Source: an uncultured Prevotellaceae bacterium (GTDB lineage: Bacteria; Bacteroidota; Bacteroidia; Bacteroidales; Bacteroidaceae). Taken from it: a stretch of DNA of 64,000 nt. Where the stretch lies: assembly GCA_902786665.1 (NCBI GenBank), contig CADADN010000004.1, positions 34,183 through 98,182 on the forward strand, in the 5' to 3' direction. The notes beneath the pieces were generated by a model. The model did not search any database. It was not told the DNA's origin and was given only the letters and a program-made list of their open reading frames with translations. Shown here piece after piece: positions 1-64,000 of this stretch; within the stretch, counting starts at the first letter, position 1; each line of letters begins with the position of its first letter. A program made the translations under genes and the position numbers.

Positions 1-1
1 T

Positions 2-163
2 AATATCGCCGCACAGATTGTCTTTTCGATGTGTCGTTACCCGGTCGTGAAAGAGATAATTATGAAATGTGCAAGGCGTTTCGGAGAACTGAATTTCCTT
101 TATGGCGACGATGTGAGAAACGTCCAGTTGGAGAATGTCATTGAAGTTAATTCTGGGAATTAG
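2..163 (+). CDS. 3' end of an unidentified gene (partial)
   Basis: An open frame enters from the left edge and stops at TAG 161-163, giving 53 residues with ordinary amino-acid composition (it includes FGELNFLYGDDVR). It lies directly upstream of, and on the same strand as, the SPFH gene, so it is probably the tail of the preceding gene in the same early operon. I do not recognise the family. Confidence 0.5.
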   Translation, partial: NIAAQIVFSMCRYPVVKEIIMKCARRFGELNFLYGDDVRNVQLENVIEVNSGN

Positions 164-186
164 ATAATAACGAATAATTAAAAACA

Positions 187-1056
187 ATGAAAACAATTAT
201 CAATTTCAACAAGAAAGTGGTGCGTATGGTCGCATCTGTATTTGGGGCCGCAATTTTGCTGGCCATCGTGTTTGGACTCTGCTGCACCGTCGTTGACAGT
301 GGCGAGGTAGGCATCAAGTTCCACAAATGGTCCGCTTCAGAGCAGGACTATGGCGGAGTGGAAGGGACGTGCAAGGGATGGGTGTTCTACAACCCAGTCA
401 CAACAAGCGTGTTCTCCTACCCGACCTTCACGCAGCGAAAGCAGTACGAGACGTTTTCCGTGAACGCCAAGGATGCGTCGCTCTTTGAGATGGACCCGAC
501 GATAGCCTACCGCATCGATCCGGCAAAGGCTTGCGACATCTTCACGAAATACCGCGTAGGCATCAAGGACTTGGAGGAGGGCTATATCCGCACTTGTATC
601 TATGAGGCATACAGGACGTGTGGTAATCAATACACGTCCGACTCCCTGATGTCAAACCGTGCCAATTTTGAGCGTGACGTGCGCTCCAGACTTGAAAAGT
701 CGCTAATGGCAGAGGGTTTCATCGTGGAGGAGTTTACATCGAAAATCACTCCTCCGAAATCTCTTGTTGCCATGATTGACGCAAAAAACACCGCTATACA
801 GTCTGCCCTCAAAGCGGAGAATGAGGTGAAGGAGGCTGAAGCAAATGCCAAGATTGCCGTAGCGAAAGCCGAGGGAAATGCCAAGGCCATGAAGATTAAG
901 GCTGATGCAGAAGCCTACTACAACGCCACCATCGCCGCCTCGCTGTCTCCTATGATAGTGCAGGAGGACTTGATAGAGAAATGGGATGGCACGATGCCGC
1001 AGATTGTCGGTGGCAGTGGGATGATTATGGATATATCAAAGATAATGAACAAGTAG
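187..1056 (+). CDS. SPFH/band-7 (prohibitin-like) membrane protein
   Basis: 289 residues. An N-terminal membrane anchor (about residues 13-34) is followed by a band-7 domain (about 35-190) and an Ala/Glu/Lys-rich coiled coil (about 195-240, with EAEANAKIAVAKAEGNAKAM), the usual SPFH order. Such proteins oligomerise on the inner membrane and scaffold or protect membrane complexes. Phage copies are common in Bacteroidetes phages, but their role is not settled. The stop is followed after two bases by the next start, so the two are likely co-transcribed. The family call is firm; the function during infection is unknown. Confidence 0.85.
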   Translation: MKTIINFNKKVVRMVASVFGAAILLAIVFGLCCTVVDSGEVGIKFHKWSASEQDYGGVEGTCKGWVFYNPVTTSVFSYPTFTQRKQYETFSVNAKDASLFEMDPTIAYRIDPAKACDIFTKYRVGIKDLEEGYIRTCIYEAYRTCGNQYTSDSLMSNRANFERDVRSRLEKSLMAEGFIVEEFTSKITPPKSLVAMIDAKNTAIQSALKAENEVKEAEANAKIAVAKAEGNAKAMKIKADAEAYYNATIAASLSPMIVQEDLIEKWDGTMPQIVGGSGMIMDISKIMNK

Positions 1057-1058
1057 CT

Positions 1059-1445
1059 ATGGGAACACTCATTTTTATCATACTGAGCACGGCGGCGGCT
1101 CTTTATGCCGCCTACCTGCTCTCTTTCCGTACATACGAGTGGGATTGCTACTCAAAAAAGAAAGGGGAGAAGATTGTGTTTCCTCGCATCACCTACATCT
1201 TTATGCTAATCATTGCTTTGGTCCCCATTTTGAATATCTCTGCGACGGTTACATTTATTCTCTTTGTGTTGTTTGGGAACCGTGAAGATTTTTACGTTGA
1301 ATCATGGTTTTTCGATCAACCTAAAGACAAGAATGATGATCAAAAGATGGATAATTATGAACTGGATAGAAGCAAAAGACAAAACCCCCCAAGAGGGAGA
1401 AAAGAAAATCTGACGGACTTCCGAAGTTGTATCTATGTCAGATAA
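1059..1445 (+). CDS. small two-helix membrane protein
   Basis: 128 residues from ATG 1059, chosen because it follows the SPFH stop directly; a longer frame from 981 would overlap it. Two hydrophobic segments (about residues 3-20 and 46-70) are followed by a charged tail rich in Lys, Asp and Arg that includes a C6 run at 1387-1392. Probably an inner-membrane partner of the SPFH protein, from adjacency alone. No family recognised. Confidence 0.6.
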   Translation: MGTLIFIILSTAAALYAAYLLSFRTYEWDCYSKKKGEKIVFPRITYIFMLIIALVPILNISATVTFILFVLFGNREDFYVESWFFDQPKDKNDDQKMDNYELDRSKRQNPPRGRKENLTDFRSCIYVR

Positions 1446-1633
1446 TGACTTGCGACATGACTTTTGGTTGGCGGTTCTCCTACCGTGTGGCATTCATCAA
1501 CGACAAGGGAAAATGGAACGTCGAGACTCCTCCCTATACTTACGTCACCAAGTGGATGCCGATTGACTGTGACGAGTCGATGGAGACGATGCTGGAGTAT
1601 ATCGAGGAAATAACAGACAACGAAACAGATTGA
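1427..1633 (+). CDS. hypothetical protein, 68 aa
   Basis: Small soluble protein overlapping the end of the preceding gene. ATG 1445 would shorten it to 62 residues and remove most of the overlap, and is a credible alternative start. It has an acidic C-terminus (SMETMLEYIEEITDNETD). It sits in a tight run of same-strand genes. Function unknown. Confidence 0.5.
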   Translation: MYLCQIMTCDMTFGWRFSYRVAFINDKGKWNVETPPYTYVTKWMPIDCDESMETMLEYIEEITDNETD

Positions 1634-1636
1634 ACC

Positions 1637-1984
1637 ATGAGCAGAATTGCAATTTGGATGCCGGAGGAATTTTGGATCAACTCCCAACTATCCCTGGCAC
1701 GTTTCAGCGGTGGAGCGACAATAGGCGGGCACCAGTACATCATCGTTGACAAGCACGGACGTGACCTCTATGAGGCATCTATGGCGAAAGACCGTGCAGG
1801 GAGCGAAAAGGCCATCCCACCTGGCGAACCTGCCGACCTGCTCCGGCAGGATTTCCAGAAATACTACAAGAAACTTGGAAGAGAAAAATTCCTTGAAATC
1901 CTGAAAGCCAATTCCTATGCTTCCGACGAGGTTTTGAAGAACATCTACAAGGAGGCGGTAAAGGCGAAGAAAAACAACCAATAA
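1637..1984 (+). CDS. hypothetical protein, 115 aa
   Basis: Starts three bases after the previous stop. The N-terminus (ISRIAIWMPEEFW-like) is followed by a Gly-rich turn and a Lys-rich helical C-terminus (YKEAVKAKKNNQ). No catalytic motif recognised. Operon position is the only functional hint. Confidence 0.6.
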   Translation: MSRIAIWMPEEFWINSQLSLARFSGGATIGGHQYIIVDKHGRDLYEASMAKDRAGSEKAIPPGEPADLLRQDFQKYYKKLGREKFLEILKANSYASDEVLKNIYKEAVKAKKNNQ

Positions 1985-1998
1985 AAAGTAAAACAAAA

Positions 1999-2484
1999 AT
2001 GGCAGAGAATATTTCCACAAACAAGGCTCAAAGTATAGAGCTGATGAAGGCAGGACTGATGATTAACACTGCCGACTTTTATTTGACTGAATCTGAATAT
2101 GGCTCCGCCTTGGAGCGCAACTACGATGCCAACGTCATTCAGGATTGGATGAACCGAAAAAGCCTGTTCCAATCGGGCTATAAAAACATCGCTTCATGGT
2201 CGCTCAAACGATTGATTCAGCTGATGCCGCCTATCATCGACGCACACCAATTACAACTGATGGCAAACTCTACTGGCTGGCAGATCTGCTACGTCTGTGA
2301 GGCTAAGACCGATGGCAACCGATATATGTACCGCTACTTCGGAGAGAGCATGATGGATGTTGTGATTCAGTTGATGAAGAAACTGATTGCCGACGAGAAA
2401 CTGAATGAGCGGTATATCTACCGCCGCGATGAGAATCAGAACTGCTCGCAAAGGACAACCGTCGGAGATTTCATTGTCAAGTGA
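1999..2484 (+). CDS. hypothetical protein, 161 aa
   Basis: Soluble, mostly helical protein 14 bases downstream of the previous gene. The C-terminal half carries CYVCEAKTDGNRYMYRYF, but no complete metal-binding motif is evident. The next gene begins 32 bases after its stop. No family recognised. Confidence 0.6.
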   Translation: MAENISTNKAQSIELMKAGLMINTADFYLTESEYGSALERNYDANVIQDWMNRKSLFQSGYKNIASWSLKRLIQLMPPIIDAHQLQLMANSTGWQICYVCEAKTDGNRYMYRYFGESMMDVVIQLMKKLIADEKLNERYIYRRDENQNCSQRTTVGDFIVK

Positions 2485-2515
2485 ATATCCACGCCGAACA
2501 ATAAAAACACAAACT

Positions 2516-3316
2516 ATGCTCATCAAACTGACAAGCAAATGCACGATGGGGTGTGCGCACTGCATGGAGGACGCACGCGAGGATGGCGACGTGATGACAA
2601 TGGAGGCGTTCAAGCAAGCCGTCTTGTTCGGACTATATATCAGGTGTGGCGTGTTTGGGCTGTCTGGCGGTGAGCCGACGGAGAATGAGGAATTTGCCGA
2701 CATGTGCGAGTGGTTGGATGCGACGGTGCATAAAATGGGGCCTGTGTTTTTCATAGTGTCAAACGGCATGTGGCTAAAGGATGAGAGGAAGCGAAAGTGT
2801 GTGGAGCGTATCTGCCGGATGCCGTCGTTTTCCGGGATGCAGGTCTATACAAACCGACTCTGGTACCGGGAGTATGACTATGTTACAAGTCATAGGGCAG
2901 AATATGAACGATACCCACACGTCTTTGTTGACGCGGATAGCAAGATATTCATGCAGGATCTTGGCCGTGCGCGGATTTCCGAGGCGGCACAGCAGGAGGC
3001 GGCGAAGAATCCTTACTTCATGTCGTGCCTGAATGCGGCACTTTGTGCGAGGCAGGTGGCCAATCCGTCAGACTTTGGATTTACACTTGCTCTGCAAGCC
3101 AAGTTCTGCAAGCCGCAGGTGGACGCGCTGGGTTTCGTCCACATGAGCGAGAGCCGACTGTGCCCCAACGTGGGCAATGTTTGCACCGATGACTTTGCCG
3201 ACATCTGGCGGCGTATGCGTGAGTTCCGTCCCTGCGGTGGTTGTCGTGGGTATCGCAACTTCATCGAGAGCCAACGACCTGACATTGCCAGGGCGAAAGA
3301 GGTGCTTGGAGTGTGA
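2516..3316 (+). CDS. radical SAM protein
   Basis: 266 residues from ATG 2516; an upstream in-frame ATG at 2405 would overlap the previous gene. The cluster motif CTMGCAHC (C9, C13, C16) is the CxxxCxxC signature binding a 4Fe-4S cluster for SAM cleavage, followed by a GGEP-type motif (SGGEPTENEE). The C-terminal third has further cysteines (CKP, CP, PCGGC), a SPASM/twitch-like arrangement suggesting an auxiliary cluster. Such enzymes modify peptides, tRNA or small molecules; the substrate is unknown here. It lies in the early block with an RNA ligase. Confidence 0.85.
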   Translation: MLIKLTSKCTMGCAHCMEDAREDGDVMTMEAFKQAVLFGLYIRCGVFGLSGGEPTENEEFADMCEWLDATVHKMGPVFFIVSNGMWLKDERKRKCVERICRMPSFSGMQVYTNRLWYREYDYVTSHRAEYERYPHVFVDADSKIFMQDLGRARISEAAQQEAAKNPYFMSCLNAALCARQVANPSDFGFTLALQAKFCKPQVDALGFVHMSESRLCPNVGNVCTDDFADIWRRMREFRPCGGCRGYRNFIESQRPDIARAKEVLGV

Positions 3317-3346
3317 GAGAATTATAAAGTATATAAAATTAAGATT

Positions 3347-3718
3347 ATGAGCGAATTTCCAGAAAACGAGTGTTTGACACGGGCATGGCTTGAAAAGAAC
3401 GGATGGGCACCAACAAACACCGTCCCTTTGTTTCAGGGCGACCCCGACTGCATTGATGCCGACCTTTGCGTGGTCGTTGACCGCAAGTGTTATATGATAG
3501 CCAAGTTTCACTATATGGGTGATAGGGCATGGGAACCGTCGGCAAAGCCTGACAGCTTCGAGGTGGTGGGCGTAAACAACTGCTTGGATATGTCGGAATA
3601 CGACCACATGCGGCTTGTGCTTGCCGCTTATGTCTGCGGCCTCACGGGATTTAGGGTAATAAACACTGCTCTCGGTGGTGTGTATGAAATAAAAAAGAAA
3701 AAAATGAAAGAGAAATGA
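3347..3718 (+). CDS. hypothetical protein, 123 aa
   Basis: Compact soluble protein beginning MSEFPENECLTRAWLEKNGW and ending in a Lys-rich tail. Helix-turn features suggest a small adaptor, but no family is recognised. Located between the radical SAM and RNA ligase genes, with only four bases before the ligase start. Confidence 0.6.
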   Translation: MSEFPENECLTRAWLEKNGWAPTNTVPLFQGDPDCIDADLCVVVDRKCYMIAKFHYMGDRAWEPSAKPDSFEVVGVNNCLDMSEYDHMRLVLAAYVCGLTGFRVINTALGGVYEIKKKKMKEK

Positions 3719-3722
3719 CAAA

Positions 3723-4598
3723 ATGGGAAAACAGAAAAGAAGTGAGAACACGTATCAGAAGATTCAGACCGTGTTCAAGAGAGACGAGAAAAATGTCATC
3801 ATGCCTTATGACGAGTTGACTGACCCTGCTTTTGAATATCTGCGCTCGCTGCCGTGGCATTGTGAGGAAAAGATTGATGGCACGAACATTCGGCTGGAGG
3901 TGTTGCACGCTATCGTGGGCGAGAACGAACTGGGCGAATGGATGTCGCCGACCTACGACGAAGCCGCCCAACTGATGTTTCCGCTCTACCAGATGAAGGG
4001 TGCAGAGTTCCATGTGTACTACAAGGGCAAGACCGACAATGCCAACATCCATCCGAACTTGATGAAGCATCTCACCGACAATTATCCAGCCGAGAAGGTG
4101 CTGGCATCGCTTGGACTGAAAACATTTATCCCCGTGGAGGAGTTTGCCGACCACAAGTGGCAGTCGTATCAGGACATTCCGAAGACATACACCATTTATG
4201 GCGAGGGCTATGGCGCGAAGATTCAGAAGGCTGGCGGCAACTATCTGAGTCACGGCAACGGCTTCGCGGTGTTCGATGTGAAGGTGGACAACCTCTATTT
4301 GTTGACCAAGGATCGCGACGAGATTGCCGCGAAGTTGGGTGCTCCCGTCGTGCCGTTCATCGGCAAGATGACGCTCGATGCAGCCATTGCCTACGTCCGC
4401 GAGGGTTTCAAGAGTCGTATCGCCGAGAACAAGGACTTCATGGCCGAGGGTTTGGTTATCCGCACCGACATAGGACTGCGCAACCGTCGTGGCGAGCGCA
4501 TCATCACAAAACTCAAGACCTGCGACTTCCAGAAGTACAAGGCCGTCTATGGCACGCTCGACCCGGTGGAGCAGCGGGTGAACAGTCATATATCCTGA
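3723..4598 (+). CDS. RNA ligase, T4 Rnl2-like nucleotidyltransferase
   Basis: 291 residues with the covalent nucleotidyltransferase motifs in order: motif I EKIDGTNIR with K50 as the predicted AMP-accepting lysine, motif III-like YGEGYG, motif IV AEGLVIRTD and motif V IITKLKTCDF. These enzymes adenylate themselves and seal RNA 3'-OH/5'-phosphate ends; phages use them to repair tRNAs cut by host anticodon nucleases. No kinase/phosphatase partner is visible in the window. Length fits the Rnl2/REL group. The exact subfamily is inferred. Confidence 0.85.
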   Translation: MGKQKRSENTYQKIQTVFKRDEKNVIMPYDELTDPAFEYLRSLPWHCEEKIDGTNIRLEVLHAIVGENELGEWMSPTYDEAAQLMFPLYQMKGAEFHVYYKGKTDNANIHPNLMKHLTDNYPAEKVLASLGLKTFIPVEEFADHKWQSYQDIPKTYTIYGEGYGAKIQKAGGNYLSHGNGFAVFDVKVDNLYLLTKDRDEIAAKLGAPVVPFIGKMTLDAAIAYVREGFKSRIAENKDFMAEGLVIRTDIGLRNRRGERIITKLKTCDFQKYKAVYGTLDPVEQRVNSHIS

Positions 4599-4612
4599 CA
4601 AGTTGATATTCT

Positions 4613-4828
4613 ATGATTAGAAACGCATATCCTGTAAGCAAGCGGTGGAGATTGGAAGTCGAGAAAATTGATGACTTCGGCCATCTTGTCGGACCGCCGC
4701 AGACGAAATACAAAGTGAGTCTGATAGACCACGAAAATTACGATGATCCAGGACACCGCACATGGTATCTCGACAGCGAGGAAGAATTAAGGAATATCGG
4801 AAAAGGATTATTGGATTTTTGCAAATGA
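4613..4828 (+). CDS. hypothetical protein, 71 aa
   Basis: Small soluble protein whose stop codon overlaps the next start (ATGA at 4825-4828), indicating translational coupling. It is rich in aromatic and charged residues (RWRLEVEKIDDFGHL). No family recognised. Confidence 0.6.
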   Translation: MIRNAYPVSKRWRLEVEKIDDFGHLVGPPQTKYKVSLIDHENYDDPGHRTWYLDSEEELRNIGKGLLDFCK

Positions 4829-5421
4829 AACTGTTGCCGATTGTAGGGCTTGACGGCTATGCTGTGGATTGCATAAATCACGTCTGCTATTCATTGAAAC
4901 GAAATAGGTTTAAACCTCTTCGTGTATGCAAACCGTATAATTTGGTAAGCATTTATCACGACGGAACAACACATCATTATCCATTGGCGAGATTAGAGTA
5001 TTGCGCAAAAATGGGGGTCAATCCAAACAAATTGAGCTTCAATAATGTCGTTATGCGTGACCAAAAAGGCAATACCTACCTTACAGACAGGTATGAAGTT
5101 GCAAGAAACATAGCCAGCAATAAGCGAAATAGCAGAATGAGCATCGAGGAAATTCAAAAGAACCTTGACTGCATAAAAAAATTTCGTAAAGGTGACAAGC
5201 GTCCATTCTTTTTACTGGTGGAGCGGGAAGCAGAGCGAGTAAGACAATTCTTCTTGAACCACAAACATAGAAATCCTACTGTCGTTGAAGTGATTGTCGA
5301 AAAGGCGACAATTCGCCTGATGGAGGAAACTGAAGCAGGTGCTGTCTTTGTCAATCCTTACAACTATATGAAGAAATGTGCCTACGGTTTTTTAGAAAAA
5401 GAAAGGAAACATAGAAAATGA
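4825..5421 (+). CDS. hypothetical protein, possibly homing-endonuclease-related
   Basis: 198 residues from ATG 4825, coupled to the previous gene by ATGA and overlapping the recombinase start. The N-terminal stretch (VGLDGYAVDCINHVCYSLKR) resembles the beta-rich NUMOD4-type modules of phage homing endonucleases, but no HNH or GIY-YIG catalytic motif is visible. The C-terminal half is basic and helical, compatible with nucleic-acid binding. Coupling to a recombinase suggests they act together, but this is weak. Confidence 0.55.
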   Translation: MKLLPIVGLDGYAVDCINHVCYSLKRNRFKPLRVCKPYNLVSIYHDGTTHHYPLARLEYCAKMGVNPNKLSFNNVVMRDQKGNTYLTDRYEVARNIASNKRNSRMSIEEIQKNLDCIKKFRKGDKRPFFLLVEREAERVRQFFLNHKHRNPTVVEVIVEKATIRLMEETEAGAVFVNPYNYMKKCAYGFLEKERKHRK

Positions 5422-6389
5422 TATACGCATATTTGAGAGTTAGCACAGACTTACAGGATGTCCGTGCGCAACAGGAAAGCATAATAGATTTTTGCAAGCG
5501 CAAGGACTTGAAGATTGACAAGTACATCAAAGATGAAGGTGTAAGTGGAACAGTCGATTATGAGGAGCGAAACCTTGGAAAACTGTTGAGCAGATGCCAG
5601 AAAGGCGACACTCTTATTGCCCCTGAAATGTCACGTCTTGGACGCAACCTGATGATGGTAATGCGTTTTCTTGAAACGTGTATGAAAAAGGAATTGAAAG
5701 TTTATACGGTTAAGGATGGCTATGAATTAATAGACAACATACAGTCAAAAGTCTTGGCTTTTGCTTTTGGCCTTGCCGCAGAAATAGAGCGCGATATGAT
5801 TGTGAAGCGAATGAAAGAGGGGGTGAATGTTTTCTTGAATCGCGGTGGCGTGTTAGGCGGCGTGACGCATTCAAATCGTCGCATGAAGTTGTCAAAGTTC
5901 GATGCCGAAGTCCGCAAGTTATGTACCGAGGGGAAATCCTTGGCTTACATCGGACGATGTTTTGGTGTGACCACTGAATGTGTTTCCAGATACATAGAGT
6001 ATAATCAGATAGAATACGAAAGAAAAGATGTCTGCCGCAACAAGTCCAACCACTCTGCTACCTTGCAGAAGATAGAGATATGCCGTGGTGCCATTGAATA
6101 CGGTATCATGCAGGGATGGAAGTTCCAGCTTATTTATGAACATGTGAAGAAATGCCATAACATTGCCATCGCGGAAAAAACCGTGCGAAATTACATCCGT
6201 GGCGACAAATATTTGAATGAGTTATGGGTGGATGTGCGCAACAAGAAAAGGTGTGAGGCGAATGTCAAGGCAACACTTAAACCATTGCAGCGTGCAAAAT
6301 ACAGAAAGGAACTTGAATACCTGAATGACAAGTTGAGTAAAAACGAAATATATATACAACATTTAAACAGCCAGCAAAATGAAACTTAG
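5418..6389 (+). CDS. serine recombinase (resolvase/invertase family)
   Basis: 323 residues. The N-terminal catalytic domain (about 1-140) has the YLRVSTDLQ motif with S9 as predicted nucleophile, the SRLGRN motif and a long E helix (AAEIERDMIVKRMKEGV), as in resolvases and invertases. The roughly 180-residue C-terminal region is longer than a simple HTH and carries no obvious zinc-ribbon cysteine quartet, so it differs from both classical invertases and most large serine integrases. It could act in integration, multimer resolution or inversion. No att site is identifiable from one sequence. Confidence 0.85.
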   Translation: MIYAYLRVSTDLQDVRAQQESIIDFCKRKDLKIDKYIKDEGVSGTVDYEERNLGKLLSRCQKGDTLIAPEMSRLGRNLMMVMRFLETCMKKELKVYTVKDGYELIDNIQSKVLAFAFGLAAEIERDMIVKRMKEGVNVFLNRGGVLGGVTHSNRRMKLSKFDAEVRKLCTEGKSLAYIGRCFGVTTECVSRYIEYNQIEYERKDVCRNKSNHSATLQKIEICRGAIEYGIMQGWKFQLIYEHVKKCHNIAIAEKTVRNYIRGDKYLNELWVDVRNKKRCEANVKATLKPLQRAKYRKELEYLNDKLSKNEIYIQHLNSQQNET

Positions 6390-7305
6390 TCTTATCTCCC
6401 GTGCCAACAACCCCACTGGCATGACCGTGGCAGAGGTGGAGCGCGACATCGCTAATTGTTCCGGCTTTGTAAAGTTGATGACAGGTATGGCAAACAATGG
6501 AGCCTACTACATCATGATGGACGCTTTGCGTCAAATCAGGAAACACCCACGCTATGCCGACAAGAAAATCAGGCGGCTCTTTGAAGACAAGCCTAATTCC
6601 GTCCTTGACTTCTACAAGCGGTATCGCAACCGACTGCGATGGCCTGTGGGGAGTGATGTAAGTTTTTTCAATGTCAAGGATTTGACCGAGAGCGCAAAAA
6701 AGAAATATGGGGAGTCCATCACCGATGCCCAGTATTTTGAGTTCTGGGAAGGGGCGGGGAACCTGGCTTATCAGAAAAGTATCAAATGGGTAAACTCTCT
6801 TTGGAACAAGTTTCGCTTGTCGTTGCAGCAACACGATGTGCCATACCCGGAAATTGTGGCTTGGGGGTTGGTGGGGTCTTCTGTGCTGGAGCTTGCGGTC
6901 GAGGTGTGGGAGATTGCCATGCGTTCCGTCCAGGCTGCTGTGCCTGTGCTCCCGATGTCTGTCATTCATAAAATCTACGACCCTTTCAAAATGGAGAAAG
7001 TGGCAATGGCTTGGCATAAGGCGTGCCAGGCATTGGCTCCAGAGACAAAGACTTACACCCTGGATGAGATTGAGGAAAGAAACATTGCCGATGGATTGGA
7101 TCAACTCCGTGAACTTTGGGTCTCTCCTGACTTGCCATTTGACTCCACCATCGCTGCCGTGGAAGACTTTCAGGATGAAATTTTCAAATCAACGCGACAG
7201 GCCAAGAAGGGCATTCGCGACTTGCAGAAAATGAGGGCGGCGGCAGTGGAAGACATCGAGCAGCAGAAGCGCGAGGAAAGGCTGGAACAGCTGAAAAGAA
7301 AATAA
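6379..7305 (+). CDS. hypothetical protein, 308 aa
   Basis: Overlaps the recombinase end by 11 bases. Helical throughout, with a C-terminal coiled coil rich in Arg/Glu (residues about 265-308, DIEQQKREERLEQLKRK). A hydrophobic stretch near residues 155-200 (WGLVGSSVLELAVEVWEIAM) could be amphipathic rather than transmembrane. No family recognised. Length and coiled coil might suit a structural or scaffold role, but it lies in the early block. Confidence 0.6.
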   Translation: MKLSLISRANNPTGMTVAEVERDIANCSGFVKLMTGMANNGAYYIMMDALRQIRKHPRYADKKIRRLFEDKPNSVLDFYKRYRNRLRWPVGSDVSFFNVKDLTESAKKKYGESITDAQYFEFWEGAGNLAYQKSIKWVNSLWNKFRLSLQQHDVPYPEIVAWGLVGSSVLELAVEVWEIAMRSVQAAVPVLPMSVIHKIYDPFKMEKVAMAWHKACQALAPETKTYTLDEIEERNIADGLDQLRELWVSPDLPFDSTIAAVEDFQDEIFKSTRQAKKGIRDLQKMRAAAVEDIEQQKREERLEQLKRK

Positions 7306-7309
7306 GACC

Positions 7310-7696
7310 ATGAGAGAAATAGAATTTCGCGGGTTTAACCGCAAAAACAAACAGTGGCTCTACGGATTTTATTTGCAGAATCATGGTGCACATTTTGTCT
7401 GCCCTGATGATTTTGATGGCAAATCGTGGAACGACTATGAGATTGACCCCGACTCGTTGGGGGAGTTTACGGGATTGTTTGATAAGAACAAGCATAAAAT
7501 CTACGAGGGTGATATTGTGGATGGCATTCCTTTCCCTGGAAGGCATGTTATTCGTTACGACTTTGGAGAATGGTTGGCGGTGGATGTAAAAAGAGAGTGG
7601 ATAGAACTGTTAGAGTTTGCATCCGAATGTAGTGACGTATTAGACACAATCGAGGTTTTTGGGAATATATACGATTGCATGACAACCCGGAAATGA
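7310..7696 (+). CDS. YopX family protein
   Basis: 128 residues beginning MREIEFRGFNRKNKQWLYG, with the EFTGLFDKNKHKIYEGDIV segment that characterises the YopX fold, a beta-rich phage/prophage protein named from Bacillus phage SPbeta. Its biochemical function is not known. Usual family length. Four bases separate it from the previous gene. Confidence 0.85.
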   Translation: MREIEFRGFNRKNKQWLYGFYLQNHGAHFVCPDDFDGKSWNDYEIDPDSLGEFTGLFDKNKHKIYEGDIVDGIPFPGRHVIRYDFGEWLAVDVKREWIELLEFASECSDVLDTIEVFGNIYDCMTTRK

Positions 7697-7732
7697 TACA
7701 TCCGTCCAATCCATAATGATTAATTTTGAAGC

Positions 7733-8104
7733 ATGAAAGACAAGGAAAACGTCAATCATCCCAAGCACTACAATAGCCATCCCAGCGGTGTGGAGTGCAT
7801 CGACATCATCCGGCATTACTGCTATGACATCGGCGCAGCCATCAAATACCTTTGGCGGGCCGGATTGAAAACAGAGGAAGGGATGACCGACCGTGACAAG
7901 GAAATAGAAGATCTACGCAAGGCAATATGGTATATCAACGACAGGATAAGACAACTCCAAACCGAAAGCAGAAGCGACGCGAGCGACAACTCGTCCGTAT
8001 CGTCACGCGCATTGCCGAAGAGGTCATCGCGGAGCAGGTGGCGCGTCCTGTCCTGGTTCGCCGCCGCAAGACGGAGGATTTTGCCGAATACACGTACTTC
8101 ATAA
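7733..8104 (+). CDS. DUF3310 family protein
   Basis: The N-terminal 75 residues (VNHPKHYNSHPSGVECIDI, then AIKYLWRAG and DLRKAIWYIND) match the DUF3310 family, the so-called nucleotide-kinase-like small phage proteins often near replication or metabolic genes. After residue 80 the sequence turns into Ser/Arg-rich text untypical of the family, and another frame there looks more protein-like (see the overlapping gene at 7927), so the true C-terminus may be shorter. Confidence 0.8.
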   Translation: MKDKENVNHPKHYNSHPSGVECIDIIRHYCYDIGAAIKYLWRAGLKTEEGMTDRDKEIEDLRKAIWYINDRIRQLQTESRSDASDNSSVSSRALPKRSSRSRWRVLSWFAAARRRILPNTRTS

Positions 8105-8118
8105 GACGCAAGAAATAA
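7927..8118 (+). CDS. candidate overlapping small basic protein
   Basis: A +1-shifted 63-residue frame overlapping the tail of the DUF3310 gene. It reads as a plausible helical basic protein (RQLVRIVTRIAEEVIAEQ), unlike the Ser/Arg-rich text of the host frame, and ends after it. Either a separate overlapping gene or a sign that one frame is wrong here. No family recognised. Confidence 0.4.
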   Translation: MVYQRQDKTTPNRKQKRRERQLVRIVTRIAEEVIAEQVARPVLVRRRKTEDFAEYTYFIRRKK

Positions 8119-8150
8119 ATCTCAACCCTCAAATCTCAAATCTCAAATCT
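8119..8150 (+). repeat. CTCAAAT-type tandem repeat leader
   Basis: Short tandem copies of (T)CTCAAAT/C fill the gap immediately before the Stealth gene. The same unit recurs before the gene at 56750 and after 58783, so it is a family, not chance. Confidence 0.7.
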
Positions 8151-8152
8151 AA

Positions 8153-9043
8153 ATGATCGACTACATAGTTCCGATGGTCTTCCCGCAAGACCGAGCATGG
8201 CAGGCAAATCTCCGGCAGTTGTATGGACGCACCTACAACGCGGCTTCGGCAATGGCCGATGTGCGCTACCGCACTTGGGGAACGGAACACCTGCTTATCC
8301 GTTGTGTGAAGCGTTTCATACCGTGGTTGCATGACATCATCGTCCTGCTTGCTCAGGAGAGCCAGCGGCAGCCGTGGATGGACGCCGAGGGTGTGCGCGT
8401 GGTGTATCATCGTGATTTCATTCCGGAGGACAAACTGCCCACCTTCAACAGCCGGGCGATGGAAATGTATCTGCATCGCATCCCACGTCTCTCCGAGCGG
8501 TTCCTCTACGGCAATGATGACATGTTTCCGCTGTCACCGCTGAAAGAGACTGATTTCTTCATCGGTCCCGTGCCTTGCCAGCGGTTTACGGAAAAGGATT
8601 TCCCAAGCACCCCCAATCAGTTTCATCGGGCGTGCCTTGGCGGTCTCAACTTCGTGGCGGCGCAGTTTGGCAAGCACTACACGCATACATGGCTAAAGGG
8701 CGGGCACAGCATCGCGCCCATCCTGCTTGATACCTGCCGCCACCTGTGGGAGCGGTTTCCTAAAGTCATCGAGGGGAGCGTCACCCCCTTCCGCGACGCT
8801 CGCAACTTCAACCAATACATCTACGGTTGGCACCAGCATTTCACGGGCAACCACATCCCTACCCCGCCGCCGCGAAAATTCTTGTCCGTAAAGAAAAACG
8901 GCATCAATGAAATACGTGACACCATCCTCCGCCCTGACGTGGGCATTGTCTGCATCAACGACAACGAATGGCTGGAGGACATCACGCACTACGCTGAGGT
9001 GGTGAGGAAAAGCATAGAACAAAAACTTGAAGTATGGGAATAA
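8153..9043 (+). CDS. Stealth-family sugar-phosphate transferase
   Basis: 296 residues. It opens IDYIVPMVF (compare the Stealth CR1 IDxVxxW motif) and then has the CR2-like block RYRTWGTEHLL, FIPWLHDIIVLL, LPTFNSRAMEMYLHRIP and LYGNDDMF, the most conserved part of the family. Stealth enzymes transfer hexose-1-phosphate to glycans in capsule or teichoic-acid-like polymers. In a phage it could modify virion proteins, phage DNA bases or the host surface. Two further glycosyltransferase-type genes lie 3-5 kb downstream. No membrane segment is seen. Confidence 0.8.
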   Translation: MIDYIVPMVFPQDRAWQANLRQLYGRTYNAASAMADVRYRTWGTEHLLIRCVKRFIPWLHDIIVLLAQESQRQPWMDAEGVRVVYHRDFIPEDKLPTFNSRAMEMYLHRIPRLSERFLYGNDDMFPLSPLKETDFFIGPVPCQRFTEKDFPSTPNQFHRACLGGLNFVAAQFGKHYTHTWLKGGHSIAPILLDTCRHLWERFPKVIEGSVTPFRDARNFNQYIYGWHQHFTGNHIPTPPPRKFLSVKKNGINEIRDTILRPDVGIVCINDNEWLEDITHYAEVVRKSIEQKLEVWE

Positions 9044-9345
9044 AACAAAAACACAACAACCCACGTTGGCAGTCCGCCGTCAAGCAGGTGGCCAGCCGCT
9101 TGCATAACACACACGGTGGTTGGTTGGATTTCTATTTATGGGAATGCAAGCCTTATTGGTTTTGGAGGGCAATTTTTGCCATCGCTTGTGCAGCCGACAA
9201 ATACGATGTGCTGAATTGTGTGGCAACCGGCTTCAGGCGTTTGGCACGGTCTTTCATCCGGGCAGACATCCGATGGGAAAAACCGCCGAAGCCGAAAGCC
9301 GTTAGAGTTTTGATAATCATTTTCATTATTATTATAACAATTTAA
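9034..9345 (+). CDS. small protein with C-terminal membrane anchor
   Basis: 103 residues overlapping the Stealth gene end. A basic soluble part is followed by a hydrophobic C-terminus made almost only of Ile/Val/Phe (VRVLIIIFIIIITI), a tail-anchor-like helix. Function unknown. Confidence 0.5.
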   Translation: MGIKQKHNNPRWQSAVKQVASRLHNTHGGWLDFYLWECKPYWFWRAIFAIACAADKYDVLNCVATGFRRLARSFIRADIRWEKPPKPKAVRVLIIIFIIIITI

Positions 9346-9357
9346 AAACACAGAATC

Positions 9358-9537
9358 ATGACAAGAGCAGACCAAGAGTATGAAGCGTATGTGAAATTGG
9401 CATCCCAAATGGGTTGGCCAATCCTCCCAAGAGACTACGGCACACCGCCAAAGGTCTTCGGCATGAACTACCGTGGCAGCAGCCTGAAGCGCAAGAATGA
9501 CATCAGAAGAAAGAGAATGGCAAAGTATTACAAATGA
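9358..9537 (+). CDS. hypothetical protein, 59 aa
   Basis: Short frame from ATG 9358 (MTRADQEYEAYVKLASQMGW) to TGA 9535, filling the space between two genes without conflicting frames. Basic C-terminus (RRKRMAKYYK). No family recognised. Confidence 0.5.
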   Translation: MTRADQEYEAYVKLASQMGWPILPRDYGTPPKVFGMNYRGSSLKRKNDIRRKRMAKYYK

Positions 9538-9541
9538 AATT

Positions 9542-10237
9542 ATGGCTAATGATTTCAGAAACCGTCTGATGCTCCGAGGTGAGCGTGAGACATTAGAGAA
9601 AGTGTTCGACTCCATCTGCACAAAAGGTGCATTCAACAATGGCAGCGACCGAGTGTTTGACTTCGACAAGGTGATTCCGACACCGAAGGACTTATACATC
9701 GAGAGCAACAGCAGCGCAGAAATGGTCGTACTGCTCTATATGCGACAGTCTCAATTCACAATGGTTGTCGGCTTTGACAACCCGATGTTGGAGATGGCGC
9801 TGGAACGTTACGAGAATTGGGATGATGAGAGTAAAAAGAAGGCGAAGGAACTTGCCCGCCAGTATCTCGCTAACATCGCCAAATATGAGTACCCGAACTG
9901 GTATGCTTTCCACATCGGACGCTGGGGCTCCAAGTGGAACTCCTACGGCGCGAATGAGCGCAAGGGTGACACGCTGGAGTTTGAGACGGCCAACGGCTAC
10001 CCGAAGCCAGTGGTTGAGGAATTGTCGAGGAAGTGGCCTGACGTGGAGTTTGACCTGACGGCTGCTGACGAGGACATCGGATCGCACACTATCAAGGGCA
10101 CGTTCAGAAACGGTGTCTTCGACGGTGTGGAAGAACATCGCACCCCTGCGGCTTTTGACATCGCCTTTGAAATGTTTCCCAATTACAAAGAAGATTATTA
10201 CCAACTTGAAGACGGCACATGGGAGTACCGTGGATAG
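9542..10237 (+). CDS. DUF1281/YubB-like ferredoxin-fold protein
   Basis: 231 residues from ATG 9542, five bases after the previous stop. The N-terminus (MANDFRNRLMLRGERETLEKVF), then FDFDKVIPTPKDL and the WGSKWN motif, resemble the Api92/YubB (DUF1281) family on plasmids and phages. The fold is ferredoxin-like and the function unknown. The C-terminal half carries an acidic beta-rich segment common to the family. Confidence 0.7.
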   Translation: MANDFRNRLMLRGERETLEKVFDSICTKGAFNNGSDRVFDFDKVIPTPKDLYIESNSSAEMVVLLYMRQSQFTMVVGFDNPMLEMALERYENWDDESKKKAKELARQYLANIAKYEYPNWYAFHIGRWGSKWNSYGANERKGDTLEFETANGYPKPVVEELSRKWPDVEFDLTAADEDIGSHTIKGTFRNGVFDGVEEHRTPAAFDIAFEMFPNYKEDYYQLEDGTWEYRG

Positions 10238-10304
10238 GACGAAAAGTAAAGCAACGAATTTTCTTATTTTAGTTACAAACATATAAGTAAAACAACTATC
10301 AACA

Positions 10305-10838
10305 ATGGTAAAATTTAAAGACGTAATCTGCTGCATTAAGAATGGCGGCACGGCAAGGCGAATGTCATGGGCCGAAGATGGCGACAAGGAAATCATGATG
10401 CAGATACCGCAGCGTATAGGCAAGGACATTGTGCCAAAGATGACTTCGGTACAGGAGTCAATCAAACCGAAAATCAGCACGGTTGGCAGTGGCGAGATAG
10501 AGTATCACGACCAGGTGATTGTCATTACTTTCACGGATGATGGGAAGACACCTGCAAGGGCGACGTATTACGTTCCCACATGGGAGGACATCTTTGCAAC
10601 GGATTGGCTGCTAAGTGAATCGCAAGATGCTTATTACGCCCGACTGTGCGAAGAGTTGGAAGACATGGTTAATGAGTCTAATGACTTCACTTGGTTTTTC
10701 AAGACAAAAGAATTTGAAAGGTTGCCGGAGAATGAAAAGAACCTCATGAAACGTCAGCATGAAATCATGGAAAAATACATTGCCGTTCTCGATGAGCGTT
10801 GCCAACTGGAAAACGAAATCAACGTTAAACAGAAATGA
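10305..10838 (+). CDS. Tad2-like (DUF2829) protein, candidate anti-Thoeris
   Basis: 177 residues. The N-terminal 105 residues show the DUF2829 pattern: a helix with NGGTARRMSW (compare GKKVAREGW), then IPQRIGKDIVPKMTS, then PARATYYVPTWEDIFATDWLL (compare WxPSQxDMLAxDW). Tad2 proteins bind and sequester cyclic ADP-ribose-type signals and so block Thoeris defence; the family link is by sequence and the activity is inferred. The C-terminal 70 residues are a helical extension not typical of short Tad2 proteins. Confidence 0.7.
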   Translation: MVKFKDVICCIKNGGTARRMSWAEDGDKEIMMQIPQRIGKDIVPKMTSVQESIKPKISTVGSGEIEYHDQVIVITFTDDGKTPARATYYVPTWEDIFATDWLLSESQDAYYARLCEELEDMVNESNDFTWFFKTKEFERLPENEKNLMKRQHEIMEKYIAVLDERCQLENEINVKQK

Positions 10839-10975
10839 CAGACAAAGATGCCGTAGAAATTCTGATGGACCTGATTAGGTGTGGCAGAGTGTCAACATGG
10901 ACGACCAACGAGGATGCGTATCGGATGGTATTGGAGGAGTTTAATTTGAGTTTTCAAAAACCACAACATGAGTAA
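10835..10975 (+). CDS. hypothetical protein, 46 aa
   Basis: Begins at ATG 10835, overlapping the previous stop (ATGA), and ends at TAA 10973-10975, overlapping the next start. The tight coupling on both sides supports a real gene. Sequence starts MTDKDAVEILMDLIRCG. No family recognised. Confidence 0.55.
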   Translation: MTDKDAVEILMDLIRCGRVSTWTTNEDAYRMVLEEFNLSFQKPQHE

Positions 10976-11249
10976 CGACAACTGGAAAAACAAGTCGATG
11001 TCTTTCGATTTAAAAGTAGATGACAAAGGCGGAAAGCTCCTGGGCTATTTCAAGCGACTCCAGGACGAGCACATCGCTTTTGAAAAGGCGATTATTGGAA
11101 AGCGCATTGAGTATTTGTTTAACGCCCACGTCAAAGTGGATGGCAAGGAAAAGGACACCGCCTACCAGCAGTTGCTAAAACTCTTTTCCATCGGCTACCA
11201 GTGCGGGTGGAACGATTACAAAAGCCTTAGTGACGAGACAAAAGTATGA
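10968..11249 (+). CDS. hypothetical protein, 93 aa
   Basis: Small soluble helical protein overlapping its neighbours on both sides (ATGA with the methyltransferase start at 11246). The C-terminal helix includes LLKLFSIGYQCGWNDY. No family recognised. Confidence 0.6.
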   Translation: MSNDNWKNKSMSFDLKVDDKGGKLLGYFKRLQDEHIAFEKAIIGKRIEYLFNAHVKVDGKEKDTAYQQLLKLFSIGYQCGWNDYKSLSDETKV

Positions 11250-12048
11250 TCGAACTTGACACCATCTACAACGAGGACTGCCTGGAGGGGATGAAACGCA
11301 TTCCCGACGGGAGCGTGGATGCCGTGATTTGCGATTTGCCGTATGGGACAACCGATTGTGCTTGGGATAGCGTGATACCAATGCAACCACTTTGGGAACA
11401 ATACAAGCGCATATTGAAACATCAAGGCAGCGTTCTTTTGTTTGGTTCCGAGCCATTTAGTACGATGTTACGGATGAGCAATCCCGGTCAATACAAATAT
11501 GATTGGATATGGAAGAAGAATACGCCAAGCGGGTATCAACATGCAAAGAATATGCCGATGAAGGATTACGAAATCATCAGTGTATTCTCAGCGGCAAGCA
11601 TGGGACACGCAAATCTTCTCGGCGACAATCGTATGACGTACAATCCGCAGGGAACAAAAGAGTGTAATGTTGTCGAGCACAACAAACTCCACAAAAACGG
11701 ATATATCATTGGCTCACGACCGTCGCACAAAGAAACCATCGTAAGAAATGTTTGCAACTATCCGAGAATGATATTGGAGTTTAACAATCAGGCTGGTGAA
11801 GTTAGCAACAACGTTCGCATCCATCCCACCCAAAAACCCGTTGACCTTATCCGCTACCTCGTATTGACCTACACCAATTCGGGGGGGTGATTCTCGACAA
11901 CTGCATAGGCAGCGGCACGACCGCTATCGCTTGCTTGAAAGAAAGAAGGCACTTTATCGGCTTCGAGACGAACAAGGAATACTACGACAAGGCTTGCAAG
12001 CGCATACGAGAAGAGCAACGCCAACTGAAATTTGAGTTTGAGGAATGA
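11246..12048 (+). pseudogene. DNA methyltransferase (N4/N6, beta order), out of frame at a G7 run
   Basis: The N-terminal part has motif IV as CDLPYG (residues 29-34) and the typical target-region text (WIWKKNTPSGYQ, RIHPTQKPVDLIRYLV). The frame stops at TGA 11888-11890 right after a G7 run (11881-11887). One more G would continue as GGVILDNCIGSGTT, which is motif I, then ERRHFIGFE and a stop at 12046-12048, restoring a normal-length enzyme of beta order (IV before I). As written it lacks the SAM-binding motif and should be inactive. Either a phase-variable OFF state or an assembly error. Confidence 0.85.
11881..11887 (+). repeat. G7 homopolymer run (phase-variation candidate)
   Basis: Seven G within the methyltransferase codons for Ser-Gly-Gly-Val. 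G8 gives the full-length reading frame, while the G7 present gives an immediate stop. Confidence 0.85.
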
Positions 12049-12055
12049 AGAAACG

Positions 12056-12182
12056 GCTGATGCGGATGATAGTAGATAGACCTATCGGGAAACTATCTGA
12101 AAGCGGAAACGCGAAGTCGAGCGCATGGTCTTGAAGCGCGAGGTAATGGCGAGGTTGTGGTTCGAGTCCACACCGCATCGGC
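12056..12182 (+). ncRNA. tRNA-like folded element, not a canonical tRNA
   Basis: The 3' part is a perfect tRNA T-arm: TGTGG (12156), loop TTCGAGT, CCACA, followed directly by CCGCATC. CCGCATC pairs with GATGCGG at 12059-12065, and the helix can extend to 10 bp (GCTGATGCGG with CCGCATCGGC, one G-U). GGCCA follows the acceptor strand. However, the body is about 90 nt, longer than any usual tRNA, and I cannot draw a good anticodon arm; it holds other hairpins (GATAG/CTATC, GCG-GAAA-CGC). A T-rich tail (12184-12190) follows. Possibilities are an interrupted tRNA, a tRNA mimic or an attachment-site remnant. Confidence 0.55.
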
Positions 12183-12372
12183 CACTTTTTTCAAAAAGAA
12201 AGACGCAAAAAGCAGTTACGGATAAGTGACAAATTAGGAATTAAATTTACAACCCCAATTAGGCCGTTTTGGAATCTTAGGAAGATTTCAAAAAACTTAG
12301 GAAGATTTATTTCCGGCTTTCTTGGAGCGTTTTGAAAATGATTTACAAACGAAAATAAAAAAGGAAAAGAGA

Positions 12373-13119
12373 ATGAACGAAAACATGACAATCTACATCT
12401 GCACTCACACCGATTTTGAGTGCCCAGTGAAGAACCCCGTCTATGAGATTGCAGATGCACGGAAGTTGTTCGAGTCTGCCGACAGCGACGGGGTGGATGA
12501 ACTTTTCTATTCCGAACTGCGCACTTACCATCACCTTGCAACCAAGGTGAAATTGCCTGAGTATGTCGGGTTTTGCCAATACAGGAAGTATTATGAGTTT
12601 CTGGACAACGTGCCCGACTTGGAGCAAATCGTCAGCGAGCATGGTTGCATTGCCACTGACCTCTATCCGCTCAAAAGGACGGTCTATGACCATTATGCCC
12701 ATTGCTTCTATTTCGGCGACCTGGACATCATGAAAGCCATTCTCTACGAGGTGGCACCATGGCTTTATCCCACTTTTGAGAAGATGCTGAAAGGCAACAC
12801 TCTCTACATCGGCAACATGTTTATCATGCAGAGAGAAAATTTTCTGCAAGCAATGGATGTTGTGTGGACGTGCTTGCAGCATTATCTGGCAGTCGTGGGC
12901 AAGGACATCAGGCAGCGCATCCTGCAACACTCCTCGCTCTATCTGAAGAGCAAAGGACGTGGCGCACAAGTGGAACATCAATACCGCATGGGCGGCAATC
13001 TTGGCGAGCGCATCATGTCGGCGTACATCATGTTTAACTTCGACAATCCCAAAACCTACAAGATACATTACACGGAGAGCAAGGCACGCCCTTACCGCCA
13101 ACTTCAAAACAGTTACTAA
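12373..13119 (+). CDS. DUF4422 glycosyltransferase-like protein
   Basis: 248 residues from ATG 12373, chosen because the upstream frame is Lys-rich leader sequence. Hallmarks of DUF4422: YICTHTDFECP at the N-terminus, YHHLATKVKLPEYVGFCQYR, an NMFIMQ segment and the C-terminal GGNLGERIMSAY motif. DUF4422 proteins belong to GT-A-like glycosyltransferases of surface polysaccharide loci. Ends one base before the next start. With the Stealth and GT genes it suggests a phage glycosylation pathway; the acceptor is unknown. Confidence 0.8.
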   Translation: MNENMTIYICTHTDFECPVKNPVYEIADARKLFESADSDGVDELFYSELRTYHHLATKVKLPEYVGFCQYRKYYEFLDNVPDLEQIVSEHGCIATDLYPLKRTVYDHYAHCFYFGDLDIMKAILYEVAPWLYPTFEKMLKGNTLYIGNMFIMQRENFLQAMDVVWTCLQHYLAVVGKDIRQRILQHSSLYLKSKGRGAQVEHQYRMGGNLGERIMSAYIMFNFDNPKTYKIHYTESKARPYRQLQNSY

Positions 13120-13824
13120 ATGAAAACCGTCTGCATCATCAACTACAACACGCCGGAATTGACCACCGCCGCCATCATGTCGCTCGACAAGCACACGCCC
13201 GGTTGCAAGGTGGTTGTCTTTGACAACAGCGACAACCATAATCCGTTTTATCTTTATGATGGCGGTCATAAATTGTCAAATGTTGAGTTTTACTACAACG
13301 TCCGGGATAGTCTTATCAACTTCAAGGGCATCCTTCAAGGTTTCCCCGACCGTGAGCCGTCGCCTGATAACGACTATGCTTCATTCAAACATTGCTACAC
13401 CGTGCATTGCTTGACGCAAATCCTTCGGGTGCCATTCATCCTCATGGATTCCGACGTGCTGATAACGCAGGACATCACGCCGCTGTGGGACGAGACGCAG
13501 GCGTTTGTCGGCCAGGTGAAGCCCCACCGCTCCCGCTTCGGTACGGTGGAACGCGTGCTGCCCCAACTGTGCTTTATCAATGTCCCGATGATGCGCGAGA
13601 ACGGCGTCACCTACTACAACCCGCAGAAGATGTTCGCCCTCTCCCACCGCAGCCCCGATAACGCTTACGACACCGGCGCATGGTTCCTGGAGGACTGCCG
13701 CAACCATGCCCTACCCTACCGCGAAATCGACATCAACCAGTATTGCATCCACCTCGGCCATGCGTCGTGGAAGAAGAAGGACGCACAAGCCTGGTTGCAA
13801 GAACACGATGACTTGTGGCTATGA
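13120..13824 (+). CDS. glycosyltransferase (GT-A fold, GT2-like)
   Basis: 234 residues starting MKTVCIINYNTPELTTAAI, the nucleotide-sugar-binding start of GT2-type enzymes, with VVVFDNSDN and a DSD metal-binding motif (FILMDSDVLI). The C-terminal half has HLGHASWKKKDAQAW, seen in related sugar transferases. Soluble, no membrane segment. It directly follows the DUF4422 gene, so the two probably act on one acceptor. Confidence 0.8.
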   Translation: MKTVCIINYNTPELTTAAIMSLDKHTPGCKVVVFDNSDNHNPFYLYDGGHKLSNVEFYYNVRDSLINFKGILQGFPDREPSPDNDYASFKHCYTVHCLTQILRVPFILMDSDVLITQDITPLWDETQAFVGQVKPHRSRFGTVERVLPQLCFINVPMMRENGVTYYNPQKMFALSHRSPDNAYDTGAWFLEDCRNHALPYREIDINQYCIHLGHASWKKKDAQAWLQEHDDLWL

Positions 13825-14021
13825 ATGAAAAGCGATCCATTTGCCTTGACTGCATCTATGGGTGCCAGCCGTATTGCTACTATCCTGTTGTTTGCGTCCA
13901 CGGGAAAAGGCCAAAGGACATGTATGAAGACAAATACAAATGCAAGCACTTTGAGAAAGCCCCTGATGAATCAGAGAAACAAACACAGATACCATTTCAA
14001 GCAATAATTTGTCATGGATGA
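13821..14021 (+). CDS. small Cys-rich protein, 66 aa
   Basis: From ATG 13821, coupled to the previous stop (ATGA); an in-frame GTG at 13815 is an alternative. Eight or more cysteines in 66 residues (CLDCIYGCQPYCYYPVVC, CKHF) point to a zinc-bound fold. No family recognised. Confidence 0.5.
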   Translation: MNEKRSICLDCIYGCQPYCYYPVVCVHGKRPKDMYEDKYKCKHFEKAPDESEKQTQIPFQAIICHG

Positions 14022-14205
14022 CAGACTTGGAGTACACGTCGCATACGACGAGAGCGACATTATCAAGGATTGCAAGTATTGTCAGAAAACCGACCGCAAA
14101 AGCATCATCGGCGGTGCAGCATACGGCTATGAGTGCATCATTAAAAGTGAGAAACGAAGAATGAACCGCTGCCGACAATGTTATTTTGGGCATATATATT
14201 TTTAA
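14014..14205 (+). CDS. small Cys-containing protein, 63 aa
   Basis: Overlaps the previous gene by eight bases. Two CxxC pairs (CKYC and CRQC) suggest a zinc ribbon. Together with its neighbour it may form a pair of small metal-binding proteins. No family recognised. Confidence 0.5.
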   Translation: MDDRLGVHVAYDESDIIKDCKYCQKTDRKSIIGGAAYGYECIIKSEKRRMNRCRQCYFGHIYF

Positions 14206-14215
14206 TAATTTCAAA

Positions 14216-14692
14216 ATGGAAAATAAAATAATTCTCGACTGCACATGCGGCTCGCGCATGTTTTGGTTTGACAAGCAAAACCCGAATGTGCTTTTCACGG
14301 ACATCCGTGAGGTGAGCGACACCTTGTGCGACGGTAGAAAACTTGAAATTCACCCCGACCAGATAGAGGACTTCACAAAACTGTCGTTTCCAGACAAGTC
14401 CTTTAAAATGGTGGTGTTCGATCCTCCACATTTAAGGCGGGTTGGAGAAACATCCTATATGGGGAAGAAATACGGCAGACTGCCAAAGAACTGGGGCGAG
14501 TACATTAATCAAGGCATCCATGAGTGTATGAGAGTCTTGGATGACTTTGGAGTGCTGATTTTCAAATGGAATCAGTCGCAAATCAAAGCCAAGGTCATTC
14601 TTCAGCACATCACTGACTACAAACCCTTGATGGGGCATACGACGAATGTCTCAGGAAACACCATTTGGATGGTGTTCATGAAGGGCCTTTGA
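14216..14692 (+). CDS. class I SAM-dependent methyltransferase-like protein
   Basis: 158 residues from ATG 14216. ILDCTCGSRMFWFDK is a short motif I and VVFDPPHL a motif IV of DPPx type, as in amino-methyltransferases on nucleic acid; ALTERNATIVE readings are MT-A70-like enzymes. GVLIFKWNQSQI is a later beta strand. Small single-domain enzyme lacking an obvious target-recognition domain. Distinct from the other methyltransferases in the window. Confidence 0.7.
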   Translation: MENKIILDCTCGSRMFWFDKQNPNVLFTDIREVSDTLCDGRKLEIHPDQIEDFTKLSFPDKSFKMVVFDPPHLRRVGETSYMGKKYGRLPKNWGEYINQGIHECMRVLDDFGVLIFKWNQSQIKAKVILQHITDYKPLMGHTTNVSGNTIWMVFMKGL

Positions 14693-14699
14693 AACTGTT

Positions 14700-14762
14700 G
14701 AAATAAGCAAACCCTTGCAAATTCTTACAAGAGTTGCAAGAATTGGAAAGAATTGGAAAGAT
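14700..14762 (+). repeat. short tandem-repeat leader (GAATTGGAAA units)
   Basis: The gap before the zinc-ribbon gene holds tandem AAGAATTGG-type units plus repeated CTTGCAA/TTGCAAG words. Same kind of arrangement as other leaders here, with a different repeat word. Confidence 0.6.
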
Positions 14763-14948
14763 ATGAAAATCATAAAACAAGGAAAGAAAAGAGTGACTGC
14801 AAGGCGATTGACTTGCTACAAGTGTGACTGTGTGTTTGAGTATGACCGCAAAGACTTGCACGAAGACCAGCGGGAACCGAAGCCGTGGGTGTATTGCCCA
14901 TGCTGCAAATCCGCTATTGATGTCGAGTATTGGAAAGATTACGAATAA
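14763..14948 (+). CDS. zinc-ribbon protein, 61 aa
   Basis: From ATG 14763, after the repeat leader. Two cysteine pairs (CYKCDC and CPCC) separated by about 28 residues make a zinc ribbon. Lies just upstream of the second radical SAM gene. No family recognised beyond the ribbon. Confidence 0.6.
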   Translation: MKIIKQGKKRVTARRLTCYKCDCVFEYDRKDLHEDQREPKPWVYCPCCKSAIDVEYWKDYE

Positions 14949-14980
14949 ACTTGCAAGGAGCAAACGAGCAACATTTTGTT

Positions 14981-15979
14981 ATGAAAATCGGGCTGGTTGA
15001 CATCGACGGCTTTGGCAAGAAGAAAAAGTGGGGCGGCACGGTCTATCCCAACCTTGCGCTGTGCAAGATTGCCCGTTGGCACAGACAGCAGGGCGACGAT
15101 GTGGATTGGGCGGTGCCGATGCTCCACTACGACCGCGTGTATATGAGCAAGGTCTTCAATTTCTCGCCCGATGACAGGACGATATACAATGCCGACGAAA
15201 TCATCCGTGGCGGAACCGGCTACGACATCGAGAGCCATTTGCCGGAGGAGATAGACCGCCTGCAGCCCGACTACTCCATCTATCCGCAAATCCCGAAAGA
15301 TACCGCCTACGGCTTCCTGACAAGGGGATGTCCCAACAAATGCCCGTGGTGCGTGGTGCCAAGGAAAGAGGGCATGATAAGGCCTTACATGGACGTGGAC
15401 GAAATAGCTATCGAGGGGCGCACGAAACTTGTGCTGATGGATAACAACATCCTCGCCGCCGGCGACTATGCCGTGGAGCAGTTGCAGAAAATCATCCATC
15501 GCGGCTATGCAGTCGATTTCAACCAGGCTTTGGATGCGAGGTTGGTGGACGACCATTTCGCCTTGCTCCTTGCAAATGTCAGGTGGTGCGACCATAACCG
15601 CATCCGCTTCGGCTGCGACACGCCACGACAGATAGGCGACTGCGAGAAGGCCATCCACTTGCTTGAAAGGCATGGCTTCAAGGGTGAGTTTTTCCTATAC
15701 ACGATGATTGGCGGCAAGAGCGACTTCAAAGAGTCGTTTCACCGCGTCAACTACTGGTGGAAGCGGTTGCAGAAAACCCGAAATGGGGGGGGTGGATTGC
15801 CCGTCTATGCCTACGCCCAGCCCTACCGCGACCCTTACAATGTGCGCCACATCATCCCCGAATGGCAAAAAGACCTGGCGAGGTGGTGCAACAAGCGACA
15901 ACTATTCGCCACAATAAGTTTCGCCGATTTCGAGCCAAGAAAAGGCTTCAGATGCAGCGAGTATTTCAAGATTTACTGA
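14981..15979 (+). CDS. radical SAM protein, B12-binding-like N-terminus
   Basis: 332 residues from ATG 14981. The N-terminal 100 residues (KIGLVDIDG, YPNLALCKIARWHRQQGD) resemble the Rossmann cobalamin-binding-like domain of the large radical SAM class, and the cluster motif is CPNKCPWC (C117, C121, C124). The TIM-barrel part includes ALDARLVDD and FGCDTPRQI. A G8 run (15785-15792) encodes a Gly stretch and is in frame here. Related uncharacterised proteins are frequent in gut phages. Substrate unknown. Confidence 0.8.
   Translation: MKIGLVDIDGFGKKKKWGGTVYPNLALCKIARWHRQQGDDVDWAVPMLHYDRVYMSKVFNFSPDDRTIYNADEIIRGGTGYDIESHLPEEIDRLQPDYSIYPQIPKDTAYGFLTRGCPNKCPWCVVPRKEGMIRPYMDVDEIAIEGRTKLVLMDNNILAAGDYAVEQLQKIIHRGYAVDFNQALDARLVDDHFALLLANVRWCDHNRIRFGCDTPRQIGDCEKAIHLLERHGFKGEFFLYTMIGGKSDFKESFHRVNYWWKRLQKTRNGGGGLPVYAYAQPYRDPYNVRHIIPEWQKDLARWCNKRQLFATISFADFEPRKGFRCSEYFKIY
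15785..15792 (+). repeat. G8 homopolymer run inside radical SAM gene
   Basis: Eight G encoding Gly-Gly-Gly near the enzyme C-terminus; the frame is open at this length. Length change would truncate the last third of the barrel. Confidence 0.7.
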
Positions 15980-16052
15980 AAGGACATTAAGGACTCTAAG
16001 GACCTTAAAGACTCTAAGGACCTTAAAGACCTTGCAAAAACCAATAACGACA
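15980..16052 (+). repeat. CCTTAAAGAC tandem-repeat leader
   Basis: About five copies of a 9-10-base unit (AAGGACCTTAAAGACTCT) in the leader of the next gene. The same word fills 22637-22725, before another gene. Confidence 0.75.
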
Positions 16053-16775
16053 ATGCCAAACATCTATTTACGAGTTCCTGTTTATGTCGCCGCCTTCTAC
16101 CGCAACCGCGACGAAGACCACCCTCTTGATGTGTGGTCGCCCATCATCTTCGAGGACTACACCTTTGAGAACCGCCTTATCCGACAGGGCGTGTGCCAGG
16201 ACAACGGCATGAAGAAACTTTCCGTGATGTGCTATTCCGCCCGTGCGTGGAAGAACATTTGCAGCGGCAAGTTGCCCAAGGGCGGCAAACTTATCTTCAT
16301 CCGCGACGAAAAGGAGTGGCCCAACATCAAGGAAATAGTCACACTGGAGGGCAGAAGCACGAAGTTGAACGAGGAAAAGTTTGACTATCTTTGCATAGCA
16401 CTTCCGCGAGAGGTGATGCTCGGCGGTGCTGTGATGCGGACCAACGCCAGTTGCACCCTGCAAGCCACCGCCGCCATGAAACTTGCCAACGTCATGCGCG
16501 ATGAGTTCTATCACCATTTCTATGAATGGTGCTTGAATGAAGAACGCATGTTCCGACAAAAAGGCATCGCCATCCACAAGACGGAAATGATGGAGCGGTT
16601 CTTTGCCCGCTACGACATCCCAATGAAGTGGGGCAACAACACCGAGAACACCATGCGGCAGATGGCAAAGCGACTGTTCTGGCGCAGCAAGAAGGCCACC
16701 GTGCGCCGGAACGAGCAGCAAGGCGACTACTTCGACTACATCGGCGACGACGCGAGGAGAAGAAAGGAAGATTAA
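16053..16775 (+). CDS. hypothetical phage protein, 240 aa
   Basis: From ATG 16053, after the repeat leader. Soluble and basic, with a helical C-terminal half (FHHFYEWCLNEERMFRQKG-like) and a Lys/Arg-rich end (RRRKED). It precedes the first structural gene and may be a head-related or DNA-packaging accessory protein. No family recognised. Confidence 0.65.
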   Translation: MPNIYLRVPVYVAAFYRNRDEDHPLDVWSPIIFEDYTFENRLIRQGVCQDNGMKKLSVMCYSARAWKNICSGKLPKGGKLIFIRDEKEWPNIKEIVTLEGRSTKLNEEKFDYLCIALPREVMLGGAVMRTNASCTLQATAAMKLANVMRDEFYHHFYEWCLNEERMFRQKGIAIHKTEMMERFFARYDIPMKWGNNTENTMRQMAKRLFWRSKKATVRRNEQQGDYFDYIGDDARRRKED

Positions 16776-16823
16776 AGCAGGTGTAAACGAATGTGAAAGA
16801 TAACGTTAAAAGAAATTAAATAA

Positions 16824-17426
16824 ATGGCGAAAAAGGCGAAAAGGGGTGTCACAGGGGGTGTCACACCAAAAATAGCTCGATTTTCGCCCCCTGAAACAAT
16901 AGCAAAAACGATGGAAAACTGCCAAGAATTGATATTGGAGGATGTCATACGCATAGACATCTACAAGCAGAACAAGGTGACGTTCTCGGTGCCTTTCAAT
17001 GCGCCAGCAGTGATTGAGGCGGAGGGTGTGGCATCCGGCAACCCGGTATTAAGCATTCACACCTCGGAGACGGATGCCGCCGACGTAATGATGGAGTCCG
17101 CTCCGAAGCTGCAGGTGACTGAAAAACGTGAGGCCGCAGGATTGGTGCGATCACATGTCATAGAGGCGGTGGTGGCTACGCACTTCAAGACCGCACAGGC
17201 TTCCGTTGACAACCTTATATATAGAGATATAGTGGCCATTATGACCTGCTATGACGGTACGCGCCTTGCAGTCATTCCATTCCCAAACACCTCGACGCTT
17301 TCCATGACGGACAACCGCCAGGAGTCGCACACCATGACGGTGCGGTATGCGGCGCAGTCCTTCAGCGGACTGGTGAAGCTCACCTCGTGGTCACAGGACA
17401 GCTCCAGTTCAACCAGTAGCGACTAA
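16824..17426 (+). CDS. probable virion structural protein with Ser-rich tail
   Basis: 200 residues. A short basic N-terminus is followed by a beta-rich domain, and the protein ends in a low-complexity DSSSSTSSD tail. The same kind of tail ends the major capsid protein and the protein at 20831, which links this gene to the virion. Last gene before the double terminator. Role (decoration, head fibre or tail) is not resolved. Confidence 0.6.
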   Translation: MAKKAKRGVTGGVTPKIARFSPPETIAKTMENCQELILEDVIRIDIYKQNKVTFSVPFNAPAVIEAEGVASGNPVLSIHTSETDAADVMMESAPKLQVTEKREAAGLVRSHVIEAVVATHFKTAQASVDNLIYRDIVAIMTCYDGTRLAVIPFPNTSTLSMTDNRQESHTMTVRYAAQSFSGLVKLTSWSQDSSSSTSSD

Positions 17427-17478
17427 ACCGAATCACACTTTATCAAACTCATATTTATTTATGTTTAACAATGCTTTC

Positions 17479-17530
17479 GCGGCGATTAACCCGTGAGGGC
17501 GACAGCCGCTTGTTTTTTTATTGCAACATT
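17479..17530 (+). terminator. rho-independent terminator 1
   Basis: Stem GCGGC (17479) with GCCGC (17515), internal CCC-GTGA-GGG hairpin, followed by TTGTTTTTTT. Ends the early transcript. Confidence 0.8.
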
Positions 17531-17535
17531 TTTTT

Positions 17536-17573
17536 ACACCGACTCCCCGTGATGGGTAGCCGGTGTTTTTTTT
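17536..17573 (+). terminator. rho-independent terminator 2
   Basis: Stem ACACCG (17536) with CGGTGT (17561), inner CT/AG and CCC/GGG pairs around GTGAT, then a T8 run. Placed in tandem with terminator 1, so read-through into the head module is strongly blocked. Confidence 0.85.
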
Positions 17574-17582
17574 GTTCCGTAT

Positions 17583-17601
17583 GTTGCGATATTATCGCAA
17601 C
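17583..17601 (+). repeat. family B hairpin, variant stem GTTGCGAT
   Basis: GTTGCGAT-ATT-ATCGCAAC: an 8-bp perfect stem with the same frame size as other family B copies but different stem bases on both arms. The rest of 17602-17716 shows no gene; it should hold the head-module promoter, which I cannot place firmly. Confidence 0.7.
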
Positions 17602-17716
17602 CAAAACCCCATTCCATCCCCAAAATCTGAAAAATACCCCGATTTTTCAACCCTGCCATCCGTTTTGCTTTTCCGAATTTTGTTGCAGTAAAATTTCAGA
17701 CGAAAAGCAAAAACAC

Positions 17717-19312
17717 ATGAATGGACTTTTGGAAATACTGACCAACAAGCACTGGATGATACAGCCAGACTTTGTGAAAGCGGCACGGCCTGTCATCCAA
17801 GGCAACTTGAACGGTCACGTTGCCCTCGACCTGAAAGACAAGGTGATTGGCGCGAGGGCTTACTTCACATCCGACCGAGTTCTGTCGGATGAGCATCAAG
17901 CGGATGAGAATCAATACAAAATCGACATCGAAGAGCGCAAGGTGAGTGCCAAGGACGGCACCACGATTTACAGTTGGCGCGAGAACGCCAACGACCCTTT
18001 CATCAGCGTGCTCTATGTCGACGGCCCCATCACACGCAACGGTGGCGATTGCACCTACGGCTCCGTGGAGCACCGCGACATGATGATGGCTGCTGCCGAC
18101 GAGAACAACTGCATCGGACACATCTTCTACATCAACACCCCTGGCGGTTCGGCCTGGGCAAAGAACGATTATCAGCAGGCTATTGCCTACGCCCATGAGC
18201 GGGGACAGAAGGTTTATGCTTTTGTGGACGGCATGTGCTGCTCGGCGGGCATGTATCTCGCCGCCCTTTGCGACGAGCGTTACTACATGCACCCGAAAAA
18301 CCAAATCGGCTGCATCGGTGTGATGGCCGCTTTCTACACCGAGAAGGATGGCTCGCACAATAAATTCACCAATGAGAACTACCACGAAATCTACGACCCT
18401 GAATCTTTCGACAAAAACCGTGAGGTGCGCGACATCGCCAACGACAACAACGACAAGTTGCTGGTGGAAGAACTGAAGAAACTGGGTGTGGAGTTTCGTG
18501 CCGACGTGAAAGCCGCCTGTCCGAAGGCCACCGACGAGCACTTGCACGGCAAGGTATTTGAGGCCATTGAGGTGACGGGCATCCTCATGGACGGACAATC
18601 GACGATGGCCGACCTCTTCACGAAGATGATCAACGAGGCAGCGGCAGCCGGCAACCAAGCCGCGCAGAACGCACAGCAACAAACAATTTTTCACAATAAA
18701 CAACAAACAACCATCGACATGAAAGAAAAATTTCCATTCATCGCCGCCCTCATCGACGTGGAGAAAATGGTTTGCACGGAAGACGGCACCCATTTTGACA
18801 TGAACCGATTGGAGGACTTGAACGGTGCAATCGAAGCCCTTCAGGCGGAAGCCGCAAAGGTGAAAGACCTGACACAGCAGTTGGCCGGCCTGCAAGCATC
18901 GCTTGACGACACCAACAAGACAAAGGACGAATTGTTGGCCGGAAAGGACGCCACCATCGCCACCCTTAATGAGACCATCAAGACCAACGAGGAAACGATT
19001 GCAACGCTCAACGAGCAAATCGCCACTCTCACCACCGAGGCAGAAGGCGCAAAAGCCGCCATTACCACCGCAGAGCAGACCATCGCCGAGCGTGACCAGA
19101 CCATTGCCGACCTCAATGCCCAAATCGAGGAAATGCAAAATTCTGCCGGCAACGAGCCGGATGCAGGAGCAGCCCCCGACACCAACGGCGAAGGCGCACA
19201 AGCCGCCTACCAGGCTTCCAACGCCCCACAGTGGAATCCCAACAAGAGCGCAAAGGAGAACAAGGAAGCCCTCGACGACTACGCCCGCTCCCTGAAGGCC
19301 ACCATCCGTTAG
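17717..19312 (+). CDS. S49/SppA-type head maturation protease fused to scaffold
   Basis: 531 residues from ATG 17717; an upstream frame from 17471 would read through both terminators and is rejected. The protease part (about 90-300) shows INTPGGSAWAKNDYQ and VDGMCCSAGMYLAAL with S176 as predicted nucleophile, as in SppA/ClpP-type capsid proteases. From residue 335 (MKEKFPFIAALIDVEK) the chain becomes a long coiled coil, typical of a scaffold. That Met (ATG 18719) could be an internal start giving a separate scaffold, as in lambda C/Nu3. Immediately upstream of the capsid gene. Confidence 0.88.
   Translation: MNGLLEILTNKHWMIQPDFVKAARPVIQGNLNGHVALDLKDKVIGARAYFTSDRVLSDEHQADENQYKIDIEERKVSAKDGTTIYSWRENANDPFISVLYVDGPITRNGGDCTYGSVEHRDMMMAAADENNCIGHIFYINTPGGSAWAKNDYQQAIAYAHERGQKVYAFVDGMCCSAGMYLAALCDERYYMHPKNQIGCIGVMAAFYTEKDGSHNKFTNENYHEIYDPESFDKNREVRDIANDNNDKLLVEELKKLGVEFRADVKAACPKATDEHLHGKVFEAIEVTGILMDGQSTMADLFTKMINEAAAAGNQAAQNAQQQTIFHNKQQTTIDMKEKFPFIAALIDVEKMVCTEDGTHFDMNRLEDLNGAIEALQAEAAKVKDLTQQLAGLQASLDDTNKTKDELLAGKDATIATLNETIKTNEETIATLNEQIATLTTEAEGAKAAITTAEQTIAERDQTIADLNAQIEEMQNSAGNEPDAGAAPDTNGEGAQAAYQASNAPQWNPNKSAKENKEALDDYARSLKATIR
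18719..19312 (+). CDS. possible internally initiated scaffold protein
   Basis: In-frame ATG at 18719 lies after a Gln/Thr-rich linker of the protease and begins a well-formed N-terminus followed by coiled coil (repeated ATLNEQIATL-type heptads) and an Ala/Pro-rich end. Nested scaffold genes in the same frame as the protease are known in several phages; here it is inferred from layout only. Confidence 0.45.
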   Translation: MKEKFPFIAALIDVEKMVCTEDGTHFDMNRLEDLNGAIEALQAEAAKVKDLTQQLAGLQASLDDTNKTKDELLAGKDATIATLNETIKTNEETIATLNEQIATLTTEAEGAKAAITTAEQTIAERDQTIADLNAQIEEMQNSAGNEPDAGAAPDTNGEGAQAAYQASNAPQWNPNKSAKENKEALDDYARSLKATIR

Positions 19313-19326
19313 CCGTTCCCCGCAAT

Positions 19327-19372
19327 CGGCGGTTCCGCCGCCTCGTTCTCTATGCTGCAACATTGTTGCAGC
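19327..19372 (+). repeat. family A hairpin followed by family C hairpin
   Basis: Just after the protease stop: CGGCGG-TTC-CGCCG (19327-19340), then GCTGCAACATTGTTGCAGC (19354-19372). Both words recur elsewhere in the window. They occupy the gap before the capsid leader. Confidence 0.7.
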
Positions 19373-19431
19373 TCCTCAAAAAGATTATTCACAAACCACA
19401 ACCATCAACCAACACAAAAACTTTTCAAACT

Positions 19432-20724
19432 ATGGCAGACTTCATTGGAAAAGCCGCGTTGCAGCACATTGCTGACAACTACAGCTCCCAGATCATCATG
19501 GGTGCTGCGCACTTCCGTCCTGAAGAACTGGACCGTATGGGTATCAAAATCACCACAGGCGTTCAGTTCAAGGACACCATCACAGTGATGAACCGCAAGG
19601 GTGGAACCACGCGCCGCAAGGAGGTGGGGAAAACCGTTGCCAACACCATCGGATACCTCGAGGAGCGTCCCTTGGTCGCAAGACTTACCTGGAATAGGTA
19701 TTGGTCGAATCAAGATTCGTATGTCGAAACGCCGTATCAGGTGCCTGGCTCTGCTGAGTACAGCTACCCGATGTCGGAGGTTGCTTTCCTGGCTATCATG
19801 GACAATTATGGCGAGGACGTCTTCGCCTGTCTGTTCTGGGGCGACGAGACCTACGACAAGGATGACGAGCAGTATGGCCGCCTGTCTCTGTTCGACGGTT
19901 TTATCACCTACATCAACAAGGACATCAACAAAGGTCGTATCTCGAATGCCAACGGCAACCTCGTACACACCAACGCCATCATAGCACCGGCAAGTGGTAC
20001 TGACTTCGCCGCTTGGACCATCTTCGAGAACTTCTGGACATCAAACGTGCATCCATCACTGAAGACCGCTCCAAGCGTCAAGGTGCTTTGTTCCGCTGAG
20101 ACGGGTGTGGCTCTCGCCAACGCCTACGCAAACAAGTGGCACGGAAACACTGGCGTGCAGTGGCTCGACAACGGCAACTTCAAGGTGCAGGAGTACCGCA
20201 ACGTGGAGTTTGTTCCCTCTTCCTTCTACGGTGTTGGCGACCGCTTGCTTGTCACCGTTGACCAGAACCTTGAATATGGCGTCAACTCGCTTGACTCTCG
20301 CAACAAGATCCTCGTACAGACGGAGTTCTCCGACCGCGACGCTCTCGACGTGGCCTTCCAGGTGCAGTCCGTGCAGGGCGTGCGCGTAAGGAACGTGAAC
20401 GCTTCCCACTTCTGCATCACCGACGGTACTCTCCAGGAGGGTGTCGTCTTCCAAGGCGACTATCTGAAGGACACCTTCGTTGTGGGCGTGAACGACACCA
20501 ACGCAGGTACTGTGACCGTTGACGGTGCCGCTCCCGACAACACGAAGGACTATCCAGCAAACACCACCCTCGCGCTTGCCGCCACCGCTAAGAGCGGCTA
20601 TGAGTTTGTGCAGTGGTCTGATGGTGACAAGAACGCTACGCGCAACGTCGTGACAAACGGCCAGCCCGCAGCACTCATCGCCTTCTTTGCTGCTTCGTCA
20701 AGCTCCAGCAGCTCCAGCGACTAA
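19432..20724 (+). CDS. major capsid protein with C-terminal InlB-like repeat
   Basis: 430 residues from ATG 19432 (MADFIGKAALQHIADNYSSQ); the upstream frame is leader. Position after protease-scaffold, abundance-type composition and overall layout support an HK97-type major capsid protein. Residues about 352-415 (AGTVTVDGAAPDN, then SGYEFVQWSDGDKNATRNV) match the divergent InlB B-repeat module found on bacterial surface proteins, likely displayed on the capsid exterior. The chain ends in a run of eight Ser plus Asp. No delta domain is needed since the scaffold is separate. Confidence 0.85.
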   Translation: MADFIGKAALQHIADNYSSQIIMGAAHFRPEELDRMGIKITTGVQFKDTITVMNRKGGTTRRKEVGKTVANTIGYLEERPLVARLTWNRYWSNQDSYVETPYQVPGSAEYSYPMSEVAFLAIMDNYGEDVFACLFWGDETYDKDDEQYGRLSLFDGFITYINKDINKGRISNANGNLVHTNAIIAPASGTDFAAWTIFENFWTSNVHPSLKTAPSVKVLCSAETGVALANAYANKWHGNTGVQWLDNGNFKVQEYRNVEFVPSSFYGVGDRLLVTVDQNLEYGVNSLDSRNKILVQTEFSDRDALDVAFQVQSVQGVRVRNVNASHFCITDGTLQEGVVFQGDYLKDTFVVGVNDTNAGTVTVDGAAPDNTKDYPANTTLALAATAKSGYEFVQWSDGDKNATRNVVTNGQPAALIAFFAASSSSSSSSD

Positions 20725-20830
20725 AACCTGACAGGAATACCGTGGCGGGCATCGGCCTCGGAATGGTGTCTACGCCCGCCACATTTCCTTATCTTCAATG
20801 CAACACAGAAACAATTAAAAACTGAATATT

Positions 20831-21385
20831 ATGCCACAAGTAGCATGTCCCACACTCCAGCACTGTCTCAAAGAGAACGACTGCTTGGAAAACTTGGCGG
20901 GCCTTGGCAACGTTGCCTATGCTTTCATCAAAAGCGACCTGTCGGCTCCGCTCACCCGGACGGGTACGAAATACTCCACTCCTGCTTTCAAGGATGGCAA
21001 GGGACTGTATAAGTTTGAACTGCAAGACCAGATGCAAGGCATTGTCGGCGAGAGCCTGAAAAAACGTCAGGGTTTCAAACAGACCTTCGAGGGTGCTTTC
21101 GAAGCCGTCAACGAGATCATCTCAAAGACCGCCCGCGCTCTCAACAATCTTGATGTCTGTTTCATCGTTCCGGATAATGGCAAATTCCAAATCATGTACG
21201 ACCCGTATCATGATGTGAAATTTGAGGATGGCGGCATCAAGACCGACACCGGCAAGGCTTCTTCCGATGATCGCCAGACTACCTTCACCGCCACATTGGA
21301 GCCAGTAATCTATCCCAACTTCTGGGTGGACGCTCCTGCCGGTGGTTGGGAGTCATTGCTTGCAGAAGACTCCAGCAGCGACTAA
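20831..21385 (+). CDS. virion structural protein (tail tube or head completion)
   Basis: 184 residues, beginning MPQVACPTLQHCLKENDCLENL, with a compact alpha/beta body and a SSSD C-terminus shared with the capsid protein. Length and position after the capsid gene would suit a tube or connector protein; the tail module proper is 24 kb away. A strong terminator follows at 21414. Confidence 0.6.
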   Translation: MPQVACPTLQHCLKENDCLENLAGLGNVAYAFIKSDLSAPLTRTGTKYSTPAFKDGKGLYKFELQDQMQGIVGESLKKRQGFKQTFEGAFEAVNEIISKTARALNNLDVCFIVPDNGKFQIMYDPYHDVKFEDGGIKTDTGKASSDDRQTTFTATLEPVIYPNFWVDAPAGGWESLLAEDSSSD

Positions 21386-21413
21386 GGAAAAATTCTTTTC
21401 GCCATAAAAGATG

Positions 21414-21453
21414 AAGACGGGTTGCGGGTTCGGCCTGCATCCCGTCTTTCTTT
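21414..21453 (+). terminator. rho-independent terminator after structural gene
   Basis: Stem AAGACGGG (21414) with CCCGTCTT (21441), inner TGCGGG/CCTGCA pairing around a TTCG loop, then TTTCTTTTTC. Confidence 0.85.
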
Positions 21454-21472
21454 TTCTATCCGTTATCCGTAG

Positions 21473-21491
21473 GCATCGGCTCTGCCGATGC
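21473..21491 (+). repeat. family A hairpin, stem GCATCGGC
   Basis: GCATCGGC-TCT-GCCGATGC preceded by CCGTTATCCGTAG, the conserved 5' flank of the family. Confidence 0.75.
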
Positions 21492-21521
21492 AAAACCCCT
21501 ACCGAAAGGCAAAACAAAAAA

Positions 21522-21650
21522 GGTCTCTCGGCTTTTATAAAAAGTTACCTCTCACAGTCACTTTTTCAACAACGCACATTCGTGCCCCGCACCGAGAGAC
21601 CAATATGGCTCCACTTGCGGGACACGGATGTTTTCGTATGTGACTGTGAG
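21522..21650 (+). repeat. large nested inverted-repeat structure, no gene
   Basis: Three inverted pairs lie in one 130-base noncoding stretch: GGTCTCTCGG (21522-21531) with CCGAGAGACC (21592-21601); CTCACAGTCAC (21551-21561) with GTGACTGTGAG (21640-21650); and CATTCGTGCCCCGCA (21577-21591) with TGCGGGACACGGATG (21616-21630, two mismatches). The last two nest into one long hairpin, while the first overlaps its loop, so two folds compete. Function unknown: candidate recombination site, origin or RNA switch for the gene at 21688. Confidence 0.7.
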
Positions 21651-21687
21651 ATACGGCAAAGTTACAAACTTTTTACAATTATACACA

Positions 21688-21927
21688 ATGAAGCGGATAG
21701 AATTAACGATTTTTAGTGCAGGCTTGTTGCAAATGATGCAGAAATGCGGCATAAAACCTGAAGATGAAAAGCACATCCCTCTTTACAACGACTATGCGCA
21801 AATGCTTGCGGATGGTGAGAAAAGCACTTATATCCAAATGCACCTGTCGGAGAAATACGGCATTTGTCCGCGACAGGTCTATGCTATCTACAAGCGTCTG
21901 AATGAGCGCATAGACATTGAACCTTAG
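21688..21927 (+). CDS. small putative HTH protein, 79 aa
   Basis: From ATG 21688, just after the inverted-repeat region. Helical, with EKYGICPRQVYAIYKRLNER resembling a DNA-binding helix-turn-helix. Isolated between two terminators, so it has its own promoter and could be a regulator. Family not recognised. Confidence 0.6.
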   Translation: MKRIELTIFSAGLLQMMQKCGIKPEDEKHIPLYNDYAQMLADGEKSTYIQMHLSEKYGICPRQVYAIYKRLNERIDIEP

Positions 21928-22011
21928 TAGATTGCAAAAGCCGTTCAAGACTTGCAACACCCTTGCATCCGCATTCCTCTAAATCCTTTGCCATCAAGGT
22001 TTTTGGTGGGT

Positions 22012-22050
22012 AAATTTGCCTTTGTCGATAACGACAGGCAAATTTATTTC
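22012..22050 (+). terminator. rho-independent terminator
   Basis: AAATTTGCC (22012) pairs with GGCAAATTT (22037), with inner TGTCG-ATAA-CGACA; TATTTCTC follows. Separates the small regulator from the next gene. Confidence 0.75.
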
Positions 22051-22072
22051 TCACTCCTAAACACTTTTTATC

Positions 22073-22636
22073 ATGGCATTGGAAATGCAAGACTTGATGG
22101 CCCTGAAATCAATGGGCAATGAAGGCTCCATGACTCCGTATGAGCAGTACATGGTGGGTTACAAACAAAGCAAGAGACCAAGCGGCGTGGCCATCGCCGG
22201 ACTGACCGTTGGCATCGTCGGTGCTGTTGCCGGCGTGACGGCATGGGTCTTCGGAGGCACTTACGCCAGCGCAAAGAGCAATCAGGCAAAAGAGGCCGCA
22301 ATCGCCGCAAAGGAACTGGCCATCGCCAAGAACGACGGACTCCGCGATCTGGTGCAGACGCTTGCCGGTACACTCGCCGCAGAACGCCAAGAGCGCATCC
22401 AGGGCGACTACTCCATCACCCAAACCGTCAACGACACCGTTAGCGGTAGTCAGCAGGGCACCCTCACCGCGCAACAAGCCGCCGAACTTGCCGCTTCACA
22501 GGCCACACAGCAAGTGATGCAGCAGACTTTCACTGATGCCGTCACTGGCCGCTCGTCGCTCAATCCCACTCCCGTCAACATCTACTCGGCCCCACAGCCC
22601 TGCGGATGCCCCGGCGGTTGCGGTTGCAACGGCTAA
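22073..22636 (+). CDS. membrane-segment protein with Cys/Gly C-terminus
   Basis: 187 residues: a soluble start, one hydrophobic helix (about 43-63, VAIAGLTVGIVGAVAGVTAW), an Ala/Gln coiled coil (about 70-155), and an unusual end (PCGCPGGCGCNG). Position among head genes suggests a virion component, perhaps inserted into the host membrane during DNA entry. No family recognised. Confidence 0.6.
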   Translation: MALEMQDLMALKSMGNEGSMTPYEQYMVGYKQSKRPSGVAIAGLTVGIVGAVAGVTAWVFGGTYASAKSNQAKEAAIAAKELAIAKNDGLRDLVQTLAGTLAAERQERIQGDYSITQTVNDTVSGSQQGTLTAQQAAELAASQATQQVMQQTFTDAVTGRSSLNPTPVNIYSAPQPCGCPGGCGCNG

Positions 22637-22725
22637 AAGGCTAAATCTTTAAGGACTTTAGGGTCTTAAGGGGCCTTAAAGTCCTTAAAGACCTTAAAGA
22701 CCTTAAAGACCCTCAAAAAATTCAC
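22637..22725 (+). repeat. CCTTAAAGAC tandem-repeat leader
   Basis: About six 9-10-base units of CCTTAAAGAC (with CTTTAGGGTC variants) before the next start; the same word as at 15980-16052. Confidence 0.75.
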
Positions 22726-22730
22726 GGCAA

Positions 22731-23093
22731 ATGAAATGGTTTAACAACAAAAGCAAGCAACTGGAAATGATAAAAGCCCTACGGCCCACATCGAAGGCCA
22801 CATTGAAAATGCAATGCCTGGTCATCGCAAAGGCGGACATCGACGAAGCGACAAAACTCTACGACTACTTCGCCAAGGACATGCCCGACCTTCCCGACTA
22901 TGACCCTGCGCCTACCACATGGCTTGACAACACCAAGCAGACAGCCAACGACCTGATGGCATGGCTGAAGGAAAACCAAAACACCCTTGCACAGGGCTAT
23001 GACTTCATTCGCTCCATCATCGCCAACCGTGGCGCATTGCCATCCGTTACCCCAGAGGCTGAAACAACCCCTCTTCCACCCATCAATGAGTAA
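22731..23093 (+). CDS. hypothetical protein, 120 aa
   Basis: Starts MKWFNNKSKQLEMIKALRPT; helical, with a Pro/Thr/Glu-rich C-terminal linker. Tandem with several short genes of the head module. No family recognised. Confidence 0.6.
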   Translation: MKWFNNKSKQLEMIKALRPTSKATLKMQCLVIAKADIDEATKLYDYFAKDMPDLPDYDPAPTTWLDNTKQTANDLMAWLKENQNTLAQGYDFIRSIIANRGALPSVTPEAETTPLPPINE

Positions 23094-23096
23094 GCC

Positions 23097-23300
23097 ATGC
23101 AAGCATTTCCCATCACCATAAACATATATGCCGAGAGCGAGCAGGAAGCGGAAGCCGCCCGCCACGCCCTCGGAGGTTTTGTCGATACCCTTGGCAAGCA
23201 GGGCATACCAGTCACCGGCGAAAAGATAGCGGAAGGCATCGCCCGTTGGGATAAAAACCCCTTCGTCAAATCTCAAATCATCAAGCACTTCAAGAAATAG
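23097..23300 (+). CDS. hypothetical protein, 67 aa
   Basis: Small soluble protein three bases after the previous stop. It contains EAARHALGGFVDTLGKQGIP. No family recognised. Followed at once by a family B hairpin (23309-23327). Confidence 0.55.
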   Translation: MQAFPITINIYAESEQEAEAARHALGGFVDTLGKQGIPVTGEKIAEGIARWDKNPFVKSQIIKHFKK

Positions 23301-23308
23301 TCTCGTAT

Positions 23309-23327
23309 GTCGCTGTATCACAGCGAC
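23309..23327 (+). repeat. family B hairpin, stem GTCGCTGT
   Basis: GTCGCTGT-ATC-ACAGCGAC directly after a stop codon. Confidence 0.8.
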
Positions 23328-23345
23328 CAAAAATCCAAAACCATC

Positions 23346-23672
23346 ATGGCACAAGAATCCCAAAACACTCAGTTTCCCGCAGGTGACGGTTCCGCCGTCG
23401 CTCCAGCAACCCCGCAACAATCAGCGGTAGCACCACAGCCCGCACAAAGCGTACAGCCAACACCTCGCCCATGTCCGCAGGACTGCTTACGCTGCTCTGT
23501 CTCGCAGCAGGTCTATTGCTCCACAAAGATGCTCTTCGACCTTTCCCGCGCCTATCAGGAAACCCGCCAACAGATTGCGTCCGCGGAAGCGGCAATAGCC
23601 GGCATTCAGGCGCAACTGCAATCCACAGGCACCGACGGTCAACTATCCACGCCCATCATAGAAGCCACATGA
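23346..23672 (+). CDS. small Cys-containing protein with in-frame hairpin repeat
   Basis: 108 residues from ATG 23346; an earlier ATG at 23307 would translate through the family B hairpin. The N-terminal third is encoded by a family A hairpin (reads FPAGDGSAVAPA) and Pro/Gln-rich linker; then CPQDCLRCSVSQQVYC and a helical coiled coil (ARAYQETRQQIASAEAAIAG-like). The repeat seems to have been inserted in frame. Confidence 0.55.
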   Translation: MAQESQNTQFPAGDGSAVAPATPQQSAVAPQPAQSVQPTPRPCPQDCLRCSVSQQVYCSTKMLFDLSRAYQETRQQIASAEAAIAGIQAQLQSTGTDGQLSTPIIEAT

Positions 23673-23682
23673 CAGATCTTCA

Positions 23683-23706
23683 ATCTGACCGATTTCGGTC
23701 AGATTT
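23683..23706 (+). repeat. family D hairpin AATCTGACCG
   Basis: AATCTGACCGA-TTT-CGGTCAGATT in the gap after the gene. Related to other CCGATTTCGG-centred hairpins. The gap to 23786 holds nothing else seen. Confidence 0.7.
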
Positions 23707-23786
23707 CCAGCCACATAAGCACAATCCGGGGACGGTGCAAAAGAATAGATCCCCAAGATAATTAAACATTCAAAATCAAAATCACC

Positions 23787-24272
23787 ATGGCTTGTAATTG
23801 TAATTGCAACTGCAAAAACGGGAATGACAAGAAAGACTTCCTCACTCCCTTCCCCGGTGGCACGCCCGCCGATTCCACCTACATCTTAGGTCTCACTCAC
23901 TACACTTGCTGCAACCGCAAGATGGCTTTGGCCGACACCGAACATCCCGTAGAAGCAAATTTATCAGTGACGCTTGTCGGCACGCCTATTGACGTGGGTA
24001 ATGGGGCATATTGTCAGGAGTGCATCATTCGTGGTACCGTGACCTACTGCCCCTGCAACTCCTGTTCGCCGCAGCCTGAATACATCTATCACCGCGAGTG
24101 CTTGCCTTGCTCCTCTGCCACCACGCCCACTATCACTATTGGCACCGTGGCCGCTTCCCCGAAGCCCATCACGGTCTATGTGAATGACGGTTGTTGCGGT
24201 TGCTGCCAGAAGACAAAACCCTGCACCAACCAAATTGCTATCACCACAAGTATCAACGTCGCAACGGCTTAA
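23787..24272 (+). CDS. cysteine-rich protein, 161 aa
   Basis: Starts MACNCNCNCKNGND and has about 24 cysteines, many as CxC or CC pairs (CNSCSPQP, CCGCCQKTKPC), interspersed with beta-rich segments. Such a protein in a reducing cytoplasm implies metal clusters or later disulfide locking in the virion. No family recognised. In line with other head-module genes. Confidence 0.6.
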   Translation: MACNCNCNCKNGNDKKDFLTPFPGGTPADSTYILGLTHYTCCNRKMALADTEHPVEANLSVTLVGTPIDVGNGAYCQECIIRGTVTYCPCNSCSPQPEYIYHRECLPCSSATTPTITIGTVAASPKPITVYVNDGCCGCCQKTKPCTNQIAITTSINVATA

Positions 24273-24275
24273 TCC

Positions 24276-24626
24276 ATGTGCATAGGGGATATAGCAGCGG
24301 TGCTCTTTGCTTGTGTTGCCGCCAACCACATCGGACCGATACCCGACATTGAACGCGTTATCCATCACCGCATCCCAATCGTCGGTTGCCAAAAATGCCT
24401 TTCATTTTGGGCAGTCCTTGGTTATTGTCTGTGGCAGCGCAATCCCGTCATCGAGTCCGTTGCCATATCCTTCTTGTGCGCCTGGCTTGCCATTTGGCTC
24501 GAATTGTTAATGGCTTACATCGACACTCTTTATATTAAAGTATATGGCAAGATTTACCCAACAGCGCATCCCTCCGATGCCGACACGCAGCATTCCGACA
24601 ACCCCTTGTCCGGTGTGCGGGAATAG
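24276..24626 (+). CDS. small membrane protein, DUF1360-like
   Basis: 116 residues with a CxxC near a helix (GCQKCLSFWAVLGY) and two hydrophobic helices (about 3-18 and 64-88), reminiscent of DUF1360-type membrane proteins. The C-terminal tail overlaps the next frame. Function unknown. Confidence 0.5.
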   Translation: MCIGDIAAVLFACVAANHIGPIPDIERVIHHRIPIVGCQKCLSFWAVLGYCLWQRNPVIESVAISFLCAWLAIWLELLMAYIDTLYIKVYGKIYPTAHPSDADTQHSDNPLSGVRE

Positions 24627-24813
24627 CGTCCTGTCTGTTGCTGTATCACAGCAACCATTACATAAACCCGACCGAGTTCGGGCGGATTCCACATCTCCTA
24701 CCAGCGTCTCGTCTGTTGCTGTATCACAGCAACCACCTGAAGACCCCCGTTCTCCGCAGGTGACGGATTCGCCGTCGCTCACACCAAAAACCCCTAAAAG
24801 CAAAAAGAAATGA
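24544..24813 (+). CDS. short protein built largely from hairpin repeats
   Basis: 89 residues overlapping the end of the previous gene. After CPVCGNS it contains SVAVSQQP twice, each encoded by a family B hairpin (24637-24655 and 24715-24733), a family D variant between them, and a family A hairpin (24762-24776). Coupled to the next gene (ATGA at 24810). Either a tolerated repeat-filled gene or a repeat array with an accidental open frame. Confidence 0.4.
   Translation: MARFTQQRIPPMPTRSIPTTPCPVCGNSVLSVAVSQQPLHKPDRVRADSTSPTSVSSVAVSQQPPEDPRSPQVTDSPSLTPKTPKSKKK
24637..24776 (+). repeat. cluster of hairpin repeats B, D, B, A
   Basis: GTTGCTGT-ATC-ACAGCAAC at 24637-24655 and 24715-24733; CCCGACCGAGTTCGGGCGG near 24667-24684; GACGG-ATTCG-CCGTC at 24762-24776. 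The densest cluster in the window. Confidence 0.8.
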
Positions 24814-25298
24814 ACGCACAGGAATTGAAAGAACGTTTTTCCGACCTCTACACCTACATGGCGACGAGCAAGAAGCAGGCCTACATGATGGCCTTCGGCT
24901 CGGTCATGAAGGAAATGATGGATTGGATGACCGCCAACAAGCCTGCTGAAGCACAGGAATGGATAGACAAGCTCGAAAGCATCCGTTGGAAAAACTACCT
25001 CACGCCAAAGGAGGCTGACAGCATCGTCGCACAGATGGTGCCGAAAGCCCCTTGGACGCAAGACCAATGGAAAGCGGCCATGGACAAGCACGAATATAAG
25101 CACGAAGAAATGCCTTATTACAACTCGTGCGCACTCTTCGTCACTATGAGCATGATTTACAGCGACTCCTCCGACACCCTCTCCCATTTCATGCAAGGTG
25201 CAGACATGTTCGATGTCATCCACGACCTCGCCATTGACAAGTTGAAAGATCAGGACGGTCGTTTCAACGTCCGCCGCTATTTCGGATTGCAACCCTAA
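24810..25298 (+). CDS. hypothetical phage protein, 162 aa
   Basis: Helical soluble protein (MNAQELKERFSDLYTYMATS) with a Trp-rich middle (PWTQDQWKAAMDKHEYKHEE). Resembles uncharacterised proteins of Bacteroidales phages that lie near head genes. Function unknown. Confidence 0.6.
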   Translation: MNAQELKERFSDLYTYMATSKKQAYMMAFGSVMKEMMDWMTANKPAEAQEWIDKLESIRWKNYLTPKEADSIVAQMVPKAPWTQDQWKAAMDKHEYKHEEMPYYNSCALFVTMSMIYSDSSDTLSHFMQGADMFDVIHDLAIDKLKDQDGRFNVRRYFGLQP

Positions 25299-25351
25299 AA
25301 CCACCTATCCCTACCTATCTCTACCTATCCCTACCTAAAACATCCTATCCT
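25299..25351 (+). repeat. CCTATCCCTA tandem-repeat leader
   Basis: Four to five 10-11-base units (CTACCTATCCCTACC) up to the next ATG. Related text occurs at 34905-34965. Confidence 0.75.
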
Positions 25352-25555
25352 ATGACCTCCGAGGAGTTTCTCATCCTGAAGCAGCTGATGAAGCAGAACC
25401 AACGCCACCTGCTCACCAACCAAAGGCACCTGGAGCGGATTGTCGAGCACATCGACAAGGACCGCTGGTATATTGCCTTTGGCTCCGACGTGGCGGCAAA
25501 TGTCCTCACCACATCTGCCTTCTGGCTCTTGCAGAAACTCCTCGCCAAAAAATAA
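25352..25555 (+). CDS. small protein with C-terminal hydrophobic helix, 67 aa
   Basis: Starts MTSEEFLILKQLMKQNQRHL (coiled coil) and ends with a short hydrophobic helix (VAANVLTTSAFWLLQKLLAKK). Last gene of the rightward head module; the gene beyond is convergent. No family recognised. Confidence 0.55.
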   Translation: MTSEEFLILKQLMKQNQRHLLTNQRHLERIVEHIDKDRWYIAFGSDVAANVLTTSAFWLLQKLLAKK

Positions 25556-25647
25556 TCATTCAAATGCCGTGAATGGTTAGCGGAGCGCAATGGCCTTCCT
25601 CATCATCTTCTTTGGCCACGCGCCCCGCTTTTTGTTCCCATTTCGCC

Positions 25648-25672
25648 TTTGCAGCCGATTTCGGCTGCAAAT
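25648..25672 (+). repeat. family D hairpin between convergent genes
   Basis: TTTGCAGCCGA-TT-TCGGCTGCAAA-type palindrome in the gap between convergent transcription units, where a bidirectional terminator would be expected. Confidence 0.7.
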
Positions 25673-25688
25673 CAAATATCAAGCAGTC

Positions 25689-26198
25689 TCATCTCTTCTT
25701 AATCTTTCTATTTATATTCATTTTGGATATAAACGTCTCCAGTAACGCCTTAATCTTTTCGCTATCCCGGCTACCATACCATCCGGCATACATCCTTGTG
25801 GAGATTTTTTTTTCAAGCAGCATCGCACCTTGAACCGCCACGGAATCATGTTCTCCGACAAAAGCCAGAAGACCATCCACAATCATATCATCTGCTATAT
25901 ACTCCACATTCGGACATTCTTTCAACTCTTCTTCAACCAATGCGTACCGTGGCACATTCGTTATCAAGTGCAGCCCATAGATCCACTCACGCGCAAACCA
26001 ATGCCGTATCACGCGCAGCAATTTCACATCCACGTCGGGCGCGACAAGCCACATCGCATGTCTGCCTGTCACCAAACAGCCGATGCTTTTCATCAAATGT
26101 GCCACCGTCACGTCGCCACTCGTCTGAAAGAAGATGGTCTTCTCTCTCAATAGTTTGGGTAGTTGCCTTTCACAGCAACAAGGTTCAACGTATGCCAT
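25689..26198 (-). CDS. hypothetical protein, 169 aa
   Basis: Last gene of the leftward block. Alpha/beta protein (MAYVEPCCCERQLPKLLREK start, middle VAPDVDVKLLRVI) with a basic C-terminus (KMNINRKIKKR). No family recognised. Four bases separate it from the gene upstream. Confidence 0.55.
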   Translation of the reverse strand: MAYVEPCCCERQLPKLLREKTIFFQTSGDVTVAHLMKSIGCLVTGRHAMWLVAPDVDVKLLRVIRHWFAREWIYGLHLITNVPRYALVEEELKECPNVEYIADDMIVDGLLAFVGEHDSVAVQGAMLLEKKISTRMYAGWYGSRDSEKIKALLETFISKMNINRKIKKR

Positions 26199-26201
26199 AA
26201 A

Positions 26202-26843
26202 TTATTTTCCTTTCTTGTTTTGTTTCTTGTCTTCTTCCCTGTTCAAATACAGCGACACCTCTTCCCAAGATGCTAGTTCCAGTTGCTCCGTTTCAGGCTC
26301 GTAATGCCCCACGGCCAAAATCTCCCCTGCCGGAACGGCTTTCCGTTTGTTGGCACCGCCGCTTTCTCCGTTCTCCGTAGGCTGCGGTTTTGCCGCAGCA
26401 TCATTACTCACCGCCCTCACCACGAAAAATTCAAAGGCTTCCACCTTTGGTGGTTCCATATCGCCTTGCGCTATCTCGTCGCGTCTGGCACGTCTCACCC
26501 TTTCTACATCCGCCTTTGTCATAACTGCATACTGTTTGCTTGCCACGCGCACGGCATCCAATTCCTCTTTCAGGATGTATTTGCTCCATGCCTCGGCGCA
26601 CTGCCGATGATAGAGCCAGGTGAAGCAGTTTTGAATGAAGTTGGTCCATTTCTCCGCGCCACCTGCCATCATGATCTGGGCAAGCGGTTCCTCGATGAAC
26701 AGGCGGCGGTTTTTGGTGTCGAAAGAGAGCATCCCGCCTTTCTCCAACTGGTCAAGAGCATGAAACACGCTGCCGATGTCGTGCAGTTGCTTCAGTTGTT
26801 TGCGCGACTTGCACCACTGATTAAATCTTTTGAAAATTCCCAT
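26202..26843 (-). CDS. hypothetical protein, 213 aa, with in-frame hairpin
   Basis: Helical protein (MGIFKRFNQWCKSRKQLKQL). In the C-terminal half a family A hairpin (26381-26399) is translated in frame as AAAKPQPTENG, the same reading as in the gene at 33445. Its leader holds a G10 run. Unknown function; it follows the terminase in the same unit. Confidence 0.55.
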   Translation of the reverse strand: MGIFKRFNQWCKSRKQLKQLHDIGSVFHALDQLEKGGMLSFDTKNRRLFIEEPLAQIMMAGGAEKWTNFIQNCFTWLYHRQCAEAWSKYILKEELDAVRVASKQYAVMTKADVERVRRARRDEIAQGDMEPPKVEAFEFFVVRAVSNDAAAKPQPTENGESGGANKRKAVPAGEILAVGHYEPETEQLELASWEEVSLYLNREEDKKQNKKGK

Positions 26844-26890
26844 GGGTGTTTTTATGTTAAAAGTTTACATTTCCATTCTCCTTCTTTACC

Positions 26891-26900
26891 GGGGGGGGGG
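26891..26900 (+). repeat. G10 homopolymer run in leader of leftward gene
   Basis: Ten G on the + strand (C10 on the coding strand), 48 bases upstream of the start at 26843. Length variation would change leader spacing rather than frame. Confidence 0.7.
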
Positions 26901-26917
26901 AGGACTGGGGTGGGGTT

Positions 26918-27235
26918 TTAGTGTGTAACAATCCTCATCCCATCCACCTCGATAATCAGATAGTCCCTTATCCAACGGCATTCGCCGGAGGCGACGAACT
27001 TCACCTTCCTTTGATGCCGACGCAGATCCACTTTCAAGGTAATCACTTCGCCTTGCTCCAATACACCCCTGCCTGTGACATACTTAACAAAATATGGTTT
27101 TTGTTGTTTCTTCTTGGCATTTTCGGGCGGGTTATATCCCGTCACTGTCAAACCCGTCTTCGGGTCTTTCCAAATCCACTTCTCGGTGTGGTTTCTCAGC
27201 TCTTGAAAACTGATGGTTGGTTGTGTTGTTGGCAT
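26918..27235 (-). CDS. hypothetical protein, 105 aa
   Basis: Beta-rich soluble protein (WIWKDPKTGLTVTGYNPPEN) with a basic middle (LRRHQRKVKF). No family recognised. Part of the leftward block. Confidence 0.55.
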   Translation of the reverse strand: MPTTQPTISFQELRNHTEKWIWKDPKTGLTVTGYNPPENAKKKQQKPYFVKYVTGRGVLEQGEVITLKVDLRRHQRKVKFVASGECRWIRDYLIIEVDGMRIVTH

Positions 27236-27250
27236 GATGTTGTTGTTTGT

Positions 27251-27472
27251 TTAATACACAATAAAAACACATTGCGCTGGTTCTCCAGCCATGAGCGTGC
27301 TGGCCACCTTGCCTCTCTCTTTCGTTCTTGCCCTTCTCAATTCGCTGTTGGGATAGGCGATGTCAAACACGCCGCTGGGGTCGCATTCTATATACCCTGC
27401 ATTTGTGGCTTGTCGCACTCGCAAAACAAGGTGACTACCCCCCCCCCGTTTGCGATTTGCAAGAATGGACAT
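27251..27472 (-). CDS. small protein with a poly-G run near its start
   Basis: 73 residues, beginning MSILANRKRGGGSHLVL; the Gly triplet comes from a C10/G10 run (27438-27447). The frame is open at this length; a change of one base would end it after about 15 residues. It starts seven bases past the repaired methylase stop, supporting that longer methylase. Function unknown. Confidence 0.5.
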   Translation of the reverse strand: MSILANRKRGGGSHLVLRVRQATNAGYIECDPSGVFDIAYPNSELRRARTKERGKVASTLMAGEPAQCVFIVY

Positions 27473-27478
27473 TTATGC

Positions 27479-27938
27479 TTAAAGTATCTTGCCTTCCCCA
27501 TCGTTGCGGAATATCACCACCATTGACGGGAATGGTGCGCCTTGTTTTGCCTCGTTGAAATGCAGCCGTCCGCGTATGAAGCGCAGGTCTGCATTGTGAT
27601 AGATGTAGTCGTGAAAATACGACGTGTCGGTTCGTGCTGGTATAAGCATCACCACAATCGTATTTGGTTTTTGGCTTTCCTCGTAGCATTTCTTTACCCA
27701 TTCGCCGATTACTCTTCCGTATGGTGGATTGCAAAATACCCTGCCCCCCCCAATTCTGTTTCAGACCGTCTTCTGCTGGCGTGAAATATTTGGTGCATTT
27801 TGCGTTTTCAGGCAGGGCGCATGGATCGAGATTGAAATGAAATTCTTCATTCAACTTATCAAAGAAGTCTTGCGGTGTGGCCCACAAGTCAGTATTTGAT
27901 GAAAACAGTCCTTTTGTCAGTTTACCCATAATTCTCAA
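27479..27938 (-). pseudogene. phage Dam-type N6-adenine methyltransferase, frameshifted at G8
   Basis: The start (GLFSSNTDLWATPQDFFDKL, then FHFNLDPCALPEN) is characteristic of the phage DNA N-6-adenine-methyltransferase family. After QNWGG the given frame turns into basic nonsense. With the run at 27734-27741 read as 7 instead of 8, it continues RVFCNPPYGR (the catalytic NPPY), EWVKKCYEES, MLIPARTDTSYFHDY, FPSMVVIF and stops at 27479. So the present sequence is one G too long. OFF phase or assembly error; the correct product would be 153 residues. Confidence 0.85.
27734..27741 (+). repeat. C8 run causing the methylase frameshift
   Basis: C8 on the + strand (G8 in the gene), between WGG and the NPPY-containing half. 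Seven would restore the enzyme. Confidence 0.85.
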
Positions 27939-28000
27939 TCTTTAATATTCAATACCGCCGATTTCGGCGGGATTTCAATTTTCAACCGGCAAAGCCGCCA

Positions 28001-30010
28001 TCATCTTCCTCCCGGCAAACACATCGCCGACATATTATTCCTATAATGTCTCACTCCTATATACAGCGTGTCAAAGGCGTCTGTGCCGTCGGTGCGCAGT
28101 TCTTCAGGAACGGCTCCGGCGGTGGCTCGCTCGCTGTCAACAGCCAGTTTCTCCCCTGCCTTGTCCTTGTGCAGACGGCTCTTTTCGCCTGAGTAGGAAA
28201 TCCTTGTACCGCAGTTTTCGAGGGCGATGATCAGTGCCTCGTTGTTGTCGCGGTTGATTCTCAATCCCGGATAGGAGAAGCCCGCCATGCCCTCGCCGAT
28301 GTCCTTGTATCGGGCATCGTGCCACCATGTCTGCCCGATGGGGACGGGGTTCACCTCCCAACCGTATTTCTTCAGTTCCTTGATGATGGTGTCTTTGATG
28401 TCGTCGATATAGACCCCCGTCGGCTTAAAGAGAAACGTGTGGTCGTAGTAGAAATGCACTTTGTTGTTTTTCTTGCGGTGGGGCGCGTAGTAGTCGCTCC
28501 ATTGCCTGACAAGGTGCTGTATCATCAGTCCGTCTTTCACGAACATGGACGAAAGCACGTTCAGACATTCCTGCCCGTCGCGCTTATACATTTGTCCGGT
28601 GACTATCCAGTTGACAATCTTTCCCGCGTCGAAGGCAATGTGCAGGGGTTCGGAGTCCACCACGTCGCCGTCGAGGGTGCAGTCCTTCAGGTTGCCGAGG
28701 TAGGAGAAATCGGGTGTCTCGTACTCCATGCTGTATTTCGTGCCACCGACGATGCTTGCGCCTTTCTTCACCATGAAACTTTGCTCGATGGCTGGGCAGT
28801 CGTCCTCGATGTAGCAATGCACGTCGGGGTCGAAGGCATAATAGAAGCCCTCGCCTATTTTAGCGGGTTTGGCGTTTAGGATGCTCCTCATGAAGACGAG
28901 CGGCGGCAGGTCTCTCTTCATCCGCTTGATGTATTCCTCGCCGAGGATGTCGATGTTATCCAATGCCGACGCACGGACAAAATAAAAACAGTTGCAGCGC
29001 AGTTGGCGGATATGGTCTTGATAGCGTTTCGAGCCGCGTATCATCATCATTTGGAAGTGCTGCTCCTTGGTGATAAGGAAGCGGTAGTTGAACAGCAGTT
29101 CGGCTTGCTCCGGCGTGATAACCTTGTAGTTCACCAGGTAGTTGCACACCTGCTTGGCGGGTTCCTTGCCCCAATTCGGGAGGATGCGCATTTGCCCCTC
29201 GCGGTTGGCCACCTGTTGCGCCAGTGCCTGTGTCGCCGCCTTTTCCTCGTCGCTCACCACCATGACGCGGTGTCCGTCCTTTTTCGCCGACCGCAGTATT
29301 TCGTTGAAGAACATCACGTCGTCGGCGTATTGGTCGAGTTCGGCCTGTATCTCCTTGTAGATTTTCCCCTCAAACGGCCCGCTGTCGATGGTTTGCTCCA
29401 ACACTTTTTCCTCGCCGCTCAACCAGTCGTTTTTGCTCGAAAGGGAGGCGTCGGAGCAGAAAAAAGTGCTTTTATAGAACGGGTTGCTTTCCTGAAAGCC
29501 GGGATGGCCAAGGGGATGCACGATACCCGAAAGGGCGGGCATCACCTCCTCGTCGATTTTCTTCTTGGGAGAAAATTTCATTTCGTCGCCAATGAGGGAA
29601 TTGAGCGTGAGGCCATTGACAGAGCCATAGACGGCCAACGATGCTATGTACCATATCCACCCGTTTGCATACCACATCATATTGTCCCACGTCTTCGGTT
29701 TGATGATGGGCATTTCCGTGCCTTTCGGCGGACGTCCCCACCCGAAATGCACGCCCTCCTTCAGTTGGTAAAACCGCTCCTGTGCGGCGATGGCGGCGGG
29801 GATGGTGCGCGTGAAGAGTTGCTTTCGGCTGCTGCCGAGGAATGCGCCCGACCCTCGCGGCATGGTCTGCGCCACCGCCCACATGCGCGGCCCTATGCCG
29901 CCGTCGGTCTTCCCGAAGCGGCGGGCGGCCAGCAGGCGCACGTCCTTCGCCCCGGCAATGAATATCCGCTGCTGCACGCGGTTCATATATACGTCTCTCG
30001 ATTCTGCCAT
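28001..30010 (-). CDS. terL: terminase large subunit
   Basis: 669 residues. Walker A-like ARRFGKTDGG (about 29-38), Walker B-like SLIGDE (D142, E143), then a C-terminal RNase H-type nuclease beginning HIAFDAGK (about residue 455) with later acidic residues (YIDDI, GTDAFDTLYIG). It packages DNA into proheads and cuts genome ends. Unusually it sits on the strand opposite to capsid and portal genes, in a leftward block with methylases. Length is larger than the average (about 450-600), matching large Bacteroidales phage terminases. Confidence 0.88.
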   Translation of the reverse strand: MAESRDVYMNRVQQRIFIAGAKDVRLLAARRFGKTDGGIGPRMWAVAQTMPRGSGAFLGSSRKQLFTRTIPAAIAAQERFYQLKEGVHFGWGRPPKGTEMPIIKPKTWDNMMWYANGWIWYIASLAVYGSVNGLTLNSLIGDEMKFSPKKKIDEEVMPALSGIVHPLGHPGFQESNPFYKSTFFCSDASLSSKNDWLSGEEKVLEQTIDSGPFEGKIYKEIQAELDQYADDVMFFNEILRSAKKDGHRVMVVSDEEKAATQALAQQVANREGQMRILPNWGKEPAKQVCNYLVNYKVITPEQAELLFNYRFLITKEQHFQMMMIRGSKRYQDHIRQLRCNCFYFVRASALDNIDILGEEYIKRMKRDLPPLVFMRSILNAKPAKIGEGFYYAFDPDVHCYIEDDCPAIEQSFMVKKGASIVGGTKYSMEYETPDFSYLGNLKDCTLDGDVVDSEPLHIAFDAGKIVNWIVTGQMYKRDGQECLNVLSSMFVKDGLMIQHLVRQWSDYYAPHRKKNNKVHFYYDHTFLFKPTGVYIDDIKDTIIKELKKYGWEVNPVPIGQTWWHDARYKDIGEGMAGFSYPGLRINRDNNEALIIALENCGTRISYSGEKSRLHKDKAGEKLAVDSERATAGAVPEELRTDGTDAFDTLYIGVRHYRNNMSAMCLPGGR

Positions 30011-30041
30011 GATGATTGATTGTTATTTGTTGCTTGCCGTG

Positions 30042-31202
30042 CTAAAACAACTCCAGTTGCACCGGCCTTTTCGGCGGCTCCTGGTGTATCGGCATGAATA
30101 TTCGTTCCGTAACGGCATTGTTTCGCGTAGCGCACAAGATGCTCCTATGCTCAAACTCGGCGATGCAGCGGAAGCCTTCTGCCGGCATGTCATAACTGCT
30201 GATGAAGACGGGTTCCGTCTGGCGGGCGCACCATTCATAAAACCGCTGATAGTCGAAATCGTTTTCCTTGTCGTAAACGTTGGTTTCGCGGTAGGGAATG
30301 TCGCAATACACCACGCTTCCACGGGGTATCTCCACATCGGCGTAGTCGCCCACCGACGAGGTGAGGGAAACGTTTCCCCCCCCCCCCATACAGAGGCAGA
30401 GAGGCGTGTCGCTCCCTGTATTGGAGCCGATACACCCATCCGTCCGTGTGCCCATCGGTTGACTGACTGCCGACGCTCGAAGGAGCGGGCTTCGCCAATT
30501 CTTTTTTTTGATGCAAGCATCCACTCTGTTCCGACATTCGAGGTGCTGCAATTCCGACGGTCTCTTGACGCTGTAGCCGGTTGTTTGGAGTTGTCGGAGC
30601 ACCCCCCCGATTCCAGGCTTTGCATACGCGAGCCGCATAGTTCTGCTGTAATACTCCAGCTGCATTGCTTGGTTCTCCCCCCCCCCCAAAAAAAATGATT
30701 GCTGTTGGAAATGTCCGAACTGCGAGAAGTAACGCTTCACGGCGATGTAGCGGCGGTCGAGCGACGGGATGCAGTCGATGAAACTCAGGTCGTGGCCCAA
30801 CTCCTTGCCGGGCGCATAGTCGCTGTAGAAGATGGCGTAGTGGATGGCGCGTTTCAGCGGCTCGATGTCACGGCTATACAAGTAGTCGCGCATGTTGTTG
30901 CCAAACGACCAGACGACGGCCACGTATGGGTCTTTGTCCTTCAGGCGGGCGAAGTCCTCGCGGCTTATCCACCTGTCTTCGTCGGCGTAGCGTCCTTGCA
31001 GCACGTCCATGAAGAGAGTCACGGGCCGCCAGTCTGCATCGTTCACATGAACATGCGGATATTTGCCCATCGTCAGGGCGCAATGGCTCACGGCACAACC
31101 GCCGCAAAACAAGTCGATGAAATGCTCCGCCCTCGGCATCAACGCCAGAATGCGCTTCGCCAACTTGTTCTTGCTGCCCTTGTAAGGTAGTCCGTATCTC
31201 AT
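30042..31202 (-). CDS. D12-class DNA adenine methylase with low-complexity insert
   Basis: Residues 1-40 give MRYGLPYKGSKNKLA and motif I FIDLFCGGCAVSH; the catalytic motif IV is CDIPYRET (about residue 298), then FISSYDMPAEGF. These mark Dam-type N6-adenine methylases. Between residues about 170 and 277 lies text without family features, bounded by C11 (30677-30687) and C12 (30376-30387) runs, with a C7 (30602-30608) inside. The frame is open as written. In related gut-phage enzymes this region is known to be a variable repeat-like insert. Lies between TerL and the PAPS-reductase-like gene. Confidence 0.85.
   Translation of the reverse strand: MRYGLPYKGSKNKLAKRILALMPRAEHFIDLFCGGCAVSHCALTMGKYPHVHVNDADWRPVTLFMDVLQGRYADEDRWISREDFARLKDKDPYVAVVWSFGNNMRDYLYSRDIEPLKRAIHYAIFYSDYAPGKELGHDLSFIDCIPSLDRRYIAVKRYFSQFGHFQQQSFFLGGGENQAMQLEYYSRTMRLAYAKPGIGGVLRQLQTTGYSVKRPSELQHLECRNRVDACIKKKNWRSPLLRASAVSQPMGTRTDGCIGSNTGSDTPLCLCMGGGGNVSLTSSVGDYADVEIPRGSVVYCDIPYRETNVYDKENDFDYQRFYEWCARQTEPVFISSYDMPAEGFRCIAEFEHRSILCATRNNAVTERIFMPIHQEPPKRPVQLELF
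30376..30387 (+). repeat. C12 homopolymer run in DNA methylase
   Basis: C12 on the + strand, encoding a Gly run just before the catalytic half of the D12-class methylase. One of three G/C runs in this gene (others C7 at 30602 and C11 at 30677). Confidence 0.8.
30677..30687 (+). repeat. C11 homopolymer run in DNA methylase
   Basis: C11 followed by A8 on the + strand, encoding a Phe/Leu/Gly stretch after the N-terminal half of the methylase. Together with the C12 run it brackets the non-conserved insert. Confidence 0.8.
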
Positions 31203-31248
31203 TTTGTCATCTTTCTTCTTTTATATGATTATTTGCCGTGTTTCGTTT

Positions 31249-31315
31249 GTGGCTGTATCACAGCCACCCCCCCCTCATCATCTCGTTTCTCCGTAGGCCA
31301 CGGCTCCGCCGTGGC
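31249..31315 (+). repeat. family B hairpin, C8 run and family A hairpin
   Basis: GTGGCTGT-ATC-ACAGCCAC (31249-31267), C8 (31267-31274) and GCCACGGC-TCC-GCCGTGGC (31297-31315), in the gap between the methylase and PAPS-reductase genes. Confidence 0.8.
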
Positions 31316-31321
31316 TATTCT

Positions 31322-32648
31322 CTAATTCTCTAATTCGGGATCTTCATCAAAGTCCAATTTCATTTGCAGATATTCGTCGGCATACCATTTTGAGTAGGCT
31401 TTGCCGCTTATCCACCATGAGAATATCTTTTCGGCGATTTCGTCTTCCGTCAGCTCTTGGCTTCGCCCCCCCCTATCGCCGTTTAGAGAGGGGCTATCCG
31501 AAAACCCGACCATATCCCGCTGTTGCATTTCCTGTTCCAATGGTTCGAGGGGGGGGGGAGAATTGTGCTTCGACAAGTTGCATCGCCGTCCGTCCGATTC
31601 CCATTGAATATCCGTCGCGGTGTCTCTTGATGTTCTCCCACTTGTCGCTGCCATCGACCGGCTTTGTAATATTCCTCTCTGCCGTATCGCTTCCCGAACT
31701 TGTGGGGGGTAATTGCCCTTTGCTCCGTTGGCTGGCAGGTTCCACCACATAAACCCTCTCTCGAATACCCCCCGCACGGATGGCTTTGATGGCTCTTATC
31801 CATCCGCGCTTCACGTGAGGAAAGTCCTTCAATTCGCGCATCTTTTGCCTATGCTGCGACATAGGGCAAAGGATACAGCCTATGCGCTTGTAACCTTGGT
31901 CGTACAACTCGCAATGCGGCACGCGCACCACCTCATTGAGAAACGTCCACACGTCGCGCTCCGTCCATTCAAAGATGGGCGATATGAGAATGGAGTCCTT
32001 GCCGTTGATGCAGCGCACCTCATTGTCGCTTTGCAGGGAAAACTCGTCTTCATTGATTTTCTTTCCCTCGCGCTTCATCTTTTTCATCAGCCGTTCCTCC
32101 TTTTTGGCAATCTCAGCCTTGCGCCACTGTTCAAATTCATCGAGGCTTCCAGAGAAACGCTTGTCGCTAACTTCCACCTCATGCCGTTTGGCTCGCCGTG
32201 TGCTTTCTTCCTTGCGGATGCCGATAAGCGTCACCTTGCCGGCTCCTGCGCTTTCTTTCAAATCGGCGCAGCACCACCGTATGCGCATCGACGGAAGAAT
32301 GCCGCGGTCGATGGCGAGGTCGTAGATGCTTTTCTTTGGCTTGTGCTCCACCACTTCGGGGTAGTATTTTCTCTTGAAGCGTATCACCTGCGGCGGGTCA
32401 ACGCTCGTCCAGTTGACATGTCCCTTGAATTTCACGCCCGCCAATTCGGCCATGTGGAAGAGAGCCTGACTGTCTTTCCCTGCGGAGAAAGCAAGGTAGA
32501 AACCATCTTCCTTGTCGTAGATCAATGCCAGCCGCTCCGCTTTTTGCAGCAATTCAATGGTATGTTCCATCTTCCGCCACAGCCATTTGGGCGCACGCTC
32601 CTTTGCTTGTCCTAAAGTTATGTTTGCTTTCATTTTGTTTTTCCGCAT
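31322..32648 (-). pseudogene. PAPS-reductase/PP-loop family protein, frameshifted
   Basis: The N-terminal 290 residues are a phage phosphoadenosine-phosphosulfate-reductase-like domain: PP-loop YLAFSAGKDS (51-60), RWCCADLKES, LIGIRKEES, ISPIFEWTERDVW and GCILCPM. The given frame ends at 31494 in unrelated text, while the typical family C-terminus (LTEDEIAEKIFSWWISGKAY) is in a -1-shifted frame ending at 31322. The shift must occur between 31773 and about 31470, where C6, G6, G10 and C8 runs lie. ATG 32633 is an alternative start. Family members may act in DNA thiolation-like or other modification. Confidence 0.8.
31466..31558 (+). repeat. pair of G/C runs (C8, G10) in PAPS-reductase-like gene
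   Basis: C8 at 31466-31473 and G10 at 31549-31558, on opposite base polarity. With G6 (31704) and C6 (31768) they define where the frame changes. Confidence 0.75.
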
Positions 32649-32649
32649 G

Positions 32650-32666
32650 ACACGGCTCCGCCGTGT
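32650..32666 (+). repeat. family A hairpin, stem ACACGGC
   Basis: ACACGGC-TCC-GCCGTGT between the PAPS-reductase start and the end of the next leftward gene. Confidence 0.7.
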
Positions 32667-33383
32667 CTATAAGTTCTCATCAAAAACATCAGTCTCGTCC
32701 TCTTCTTCCTCCTTCGCTTGCCACACGCCGTTGACTTCCTCCAACTCTTGTGCAAGTTCCTTTTCGGTCATGCCGTATTTCTTTCTGAGCCGTGCCTTTT
32801 CCTCGTCGGTGTAGTTCACGCGGTCCGTCTTCACCACGCTCACGTCGCCCGTGATGTTGATGTTGGTGTTTGGCATCTGGTCCACCGCATTCTCTTCTTC
32901 CTCGAAGTTGCCGCCGTGGATGTTGGCAAGTTGCTCGTTGGCCTTTGCCACCGCCCGCCAGTCGCCGGTATTGCGCCCGAACTTGGAGAGCCAATAGGCA
33001 TTGTCCTCATACATCGCCTTGTGGATGGCCGTCTTGCTGACCGCCAACTCGCCCACCAGCCAATTCAAAACATAGGTGTCATTCGCTATTTCGCTTGCAG
33101 TGCGGCGGCAACCTTCCACAATACCCAGGGCATCGACATACATCTTCGCTTCGTCGTTGCCTAAGGCTGCTTGCTTCAGCAACAGCGCATAATGCCGTGC
33201 CGCAATGTTCTGCAACAACGTCTGCGGGCGTATTGTCCTATCCTTGATCCAAAACATATACGCCTCATGACATAACTGCGCCCGGAATTTCTGCACCGTG
33301 TTCATGTGCATTCGGTCGAGGTCAACACCCCCGACAATCCACCGCCGCACGCGGTCAAGGTAGTTTCTTGATGGCACACTCAT
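32667..33383 (-). CDS. probable terminase small subunit
   Basis: 238 residues: helical DNA-binding-like N-terminal half (an HTH-like segment around RTASEIANDTYVLNWLVGEL, AVSKTAIHKAM), then NTNINITGDVSVV, and a very acidic C-terminus (KEEEEDETDVFDENL). The position in the same unit as TerL, helical content and the beta element before an acidic end fit small terminases, though other genes separate the two. Confidence 0.6.
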   Translation of the reverse strand: MSVPSRNYLDRVRRWIVGGVDLDRMHMNTVQKFRAQLCHEAYMFWIKDRTIRPQTLLQNIAARHYALLLKQAALGNDEAKMYVDALGIVEGCRRTASEIANDTYVLNWLVGELAVSKTAIHKAMYEDNAYWLSKFGRNTGDWRAVAKANEQLANIHGGNFEEEENAVDQMPNTNINITGDVSVVKTDRVNYTDEEKARLRKKYGMTEKELAQELEEVNGVWQAKEEEEDETDVFDENL

Positions 33384-33444
33384 AAGTAATATTTATAATG
33401 TCTATGGTATCTATAAAGTCTATGGCATCTATAAAAACCGTGAC
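33384..33444 (-). repeat. TCTATGGTATCTATAAAG tandem-repeat leader and family A hairpin edge
   Basis: About four 10-11-base units of the type GTCTATGGTATCTATAAA fill the gap between the two leftward genes. The family A hairpin itself (33464-33478) lies in the end of the upstream gene. Confidence 0.65.
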
Positions 33445-34776
33445 CTATCCGTTCTCCGTAGGTGACGGCTTCGCCGTCGCAGCAACCTGGTATTCCTCTT
33501 GTATCGCCACAAGCAGCGGCCTGTAAATTTCCGCCTGTTCCTCGCCCATCAGTTCCACCAGCCTTTCAAATTTCTTCTCGCTGGTTTCGACACGTTTTTT
33601 GGTGGCGGTTTTGTCCTTCCTTCTTAGATATTTCAAAATGGCATCCACTTCCTGCTTTTTCGCTTTTTCGGCTTTCACCTTGGCGATATACTCCGGGCTT
33701 TCCTGCTCCATTACGGCTTTCACCCTCACCTCAAACTCCGGCGGCATCTTTTGCAGATAGGGCTTCAGCTCCTTGATGATGGCGGAAGCATCCTTCACGC
33801 CAAAACGCTTGCCGAACCGCTGCGCAAATGGCGCATCATGTTTCAGTCTGTAGCATACCGTGGCCAGTTCATTATCCACGTCATCATATATCTGCTCATA
33901 CGCTTCCGTGTTTTGCGCTGCCAGTTGCGCCACCGGCTCTATCAGTTCTGCCTTGTCGCCCCTTTCGGCCATCATCTTCGCCTGTTCTGCATAACTCGCC
34001 GCCGTGCGTCTCAATTCCGCCACCGTGGCCACGCGCTCTTTTAATCCCGGCGACAACAACCACGAAAGTTGGTCGAGGTGCAGTCGTGCCTGGCTCATTG
34101 CGGCAATGGTGCTTGGGGGTTGCGCCTGTCCCCTTTGCTGCAACATTGTTGCAGCCCCATCGCTGGCACCACCCTCGCCCTGCGCCTTGCTCTTTTCCTC
34201 TTCAGCAAACAGCCCCGGATTCATCTTCGCATCCCTTGCCGCTCTTGCCTCTCTCTCGGCCCGCATCTCCTCATTGTTCTTCTCCCTCCCCGCCGGGTTG
34301 GTGATCACCTCCAGCCCAAGCAGCCGGGCAATGGCCTGTTGTTTTTCTGTCTCGACATCTTCCTCTTGACCGGCGGCCATCATCATTTGCCATTGGTAGG
34401 CTTCCTCGCGTGTCGGTCTTCCCCTCCTCCTTTGCATTTGCTTCATCTGGGGCACATACGCAAACGCATTTCCTTCCGCATCCCTCACGACAACATTTGC
34501 AGAGATTTCTTCTTTCACGCCATCGACATAGTAAGGCAACCGATATGTTCGCCTGTCATAGTCTCCAAACCTGAGTGCCGTCTCCGCATACTCCTGCGCA
34601 CCCGGAAAGGCAGCTAATAGCCGCAGCCCTCTTTCCATCATCCTCTTATGCTCCGGCGACCACGACCCTTGCAAACCCATCAGTACCGGCATCTGTTTCC
34701 CGGCAAACTCCGAAAACTCCTCTACCCACCGCAACTGCTCGGCGACGGTCATCTCCTTATACAACTTCCTTTTCAT
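33445..34776 (-). CDS. hypothetical phage protein, 443 aa
   Basis: First gene of the leftward unit, transcribed from the divergent promoter at 34839. Mostly helical, with coiled coils (EERAEREARAARDAK-like, residues about 165-185; KAEKAKKQEVDAIL, about 370). Two hairpin families are translated inside it: a family C copy (34137-34155) and a family A copy (33464-33478), the latter giving the C-terminal KPSPTENG. Position suggests a packaging or portal-associated role; no family recognised. Confidence 0.6.
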   Translation of the reverse strand: MKRKLYKEMTVAEQLRWVEEFSEFAGKQMPVLMGLQGSWSPEHKRMMERGLRLLAAFPGAQEYAETALRFGDYDRRTYRLPYYVDGVKEEISANVVVRDAEGNAFAYVPQMKQMQRRRGRPTREEAYQWQMMMAAGQEEDVETEKQQAIARLLGLEVITNPAGREKNNEEMRAEREARAARDAKMNPGLFAEEEKSKAQGEGGASDGAATMLQQRGQAQPPSTIAAMSQARLHLDQLSWLLSPGLKERVATVAELRRTAASYAEQAKMMAERGDKAELIEPVAQLAAQNTEAYEQIYDDVDNELATVCYRLKHDAPFAQRFGKRFGVKDASAIIKELKPYLQKMPPEFEVRVKAVMEQESPEYIAKVKAEKAKKQEVDAILKYLRRKDKTATKKRVETSEKKFERLVELMGEEQAEIYRPLLVAIQEEYQVAATAKPSPTENG

Positions 34777-34805
34777 ATTCTCGATAATTTATTGTTTTAT
34801 TTCCC

Positions 34806-34839
34806 CAAAATTAACACCCCGACAAAAAACAGATGGTAC
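34806..34839 (-). promoter_or_regulatory. late-type promoter L1 (leftward)
   Basis: On the minus strand GTACCAT begins at 34839; 20 bases separate GTACCA from TAATTTTG (34813-34806). Faces the gene starting at 34776. One of four with identical spacing. Confidence 0.75.
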
Positions 34840-34849
34840 ATCCCAAATT

Positions 34850-34975
34850 CCCCACCCCACCCATCCTCTTGCATCCTCTATCATCCTCTCCCATCCTCCC
34901 ACCCTCCCACCTAAAATCTCCCATCCCTACCTAAAACCACCTATCCACACCTAAAACCTCCTACGCCTCTCAAAA
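34850..34975 (+). repeat. CATCCTCT and CCTACCTAAAA tandem repeats between divergent promoters
   Basis: Pyrimidine-rich 10-12-base units (CATCCTCTTG, CATCCTCTCC, then ACCTAAAACC) lie between promoters L1 and L2. No gene is visible in 34777-35098. Confidence 0.75.
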
Positions 34976-34980
34976 TCCTT

Positions 34981-35014
34981 GTACCATTCAAAACCCCGCC
35001 CCACCCTATCTTTG
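34981..35014 (+). promoter_or_regulatory. late-type promoter L2 (rightward)
   Basis: GTACCAT at 34981, 20 bases between GTACCA and TATCTTTG (35007-35014). Drives the fibre and lysis module. A family A hairpin (35050-35064) lies in its leader. Confidence 0.8.
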
Positions 35015-35098
35015 AATCACAAAAATGGAGCAATCCGTTCTCCGCAGGTGGCGGCTTTGCCGCCGCAATTCTATAATTCTAAAATTCGCAAATTCGGG

Positions 35099-36199
35099 AT
35101 GGATCACATCGCACAACCCACAGACTATCGGCTGACGCCTAACACCCTTTCCTTTGCCCTCAATATTCTGGGCGAAGCCAATCGTGTGCAGTGCAGCGTT
35201 TCAAGCGGTGCATCCATCAAGTGCTTCATTGAGGACGTGACAGGATTGGACTATAACAGCAATCATGAATACCGTGAATGGCCTGTCATAGTCGCTCCCA
35301 CATATTTCAATACCGACACCATAAAATACATATATGCGGCCATTCCGAAGACATCGGCTTCCGGAACGGCGGCGATGATCGTTTTCCCTTCAGAGCAACT
35401 TGACATCTATGGCAAGAATGCTCAAAATGAGCAAATCGGACCTACTACTCATTTCTTTATCTGGCTTCAGGGCATCATTTCCGCTGTCACCACCACCGAC
35501 GATGTTTCAACCCGGCAAATTACACAGCTGGTCAACGACGGCGTTTTGGGCACCGAACAAGCTCGTGCTGCCAAGGCCATCACCAACATCAAAGTCAATG
35601 GCTCTGATGTCCAAATCGAAGCCGGAACAGCGGAGATAACCACGCCGCAACAAATGTCCGACCTTGAAAACGACGAGAACTTCATCGAGGAGTCGGATGT
35701 CTCTGCCGGCAACAATATCCTACAACTGCGAAACAAGTCGCTTAATCTCGCTCACGGGCACGATTGGGGAAATATAGTCAATAAACCGAACTTGGTCGAG
35801 GGCATCACAGCCGGCAACGGCAAACTCTCATTCTTTCATTCCAATGGCGACACCACAGTGGCGGATTTCTCGTCTCTCATTGCAACCATCAACAGCAAGG
35901 CGAGTCAGGTTAGTGTGGATGCGTTGGTCAACCAGCGTGGAATGGTCATCGACCCTCTCGTTTGGGCTGCTACATACAACGACGATGGATTTGTATGGAC
36001 TGAGACTTTGATTGGCAACTATTGGTTTGACACTACAGCTGGAAAACTGAAAATATTTGTTGGCTTCATTCTTGACGAACCCATATTTCCTGAGGTCAAA
36101 GGTATGTTCCTTGTCTGGCATGAGAGTACCGGCGAACTGGTCATGTACTCTTGGTATGGCACCGGCAACCCTTCAACAATAACAATATTCACGCAATAA
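35099..36199 (+). CDS. tail fibre/baseplate-associated protein
   Basis: 366 residues from ATG 35099 (MDHIAQPTDYRLTPNTLSFA). N-terminal beta-rich domain, then Ser/Asn repeats and a motif LAHGHDWGNIVNKPNLVEG common in fibre shafts, followed by a C-terminal beta domain. First gene of the L2 unit, upstream of further fibre genes. Likely connects fibres to the tail. Confidence 0.65.
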   Translation: MDHIAQPTDYRLTPNTLSFALNILGEANRVQCSVSSGASIKCFIEDVTGLDYNSNHEYREWPVIVAPTYFNTDTIKYIYAAIPKTSASGTAAMIVFPSEQLDIYGKNAQNEQIGPTTHFFIWLQGIISAVTTTDDVSTRQITQLVNDGVLGTEQARAAKAITNIKVNGSDVQIEAGTAEITTPQQMSDLENDENFIEESDVSAGNNILQLRNKSLNLAHGHDWGNIVNKPNLVEGITAGNGKLSFFHSNGDTTVADFSSLIATINSKASQVSVDALVNQRGMVIDPLVWAATYNDDGFVWTETLIGNYWFDTTAGKLKIFVGFILDEPIFPEVKGMFLVWHESTGELVMYSWYGTGNPSTITIFTQ

Positions 36200-36202
36200 G
36201 AC

Positions 36203-36361
36203 ATGCCACAGACAACACCTATAGATGTATTCTCGCAAGTCAGCGACGGCACCCTGTCCTTTGCAAGCGGCAGCGGTGTGATGGTCGTTGAGATGTCCCT
36301 CGCGGATTACAATGCGCTAACAACAAAGGATTCCAACACCCTATATGTGATAACGTCATGA
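36203..36361 (+). CDS. small fibre-operon protein, 52 aa
   Basis: Begins MPQTTPIDVFSQVSDGTLSF at ATG 36203; stop overlaps the next start (ATGA at 36358). Beta-rich, with a C-terminal DSNTLYVITS resembling the ends of fibre-associated domains. Function unknown. Confidence 0.5.
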   Translation: MPQTTPIDVFSQVSDGTLSFASGSGVMVVEMSLADYNALTTKDSNTLYVITS

Positions 36362-37311
36362 TATACGCGGCAAAGAACAAAGTGATTGATGCATATTTCG
36401 GCGACAAGAAAGTGCTGAAGATGATGCTTGGAGGTGTGGAGGTGTATGCCTCCTCGCTGCCCTCGTATCAGGTGGACTGCACGTTCGATGGGGTGACTTC
36501 CGACGCGCCAAGTTCAGTGGAGGTGGGCGGACCACTCTTTGTCACTTTGTCGGGAACAAGCGGGAAGCAAGTAATGCCGTGGACGGTGGTGGTGATGATG
36601 GGGGAAACGGATGTCACATCATCCGCCTACGACCCATCAGACAACACTATTTCCATAGCAAGCGTTACTGATGACGTTGCAATCACGGCATCAGGAGTTA
36701 CGATGAGTTCCGCTTACAAGCCTGTCGAGTATATCCAAAATCTCTCCCCAGCGGCAGGCAAGCGTTTTGTTACGGACTACTACCCGACCGACACAACCGA
36801 GGTGATTGCGGATGTCAACGTGATGGCTCTGACCAATTATAGCGGCGTGTTTGGCACGATGACATCCTCCACACCGTATTTTGCATTGATGGCGAGATAT
36901 ACTGGTAGCTATGGACGTGGATGGTGGGGCAACAAAGCCCTTGAGACAAGCGCATTTGGAACATATCTCGCAATCTCGACAAGACAAACCGTCACCATGG
37001 GCAAGGGGTCTTTGTCCTATCTGCCCAACGGCGGGGATGCTTACCGCACACTCACCTTTGACTCAACGGTGACCACCCCGTGGACATCACCCAATGTCTT
37101 GCAGATTGGCGGTTACATCTCTGGTGGCACTACCTTCAGAGGCATCCAGTTGAGGATATACGGATTGCAAATCAAGGAGGGCAATACCATCGTGAGGAAT
37201 TATGTGCCTTGCCAACGCATATCAGATAACCACGTTGGACTTTACGACACAATTAACAATGCGTTTTTAGGGCAATACGACGGAAATTCAGATTGGACTA
37301 TACCTACATAA
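36358..37311 (+). CDS. tail fibre/receptor-binding protein with lectin-like domain
   Basis: 317 residues. A bacterial-repeat module occupies about 35-110 (SVEVGGPLFVTLSG, then VVVMMGETDVTSSAYDPSDN and ITASG). The C-terminal 190 residues look like a LamG/concanavalin-type domain ending in IVRNYVPCQRISDNHVGLYD, frequent in gut-phage adhesins. Likely binds surface sugars. Coupled to its upstream neighbour. Confidence 0.7.
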   Translation: MIYAAKNKVIDAYFGDKKVLKMMLGGVEVYASSLPSYQVDCTFDGVTSDAPSSVEVGGPLFVTLSGTSGKQVMPWTVVVMMGETDVTSSAYDPSDNTISIASVTDDVAITASGVTMSSAYKPVEYIQNLSPAAGKRFVTDYYPTDTTEVIADVNVMALTNYSGVFGTMTSSTPYFALMARYTGSYGRGWWGNKALETSAFGTYLAISTRQTVTMGKGSLSYLPNGGDAYRTLTFDSTVTTPWTSPNVLQIGGYISGGTTFRGIQLRIYGLQIKEGNTIVRNYVPCQRISDNHVGLYDTINNAFLGQYDGNSDWTIPT

Positions 37312-37314
37312 GAT

Positions 37315-37884
37315 ATGAGACAAATATTGAAAATACCAAGGGGAAATCCCTTCAAGATGAACCTTTGTCCACAGAGGATAGCACCAGCGCAGCAAGATGC
37401 ATCGTTCCGCGACATTACCGATTTGTCGGTGCGGTTGACGCGCCACAATTGGGACGGCATTGATGCGGAGTTTGACTACACCGAGGATGGCGACATCATC
37501 ATACAAGTGCCGTCCGTCTTGAAATGCGTCACCTACGGAGTGGAATTGACAGGGACGTATAATGGTAAGTCATGGAGATGGGCGGACTGCTCAGTCTTCC
37601 GCGTTGTTGAGTGCAACTGCCGGAGTAACGTGCAATTTGAGGAGTCCTTCGACGTAGAGACTTATTACATCTACGATGACATCATACCATCGTACAAGGC
37701 TTCCGAGGAAGCACTTGTCCTAAACACCCATGCCCATGCGTGGTTTGAGGGCGGCACACTGCATCTCGTAGCCACGGAGGGAACTGACATAGAAAATATC
37801 AAAGACACTTTAATCATAAGAGAATATGGCAGAGAAAATATCGAGAATCATTGTGGAAGACCCTCACGGGAATACTGTAGATAG
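37315..37884 (+). CDS. fibre-associated protein, 189 aa
   Basis: Starts MRQILKIPRGNPFKMNLCPQ; beta-rich with several Cys. Overlaps the next gene by 59 bases. Similar short proteins accompany fibre genes in Bacteroidales phages, perhaps as baseplate adaptors. No family assigned. Confidence 0.55.
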   Translation: MRQILKIPRGNPFKMNLCPQRIAPAQQDASFRDITDLSVRLTRHNWDGIDAEFDYTEDGDIIIQVPSVLKCVTYGVELTGTYNGKSWRWADCSVFRVVECNCRSNVQFEESFDVETYYIYDDIIPSYKASEEALVLNTHAHAWFEGGTLHLVATEGTDIENIKDTLIIREYGRENIENHCGRPSREYCR

Positions 37885-40729
37885 GGAAATATCCACGTCT
37901 GAGCGTGAGATTGTGATGGCGGAGCATAATGCCGACGCAACCGCTCACGAACCAATAAGGAATGCCTTGAACCAAACCATAGTGCAATCGGCTCAAGACT
38001 TGACGGCGGCATTGTCTAACCATAACGTCGCGTCCGACGCACACTCTGACATCAGGGATTTGGCGAACTCCAAGGTTGCCGATGTGCAAGTGGGAGAAAC
38101 AAGCGTGGTTGAGAATGGTGTTGCCCATATTGACCCTGAAGATTTTGGCAAGGTGGACGATGTTCAAGTGGATGGGCAGTCTGTGGTGACAGGAAAGGTG
38201 GCCAATATTGACTCTTCCAATTTTGGGAAGGTCGATGATGTCCAAGTGGACGGACAAAGCGTGGTTTCTAACAAGGTAGCCGACTTCCACATTCCGACAT
38301 CAGTATCCGAATTGTCTGACTCTGACGATTATGCCACCAAGGAATATGTCGCAGACAACACCCCTACGACAGTCGCGGAGTTGTCTGATGCCGATGACTA
38401 CGCTACCAAAGTAGAAGCGCAAGCAATGGTGGATGAAGCGAAGGTCATTGGAGCAACTGTGGACTACCAAGAGGACGATGGCTCACCAGATGCTACAGTA
38501 AAACTCAACAACGGGAGTTTGGATTTCACCCTCAAGAATATGAAGATGAAATTCTCCGACCTTGAGCCGGAAGAGGTTGAGCAACTGAGAGGCCCGCAGG
38601 GCGTGCCTGGGCAAAGCATCATCGAGGGAGAGGGAGACCTCCCTCTTGAAAACTATGTCAGCGAAGCGGATAACAAGGCCGTCACACCAAAGGCTGTATA
38701 TGACGAACTTATGATTGATAGGACTTGGAGTGAGTCTGTAATCAGTTCCCAAAACAGCGGGGCATCCGACAGAAGATACATCTCCAGTGACGTGTGGAAG
38801 AGTGAATCCACCACTACCCAAGGTGCGATATTCCCCGTGACGGTTGGAAAGACATATAAATTAATTGCCGCATCGGGCAATATATACTACGCTTTCGTCA
38901 CGGCAAAAAGTACTGCCAACAACGACCCTGTCTCATACGCAGGAGGAGCAACTGGTTTGTCCTCTTTGAGCAATGGGGCATCAGTCTCCGTTGTAGCCCC
39001 AAGCGATGCCGTGTTCCTTTATACTTCGCGGAAGTCAAGCAGTACGGTTGTATTGCCAACAGTCAAGGAAATCGAAACCACGAAAGAACACATAGCAAGT
39101 ATAGATGCTTCGGTCGAAGAATTGGAAGATAGTGTCGAAGAATTGGTAGGCGAAAACCTTCCGACAAGGGTGGAAACGCTGGAGGAAAGCATCCAAGGAA
39201 TTGACGACTCCATAGCAGACGCAAAGATATACCAAGATGTGGTTCTCTCTTATGTTAGTGGGAATCTATACGCGCAATGGATTAGCGGGGATGAGTGGAA
39301 GAGCGGTGGCTTGAGTAACAATTATGGGGCAGAGTATTATGTTGAGCCTGGCAAGACCTACAAGATAACCACCAACGCGGGCTATTCAAGTAACTATGCT
39401 TTTATCAAAGAAGAGAGGGTTGTAACGATTGAAGGTGAAGACAAAGTGGCTTTCTGCGAAGGCGAGGAACTGCACAGCATCACCGCAGGGGCTACGGTGA
39501 TGGTCACCGCGCCTGCAGATGCGTATTACCTCTATGTGTTTCACCGCAAAAAGTCTTCGGGGGCAGACCCCGTCTATTACATCAAGTCTGTCAGCCATGT
39601 GATATACAACAAGGAGAAAATAGCAGAACAAGATGTCACGATGACCAATGCCAACGAGATATTGCCTTTGCTTGGCTTGACGGATTCGGAGGACATCACA
39701 AGCGAGTTGGAATGGGCGGGCAACGGATATGTAAGCATTGACCAAATCGTGGCGTCAAGCAGCATCACGCATTACTCCACACCAATACATCTTGCTGCTG
39801 GCGAGTGCATCATCGTCCAAACAAGGGTCAACTCTACATTAATGGTGTTGACGGAGGACACGGGGCAGAACTCAGAAGCAAAGTACAACGTCCTCGTCAA
39901 AGGCATGACTGCTCCAGATATAGGCAACAACACATACGCCTATATCGCACCAAGAGACATGAACGTTGTTATCTCCACATTTAAATCTTCAGATTGCTTC
40001 GTCACCATCAGAAGGAAGCAAACTGACATGGAGGCGAATTTACCCGAAAAATTCTACCTCCCACCACGGACATACAACATCCTTGCGGCCTATGACAACC
40101 TTGTAGCTATCGGTGACTCGTTGACCAAGGGCGTGGTATATACGATTAATGGTTCAAGAGTGGCGAGCAGACCTTACCCCAAAGTCTTGCAGAAGACGTG
40201 CGGGTTCGACAACCTTTCCATATGGGCGGAAGGTGGCAAGAACGCCGAATACATTTGGGCGACATTCTCAAACCAGTTCGCCATACCTCAAACGGGAAAG
40301 ACGTTGTGCATCGTCTTCCTTGGCACTAACGGAGGATTCACCGACACTCTTGACACTGAAGCACCCGTGGGTGATGAGGATAATTGGGATATGACAAAAC
40401 GAGTCCCTTGCTACGCGAAGATAGTCAAGACATTCGTAGATTTTGGGGCGAACATCCTCTTGATAAAGCCGTGGACAACGGGAACACAAAACGTGACCTT
40501 GGCTGACACCTTCGCCACAATAGACGGAGTAGCAGAAAGGTATGGATGTGCGGTCATCAAGGCAGGTGACATAAAGTCGAACAACTTTAAGTACCATTGC
40601 TACCCGACCCACAACGGCGTGAACCTCCTCCACTTCAACGAACTTGGCTACGCACACTTCGCATCTGCCATCATCAACGCAGTAAACGAATTACCTGATG
40701 ACAACTTGAAATTCCTCGTACCAAGATGA
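37826..40729 (+). CDS. large tail fibre with C-terminal SGNH esterase domain
   Basis: 967 residues. The N-terminal 130 residues carry coiled-coil fibre repeats (HNADATAHEPI, LSNHNVASDAH) and three copies of KVDDVQVDGQSVV; a collagen-like GPQGVPGQS lies near 255. The C-terminal domain (about 750-967) shows SGNH hydrolase blocks: IGDSLTKG (S765), WAEGGKNAEY, FLGTNGG (N835) and LLHFNELGY (H936). The usual Asp three residues before the His is Asn, which may weaken it. Probably de-acetylates host glycans during adsorption. Confidence 0.78.
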   Translation: MAEKISRIIVEDPHGNTVDREISTSEREIVMAEHNADATAHEPIRNALNQTIVQSAQDLTAALSNHNVASDAHSDIRDLANSKVADVQVGETSVVENGVAHIDPEDFGKVDDVQVDGQSVVTGKVANIDSSNFGKVDDVQVDGQSVVSNKVADFHIPTSVSELSDSDDYATKEYVADNTPTTVAELSDADDYATKVEAQAMVDEAKVIGATVDYQEDDGSPDATVKLNNGSLDFTLKNMKMKFSDLEPEEVEQLRGPQGVPGQSIIEGEGDLPLENYVSEADNKAVTPKAVYDELMIDRTWSESVISSQNSGASDRRYISSDVWKSESTTTQGAIFPVTVGKTYKLIAASGNIYYAFVTAKSTANNDPVSYAGGATGLSSLSNGASVSVVAPSDAVFLYTSRKSSSTVVLPTVKEIETTKEHIASIDASVEELEDSVEELVGENLPTRVETLEESIQGIDDSIADAKIYQDVVLSYVSGNLYAQWISGDEWKSGGLSNNYGAEYYVEPGKTYKITTNAGYSSNYAFIKEERVVTIEGEDKVAFCEGEELHSITAGATVMVTAPADAYYLYVFHRKKSSGADPVYYIKSVSHVIYNKEKIAEQDVTMTNANEILPLLGLTDSEDITSELEWAGNGYVSIDQIVASSSITHYSTPIHLAAGECIIVQTRVNSTLMVLTEDTGQNSEAKYNVLVKGMTAPDIGNNTYAYIAPRDMNVVISTFKSSDCFVTIRRKQTDMEANLPEKFYLPPRTYNILAAYDNLVAIGDSLTKGVVYTINGSRVASRPYPKVLQKTCGFDNLSIWAEGGKNAEYIWATFSNQFAIPQTGKTLCIVFLGTNGGFTDTLDTEAPVGDEDNWDMTKRVPCYAKIVKTFVDFGANILLIKPWTTGTQNVTLADTFATIDGVAERYGCAVIKAGDIKSNNFKYHCYPTHNGVNLLHFNELGYAHFASAIINAVNELPDDNLKFLVPR

Positions 40730-41928
40730 AAAAGTTAACACCCGAACAAGCCATCGCCCGCTTGCAACCGAGCGGCATGGCAAAAACAAAGGGAAAGCAA
40801 CCAACCCTTGAACTATTAGACATAGTCGCGGATGCCGTATATATCGTGGGGAATGAGGATGGCAACATCCTCACCCCCGCGTATGACGGCATTCAACCAG
40901 TCATCGGCACTTGGGAGGAGAAAGGCGGTGAAATGCCGCCAGCATTGCAAGATTGGTTGCAAGAATACGCATCCGAGATTGAGTGGTTTAACCGCGTGGG
41001 CGAGTCGTTAGTACCACCAGAAGGTGCTGGCTTAATCCCTGCTCACGCTCCAAAAGCACCACGCCAAAACATCCCGAAACTCCTCGACACCAAATGGGGT
41101 CAGAAATCCCCCTACAACGACAAGATTGTTTTTGATGGCAAGAAATGCCCGACAGGCTGCAACACCACCACCGCCGCACAAATCATCAAGCGTTGGGGAG
41201 ATTTAGGCTGTCACATCGGATGCAAACCCACCGACGCGTACAAGACTGCAAGCAATGGTTACGAGGTGAAAGCACTCCCATCGTTAGTGACCTTCGACTA
41301 TGCAAACCTTGTCAAGTCGCCGAAGACCGACAAGCAAAAGACGGCTGTCGCGCAACTGATGGAGTATATCGCCTATAGTTTTCATTCAGACTTTAAAGTT
41401 AATGGAACGGGGGCGAACCCCAAGCAAGTCGCGACATACCTCAAGGAGAACCTGCGGATGGGTAGTTTCATTTCCTACATTACCGCCGCGAAACTTGGCT
41501 TGTCCTCCTTTGAGAATTACATCTACAACGAATTGCTCCAAGGCAGACCCGTGATGGTCGCCGGATGGACTGCAAGCGGCAGCGGTCATACATTTGCCAT
41601 CGACGGCTATGATGCCACCAACGACCTCTATCACGTCAACTGGGGATGGGGTGGAAGTTACGATGGCTGGTTTGCGATGTCGGCTCTCAACCCCAAGACC
41701 TCCATCGCCTACAACTCTAAAAAAGTTGCTATCATCGGCATCCAACCATACAAACTTGGCGACATCAATGACGACGGGGAGGTGGACATAGTTGACGTGA
41801 TGCAAGTCGTACAGGACGCGCAACAAGGCAAATACTCCGACAAGGCCGACATCAACAACGACGGTCAAGTGACTGTCACCGATGCGATGCTCATCCTTGA
41901 CAAAGTGTTAGGAAAACGAGAACTATAA
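40726..41928 (+). CDS. C10 (streptopain-like) cysteine protease with dockerin
   Basis: 400 residues, overlapping the fibre stop. An N-terminal Spi-type propeptide-like region (about 25-95, ending MPPALQDWLQEYASEIEW) precedes the C10 catalytic domain with CPTGCNTTTAAQI (C145) and SGSGHTFAIDGYD (H288), followed by VNWGWGG. From residue 345 a type I dockerin pair appears: DINDDGEVDIVD and DINNDGQVTVTD. There is no signal peptide. Phage proteases of this kind with dockerins are unusual; it could act on the host surface, as part of the fibre, or after lysis. Confidence 0.85.
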   Translation: MKKLTPEQAIARLQPSGMAKTKGKQPTLELLDIVADAVYIVGNEDGNILTPAYDGIQPVIGTWEEKGGEMPPALQDWLQEYASEIEWFNRVGESLVPPEGAGLIPAHAPKAPRQNIPKLLDTKWGQKSPYNDKIVFDGKKCPTGCNTTTAAQIIKRWGDLGCHIGCKPTDAYKTASNGYEVKALPSLVTFDYANLVKSPKTDKQKTAVAQLMEYIAYSFHSDFKVNGTGANPKQVATYLKENLRMGSFISYITAAKLGLSSFENYIYNELLQGRPVMVAGWTASGSGHTFAIDGYDATNDLYHVNWGWGGSYDGWFAMSALNPKTSIAYNSKKVAIIGIQPYKLGDINDDGEVDIVDVMQVVQDAQQGKYSDKADINNDGQVTVTDAMLILDKVLGKREL

Positions 41929-41948
41929 ACCACAACAACAAGAAGAAA

Positions 41949-42455
41949 ATGACAGAAATCATTAGCACGGCTAGGCAAATGTTCCTCATGGATTCCATCA
42001 TTGCGGTAATCGTATTTGTCGCTATGATGATTGACCTCGCCGCCGGACTCTACAAAGCGAAGGTGCGTGGAGATGCAAGACGTTCGGAGGCATTGAAACG
42101 CACGGGTTACAAATTCTTAATCTACGAGGGTGGCATCATGATTGCCTCCATGGTGGACTTGATGATTCACATGGGCAAGATGTATCTTATTTTTGGGTGG
42201 GATATGGCGTGGGGTGTCCCATTCGTCACTATTATGATGGGCATCTTTTGGTGCGTTGTTGAGTTCCTTTCCGTTCGCGAAAAAGCGGATGAAAAAATTC
42301 ACTCCGACATCAGCAAGGCGGAGAAACTCGCCGCTCAAATCCTCAAGATAGTCGAAACCATCAAGAAAGGCGAATCACCCGACCTCGACAAGGTCAAGGA
42401 AATCTTGGAGGGTGATGCAAAGAATCCAGAACCATTAGATATGAAAGACATGTAG
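41949..42455 (+). CDS. holin, Bacteroidetes type
   Basis: 168 residues with three to four hydrophobic segments (about 10-35, 48-66, 70-92) and a charged helical C-terminus (KADEKIHSDISKAEKLAAQI). The DLAAGLYKAKVRGDARRSEAL loop is typical of phage holins of this group. Forms membrane lesions that release the endolysin. Located directly before the amidase. Confidence 0.8.
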   Translation: MTEIISTARQMFLMDSIIAVIVFVAMMIDLAAGLYKAKVRGDARRSEALKRTGYKFLIYEGGIMIASMVDLMIHMGKMYLIFGWDMAWGVPFVTIMMGIFWCVVEFLSVREKADEKIHSDISKAEKLAAQILKIVETIKKGESPDLDKVKEILEGDAKNPEPLDMKDM

Positions 42456-42457
42456 TT

Positions 42458-43240
42458 ATGGCATACAAGAAAGGCTCAAAAGGAGAGGTGGTGAAGCAGA
42501 TTCAAGCCGCCCTCCACCTCACGCCCGACGGAATTTTCGGGCCACTTACTGAACAAGCAGTAAAAGATTTTCAAAGAAAAAACGCCCTTGTCGTTGACGG
42601 CATCGTAGGAGATAAGACATTGTCTTTGCTCTTGCCCAAACCACAAGAAGAAACGTTTATTACCAAGGGTTACATCAACACCCACATTACCCGGCTTCCC
42701 AACCGACCAATCAAGTACATTGCCATCCACTATACTGCCGGCTCAACGTCGCGCAAGGGTACTGCGATGACCACGCGCAATGTATTTCTCAAGCGCAAAG
42801 CGTCTGCCGATTTTGTTGTGGATGACGAGACCATCGTGCAAATCAACCCTGACTTGCGGAACTACTACTGTTGGTCGGTGGGCGACCCATTGAACAAAAC
42901 CACAGGTGGAGGAAGACTCTACGGAAAAGCCACCAACCGCAACACCATTTCCATCGAGATTTGCTCCAACCTCAAGAAAGGCGGCAACGCCGCCTACCCC
43001 AATCACGATGGGTGGTATTTCACGGATGCAGCCCTCGACAACGCACGGAGGCTTGTGCGCTTCTTGATGGCAAAGTACAATGTCCCCAAATCCAACGTGG
43101 TTCGCCATTATGATGTAAGCGGCAAGATGTGTCCCGGCATTTTTGGCTGGAACGACGCGCCAACCTACACGGACGAGGGCAAGCAAACAGGCAAAAGGAA
43201 CAGCAGTCAGCAATGGCTTAATTTCTATAATAGTATTTGA
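42458..43240 (+). CDS. N-acetylmuramoyl-L-alanine amidase (endolysin) with PG-binding domain
   Basis: 260 residues. An N-terminal peptidoglycan-binding domain (about 5-62; TPDGIFGPLTEQAVKDFQ, DGIVGDKTLSLLL) is joined to an amidase_2 domain (about 85-235) with zinc ligand motifs IHYTAG, SIEIC and RHYDVSGKMCPG. Cleaves the amide between muramic acid and the peptide stem. It starts two bases after the holin stop. Confidence 0.88.
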   Translation: MAYKKGSKGEVVKQIQAALHLTPDGIFGPLTEQAVKDFQRKNALVVDGIVGDKTLSLLLPKPQEETFITKGYINTHITRLPNRPIKYIAIHYTAGSTSRKGTAMTTRNVFLKRKASADFVVDDETIVQINPDLRNYYCWSVGDPLNKTTGGGRLYGKATNRNTISIEICSNLKKGGNAAYPNHDGWYFTDAALDNARRLVRFLMAKYNVPKSNVVRHYDVSGKMCPGIFGWNDAPTYTDEGKQTGKRNSSQQWLNFYNSI

Positions 43241-43241
43241 T

Positions 43242-43715
43242 ATGGACAGAGAAGGAGAAAACCGCATAGTATGGGCATTTTTTATAAAATTCATCGCCGT
43301 CATTGCCGTCTCCTTGCTCTTTGGATGCAAGACAAAGAAGGTCATAGAGACAGTGGTCGAACACGTCCATGACACCGTGCAAGTCCATCATTCCGACACC
43401 GTGCGTGAGGTGAAAGTCTCCCATCACACCGACACCGTCAAGCAGATAGAGACCCACACCTACACCCTCAACAACGCCGGTGACACCGTCAAGGAAATAC
43501 ATCATTTTGTCGAGGTCAATAAAATGATAGTCGTGGACTCCACATACCGATACAAAGCCATCGTGGACTCTCTCCAAAAAGCCCTCATAGAAGAAAAGTC
43601 CAAAAACAAGACGGTCACAAAATACAAGCCGGTCATCCGTTGGTGGGAGTATGTTTTTCTCCTGTCCATCGTGGGCATCGCCATCTTTTTCGTCCTCAAA
43701 AAGAAAAAAGGATAG
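43242..43715 (+). CDS. candidate unimolecular spanin
   Basis: 157 residues from ATG 43242. N-terminal lipobox-like FGC (IAVIAVSLLFGC, lipidated Cys about residue 29) is followed by a long coiled-coil/beta periplasmic part with many His/Thr/Val repeats (HDTVQVHHSDTV) and a C-terminal hydrophobic helix (YVFLLSIVGIAIFFVL). Outer-membrane lipoprotein plus inner-membrane anchor is the unimolecular spanin architecture, fusing inner and outer membranes at lysis. Position after holin and amidase fits. No homology claimed. Confidence 0.7.
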   Translation: MDREGENRIVWAFFIKFIAVIAVSLLFGCKTKKVIETVVEHVHDTVQVHHSDTVREVKVSHHTDTVKQIETHTYTLNNAGDTVKEIHHFVEVNKMIVVDSTYRYKAIVDSLQKALIEEKSKNKTVTKYKPVIRWWEYVFLLSIVGIAIFFVLKKKKG

Positions 43716-43758
43716 AATAACTTTTCATAATGTAATAAGACATAGTTGATGTTGAACA

Positions 43759-43784
43759 CCGCCCTGTCCGTGAGGATAGGGCGG
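43759..43784 (+). terminator. GC-rich hairpin between convergent genes
   Basis: CCGCCCT (43759) pairs with AGGGCGG (43778), with inner TCC-GTGA-GGA. No T run follows, so termination in either direction is plausible but not assured. A family B hairpin (43812-43830, GTCGCTGT-ATT-ACAGCGAC) lies next to it. Confidence 0.6.
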
Positions 43785-43811
43785 AATCGTTGGCGGCAGT
43801 CTGTCTTGCTT

Positions 43812-43830
43812 GTCGCTGTATTACAGCGAC
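43812..43830 (+). repeat. family B hairpin, stem GTCGCTGT
   Basis: GTCGCTGT-ATT-ACAGCGAC in the convergent gap between the spanin and the leftward gene. The copy at 52806-52824 is identical. Confidence 0.8.
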
Positions 43831-43880
43831 ACCACTGCAACCGCCGCCTGTCATCACAAACCACAAGGTCAAAACCATTC

Positions 43881-44438
43881 CTACCACACGCCGAGCACTT
43901 GCAACTCCTTCACCAGGTCAATATCCATCTCAAAGCCGTTCACTACATGCGCCTGAATCTGTTCGCCGTAAAAGTCTAACAGATACCGCTCAATCCTTGT
44001 TGCCAAGTGATTCACTTCGCTACGGATGCTCGGCCTATGCGACCTTCCGGCGGCACGGTTCCACATGCTGATATATCGTGTGGAGTAATTCACATTCTTT
44101 CCGCGCTCCACATCTTTATGCTTCACACCTTTGCCGACGCCCAACTCCGCAAAGCGCATATAATTAAGGTATTTATATTCAATGGATATGTTGCCGATGT
44201 CTTCAGCAGACAAAATCCTACCGCGAAAAGACTTTGCGCCACGGCCTGTGGAATACCAACTTTTGTGTCTCTTCCTATACTCATTTATCTTCCTGTAACC
44301 GGGATAGACTTCTGTCGGCCATATCTGTTGCGTAGCGAGGTTGATCTCTATCTGTTCAAGCGTGTCTTTGTGGAAACGTGTGATGGTCTTCCTCAAACTT
44401 GCTGTCGGGCGGGCCAATGCCCCGATGTTCTTTGCCAT
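43881..44438 (-). CDS. putative tail/neck accessory protein, 185 aa
   Basis: Leftward single gene opposite the tape measure and driven from promoter L3. Basic, helical N-terminal half (MAKNIGALARPTASLRKTIT) and Arg/Tyr-rich middle. Phage minor-tail or neck proteins can have such composition; no family recognised. Confidence 0.55.
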   Translation of the reverse strand: MAKNIGALARPTASLRKTITRFHKDTLEQIEINLATQQIWPTEVYPGYRKINEYRKRHKSWYSTGRGAKSFRGRILSAEDIGNISIEYKYLNYMRFAELGVGKGVKHKDVERGKNVNYSTRYISMWNRAAGRSHRPSIRSEVNHLATRIERYLLDFYGEQIQAHVVNGFEMDIDLVKELQVLGVW

Positions 44439-44468
44439 ATTTCTTTGCTTTAACAGTCAAATATTAAC

Positions 44469-44502
44469 CAAAAATAACACTCATCAAAATAAAATATGGT
44501 AC
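44469..44502 (-). promoter_or_regulatory. late-type promoter L3 (leftward)
   Basis: On the minus strand GTACCAT starts at 44502; 20 bases separate GTACCA from TATTTTTG (44476-44469). Faces the gene at 44438. Confidence 0.75.
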
Positions 44503-44516
44503 AACAGCCGTCCCAT

Positions 44517-44572
44517 CCCAATCCTCTCCCATCCTCTTGCATCCTCTTACGTCCTCTCCCATCCTATTAAAA
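44517..44572 (+). repeat. CATCCTCT tandem repeats between divergent promoters
   Basis: Five 11-12-base units (CCTCTCCCATC, CCTCTTGCATC, CCTCTTACGTC) between promoters L3 and L4, similar to the array at 34862. Spaced like the other divergent region. Confidence 0.75.
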
Positions 44573-44575
44573 ACC

Positions 44576-44609
44576 GTACCATATCGCCAATGCCTTTTGT
44601 CTAACTTTA
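44576..44609 (+). promoter_or_regulatory. late-type promoter L4 (rightward)
   Basis: GTACCAT at 44576 and TAACTTTA (44602-44609) after exactly 20 bases. The -7 box is one base from TAnnTTTG. Drives the tail module. Confidence 0.7.
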
Positions 44610-44631
44610 CCAAAAATAAACCTCCAAAGAC

Positions 44632-47600
44632 ATGGCAAAAAATAGTAGCTCGCAAGCCGTCATCAACGTGACAACCAACGCACAGAAGGCGCAGAACGAC
44701 ATAGAGAAAATGGACGCTCTCTTGAAAAGACTCCGAAAAACCAAACAACTGATGGAAAAAGAGAACCTTCAGGAGTCTGCCGCATACAAGAAACTGAAAC
44801 AGGACATCAAGAACGCGACACAAGCGCAGAAGGAAAACATCTCTGCCAGCGAGTGCATGAAACGCACACTCGACCAACTCAACAATATTACGCTCAAAAA
44901 CCTGAAGCAGGAATACCGCAAACTGCTCAAAGAACTGGGAAATTTCTCCGGCGCGGAAGCAAAACAGGCGGCGGCGTGGCGGCAAAACCTCGAAAAAATC
45001 AAGGCAAAAATCAACGAACTTGAAGGCACTACCGGCAAGTTTGGGAAAACACATTCCTCCGTATGGCATACCGCTGTGCGAAACATCACCGCGTATGTGG
45101 GCGTCTTTGGCGCATTCAATTTTGCTAAGTCCAAAATCACCGAGGTCATCAAAGCCAACAACGAACTCTCCGACCAGATGGCTGACATCCGCAAAGTCTC
45201 CGGCCTTGCAATGGAAGACATCAGGCAACTCACCACCAACCTTTCCAAAATCGACACGCGCACCACGCTCTCTGAACTCAATCGCATCGCTTACGCGGGC
45301 GCGAAACTGGGCTTTGGCAACCAAGGCATAGAAGGTCTTGAACAGTTCACCCGCGCAGCCAACCAAGTCAACGTCGCACTGAAGGAGGATCTTGGGGAGG
45401 AAGCTCTCACGGCTCTCTCTAAAATCACGGAGAACATGGGACTTATCAAGAAAATGGGTGTCGAACAAGCCATGCTGGCCACCGGCTCTGCCATGTTCAA
45501 ACTGGCTTCCACATCTACTGCCGCCGCCGGACCTATCGTGGAGGTGACAAAGAGAGTTGTGCCTATGGCCAAATCTATAGGATTGGCGACATCCGATGTC
45601 CTTGCACTTGCTTCTACTGCTGACTCATTGCAACTCCAACTCGAGGTGACCGGCACGGCGTTGTCTAAATTCTTTGCCGCTATGCAAGTCAATCATAATC
45701 TGATTGAGCAAACGCTTGACATTCCAGCCGGAACCATTGAGTCTTGGATCAAACAGGGAAGAGCAATGGATGCCATCTTGCTCTTGTTTGACAAAATGAA
45801 GGAAAAAGGAAACATGAGCCAACTGCAACCCATCGTTAAATTGATGGGTGGAGAGGGTTCCAGATTGATAACAGTTCTTCTATCCATGTCGCAAGAAGTG
45901 GACAGACTACGAACACACCTCGACATCTCAAGAGAGGCTTTTAAGGATGCAACGGCTGTCACCGAAGAATACAACATCCAGCAATCCACTGCTCAAGCAC
46001 TGCTCGAAAGGGCTAATAACATGTGGAGAAATGCTTTCGTCAACCCGGAGGCTTCAGAATCCGTAAAAGAACTTACAAGGTCGTGGTATGATTTCACTAA
46101 AGCGATGCTACAATCCCCCGAAGCAATGATGAGCATTAAAACGGGCATTGATTTTATCATCGGCTCTCTAAAATTACTCATACAACTAATTCCCGCCTTT
46201 ATCGGGTTTGGCCTTGTCAAAATGATAATGGGAATTGGGTCGGCGTTGGGTCTTGCTACAATAGCCACGGAAGGATTCAAAAAAGCATGGCTCAGTATGA
46301 GTACAGCCATGAAGTCAAACTGGATTGGACTTGCAGCAGCCGCTTTGTTTGAATTAATATACCAACTCAAAGCGGCATCGGTTGCTGCTAGCGAGGCTGA
46401 AGTACAAGAAAGAAAAGCCACACAGGCTCTGCAAGAAGCCATACAAAAAGCCGAACAAGAAATAAAAACTCTCGACCAACTCAAAAAACAAATTGACAAC
46501 ACCAACATTTCACAAAGGGAGAGAAACGAACTTTTGTCAAAAGTACGCACCGACTACGACATCTACTTGGCTTACTTGGGCGTAGAAATCAAATCCGTAA
46601 AAGACTTGGAAAACCATTATAAAGATTTGATTAAAGTCATCAAGCAAAGATATGCATACGAAGAGAAGCAACAGTACAAGCGCACTAAAATGGGCAGCGA
46701 AGGTGGCACCACAACGAACAGAAGAATGGCCGGAGCTGACCTTGTCAAACAATACAAAAATCAACTCGGAAAAGATCTTGATCTTGAATCTATTCAGAAC
46801 TTCATTGTTGATTCATATAACAAAGGTAATGTTGACATGGCGAGAGTCAAGGGCTATGCCGGAGTACCACTCAGGTCAAGTAGGAGAAACGACGTAACGG
46901 GGCTCCTCATGGACTTCACAAATGCGGTAATCAACGAACTCAAGGAAGACAAAGCCATCGACGCAGCATTCGCAGCGGAAATCGGAGACTACGACCCGGA
47001 CAAAATGATGATGACGCAAGTTCGCGGCGACTTTGTCTATAAACCCGACAAAGCCGCTGCTGCTGCTGCCCGTGCTGCCGAAGCCGAAGCCAGAAGAAAC
47101 GCGGGAAGAAACGCGGCGCAAGCACGGCGCGAACGTCTGCAACAACTCCGCAACGAACTCAAAGACGCAGAACAGGAGGCTCAAGCCATCATTGACAAAA
47201 TCAACGAGTTCTATTACCTCCAAGAGGAAACCATCGAGCAGCAAGTGGCCGATGGAAAACTCACTCGCGCAGAAGCCGACCAATACTTGCTCAACCTTAA
47301 ACTTTCCAAAAACCAGTCGCTGGCCAACGCAAGAAAAACCATCGCCGGTAAAATGAAAAAAGATGATTGGAACAAGTATATCAAAGATGAACTGCCACGC
47401 ATAATGATAGACCAAGGCCAATGGAGTAATGAATTGGCTGGGGAAATCATCAAAACTGACCTTACCTACATCCACAACCTTCTCGCAAGATTCAATGGCT
47501 CTGATGCTGTCCTTGGCTTGCGCTCAACGGCCTCGTTTGACAAACTGATGAAAAGCGCGGCGGTCAACGAGCGTGACAACGCCAAAATACGCGCTCAAAT

Positions 47601-49545
47601 CGCAGATGAAGTGGAGAAAATATTGATGGAATACAATTTCGTTGAGCAAGCGCAAAAGTCCTTCCATAACAACCTCATCGGCCTGGGTATCATGAAGGAG
47701 ACTTATGAGCAATATGTCAAACGGATTCAAGAGGAGACAAAGGCTCTTCAAGGAAAAAACGGCAATACGCCCAATGTAGATTGGGATATGGGAAATCTTC
47801 AAGAGGTCGCTGTGTTTGGCAGCAAGCACAAGACTCCAGAGGCGCAACTCTTGCAACAATTCCTCGCTCAAGGGTCAAAACCCTATCTCGTCAACCCGCA
47901 AGACAACCACAGTCTTTACGTCTGGCTCAAAAACCTGATGAGCGACTATGACTATGACGAGGAGGAGGACATCATGTGGCATACCGAAAGTTGGGTGGAT
48001 AAAGGATTCCCGCAACTCAAGGAGTGGGTGCAAGACATCGGACAATACCTCCCGAAAATACAAAAGTTCTATTTCTCTCTCATCACCTGGGAGGATGAAT
48101 ACTACGATGCCAAGAAGAAAGCCTATGACCGAAGCAAACGTCTGATGGAGGAACAATGGAGCCGCAGCGGCAACAAACAACGATATGATGAACTGGAATG
48201 GGCATTGAACGAACGTGGCCGACAGCGTGCCATGACAGGCATCAACAAGGGCGACACCTTTGGAAGACTCGGCGGTTTCAACACCTTGGAGGAAGACCCC
48301 GAACTAGCTCTCTACCGGGCTAAGATGGAGGCGGCGCAACTCTATCTCCAACAGCTTAAAGAATGTCACGCGGATGAAAAACTTATCCGCGAGGCGCAAC
48401 ATGCGGAAGACGAAGCCGAACTGGTCTTCCAAGAAAAAATCATGGCGGCCATCAACGACCGCATCACAAAACTCCAGCAATGGACGCAGCCGGTCATTCA
48501 AATGGGTGAACAGGTGGGACAAGCTCTCTATGATCAGTGGCATAATGGGGAGTCAATGGGTGAGAAATGGCAAGACATTCTCAAAGACCTCGGTATGGCT
48601 TGGGGAAAGACCACCATACAAATCATCGAGGAACTGATGATGCAGCGAGTCAAACAAAACATCCTCAACAAAGCCATCGAAGCTGACCAAGCAGCCCATA
48701 AGGCCACAATGGTCACAATAGAGGAAACGGGTGGCGCCGCGCAAATCGCCGCCAATCAGGCCGCCAACACCGTCCTTGAAGCACAAGAACAAGCGCATAA
48801 CTCTGCCATACTGTCAGAAGATCTGGCGGCTGTCGAAGCGGAAACCCCAGTCAACATCGCTCGCGGTGCCGGAAAGACCATCGGCAATCTTGGTTGGTGG
48901 GGCATCCCTCTTGTGGCGGTCATCGTCACTCTTCTAACCACCCTCTTGAATGCCGCCCTCGGAAAGAGCAAGAAAAGCAGCAAGACCAATAGCAGTAGCG
49001 ACACCGCTCAAAAACTCAAACTTGTTTCCGGCATGCTCACCTACGACGAAGGCAATGTCTCGTCCTATGTCGGTACCGATGGCCACGTCTATAATGCCCG
49101 TCGTGTTGCCATACCACAGGGCACCGCCCTTGTCACATCGCCCATCGCCACCACGGTCAATGGCCAGCCATCCCTCGTCGCGGAGCGTGGCCCAGAAATC
49201 GTGATTGGCCGGCGCACCACCCGCCACATCATGCTCAACGAACCAGCCTTGCTCCAACACCTCGCCGCACTCGAACACCGCCGCGCCACTCGTTACCGCC
49301 CCTACGACGATGGCAACCTGTCTGCCTATGCTGCAACAATGTTGCAACCCCAGCAACCCGCCACCCAGCAGTCATCCACCGACGAACAGACGCGCCAGAC
49401 CCTCGAAGCCCTTACCGCCGCCGTCATCGCTCTACAAGCCCGCCTCGCACAGCCCATCGAGGCCAAAATCAACAAATACGGCACCGGCGGTCTCATCGAC
49501 GAAGTGCAGTCCGGCTTGAAGTTCATGAACAAATACACCGGCTAA
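44632..49545 (+). CDS. phage tail tape measure protein
   Basis: 1,637 residues. Coiled-coil N-terminus (about 20-140) followed by a TP901-type tape-measure core (ADIRKVSGLAMEDIRQLTTN, MQVNHNLIEQTLDIP region), several more coiled coils and one membrane helix near residue 1,425 (WWGIPLVAVIVTLLTTLLNA). It sets tail length and is ejected into the host membrane. A family C hairpin (49330-49347) is read in frame near the C-terminus as YAATMLQPQQ. Predicted tail length would be about 240 nm if 0.15 nm per residue applies. Confidence 0.9.
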   Translation: MAKNSSSQAVINVTTNAQKAQNDIEKMDALLKRLRKTKQLMEKENLQESAAYKKLKQDIKNATQAQKENISASECMKRTLDQLNNITLKNLKQEYRKLLKELGNFSGAEAKQAAAWRQNLEKIKAKINELEGTTGKFGKTHSSVWHTAVRNITAYVGVFGAFNFAKSKITEVIKANNELSDQMADIRKVSGLAMEDIRQLTTNLSKIDTRTTLSELNRIAYAGAKLGFGNQGIEGLEQFTRAANQVNVALKEDLGEEALTALSKITENMGLIKKMGVEQAMLATGSAMFKLASTSTAAAGPIVEVTKRVVPMAKSIGLATSDVLALASTADSLQLQLEVTGTALSKFFAAMQVNHNLIEQTLDIPAGTIESWIKQGRAMDAILLLFDKMKEKGNMSQLQPIVKLMGGEGSRLITVLLSMSQEVDRLRTHLDISREAFKDATAVTEEYNIQQSTAQALLERANNMWRNAFVNPEASESVKELTRSWYDFTKAMLQSPEAMMSIKTGIDFIIGSLKLLIQLIPAFIGFGLVKMIMGIGSALGLATIATEGFKKAWLSMSTAMKSNWIGLAAAALFELIYQLKAASVAASEAEVQERKATQALQEAIQKAEQEIKTLDQLKKQIDNTNISQRERNELLSKVRTDYDIYLAYLGVEIKSVKDLENHYKDLIKVIKQRYAYEEKQQYKRTKMGSEGGTTTNRRMAGADLVKQYKNQLGKDLDLESIQNFIVDSYNKGNVDMARVKGYAGVPLRSSRRNDVTGLLMDFTNAVINELKEDKAIDAAFAAEIGDYDPDKMMMTQVRGDFVYKPDKAAAAAARAAEAEARRNAGRNAAQARRERLQQLRNELKDAEQEAQAIIDKINEFYYLQEETIEQQVADGKLTRAEADQYLLNLKLSKNQSLANARKTIAGKMKKDDWNKYIKDELPRIMIDQGQWSNELAGEIIKTDLTYIHNLLARFNGSDAVLGLRSTASFDKLMKSAAVNERDNAKIRAQIADEVEKILMEYNFVEQAQKSFHNNLIGLGIMKETYEQYVKRIQEETKALQGKNGNTPNVDWDMGNLQEVAVFGSKHKTPEAQLLQQFLAQGSKPYLVNPQDNHSLYVWLKNLMSDYDYDEEEDIMWHTESWVDKGFPQLKEWVQDIGQYLPKIQKFYFSLITWEDEYYDAKKKAYDRSKRLMEEQWSRSGNKQRYDELEWALNERGRQRAMTGINKGDTFGRLGGFNTLEEDPELALYRAKMEAAQLYLQQLKECHADEKLIREAQHAEDEAELVFQEKIMAAINDRITKLQQWTQPVIQMGEQVGQALYDQWHNGESMGEKWQDILKDLGMAWGKTTIQIIEELMMQRVKQNILNKAIEADQAAHKATMVTIEETGGAAQIAANQAANTVLEAQEQAHNSAILSEDLAAVEAETPVNIARGAGKTIGNLGWWGIPLVAVIVTLLTTLLNAALGKSKKSSKTNSSSDTAQKLKLVSGMLTYDEGNVSSYVGTDGHVYNARRVAIPQGTALVTSPIATTVNGQPSLVAERGPEIVIGRRTTRHIMLNEPALLQHLAALEHRRATRYRPYDDGNLSAYAATMLQPQQPATQQSSTDEQTRQTLEALTAAVIALQARLAQPIEAKINKYGTGGLIDEVQSGLKFMNKYTG

Positions 49546-49568
49546 TCCGACCGGGTCCGGTCGGATTA
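49543..49568 (+). repeat. family D-like hairpin at tape measure stop
   Basis: TAATCCGACCGG-GT-CCGGTCGGATTA overlaps the stop codon; a degenerate family B copy (GCCGCTGTACCAATGCGAC) follows at about 49577. Confidence 0.75.
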
Positions 49569-49639
49569 CACCCCTTCCGCTTGCCGCTGTACCAATGCGA
49601 CCATTTCCATTAACTATTTTTGCCAAAAACAAAGTCACT

Positions 49640-51430
49640 ATGAGCAACGATAATAAGAAAATCACCGTCCATAATGCCAAGGAGGCTGCCGAAGCCCATC
49701 AACAACTTGCCGCAAAGGGTTACATCCCCATGGACCTCCCAGCTGCTTTCAGACGGGCCGCCCACTCCGCCCCCACCCTTGGCGACGGAATGGCGGGATA
49801 TGTCCGTTCACAGCTCTATGCCGGATGTTGCGACCCTGCCAAAGACCCGGCGGGACATGCCGCACGCGACCGCATCCCTTTCGTCTTCGCATCCTCCGGA
49901 ACAGAAATGCCCACACCCGACAAAATCGGCACAAAAGGTCTCGGCTACATGCAGTGGGGCGGCAACAACCAACTGCCCAACATCGTGTCGCTACTCATGT
50001 CCATTCTTCCCTACACCGCCGCAGGTCATAAGTTCAACGTCGATCTCGTCACTGGTCTCGGTCCGCAACCGATGTATCACTATACCCAATACGTCGGCGG
50101 CAACATCTCCGAAAAAGACATCCCCTATGAGTCCGCAGGCATCCTCCTAAAAGGCATGATGCTCGACATCCAACGCCAGCTCTCACAGCTCGACCAAACA
50201 CAAGAGTCTGTCCCCTATGCTGCAACACCGTTGCAGTCCCAATCACAGCCCCTAAAAACCGCCCTCGAAGAACGCCTCGCAGAACTGCAAGCCGACTACC
50301 AGGAATGGGAAAAGACCAACGCTGAATTGCAAGACTTCTTGGAGCGCAACAACCTCTTGCAAACCTATCTCCACATGGCAGCAGACCAAATCCTCCTCGG
50401 CATGTGCTTCCCTGAAATTGAGTTGCAGCAGACCTACATCGACGAGAACACCAGTCGCGCCGTGAAGACCACCGCTTGGAAACCAAAGGCAGTAGGTCTC
50501 CGTTGGCGTCCGGCTCACACGACTCGCCTTGAGCGAATGGATAGCAATGACCAAAACCGTATCAAATATGTCTATATCTCAAACCAATGGTACGACAACG
50601 CCGTGGCGAAAGATGGTGAAGATTACAAAATTGACGCCATACCAACGATTGGCCCTGATTCGCCGGTGGCGGACCTTAGACGCGCTTTGCGAGAAACCCG
50701 AAATTCAAATGTGACAAAATCCAAGAGGCCTACACGCTTCGTGCTGCCCACGCACTACCCCACGCCTGGCCGTCCTTACTACCCCATCCCTTCATGGTGG
50801 AGCATCTTTGCCGGTGGCATCTATGAATATGCCTATACCATCATTGACGACCGTGCCACGGCGAAGAAAAACTCCAACGTCATCGGGCGCATCATCTACA
50901 TCCATAATGACTACCTGATGCAGATGTATAACCAAAACAACTGCGACACCAACGATAAAAAGCAACAACTCCGCGACCAGATTTATTCTGAAATCAACAC
51001 CTTCCTGAAGAACAAGGACAACATGGGCAAACCGCTCGTATCGTTCAAGTTCCGCGACGGCAACGGCAACACCACCAACGCATGGGAAATCGTGGATGTC
51101 GAAAGCAACAGCAAATCCACCGCCGAAGCCAACCAAAAGGAGTTGCAGGAAATATCTTCCATCATCTTCTTTGCCATGTCGCTTGACAGCCGTCTGGTGG
51201 GCAACACCCCCGGCGACGCTTCCTCACACGGCGGCACCGACCTGCGCGAGCGTTACCTGCTGAAGCAAATCCAGATGTCACCCACGCAGCAGCTCATCCT
51301 TTACCCGCTTCAAGTCATCAGCACCCACAACGAATGGGACCGCAAACACCTCCGTTGGGCCATCAAGCGCGAAGTCATGACCACCCTCGACAACTCCAAG
51401 ACCGGCGTCACCGCCGCCGAAACACAATAG
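49640..51430 (+). CDS. portal-like protein
   Basis: 596 residues from ATG 49640. Reads as a phage portal of the Bacteroidales type: YMQWGGNNQLPNIVSLLMS, DLVTGLGPQP, a helical clip region rich in Gln/Glu (LAELQADYQEWEKTNAEL), and SIIFFAMSLDSRLVGNTPGDAS near the C-terminus. A family C hairpin (50219-50237) is translated in frame as YAATPLQSQSQP. It is far from the capsid and terminase genes, which is unusual. Confidence 0.7.
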   Translation: MSNDNKKITVHNAKEAAEAHQQLAAKGYIPMDLPAAFRRAAHSAPTLGDGMAGYVRSQLYAGCCDPAKDPAGHAARDRIPFVFASSGTEMPTPDKIGTKGLGYMQWGGNNQLPNIVSLLMSILPYTAAGHKFNVDLVTGLGPQPMYHYTQYVGGNISEKDIPYESAGILLKGMMLDIQRQLSQLDQTQESVPYAATPLQSQSQPLKTALEERLAELQADYQEWEKTNAELQDFLERNNLLQTYLHMAADQILLGMCFPEIELQQTYIDENTSRAVKTTAWKPKAVGLRWRPAHTTRLERMDSNDQNRIKYVYISNQWYDNAVAKDGEDYKIDAIPTIGPDSPVADLRRALRETRNSNVTKSKRPTRFVLPTHYPTPGRPYYPIPSWWSIFAGGIYEYAYTIIDDRATAKKNSNVIGRIIYIHNDYLMQMYNQNNCDTNDKKQQLRDQIYSEINTFLKNKDNMGKPLVSFKFRDGNGNTTNAWEIVDVESNSKSTAEANQKELQEISSIIFFAMSLDSRLVGNTPGDASSHGGTDLRERYLLKQIQMSPTQQLILYPLQVISTHNEWDRKHLRWAIKREVMTTLDNSKTGVTAAETQ

Positions 51431-51436
51431 CCCCCA

Positions 51437-51456
51437 GGCAGCCGATTTCGGCTGCC
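51437..51456 (+). repeat. family D hairpin GGCAGCC-GATTTC-GGCTGCC
   Basis: Directly after the portal stop, followed by CAATCTT/CAATTTT tandem words up to the next start. Confidence 0.75.
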
Positions 51457-51498
51457 CGCAATATTCAATCTTCAATCTTCAATTTTCAATAAGAAAAT

Positions 51499-52794
51499 AT
51501 GCTCATCACCGACATCCACGAACTTCGCTTCCACTTTCCCGGCCATGCCATTGACAGCATCGGGCCTTTTGTCGGAGTCCTCGACAACTCCGAACACGAC
51601 TTCCTGATGGAGAAGCTCGGCACGCCGCTATACAACGCCTTGTGTGACTACTACGACACCCATTACCCGGACAATATCGAGTCAAAGAACACCAGTTACT
51701 TCAACCGTCTGTTGCTCCTATCCCAACGTGCCGTCGCTTACGATGCCATGTCTCGTGCCATCGGCATGCACATCATTTCAGTCAACAATGCCGGTGTCAA
51801 CATCCCCACCGCCGATGATTACGGCAAAGTAGATCTCGAAGCAGTCAAGACCTTCAAGAATACCTGCATCAAGGAAGCACACGCCGCCATCAACCGCCTT
51901 CTTCAGACCCTTGAAGAATGGACCAAACTCTACCAATCCATCTCCGCACCATCCGTGCTTACATCCCCGCCCCTTCAAGGGGAATCCACACCCTCCGTGC
52001 TTACATCCCCGCCCCTTCAAGGGGAACCCACACCCTCCGTGCTTACATCCCCGCCCCTTCAAGGGGAGGGGCCAGGGGTGGGGTCATCCCCCTCTCGCTC
52101 CCCCATCATCGTAGGCGGCGACGATGAAGACGAAAACTCATCTTCATCCTCTGACTCCTCTTCATCCTCTGACTCCTCAGATGACACCCCCAATAACGAT
52201 ACCACGTTATCCCAAAATGACGGGGAACTACAAACCATCGTCACCCTTTGGCAAAAGTCTCGCTATTTCTACCTTTCCACATCCCTCCTCATCCCCTGCG
52301 CCACGACGATGCAGACCTACTGGAACATTTATGACTCCCGCGAAAAGTTCATCCAAATGCTCCCAGACCTCCTTTACATCCAAGAGGAAATCATCGCCCC
52401 GGCCATCGGAGAAGACTTCTGCGAAGCACTGGTTGACTTCGGCTTCGCCCTGACCGACGAACCGACACCGCCAAACATCATCACACGCACCATCCACAAA
52501 CTCCGCAAGGTGATGGCCGTGATGACAGAACACCGCACCCTTGTCATCAACACCGACAAACTGCGTCGACAAGTCGCCCACGACGAAGCCGTGCGCCTCC
52601 TTCAGTCCGCCATCGAATACATCCAAAACCACCAAGAGGGTTTTGCCGCCGTGCCCGACCTTTATGCCGCCCTGCAAAAGTCGCCCATCTACGTCAAGCA
52701 AAAGACGGCACCCGCCGACTGCACCTGCCAATCTCAAAAGTTCGCCAACAATCGCTCCGATTCCGCGATGTTTGTCACACCAGCACTCAATTAG
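51499..52794 (+). CDS. DUF6712-like connector protein with inserted repeats
   Basis: 431 residues. Two helical parts (1-150 and 245-431) resemble head-tail connector proteins that follow portals in Bacteroidales phages. Between them lies a foreign-looking stretch: three 14-residue copies of PSVLTSPPLQGE(S/P)T from a 42-base DNA repeat, then a Ser/Asp-rich segment (SSSDSSSSSDSSDD). The repeat is of a kind common in host genomes, so the protein tolerates an insertion in a linker. Confidence 0.65.
   Translation: MLITDIHELRFHFPGHAIDSIGPFVGVLDNSEHDFLMEKLGTPLYNALCDYYDTHYPDNIESKNTSYFNRLLLLSQRAVAYDAMSRAIGMHIISVNNAGVNIPTADDYGKVDLEAVKTFKNTCIKEAHAAINRLLQTLEEWTKLYQSISAPSVLTSPPLQGESTPSVLTSPPLQGEPTPSVLTSPPLQGEGPGVGSSPSRSPIIVGGDDEDENSSSSSDSSSSSDSSDDTPNNDTTLSQNDGELQTIVTLWQKSRYFYLSTSLLIPCATTMQTYWNIYDSREKFIQMLPDLLYIQEEIIAPAIGEDFCEALVDFGFALTDEPTPPNIITRTIHKLRKVMAVMTEHRTLVINTDKLRRQVAHDEAVRLLQSAIEYIQNHQEGFAAVPDLYAALQKSPIYVKQKTAPADCTCQSQKFANNRSDSAMFVTPALN
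51952..52091 (+). repeat. three tandem 42-base repeats (family E), coding
   Basis: Units start at 51952, 51994 and 52036, each TCCGTGCTTACATCCCC followed by CTTCAAGGGG; the last ends in CCAGGGGTGGGGTC, the same terminus as the noncoding copies at 57779 and 58603. Confidence 0.85.
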
Positions 52795-52805
52795 CCGTTC
52801 CGTAT

Positions 52806-52824
52806 GTCGCTGTATTACAGCGAC
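52806..52824 (+). repeat. family B hairpin, stem GTCGCTGT
   Basis: GTCGCTGT-ATT-ACAGCGAC just before the next start codon. Confidence 0.8.
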
Positions 52825-52834
52825 CACAAAAAAC

Positions 52835-53896
52835 ATGTTTGAGCAAACCATCCATATCGACCTCACCCTGCCCCGCTCCTGGAACCAATGCACCACGGAG
52901 CAGTTGGAGACCATCGCCGCTTGCATACTGAAGCATACGGCGACGGCCGACCGCTACCATCCCTACGATTGGCAGAACGTGAAAGCCGAACTGTTCTTCC
53001 TTCTCACAGAAGTAGAAATCATCCGCGCCGAAACCGCCGAGGATGACCCCGACGATACCACCTACCTCTGCCGCCTCACAAAGAAAGAGAGCCGACCGAT
53101 TTCGGGCGGCTCTTCCACCCACCCCCGCCGCTCCGTTCTCCGTATGCCGTTTTTTCGCCACGGCTCAAAACTCCCTGAGTTCAGCCTACGCCCCTGGCAG
53201 GTGCAATATTGGATAGACACCCAACTCAAATGGCTTGATGACGAGAAAAGCACCCTCTTGCTCTTTCCCTATAAGCAGCTCATCTTTACCCGCCATTTCA
53301 CCTGGCATTGGCCATTCCTGAAAAAGACCTGCCACGCACCAGCCGAGTTGCTTCAAGACATCTCTTGGCAGCAGTATCGCCATCTTCAGGATTACATGTC
53401 TATGTATATCGACCAGCAGAACGCTCTTATCAAACTCACCTGCCGCCGCCATACCTCGGAACAAGCCGCCGAACTACAATCTGCCCTCAAAAGCACCCGT
53501 GACGAGTTCCTGAAAGTCCTCTTCACGCCAGCCACACCGTTCTCCGCAGGTGACGGCTCTGCCGTCGCTAAATCCATTGCAAAATCCATCGCAAGGCAAG
53601 TCTCTCGCATCTCCGAAGTTCAGTGGCAGGTCATCCTCCTTTGGTGGAGCGGAATGATGCACTACCTCAAAGACCATTTCCCCCGCTGCTTCAAATCCAC
53701 TCCCACCAAGAAAAACCCCAAGCACCCGCCAAACCCCTTTGAACTATATACCTCCATCGTCGCCACCATCCAAGACAAATCCCACATCGACGAAGACAAA
53801 ATCAACAGCCAAACATACACCATCGTCCTCGAACACCTCGAACGCATCGCAAAGGAAAACGAGGAAATCGAAAAAACGAACCGCAAACACAAATGA
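52835..53896 (+). CDS. hypothetical tail-module protein with two inserted hairpins
   Basis: 353 residues from ATG 52835; the longer upstream frame would read through the family B hairpin. Helical and Trp-rich (FTWHWPFLKKTC, VILLWWSGMMHYL). Family D and degenerate A copies at 53088-53165 give ISGGSSTHPRRSV, and a family A copy (53552-53566) gives FSAGDGSAVAKS. Location suggests a tail or connector role; no family recognised. Confidence 0.6.
   Translation: MFEQTIHIDLTLPRSWNQCTTEQLETIAACILKHTATADRYHPYDWQNVKAELFFLLTEVEIIRAETAEDDPDDTTYLCRLTKKESRPISGGSSTHPRRSVLRMPFFRHGSKLPEFSLRPWQVQYWIDTQLKWLDDEKSTLLLFPYKQLIFTRHFTWHWPFLKKTCHAPAELLQDISWQQYRHLQDYMSMYIDQQNALIKLTCRRHTSEQAAELQSALKSTRDEFLKVLFTPATPFSAGDGSAVAKSIAKSIARQVSRISEVQWQVILLWWSGMMHYLKDHFPRCFKSTPTKKNPKHPPNPFELYTSIVATIQDKSHIDEDKINSQTYTIVLEHLERIAKENEEIEKTNRKHK
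53088..53113 (+). repeat. family D hairpin inside a gene
   Basis: AGAGCCG ... CGGCTCT around ACCGATTTCGGG; in frame with the surrounding gene. Confidence 0.7.
53552..53566 (+). repeat. family A hairpin inside a gene
   Basis: GACGGC-TCT-GCCGTC, preceded by CCGTTCTCCGCAG; translated AGDGSAVA as in the gene at 23346. Confidence 0.8.
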
Positions 53897-53972
53897 TCCT
53901 CCTATCCACCCTATCCCATCCTATAATATCCTATTGCGTCCTATAACATCCTATAACGTCCTATAACAATCC
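53897..53972 (+). repeat. CATCCTAT tandem-repeat leader
   Basis: About five 10-11-base units (CATCCTATAA, CGTCCTATAA) up to the next start codon. Confidence 0.75.
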
Positions 53973-53974
53973 AA

Positions 53975-56713
53975 ATGCACTCCCACATCGCCATAGAAGG
54001 CCCTGACGGCTCACTCGCTTTCAAACCCGACACCGACTTGACCATCACCGACAAAAACCCGATGTTCAACGATGTCGAGATGTTCTCGCAACCCATCCAA
54101 CTGCCAATAGACCTCAATAGACACATCCTCAAAAACATCGACGATGTAAACGCTGCCGCCAAGGCTACCGACATTGAGGGAAATGGACGTTATCGCATCA
54201 TCGCGGATGGCATTCCTTTCCGCACGGCGAACATCAAGGCGCAGGACGGAGAAAACCTCGATGGCTACATCGACGTAAACTTCGACGCCACCAACCGCAC
54301 CTTCAAGGATATGATAGCGGATATGAATTGCCGTGACGTGGAGGTGGATGATGACATTCTTATCGGGGAGAAAATAGGTGACGTAGACCTCGGATTGATG
54401 ATTACGCCGGTATATGTCGCGCACTTCGATTTTGGGGATGGCACGGCGACGATTATTGAAAACTCGGAAAGCCGGGAGGAGACTTTTCAACCCTTTGCGC
54501 TTGGATTCTCTTTCCCTGGGGAGTGCTACGAAGATGCAGAAACCCACGAGGCTCTGCCCGACCCTGCCAATCCGCAAAAGGTCTATCCCAACCCTGAGGG
54601 GGGTAACAACATCGTCGTGAAAAGGCCATACGTCAAACAGTCGTATATCAACATCGCATTGCCTTACCCTACCGTGAAATATTGCAATTCGCGCATCGCA
54701 TACGCCCACCATAAGGTGAAGAAGGAGGAGGACAAACCTGCCGAAACGGACAGCGACATCGTACCGGCAAGCGAGCGCAACAGGAGCATCCAAGAGGACA
54801 AGTCGCCTTACTGGGTGTTGGATGCAAACAGACCGGCTAGCGGCATTTGCTTCTATGTTGCCTACTTCCTTGAAAGGCTTTTCAAAAAATTGGGCGTGGC
54901 TTACGATATGACGGCTCTGACCAATATCGAAGATTTCAATTACCTTGCGTTCATGAATACCGGGTGTCATTATGACTCAAGGCCAAAGGAGGGGGTGGTG
55001 TTGACTAGCCAAGCGCAAATCAACAATTGGTTGTCTTCTCGTGGATGCGGTGGAAAGATAAACATCGAAAATGCCGATCCGCAATTCGAAATCTATGGAC
55101 ATGATTGGACTTCCAAACCTTTCCACTTGGATAGCGATGCTTATAATAGGATAATTTATGAGTGGACGCAACCTAATTACGGCACTGTTGACATCCGAGA
55201 CAATGATGGCTCTATCAATCTTCATAGCGGTTGGGTCAAATACTCAAGCAAAGGACACCCGTACACCTTTTTTGGAAATGATTTCATCGAAAGGGGATTC
55301 TATGTCAACCGCCATCTCACTGCAAAGGTCATGCAGATGTTTGCCAATTCCGACAACTTCCCCGACGCGGACGTGACGGAGGTCATCGAGTCGCTGGAAA
55401 ACTCTTTTGGCGTGCGCTTCTGCTACGACGCGGACATCAACAAGGTCACTGTGAAACTGCTGCGTGACATGTTCCGTGACACTCAGGCTCCCGAACCGTT
55501 CAAGGGCATCGTCACGAAAATGGTGAAGCGCACGGAAATCATCAAGGGCGTCCGTATGAAATACTCCAAGGAGAGTGATGCTCGTGAGCAGCGTGAAAAC
55601 ATCCAATATGGCAAGCGTGACTATGACACCATATATGACTATGTAGATTATCCACAGAAATATACCAAATTCGCCACTTTCGAGGATGTGACCAATAGCG
55701 TCGATGTGGGCAACCGCACCGGCTACTGCGATTTGCGGACGGGTAACTTCTATCGCATAAAGGTCTCATCGGACGCGAGCACCACCGCCGAACTGCGCCC
55801 TGCCGTCTTCGAGGTGGGGGCTATGCACGGCGTGGAATTGGGTGACTGTTCGGAGGAAGCGGAGAAGGACGGACGCATCAAGGAATTTGTCTCTGACTTC
55901 ATCCCTATCGAGGTCAATGACGTGGCGTACCGTGGAAAGAACTACTCCGAACAGGAAGACCCGCTACTCGTGCCCTTTGTCGAAGAGGATATGGAACATG
56001 AGTTCCTGACAAAAAAGATGATCAACCCCATTTCAACCAAATGGGGCAGTCTGGATATTGTCTATGAACTGTGCCTGGCCGAGTGCTACGACCCGACAAA
56101 AACGGACGATGGGCAGTCACCACTCCAGCATCACGAATGGGGACTTACCATCGGTTTCCTACGTCCGGCAACCAGTACGGAGGAAGCACAAAACTACAAC
56201 TATGGCTACGACCTGTTTGGCAATTCACAATGGCTGGTCACGGCGAAAAACTATGCCCTCAACTCCGACACATTCGATGAACACGCCAATTTCCTCGGCA
56301 GGAACGCACAATCTTCGTTTTCGCTGAAACCGCGTGCGTACAAACCATTCAGATACAAATATGTCAACGATGAACTGCTCATATCCACCGACCCGAAGCA
56401 ATGGGAAAACGAGTCCGGCTGGCTTATCCCTTGCAACGATGACACACGCAACTCCAGCAACATCATCACGCAACGCCTGCGATCTCGCGGACTATGCGAC
56501 TCTTTCATGATTGAGTTCTTCCATTTCCTTCTCAACCGACAAGTGTACCACGTCGAAGCCATCTGCACAGCAGCAGAACTGGCCGACATCCCCAACAAAT
56601 GGCTGCGCCGATTCGTCATCGACGGAAAGGTGGGGTGGCTCAACTCCCTCACCTACCCCGTCTCCATGCAAAACGGCATCGGCAAAGTCGAAATCGAGTT
56701 CTACGCCCTATAA
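53975..56713 (+). CDS. large tail/baseplate protein, 912 aa
   Basis: Starts MHSHIAIEGPDGSLAFKPDT at ATG 53975. Multi-domain alpha/beta protein with no recognised catalytic site; the N-terminal part has FSQPIQLPIDLNRHILKNID, common in large Bacteroidales phage structural proteins. Its size and position after connector genes fit a baseplate or tail-tip role. Confidence 0.6.
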   Translation: MHSHIAIEGPDGSLAFKPDTDLTITDKNPMFNDVEMFSQPIQLPIDLNRHILKNIDDVNAAAKATDIEGNGRYRIIADGIPFRTANIKAQDGENLDGYIDVNFDATNRTFKDMIADMNCRDVEVDDDILIGEKIGDVDLGLMITPVYVAHFDFGDGTATIIENSESREETFQPFALGFSFPGECYEDAETHEALPDPANPQKVYPNPEGGNNIVVKRPYVKQSYINIALPYPTVKYCNSRIAYAHHKVKKEEDKPAETDSDIVPASERNRSIQEDKSPYWVLDANRPASGICFYVAYFLERLFKKLGVAYDMTALTNIEDFNYLAFMNTGCHYDSRPKEGVVLTSQAQINNWLSSRGCGGKINIENADPQFEIYGHDWTSKPFHLDSDAYNRIIYEWTQPNYGTVDIRDNDGSINLHSGWVKYSSKGHPYTFFGNDFIERGFYVNRHLTAKVMQMFANSDNFPDADVTEVIESLENSFGVRFCYDADINKVTVKLLRDMFRDTQAPEPFKGIVTKMVKRTEIIKGVRMKYSKESDAREQRENIQYGKRDYDTIYDYVDYPQKYTKFATFEDVTNSVDVGNRTGYCDLRTGNFYRIKVSSDASTTAELRPAVFEVGAMHGVELGDCSEEAEKDGRIKEFVSDFIPIEVNDVAYRGKNYSEQEDPLLVPFVEEDMEHEFLTKKMINPISTKWGSLDIVYELCLAECYDPTKTDDGQSPLQHHEWGLTIGFLRPATSTEEAQNYNYGYDLFGNSQWLVTAKNYALNSDTFDEHANFLGRNAQSSFSLKPRAYKPFRYKYVNDELLISTDPKQWENESGWLIPCNDDTRNSSNIITQRLRSRGLCDSFMIEFFHFLLNRQVYHVEAICTAAELADIPNKWLRRFVIDGKVGWLNSLTYPVSMQNGIGKVEIEFYAL

Positions 56714-56749
56714 ATCTCAAATCTCAACCCTCAACCCTCAAATCTCAAA
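56714..56749 (+). repeat. CTCAAATCTCAACC tandem-repeat leader
   Basis: Same CTCAAATC word as the leader at 8119 and the stretch at 58783. Confidence 0.75.
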
Positions 56750-57769
56750 ATGCCCTCCCCCACAATAACCCCCTACGGCGCAGCGACGCAGTTCCTGCAC
56801 AGCCCCGTCGTCTTCCAAGCCACGCCCACCGGCTCCGGCATCAACGGCACTTTCTACCGACTGAAAGTGAAACTCTACACGGAACTGGTGGGCTATATCA
56901 ACGCGGAGTTTGATTTCTCCATCCCCATCGAAACAAAATATGTCAACGGCTCCTTGACCGCGCAAAATGCGCTCTTCGATATTTCAAGCGCATTGCAAGC
57001 CGTGGCGGAGAAATGGCAACCCGACGCGCCTTCGACCTTGCCAAATTCATACCCCGAAGTGAAATACTACATGACGGCGCATGAGGAATGGATGGTCGAT
57101 GGCTCTATATTATCAAGCGACGCGGCGCGTTTCCCGGCTTCAAACAGAAGGACCATGTACATGGGTGCGCTCACAGACCGCGAGCGACTGTCAGGCTCAA
57201 GACCGACAAAATATGGACGCAAACCCACCTCCAGCCGCGAGATATGCTTCATCGGTTCAAGGGTCATCGCTCCCGGACCGACAAGCGGCGCACCGTCCAT
57301 CATTCACTGCGTCGCCGGAGAACCAGCAGACAAGGAAATTTTCGACACGCTCAACTACTACGCCATCAATCCACCGCTCGACGGTTACGAAATACGATTC
57401 ATCAACTCCCTTGGCGTTCACGAAAACGTCTTTGTCTATGGCCTACCAAAAAAAGAGGCACACATCACAACGGAGCAATACGTCATCGCACGACAGGAAA
57501 CACTCACGCAGTTCTCTCGTGGACTGTCCATCAAGAAAAACGACTACGAGACGTGGCATCTGTCTTCCGGCCCAATCGACAAGGATTGGGCGTCATGGTA
57601 TATCCACGAGTTCCTGATGCTCCGCTGGATATGGATTCGCATCAACAACCAATGGATTCCATGCCACGTTCTCCCGGATGAAACCACCCTCCTCAACGAC
57701 CGCATCAACCCCTCCCGCCACGAAGTCCAATTCAAACTCCAACTCGACATCAATGGCTCACCCCTATAA
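56750..57769 (+). CDS. tail-module structural protein, 339 aa
   Basis: Beta-rich start (ITPYGAATQFLHSPVVFQAT) and a C-terminal helical part. Follows the 912-residue gene; similar pairs occur in tail loci of Bacteroidales phages. No family recognised. Confidence 0.6.
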   Translation: MPSPTITPYGAATQFLHSPVVFQATPTGSGINGTFYRLKVKLYTELVGYINAEFDFSIPIETKYVNGSLTAQNALFDISSALQAVAEKWQPDAPSTLPNSYPEVKYYMTAHEEWMVDGSILSSDAARFPASNRRTMYMGALTDRERLSGSRPTKYGRKPTSSREICFIGSRVIAPGPTSGAPSIIHCVAGEPADKEIFDTLNYYAINPPLDGYEIRFINSLGVHENVFVYGLPKKEAHITTEQYVIARQETLTQFSRGLSIKKNDYETWHLSSGPIDKDWASWYIHEFLMLRWIWIRINNQWIPCHVLPDETTLLNDRINPSRHEVQFKLQLDINGSPL

Positions 57770-57778
57770 TCTCACCCG

Positions 57779-57890
57779 CCGTGCACATCTCCCCAGAAGT
57801 CGTAGGGACTTGCCTCGTGCATGTCCGCATCGCCACGCCCGCCGTGCACATCTCCCCTCCCCTCCAAGGGGAGGGGCTGGGGTGGGGTCG
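57779..57890 (+). repeat. family E repeat, noncoding
   Basis: CCGCCGTGCACATCTCCCC, then AGAAGTCGTAGGGACTTGCC and TCGTGCATGTCCGCATC, ending in CTCCCCTCCAAGGGGAGGGG and GGGGTGGGGTC. The 57891-57935 remainder is AATTTTCAATTT-type tandem words. Confidence 0.8.
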
Positions 57891-57935
57891 CATAATTTTC
57901 AATTTTCAATTTTCAATTTTCAATAAAAGAAATCT

Positions 57936-58508
57936 ATGTTCCGCCTAGATAACCTCCTTGAACAATGGGCCACCATCTACAAGCCCTTGTCGCACGACCC
58001 GTCTGCCGACGCAGACCCGACGCGCAAAACCTTCTACCGCATCGACCGCCTTGGCAGCGACAACACCTTTTCGCGCAACTTCAACACCGCCCCGTCGCCC
58101 TGTATGGCTTTCCCTACGGCCATCGACGCAAAGATGGGCAACAACGCCAAACAAGTTGTCTATCACCACGGATTCTATTTCATGGTGAAACAGTCATCTG
58201 CCGTCACCGGCAAACTCAATCACTCCGCAGACCTTGACGCCGCCGACTGCAAGGCCGAACTGAATGACCTGGCGCAAGATCTTCTCGCCTGGCTCTACGA
58301 CCTCCGAAAGAAGGCCACCGACCCGGCCACCCTCAAAAACTTCACCCAGGAGGAACGCATCGCCATCCAAGGTCTCGACCTCGAAAACGCCGAATGGTGG
58401 ACCGTCCCCGAACAATACAATGGCTGGTGGGTCCTCGGCATCGAGTTCGACCGCACAGAGTCCCGCATCCTCTGCATCAAACCAGAGCAATACAACACCA
58501 TCCTATGA
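57936..58508 (+). CDS. last tail-module gene, hypothetical, 190 aa
   Basis: Starts MFRLDNLLEQWATIYKPLSH; alpha/beta, soluble. Size fits a tail completion or terminator protein, but that is only from position. Followed by a long repeat-filled gap. Confidence 0.55.
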   Translation: MFRLDNLLEQWATIYKPLSHDPSADADPTRKTFYRIDRLGSDNTFSRNFNTAPSPCMAFPTAIDAKMGNNAKQVVYHHGFYFMVKQSSAVTGKLNHSADLDAADCKAELNDLAQDLLAWLYDLRKKATDPATLKNFTQEERIAIQGLDLENAEWWTVPEQYNGWWVLGIEFDRTESRILCIKPEQYNTIL

Positions 58509-58866
58509 CCGTCCAGCCTGTCTCCTATGCTGCAACACCGTTGCAGCCCCAATCCCAGCCCCGTCCCGTTTGTCGCTGTACCACAGCGACCGTCCTCACC
58601 CGCCGTGCGCATCGCCCCAGAAGTCGTAGGGACTTGCCTCGTGCATGTCCGCATCGCCACACCCGCCGTGCGCATCTCCCCAGAAGTCGCAGGGACTTGC
58701 CTCGTGCATGTCCGCAAACCTCACCCGCCGTACGCATCTCCCCTCCCCTCCAAGGGGAGGGGTCAGGGGTGGGGTCATAAATCTCAAATCTCAATCCTCA
58801 ATTCTCAAATCTCAATCCTCAAATCTCAAATCTCAACCCTCAAATCTCAACCCTCAAATCTCAAAA
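58509..58866 (+). repeat. repeat-filled intergenic region (families C, B, E and CTCAAAT)
   Basis: Family C GCTGCAACACCGTTGCAGC (58529-58547), family B GTCGCTGT-ACC-ACAGCGAC (58572-58590), two family E units (about 58605-58720), the GGGGAGGGG/GGGGTGGGG terminal piece, then CTCAAATC repeats from 58783. No convincing gene. The stretch 58867-59079 holds AT-rich text in which I see nothing further. Confidence 0.8.
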
Positions 58867-59079
58867 CCATCATACAGTAACAATTTTAAAGTTAGACAAC
58901 AACAAACCAATGATTTGATTATTTGATTAGTTTTAATTTAAGTGTCTTTTTTATTTTTAACTCACAGGATTCAATACTGATCTTTTAAATTCTTATTTCA
59001 TTGACTTCAAACAGGTATTAGGTTATGTAAGTAAGTTATCAGATTTACGGTTAAAAATGATTGCGGCAACATCGGTTGC

Positions 59080-59117
59080 CAACAACAAAAGAGGGAGCTG
59101 CGAAGCCCCCTCTCTTG
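59080..59117 (+). terminator. bidirectional terminator
   Basis: CAACAA-AAGAGGG arms paired with CCCTCT-TTGTTG around GAGCTGCGAAGCC; A- and T-rich flanks on both sides. Separates the tail operon from the leftward gene. Confidence 0.8.
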
Positions 59118-59159
59118 TTGTTTAATTCAAACTAAATTCTATACGACCGCTCATCACCC

Positions 59160-59447
59160 TCACTTATAGCATATCCCGCACGGCTTCTTATACTGGCTTC
59201 CAAGACTCCCTACCGTCGTTTCCCTGATGCTACCGCCACATTTCTTCAGTCCGCTGCAATTCTTCCTGCAATGCCATACCTTTGACCCGCTGCTGGTACA
59301 TACATACACCGTCCCTGCAACATCATCATCATCCCCACCAGCATTGCACGAAACCACAACACCAACCAACAAAACCACCGACAGCACAAAAGCCACCGCC
59401 GACAGCACAACCTTCATCGAAAGCAAAACATTCCTTTTCATACTCAT
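59160..59447 (-). CDS. small lipoprotein, Cys-rich, 95 aa
   Basis: N-terminal signal with a lipobox (VVLLVGVVVSC), then GGDDDD and a Cys-containing domain (WHCRKNCSGLKKCGG). Exported to the outer membrane. Possibly a superinfection or surface-exclusion protein, but no family is recognised. Confidence 0.6.
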   Translation of the reverse strand: MSMKRNVLLSMKVVLSAVAFVLSVVLLVGVVVSCNAGGDDDDVAGTVYVCTSSGSKVWHCRKNCSGLKKCGGSIRETTVGSLGSQYKKPCGICYK

Positions 59448-59459
59448 TCCATTTACAGT

Positions 59460-59732
59460 TCAAAAGAAAAGTATCTTCACAAACCACACTACCAGCAATA
59501 GCAGTCCAAGCGGCACCCACAGCCCCGTCTCCAATAGCACCACAATCAGCGCAAACAAGCCAATCATGATTGGCAACTTGATTTTCCACGGCTGCCGCCA
59601 AAGCCATTCGTCAGGAGTCTCGCCACCAACGAAAGAAGACCTGCCGCCATTCCTCCGTCTCTGCTTGTCGGCCTCGCGCATTCCGCGCTTCACCGCCCTG
59701 TACCACCTTCGGTTTGAAACATACTTTCCCAT
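59460..59732 (-). CDS. small membrane protein, 90 aa
   Basis: Basic N-terminus (NRRWYRAVKRGMREADKQRR) and a hydrophobic pair of helices (IMIGLFALIVVLLETGLWVPL, LLLLVVWFVKILFF). 13 bases upstream of the lipoprotein in the same direction, so likely one transcript. Unknown function. Confidence 0.55.
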   Translation of the reverse strand: MGKYVSNRRWYRAVKRGMREADKQRRRNGGRSSFVGGETPDEWLWRQPWKIKLPIMIGLFALIVVLLETGLWVPLGLLLLVVWFVKILFF

Positions 59733-59840
59733 GATGCCTTATGTTTAACAATACATTTTCTTACTATTTTCTTATTCATTTTCTTACCATTTCGAGCGAA
59801 GCGACCACCACGCCATCACCCTTTCGGTAATCTCACTCCG

Positions 59841-59874
59841 CAAAGATAGCAAATTCCATTCACACTACGGTTGT
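59841..59874 (-). promoter_or_regulatory. promoter with ACAACC box (leftward)
   Basis: TATCTTTG on the minus strand at 59848-59841, with ACAACC starting 26 bases upstream at 59874, inside a conserved segment (about 59825-59883) repeated at 61221-61280. Drives the leftward membrane/lipoprotein pair. Confidence 0.65.
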
Positions 59875-60025
59875 TTTGCGGTATTTTTCTTATATCATAA
59901 GACATCTTCTTACCATTTTCTTATTCATTTCTTGCCATTTCTCGGCGAAGCCGACGCGAATTTTTAAAAGAATTTCAGATAATTTTGAGCATCGAAGATG
60001 CAACCAAAAAAAAACTATAAAAAAT

Positions 60026-60057
60026 TTTGGGAATCTCATTTCTTTATCATATCTTTG
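60026..60057 (+). promoter_or_regulatory. Bacteroidales-type promoter (TTTG/TATCTTTG)
   Basis: TTTG (60026-60029) and TATCTTTG (60050-60057) with 20 bases between, the host consensus spacing. Precedes the candidate RNA at 60064. Confidence 0.85.
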
Positions 60058-60063
60058 CACCCG

Positions 60064-60158
60064 AAAATAAATTAGCATTCTATCCATCCATCGTCGTGAG
60101 ACGTACCCTATGGATAACAAAGAAACACCGCCTGGCCGAATGTCAGACGGTTTTTTTG
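60064..60158 (+). ncRNA. candidate small noncoding RNA of about 95 nt
   Basis: Lies between a consensus promoter and a terminator, with no credible open frame. Two hairpins: TATCCAT (60081) with ATGGATA (60110) enclosing CGTC-GTGA-GACG; and ACCGCCTG (60127) with CAGACGGT (60144), then T7 (60151-60157), an intrinsic terminator. Function unknown; phage regulatory RNA is plausible. Confidence 0.7.
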
Positions 60159-60211
60159 TGACCTTCCCAAAAAAATCTATCATCAATGCGGTTATTTATT
60201 ATTCTTTTTAT

Positions 60212-60219
60212 TATCTTTG
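60212..60219 (+). promoter_or_regulatory. second TATCTTTG box
   Basis: TATCTTTG with poor -33 match; it precedes the longer candidate RNA. Lower confidence than the first promoter. Confidence 0.5.
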
Positions 60220-60225
60220 CACCGA

Positions 60226-60605
60226 AGAAAAAAAGAATAGTGGGATTCTCCGAAAAGGATTCGCGTCAGTCTTCTGGGCATGTGTCGTCTAATGCCTAAT
60301 GGCCGTAACTCGACGTAAAACAACCTGCGGCCCGTCCCGAAGTAGGAACAAAGATACCCCGCAACAACGAAGGTGCCGATACCGCCACCACGATAAAGGC
60401 ACCTTCATTTCAAAACTTTCGGACCACCAAATGAGGGCAGAGAGTTCCCGAAAAGGCTAAGAGTGGCACTGTGGCAGAGGTAAGCGCACATACTCCCATA
60501 AGAACCTCGTAAAACAAAGTGTTGGGATGCTCCTGAGTAGGTAAATATCAAAGCCCGCCGCAACAAAGGGCGCGACTTCGCAAGAAGCCGAGCCCATATT
60601 TTTTC
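60226..60605 (+). ncRNA. candidate structured RNA of about 380 nt
   Basis: No open frame. Ends in an intrinsic-terminator-like hairpin: GGGC (60568) with GCCC (60592), inner CTTC-GCAA-GAAG, then TATTTTTT. Internal pairs include GAAGGTGCC with GGCACCTTC (about 60370-60408), GGCCG with CGGCC and TTTCGG with CCGAAA. Length and several nested helices suggest a large structured RNA rather than a simple leader. It is not a recognisable RNase P, tmRNA or 6S by eye. Confidence 0.55.
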
Positions 60606-61098
60606 ACAATCCGTGCTCATAGTCCACGTCTATCCACTCCAGACACGGGAACACCTCCTTGATGTTCTCCTTGGTGATGGGAATGACATCTTCCGAGTTA
60701 TCCATATACACCACCGTCACCTTCTGAGGAAAAGGCTGCACCCTCTGTCGGCTCCAAAAAGCACCAGACACCCAAGGCTTCTCTGTCTTCCCTGGCTGCA
60801 TTGGGCCTGTGAGTGACTGCCTCCTGTATTTCGTGTGCTTCACATTGGCGTTTACGCCACCCACAATGTCGCTACTCACCGCTTCGTTGATGTCGTTCAC
60901 CCCCGAATAGTCAATGATGATTTTCTTGATGACCCTCCCGGATGTATTCTTGATTTTCATATCAAGCCCTTTCCTCGTCGGTGCCATACCCATTGGACTG
61001 TCCTTCGTAAACTTGAACTTATAAAACACCACTTGCGCATTAGATGGCACTACAAGCACTGAAAGCATCAATGCAATAATCAAAGCAACTCTTTTCAT
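60604..61098 (-). CDS. secreted protein with signal peptide, 164 aa
   Basis: N-terminal signal peptide (KRVALIIALMLSVLVVPSNA, cleavage after SNA) and a beta-rich mature part (YKFKFTKDSPMGM, VTVVYMDNSEDV). Periplasmic or exported. Leader holds ATTATGATTAACAAT tandem units. Unknown function; could be a lysogenic-conversion or superinfection factor. Confidence 0.6.
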   Translation of the reverse strand: MKRVALIIALMLSVLVVPSNAQVVFYKFKFTKDSPMGMAPTRKGLDMKIKNTSGRVIKKIIIDYSGVNDINEAVSSDIVGGVNANVKHTKYRRQSLTGPMQPGKTEKPWVSGAFWSRQRVQPFPQKVTVVYMDNSEDVIPITKENIKEVFPCLEWIDVDYEHGL

Positions 61099-61109
61099 AC
61101 CTAGTTGTA

Positions 61110-61200
61110 TTTATGTTCAACAATATTATGATTAACAATATTATGATTAACAATATCATGTTCAACTATATTATGTTCAACTATATTATGTTCAACTATC
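61110..61200 (-). repeat. ATTATGATTAACAAT tandem-repeat leader
   Basis: Five to six 14-15-base units (TTCAACAATATTATGA) upstream of the leftward gene at 61098. Confidence 0.7.
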
Positions 61201-61236
61201 GTTTTTCAAAAACATCATCACGGTAATTCCACGCCG

Positions 61237-61270
61237 CGAAGATAACAAATTCCATCCACTTTACGGTTGT
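61237..61270 (-). promoter_or_regulatory. promoter with ACAACC box (leftward)
   Basis: TATCTTCG on the minus strand (61244-61237) and ACAACC starting 26 bases upstream (61270). The segment is nearly identical to that at 59841-59874. Confidence 0.65.
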
Positions 61271-61512
61271 TTTGCGGTAATTATTCTCCATCTTGAACCA
61301 TTTTGCTGGATTTTGTTTTGATTTTGTCGGATTTCTTCGCGATGCGCACTCTATTTCTTTCGCCGACAGGCGACTCTAAACGCTTTTGTCGCCCCGAAAT
61401 TTTATGCAAAATCTTTGCATTTGCGGCTTTTTTGCGCCTTTCCCGATGAAAACTCACCACCCGACAGAAAAACCGTAAAATTCTGACTATCAAAGCGGAT
61501 GCCCGTATTTCA

Positions 61513-61983
61513 ATGCCCCAAAATGCAAAAATGCACTTTCTACGCGCATTCGAGACCTGCCGCCACACTGGGCGCGTCTGCCCCTCCCCTGCGCCCCTGC
61601 GCCGGGGTGATATGCGGACGGCCCAGGGCTGCCCGCCGAGCTGTAAAACGTTGATTTCAACGCTTTTGCGCCTAAAATGTTACATTTGCAAAAGGTTTCC
61701 GGATGGATGTTACTTGGCAAAAAGTTTTGAGGATCGGCCGCCCGCCGCGCCGCCGCTTTATAATAATGTATTGAGGGCCGCCGCCGCTGACATCGACGCC
61801 ACCGACGAAAGCGCCCCGGCCGACTGTCAGGAAGACGGCACCCGCCGCCCTGCCGCTGTTGAGAGCGACACCGGCAACGCCATCGACGCCCACAACAACA
61901 GCAAAAACGCAATAAACAACAACTTTTTGTCAAGAAACCCGAAAACTTTGCACTTTTTTGAAAAAAAGTTGCGAAAAAATTAG
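61513..61983 (+). CDS. doubtful Ala/Asp/Ser-rich frame
   Basis: An open frame whose second half (AAADIDATDESAPADC, VESDTGNAIDAHNN) has the same composition and GCC/GAC codon use as the tail of the next gene, suggesting it may be coding or a decayed copy of that tail. Its first half looks random. The region 61281-61512 holds nothing I can support. Confidence 0.25.
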   Translation: MPQNAKMHFLRAFETCRHTGRVCPSPAPLRRGDMRTAQGCPPSCKTLISTLLRLKCYICKRFPDGCYLAKSFEDRPPAAPPLYNNVLRAAAADIDATDESAPADCQEDGTRRPAAVESDTGNAIDAHNNSKNAINNNFLSRNPKTLHFFEKKLRKN

Positions 61984-62003
61984 GAAGGTAAATTTATTTT
62001 ATT

Positions 62004-62011
62004 TATCTTTG
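62004..62011 (+). promoter_or_regulatory. TATCTTTG box before clamp-like gene
   Basis: TATCTTTGCAGC 55 bases upstream of the start at 62066. A convincing -33 box is not seen. An AT-rich GCACTTTTTTG/AAAAAAAGTTGC hairpin (about 61950-61972) lies upstream and may end the previous transcript. Confidence 0.55.
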
Positions 62012-62065
62012 CAGCGCAAAACATTATTAATAACTGCCCGAAAACGAGCACAAAACAACAAAATT

Positions 62066-64000
62066 ATGAAAGCAACAGCCAACAACAACAACGAGAACCA
62101 AGTAATTTATAACAAAATTGCGAAGGTTGCCCGCCGCGCGTTCGAATTTATTGAGATCGAACCCGGCCAGTATTCCGCCAATCAAATTTTGGCCGCCCTC
62201 AAAAAATGCAAAGCACATTGGAACGACCGCGCCCCAGAATTTTACACATTAGAAGACGCCGAGACTGTTGCCGTCGGTTCTTTTTCCTGCCAATTTCTTA
62301 TAAAAGATGCTTTTCGCATTCTGGCGAAGGTCGCAACAGCTTGGAATATTCCAACAGCCGGGCGTGCCACATTTGAACGAGAGAAGGAAGACACCGCCAC
62401 CGTAGCCGCTTTCGACGTCCCCGCCGCCGCTGCTGCCATCTGTAAAGCCATCGACAAGAAGGACAGCCGCGAAAATATGCGATACATATATATGGATGTA
62501 AAACGCCGCGCCGCCGTAGCTTCTGACGGGCGCGTATTGACTGTTGCCGCCGTTCCATCCCTCAACACAACAGACACCGAACGCGCCGGCTTTATGATTC
62601 ATCCATCACTATTTAAGGCCGGGCGCGTCGCCATCGACGCAAACAACAAGGCCAGCAACGGCCACAAGGTAGCCGAATCGCCCGTATTGCGTTATCCTAA
62701 CTGGGCGGGCGTCTTCCCTACTGTTTATGACACCGACGCAATAACATTTGATAAGAAGGCCGCCGCCGCCCTCAAAAAAGCCGTTGCCGCCGCCACAACA
62801 CAAGCCGAGCAAATTTATAGTAATGGTGAAGTAATTCAAACCGTTGCAATTTACGGCGAAGCCAATACAAATAAAATCACCGTAAGAAGCCGCCAAAAAG
62901 AAAACATCCTTATTAATAATGAAAGGATTGAAAAAACCACATACAGCGATCACGATGTCACGACCGCCGACACCTTGCAACGCTCTTTTTGTTGGGTTCT
63001 AAATGGCATTCGTTTTGCTTCACTTCCAACTTTTGAAAAAATCTATCTTCCTGGCAACGGCCGCGCCGCCGTCGTCGTCGGAAAAAATGCCGTTTCGCTG
63101 CTAATGCCTGTTGAGATGTGCGAAGACTGGCAGAACCCAACAAACGCCAATTATAACAACTATACACGCCCCAATTACGCCCAGCCCGTCAACGTTATCG
63201 ACAATCTTCTAAATGTGCCCGCCGCCCCCGTTGCCATCGACGACACAACCGAAAGCGACACCGCCGCCGCTGTTGCCATCGACACCAACGAAAGCACAAC
63301 AGACACCGACACAACCACCGCCGCCGCTGCTGTCATGACAGAGGAAGAAAAACAAGAAGCGCGACGAGCACGCCGCCGCGAGCGCGACCGGGCACGCCGC
63401 GCCGCCCAAAAAGCCGCCCGCGCCGCCGCCAACGAAAGCGACACCAACGAAAGCGAAGCAACGCCCGCCCCTACTGCCATCGACACCAACGAAAGCGACA
63501 CCGCCGCCCCTGCTGCCATCCTGAACGATGGAAACGAAGGCACAACAGACACCGACACCAACGAAAGCGAAGCAACGCCCGCCCCTGCTGCTGTTGTTTC
63601 ATTCTGGCAATACGCCGCCCGCGCCGCTGCTGCTGTCGTTTTATTAATAGTGATCGTCGCCGGGCGTACCTTTGACACCGCCAACAACAGCGACACCGCC
63701 GCCGCTATTGGCAAATTTAAGGCCATCACGGCCACGAAAGCCGCGAAGGCGACAGACACCAACGCCACAACCATAAAAGCAACCCAGAACACCCAAAAAG
63801 CCGCCCAGGAAGCCACGAAAGCCGCGAAGGTGGCAGACACCAACGCCACAACCATAAAAGCCGCCCAGAACGCCCAAAAAGCCGCCCAGAACGAAAGCGA
63901 CACCGCCGCCCCTGCTGCCATCCTGAACGATGGAAGCGAAGACACAACAGACACCGCCGCCCCTGCTGCCATCGACACCAACGAAAGCGACACCGCCGCC
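62066..64000 (+). CDS. clamp-like protein with very long repetitive tail (partial)
   Basis: 645 codons from ATG 62066 without a stop before the window ends. The N-terminal 390 residues include AICKAIDKKDSRENMRYIYMDV and VASDGRVLTVA, similar to a sliding-clamp domain core (compare ATDGHRL). From residue 391 the chain is Ala/Asp/Thr/Ser-rich: units of NESDTAAPAAI and DTNATTIKA, with one hydrophobic helix (AAVVLLIVIVAG). The codon use is strongly GCC/GAC. Clamp assignment is weak. Confidence 0.6.
   Translation, partial: MKATANNNNENQVIYNKIAKVARRAFEFIEIEPGQYSANQILAALKKCKAHWNDRAPEFYTLEDAETVAVGSFSCQFLIKDAFRILAKVATAWNIPTAGRATFEREKEDTATVAAFDVPAAAAAICKAIDKKDSRENMRYIYMDVKRRAAVASDGRVLTVAAVPSLNTTDTERAGFMIHPSLFKAGRVAIDANNKASNGHKVAESPVLRYPNWAGVFPTVYDTDAITFDKKAAAALKKAVAAATTQAEQIYSNGEVIQTVAIYGEANTNKITVRSRQKENILINNERIEKTTYSDHDVTTADTLQRSFCWVLNGIRFASLPTFEKIYLPGNGRAAVVVGKNAVSLLMPVEMCEDWQNPTNANYNNYTRPNYAQPVNVIDNLLNVPAAPVAIDDTTESDTAAAVAIDTNESTTDTDTTTAAAAVMTEEEKQEARRARRRERDRARRAAQKAARAAANESDTNESEATPAPTAIDTNESDTAAPAAILNDGNEGTTDTDTNESEATPAPAAVVSFWQYAARAAAAVVLLIVIVAGRTFDTANNSDTAAAIGKFKAITATKAAKATDTNATTIKATQNTQKAAQEATKAAKVADTNATTIKAAQNAQKAAQNESDTAAPAAILNDGSEDTTDTAAPAAIDTNESDTAA

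What the first reader, a model, noticed from the sequence alone, without database searches (positions are those of the whole stretch)
34806..44609. Four promoters share a GTACCAT box exactly 20 bases from a TAnnTTTG box: a phage-specific late promoter
Both divergent gaps carry an outward pair. In all four, GTACCAT starts 26 bases before the -7 box (TAATTTTG, TATCTTTG, TATTTTTG, TAACTTTA), with a 20-base spacer after GTACCA. The host -33 box is TTTG, so GTACCA replaces it. This implies a phage activator or alternative sigma-like factor that selects the terminase, fibre, minor-tail and tape-measure units together. The only other GTACCAT I noticed on either strand is inside a gene (40591) and lacks a -7 box.
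Basis: partly seen in the sequence, partly recalled or inferred. Interest (0 to 1): 0.9.

Follow-up and report, generated by a model that had tools for sequence, protein, structure and literature searches.

The report
Phage-specific late promoter box
A circular phage-plasmid in a Prevotella-like bacterium marks several of its particle-building genes with a short DNA word just upstream of an otherwise ordinary host promoter, and related phages do the same with slightly different words, which points to an unknown phage protein that steers the host's RNA polymerase.

Summary
In the 5.7-Mb genome GTACC-N21-TAnnTTTG occurs 6 times, 5 on this element.

The box is shared. In 18 phage records with 832 TAnnTTTG sites, GT[ACG]CC starts 26, 25 or 24 bases before the -7 box 62, 20 and 6 times, against 0-6 at each other offset. 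It is directional (GTCC[CG] 101 forward, 0 reversed). Letters differ by phage: GTCCCA, GTCCGT, GTACCA. It precedes structural genes (443-aa family 13 of 15), not rep, parA or clamp (0 of 8 each). The host genome has no GTCCC version.

Best explanation: late promoters read by host sigma-ABfr polymerase at the -7 box, with a phage activator in place of the -33 contact, as at T4 middle promoters. No phage sigma or Mor homologue passed its cut-off. Candidate reader: an unannotated 240-aa protein (16053-16775), in 12 of 16 box phages.

The parts
34806..34839 (-). Promoter A: GTACCA-N20-TAATTTTG, upstream of the 443-aa gene 33445-34776 and the leftward genes that include the terminase large subunit
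   Evidence: box upstream of 13 of 15 family members, window included
34981..35014 (+). Promoter B: GTACCA-N20-TATCTTTG, upstream of gene 35099-36199
   Evidence: box upstream of 8 of 15 family members
44469..44502 (-). Promoter C: GTACCA-N20-TATTTTTG, upstream of gene 43881-44438
   Evidence: box upstream of 6 of 11 family members
44576..44609 (+). Promoter D: GTACCA-N20-TAACTTTA, upstream of the tape-measure gene 44632-49545
   Evidence: box upstream of 4 of 10 family members
49589..49622 (+).
   Evidence: box upstream of 10 of 14 family members
33445..34776 (-). 443-aa gene behind promoter A, function unknown
   Evidence: no PHROG match
28001..30010 (-). terminase large subunit (weak family match)
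   Evidence: PHROG_2 E 0.00084; homologues
35099..36199 (+). 366-aa gene behind promoter B, function unknown
43881..44438 (-). 185-aa gene behind promoter C, function unknown
44632..49545 (+). tail tape-measure protein behind promoter D
   Evidence: PHROG_25337 E 1e-33
49640..51430 (+). 596-aa gene behind promoter E; 'portal' is my guess from position, no family match
16053..16775 (+). Candidate reader of the box: 240-aa protein without a known family, just upstream of the head genes
   Evidence: no Pfam, PHROG or solved-structure match of note
16824..21385 (+). probable head module (200-aa protein, gene with S49-peptidase match just under the Pfam cut-off, capsid-position gene, 184-aa protein); no GTACCA promoter here, though 8 of 14 members of the protease-like family have a box

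Best explanation
The boxes are the upstream half of a phage-specific promoter class that switches on structural (late) genes. Host RNA polymerase with its ordinary sigma-ABfr reads the -7 box TAHHTTTG. A phage-encoded activator binds the six-base box (GTACCA here, GTCCCA or GTCCGT in relatives) at about -38 to -33 and takes the place of the normal contact between sigma region 4 and the -33 element. Shown: the sites, their fixed spacing and single direction, their near absence from the host genome, their position upstream of structural genes, and letters that change from phage to phage. Inferred: that a phage protein reads the box, that it activates rather than represses, and that the promoters fire late.
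For: Position: GT[ACG]CC at -26/-25/-24 in 62/20/6 cases among 832 TAnnTTTG sites of 18 phage records, against 0-6 at every other offset from -55 to -12. Direction: GTCC[CG] 101 forward, 0 reversed; GT[ACG]CC 86 forward, 2 reversed. The -7 box is of host type, with G nearly absent at the two H positions, as in the host promoters of PMC6847099 (passages). Own genome: 0 GTCCC sites (reversed control 2) and 6 GTACC sites (control 4), 5 of the 6 on the element. Twelve other related prophage records: 3 boxes at 269 sites. Structural genes have the box, replication and partition genes do not. A gene near terminase in relatives, found behind rep in the element, has the box there (site F). Box letters differ per phage. 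No sigma factor on the element. The candidate is in 12 of 16 box phages; eight further contigs that carry it, found by the protein, all have GTCC at -26 before a gene, 6 of the 8 in the strict form GTCC[CG] (one of the eight, L116, had already been looked at).
Against: No transcript 5' ends or infection time course. The candidate was not found in G512, G515, G516 and G517, which have the box; these records also lack rep and parA and may be incomplete, but G515 has 93 kb. Weak relatives of the candidate occur in prophages without the GTNCC box. The covariation test does not single it out: of 37 families it ranks seventh by correlation (r 0.32) and third by permutation p (0.02, not corrected for 37 tests); the 184-aa and 200-aa neighbours have r 0.47 and 0.44 with smaller p (the element's box list there held five true sites and one chance site). 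Many late genes have no box in the searched stretch: capsid 0 of 12, terminase 0 of 14. Two late-type families have one member each with a host-type -33.
Confidence: 0.75

Rival explanations
1. The box is an operator of a phage repressor that keeps late genes silent while the element is a plasmid.
For: The element is a circular phage-plasmid with a Cro/CI-type HTH protein; a conserved box near -35 could equally be a blocking site.
Against: The box has one direction and is tied to the -7 box within two bases. Host-type -33 TTG/TTTG was found in 0 members of six late families, so the promoters look weak without help. The HTH family shows no covariation with box letters (r 0.02), though that test has little power.
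Confidence: 0.12
2. A phage-encoded alternative sigma factor reads both elements.
For: A sigma factor would explain the fixed spacing (inference); the sites with their spacing are.
Against: The -7 element keeps the host consensus. Of 27 Sigma70_r4 matches in the genome none is on the element, and nine phage records have none over the cut-off. A very divergent sigma is not excluded.
Confidence: 0.06
3. A host activator or host alternative sigma factor reads the box, and phages borrow a host regulon.
For: The host genome has many sigma-like genes.
Against: The host genome has almost no such promoters (0 GTCCC, one GTACC outside the element), and box letters vary between phages. Hosts of the other phages were not searched for their boxes.
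Confidence: 0.04
4. The likeness is an ancestry effect: a promoter fragment copied within the phage.
For: Four sites share seven letters, and both divergent gaps hold similar repeats.
Against: Spacers and flanks differ among the sites; orthologous genes in relatives keep the box with other letters and other upstream neighbours.
Confidence: 0.02

Closest known systems
T4 middle promoters (MotA box, MotA with AsiA, sigma appropriation); passages of PMC2988021
   Same: A phage box takes the place of the host -35 element while the host -10 element is kept; the box is short and AT-flanked.
   Different: The MotA box is centred at -30, 12 +/- 1 bp from the -10 element; here the box lies at about -38 to -33 with 18-20 bp to the -7 box. 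The genes served here are structural. No MotA or AsiA relative was shown (no dedicated search). The polymerase is that of Bacteroidota.
Mu late promoters activated by C (Mor/C family); passages of PMC4461284
   Same: One phage activator serves several late units with the host polymerase.
   Different: The C site lies upstream of the -35 site; no Mor-family protein over the cut-off in 10 records searched.
Host sigma-ABfr promoters, -33/-7 TTTG/TAnnTTTG; passages of PMC6847099
   Same: Same -7 element, upstream element at a similar distance.
   Different: GTNCC box in place of TTTG; almost absent from the host genome as a promoter pattern.

Membership tests
T4-type middle promoter / sigma appropriation | host -10-type element kept | tested here: met
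   TAHHTTTG in 116 aligned promoters, selected for TAnnTTTG; G 2% and 1% at the two H positions
T4-type middle promoter / sigma appropriation | phage box in place of the host -35-type element | tested here: met
   GTNCC at -26/-25/-24 from the -7 box; 0 TTG/TTTG at host distance in six late families
T4-type middle promoter / sigma appropriation | MotA box sequence and 12 +/- 1 bp spacing | tested here: not met
   different letters, 18-20 bp spacing
T4-type middle promoter / sigma appropriation | MotA and AsiA proteins | tested here: inconclusive
   not among the 25 displayed of 34 Pfam families matched by 85 element ORFs; nine not displayed, no dedicated search
Mu Mor/C-activated late promoter | Mor-family activator in the phage | tested here: not met
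   0 of 10 records over the cut-off; one sub-threshold match in G511
Phage alternative sigma promoter | phage-encoded sigma factor | tested here: not met
   no Sigma70_r4 match on the element, none over the cut-off in nine phage records; sub-threshold matches in four of them; only region 4 was searched
Host sigma-ABfr promoter | -7 TAnnTTTG plus -33 TTTG/TTG | tested here: not met
   -7 met, -33 not met in six late families
Phage-activated late promoter in general | activity depends on a phage protein and rises late in infection | not testable with these tools
   needs RNA data and reporter assays

The most novel reading that the evidence does not exclude
Many Bacteroidota phages share one late-transcription system: an unannotated activator superfamily (N-terminal IYL-R/K-x-P motif, often the gene before the head module) reads clade-specific boxes at the -33 position (GTCCCA, GTACCA, GTCCGT, and in more distant prophages GTC[CT]TTT and perhaps GCCCTTGA), a Bacteroidota counterpart of T4 sigma appropriation with box and protein evolving together.
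Probability: 0.35. Interest if true: 0.82.

Novelty: new variant of a known kind. Interest (0 to 1): 0.68.

Why it matters
Full-text searches aimed at phage late promoters in Bacteroidota (14 papers listed, 3 listed, none, 12 of 36 listed) showed no such promoter class in titles and abstract starts; I read passages of one of these papers (PMC8375218) for this, and most subscription journals are not held. If right, late genes of a group of gut and rumen phages and phage-plasmids could be found from sequence, a candidate activator could be tested directly, and Bacteroidota genetics would gain phage-inducible promoters expected to be silent in the uninfected host.

Tried and rejected
The 10-bp arrays TCCTCTnnCA between the divergent promoters looked like activator sites, but the same array occurs in many other contigs of the host genome (62 overlapping matches with up to 3 mismatches, 12 for the reversed control); in the three host places read, it lies between genes of differing orientation. 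So it is not specific to these promoters.

A scan of viral contigs for the complete divergent pair with GTACCA found nothing, and close relatives of terminase and tape measure were few. The break came with alignments of the 443-aa and 240-aa proteins.

Covariation of box letters with each of 37 gene families did not single out a reader: six families have a higher correlation than the 240-aa candidate and two a lower permutation p. A last scan of all viral contigs with TTGTCCCA-N20-TAYCTTTGC gave 23 stretches; without a control scan it was not used.

Paper searches gave no matching late promoter; one search was for the T4 comparison.
Full report
What was checked. GTACCAT-N(15-25)-TAnnTTTG gives 3 matches in the window against 0.04 expected, with 0 of 100 shuffles reaching 3; the fourth site ends in TAACTTTA. 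GTACCAT alone is not enriched in the window (7, expected 4.26). In the whole 5.7-Mb genome GTACCAT-N(19-21)-TAnnTTT has 5 places, 4 of them these, against 6 for the reversed control. GTACC-N21-TAnnTTTG has 6 (control 4), of which 5 lie on the contig of the window. The sixth, on C155, has TAAGTTTG and was read only briefly.

More sites. On the element all six GTACCA/-7 pairs have a spacer of exactly 20, with none at spacers 10-19 or 21-30; 200 Markov resamples give 0.02 on average, at most 1.

What carries them. The contig has 98,182 bp with identical 99-bp ends, so it is most likely a circle of 98,083 bp. It encodes a ParA-type ATPase, a Rep3-type initiator, a DNA polymerase sliding-clamp-like protein, and phage genes: tape measure and endolysin, and a weakly matched terminase. 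I read it as a phage-plasmid. The names RHH-like and DnaC-like used for two of its genes, and the names portal and capsid, are my own reading of sequence or position, without a family match. The host is Prevotella-like: the nearest terminase relatives with a named host are from 'uncultured Prevotellaceae bacterium RUG446'.

Relatives. In RUG446 and in genome G235 the same genes stand in another order, without these divergent gaps, yet the orthologous genes carry a box at the same place: for the 596-aa gene GTACCA (window), GTACCG (RUG446), GTCCCA (G235), all with N20; for the 443-aa gene GTACCA-N20, GTACTT-N20, GTCCTA-N19; for the 366-aa family GTACCA-N20 and GTCCCA-N19. A search of viral contigs with the 443-aa family gave 16 loci. 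I fetched 13 contigs nearly whole: 12 of these and G520 from the 240-aa search. Left out were L120 (same contig as G506), L129 (a 4-kb piece), and L130 and L132 (near copies of G514 and G515). None was chosen for its promoters. Among 832 TAnnTTTG sites in 18 records (these 13, the element, G506, two RUG446 contigs, G235:C52), GT[ACG]CC begins at -26 in 62, at -25 in 20 and at -24 in 6 cases, and 0-6 times at each other offset from -55 to -12. G506 and G235 are near copies; without G235 the counts are 61, 19 and 6. Direction: GTCC[CG] 101 forward and 0 reversed, GT[ACG]CC 86 forward and 2 reversed. The logo of 116 promoters reads about wtTGT(C/a)C(C/G)A, then 18-20 bases, then TAHHTTTG.

Which genes. 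With a loose pattern (GTNC or GTCA, spacer 18-20) within 200 bases upstream and 70 into each gene, the box was found for 13 of 15 members of the 443-aa family, 10 of 14 of the 596-aa family, 8 of 14 of the protease-like, 8 of 15 of the 366-aa, 6 of 11 of the 185-aa, 4 of 10 tape measures; and for 0 of 8 rep, 0 of 8 parA, 0 of 8 clamp, 0 of 9 RHH-like, 0 of 7 DnaC-like, 0 of 16 in the cluster of the 240-aa family and 2 of 17 HTH genes. Capsid-position genes (0 of 12) and terminase (0 of 14) have none and may lie inside operons. A TTG/TTTG at host distance was found in 0 members of the six first-named families, in 1 member each of two other late-type families, and in 8 of 17 HTH genes. The gene behind the sixth site (98 aa) stands beside terminase in G511, G515, G516 and G517 and near it in G508, but beside rep in the element and near rep in G520; in the element it has the box, but only 1 of its 7 family members has one directly upstream.

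Letters vary by phage. GTCCCA dominates in G509, G512, G513, G515, G516 and G519; GTCCGT, GTCCGC or GTCAG in G510, G511, G514 and G517; GTACCA in the element; GTACCG and GTACTT in RUG446; mixtures in G508, G518 and G520. In the own genome GTCCC-N21-TAnnTTTG has 0 places, reversed control 2. Twelve other related prophage records have 3 boxes at 269 sites.

Who reads it. No Sigma70_r4 match lies on the element although the genome has 27; nine phage records have none over the cut-off, four with sub-threshold matches. No Mor-family protein passes its cut-off in 10 records. The most widespread non-structural family is the 240-aa protein at 16053-16775: 12 of 16 phages; 10 of 14 records by profile. 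In 9 of these 12 it stands directly before the 200-aa head-module gene; in G509, G513 and G519 it stands elsewhere, in one open frame with another domain that is a separate early gene in the element. It was not found in G512, G515, G516 and G517, which also lack rep and parA and may be incomplete. A scan with a 10-row alignment gave 19 loci. I examined eight contigs outside the main set, six of them new in that scan and two (L113, L116): all eight have GTCC at -26 before a gene, six in the strict form GTCC[CG]. The protein has no Pfam or PHROG match, only chance-level matches in the PDB and in other members, and no match in 50,697 phage records. Covariation of its sequence with box letters is weak (r 0.32, p 0.02 uncorrected); six of 37 families correlate better, two with a smaller p.

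Wider picture, tentative. A profile that includes a distant member from G507 finds weak relatives of the candidate in other prophages without the GTNCC box (E from 4.5e-8 to 0.015 in a small set). GTC[CT]TTT starts at -27 in 6 of 269 sites of the other prophage records, against 0-1 at other offsets (G129, G281, G377, G464), and once in G507. In G377 the weak relative has a host-like promoter and the next late-type gene has this box; in G281 the arrangement is the same, but GTCTTTT also lies at -28 before the relative itself. Three prophages share GCCCTTGA at -27, one site each. These are leads only.

Mechanism. The -7 element is that of host promoters (PMC6847099, passages), so the host holoenzyme is the likely enzyme. 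A directional box at a nearly fixed distance in the place of the -33 element is what an activator that stands in for sigma region 4 would need, as MotA does at T4 middle promoters (PMC2988021, passages). A repressor operator would not need one direction or such exact spacing. Time of expression and activation are not shown.

Verdict. Real, conserved and phage-specific as far as searched; a new variant of the known kind 'phage box in place of the host upstream element', with an unknown reader.

Noticed in passing
window 34862-34980 and 44522-44568: 10-bp periodic arrays (TCCTCTnnCA) lie between both divergent promoter pairs; the same array is dispersed over the host genome (62 overlapping matches with up to 3 mismatches, 12 for the reversed control; three places read).
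   Followed up: partly
whole contig C4 (window is C4:34183-98182): Probably circular 98,083-bp phage-plasmid with ParA-type and Rep3-type genes; 8 of 16 box-bearing phages, the element included, have rep and parA family members.
   Followed up: partly
L098 8912, 15148; L045 9284, 16371; L044 15520; L043 5330; L201 9385: A different shared box GTC[CT]TTT at -27 in more distant prophages.
   Followed up: partly
L085 3975; L086 15449; L091 13120: GCCCTTGA at -27 before late-type genes in three prophages, one site each.
   Followed up: no
G509, G513, G519 (L141, L185, L148): The 240-aa family is in one open frame with a domain that is a separate early gene in the element (L041 14775-15143).
   Followed up: partly
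window 10305-10838: Tad2-like (Thoeris anti-defence) and crAss001_48-like domains in one early protein.
   Followed up: no
window 3723-4598, 5418-6389, 8153-9043, 31494-32648: Matches to RNA ligase, serine resolvase/invertase, Stealth CR2 and PAPS reductase families on the phage-plasmid.
   Followed up: no
G000:C155:11279-11312: Single GTACCA-N20-TAAGTTTG outside the element; its downstream gene was not determined.
   Followed up: no
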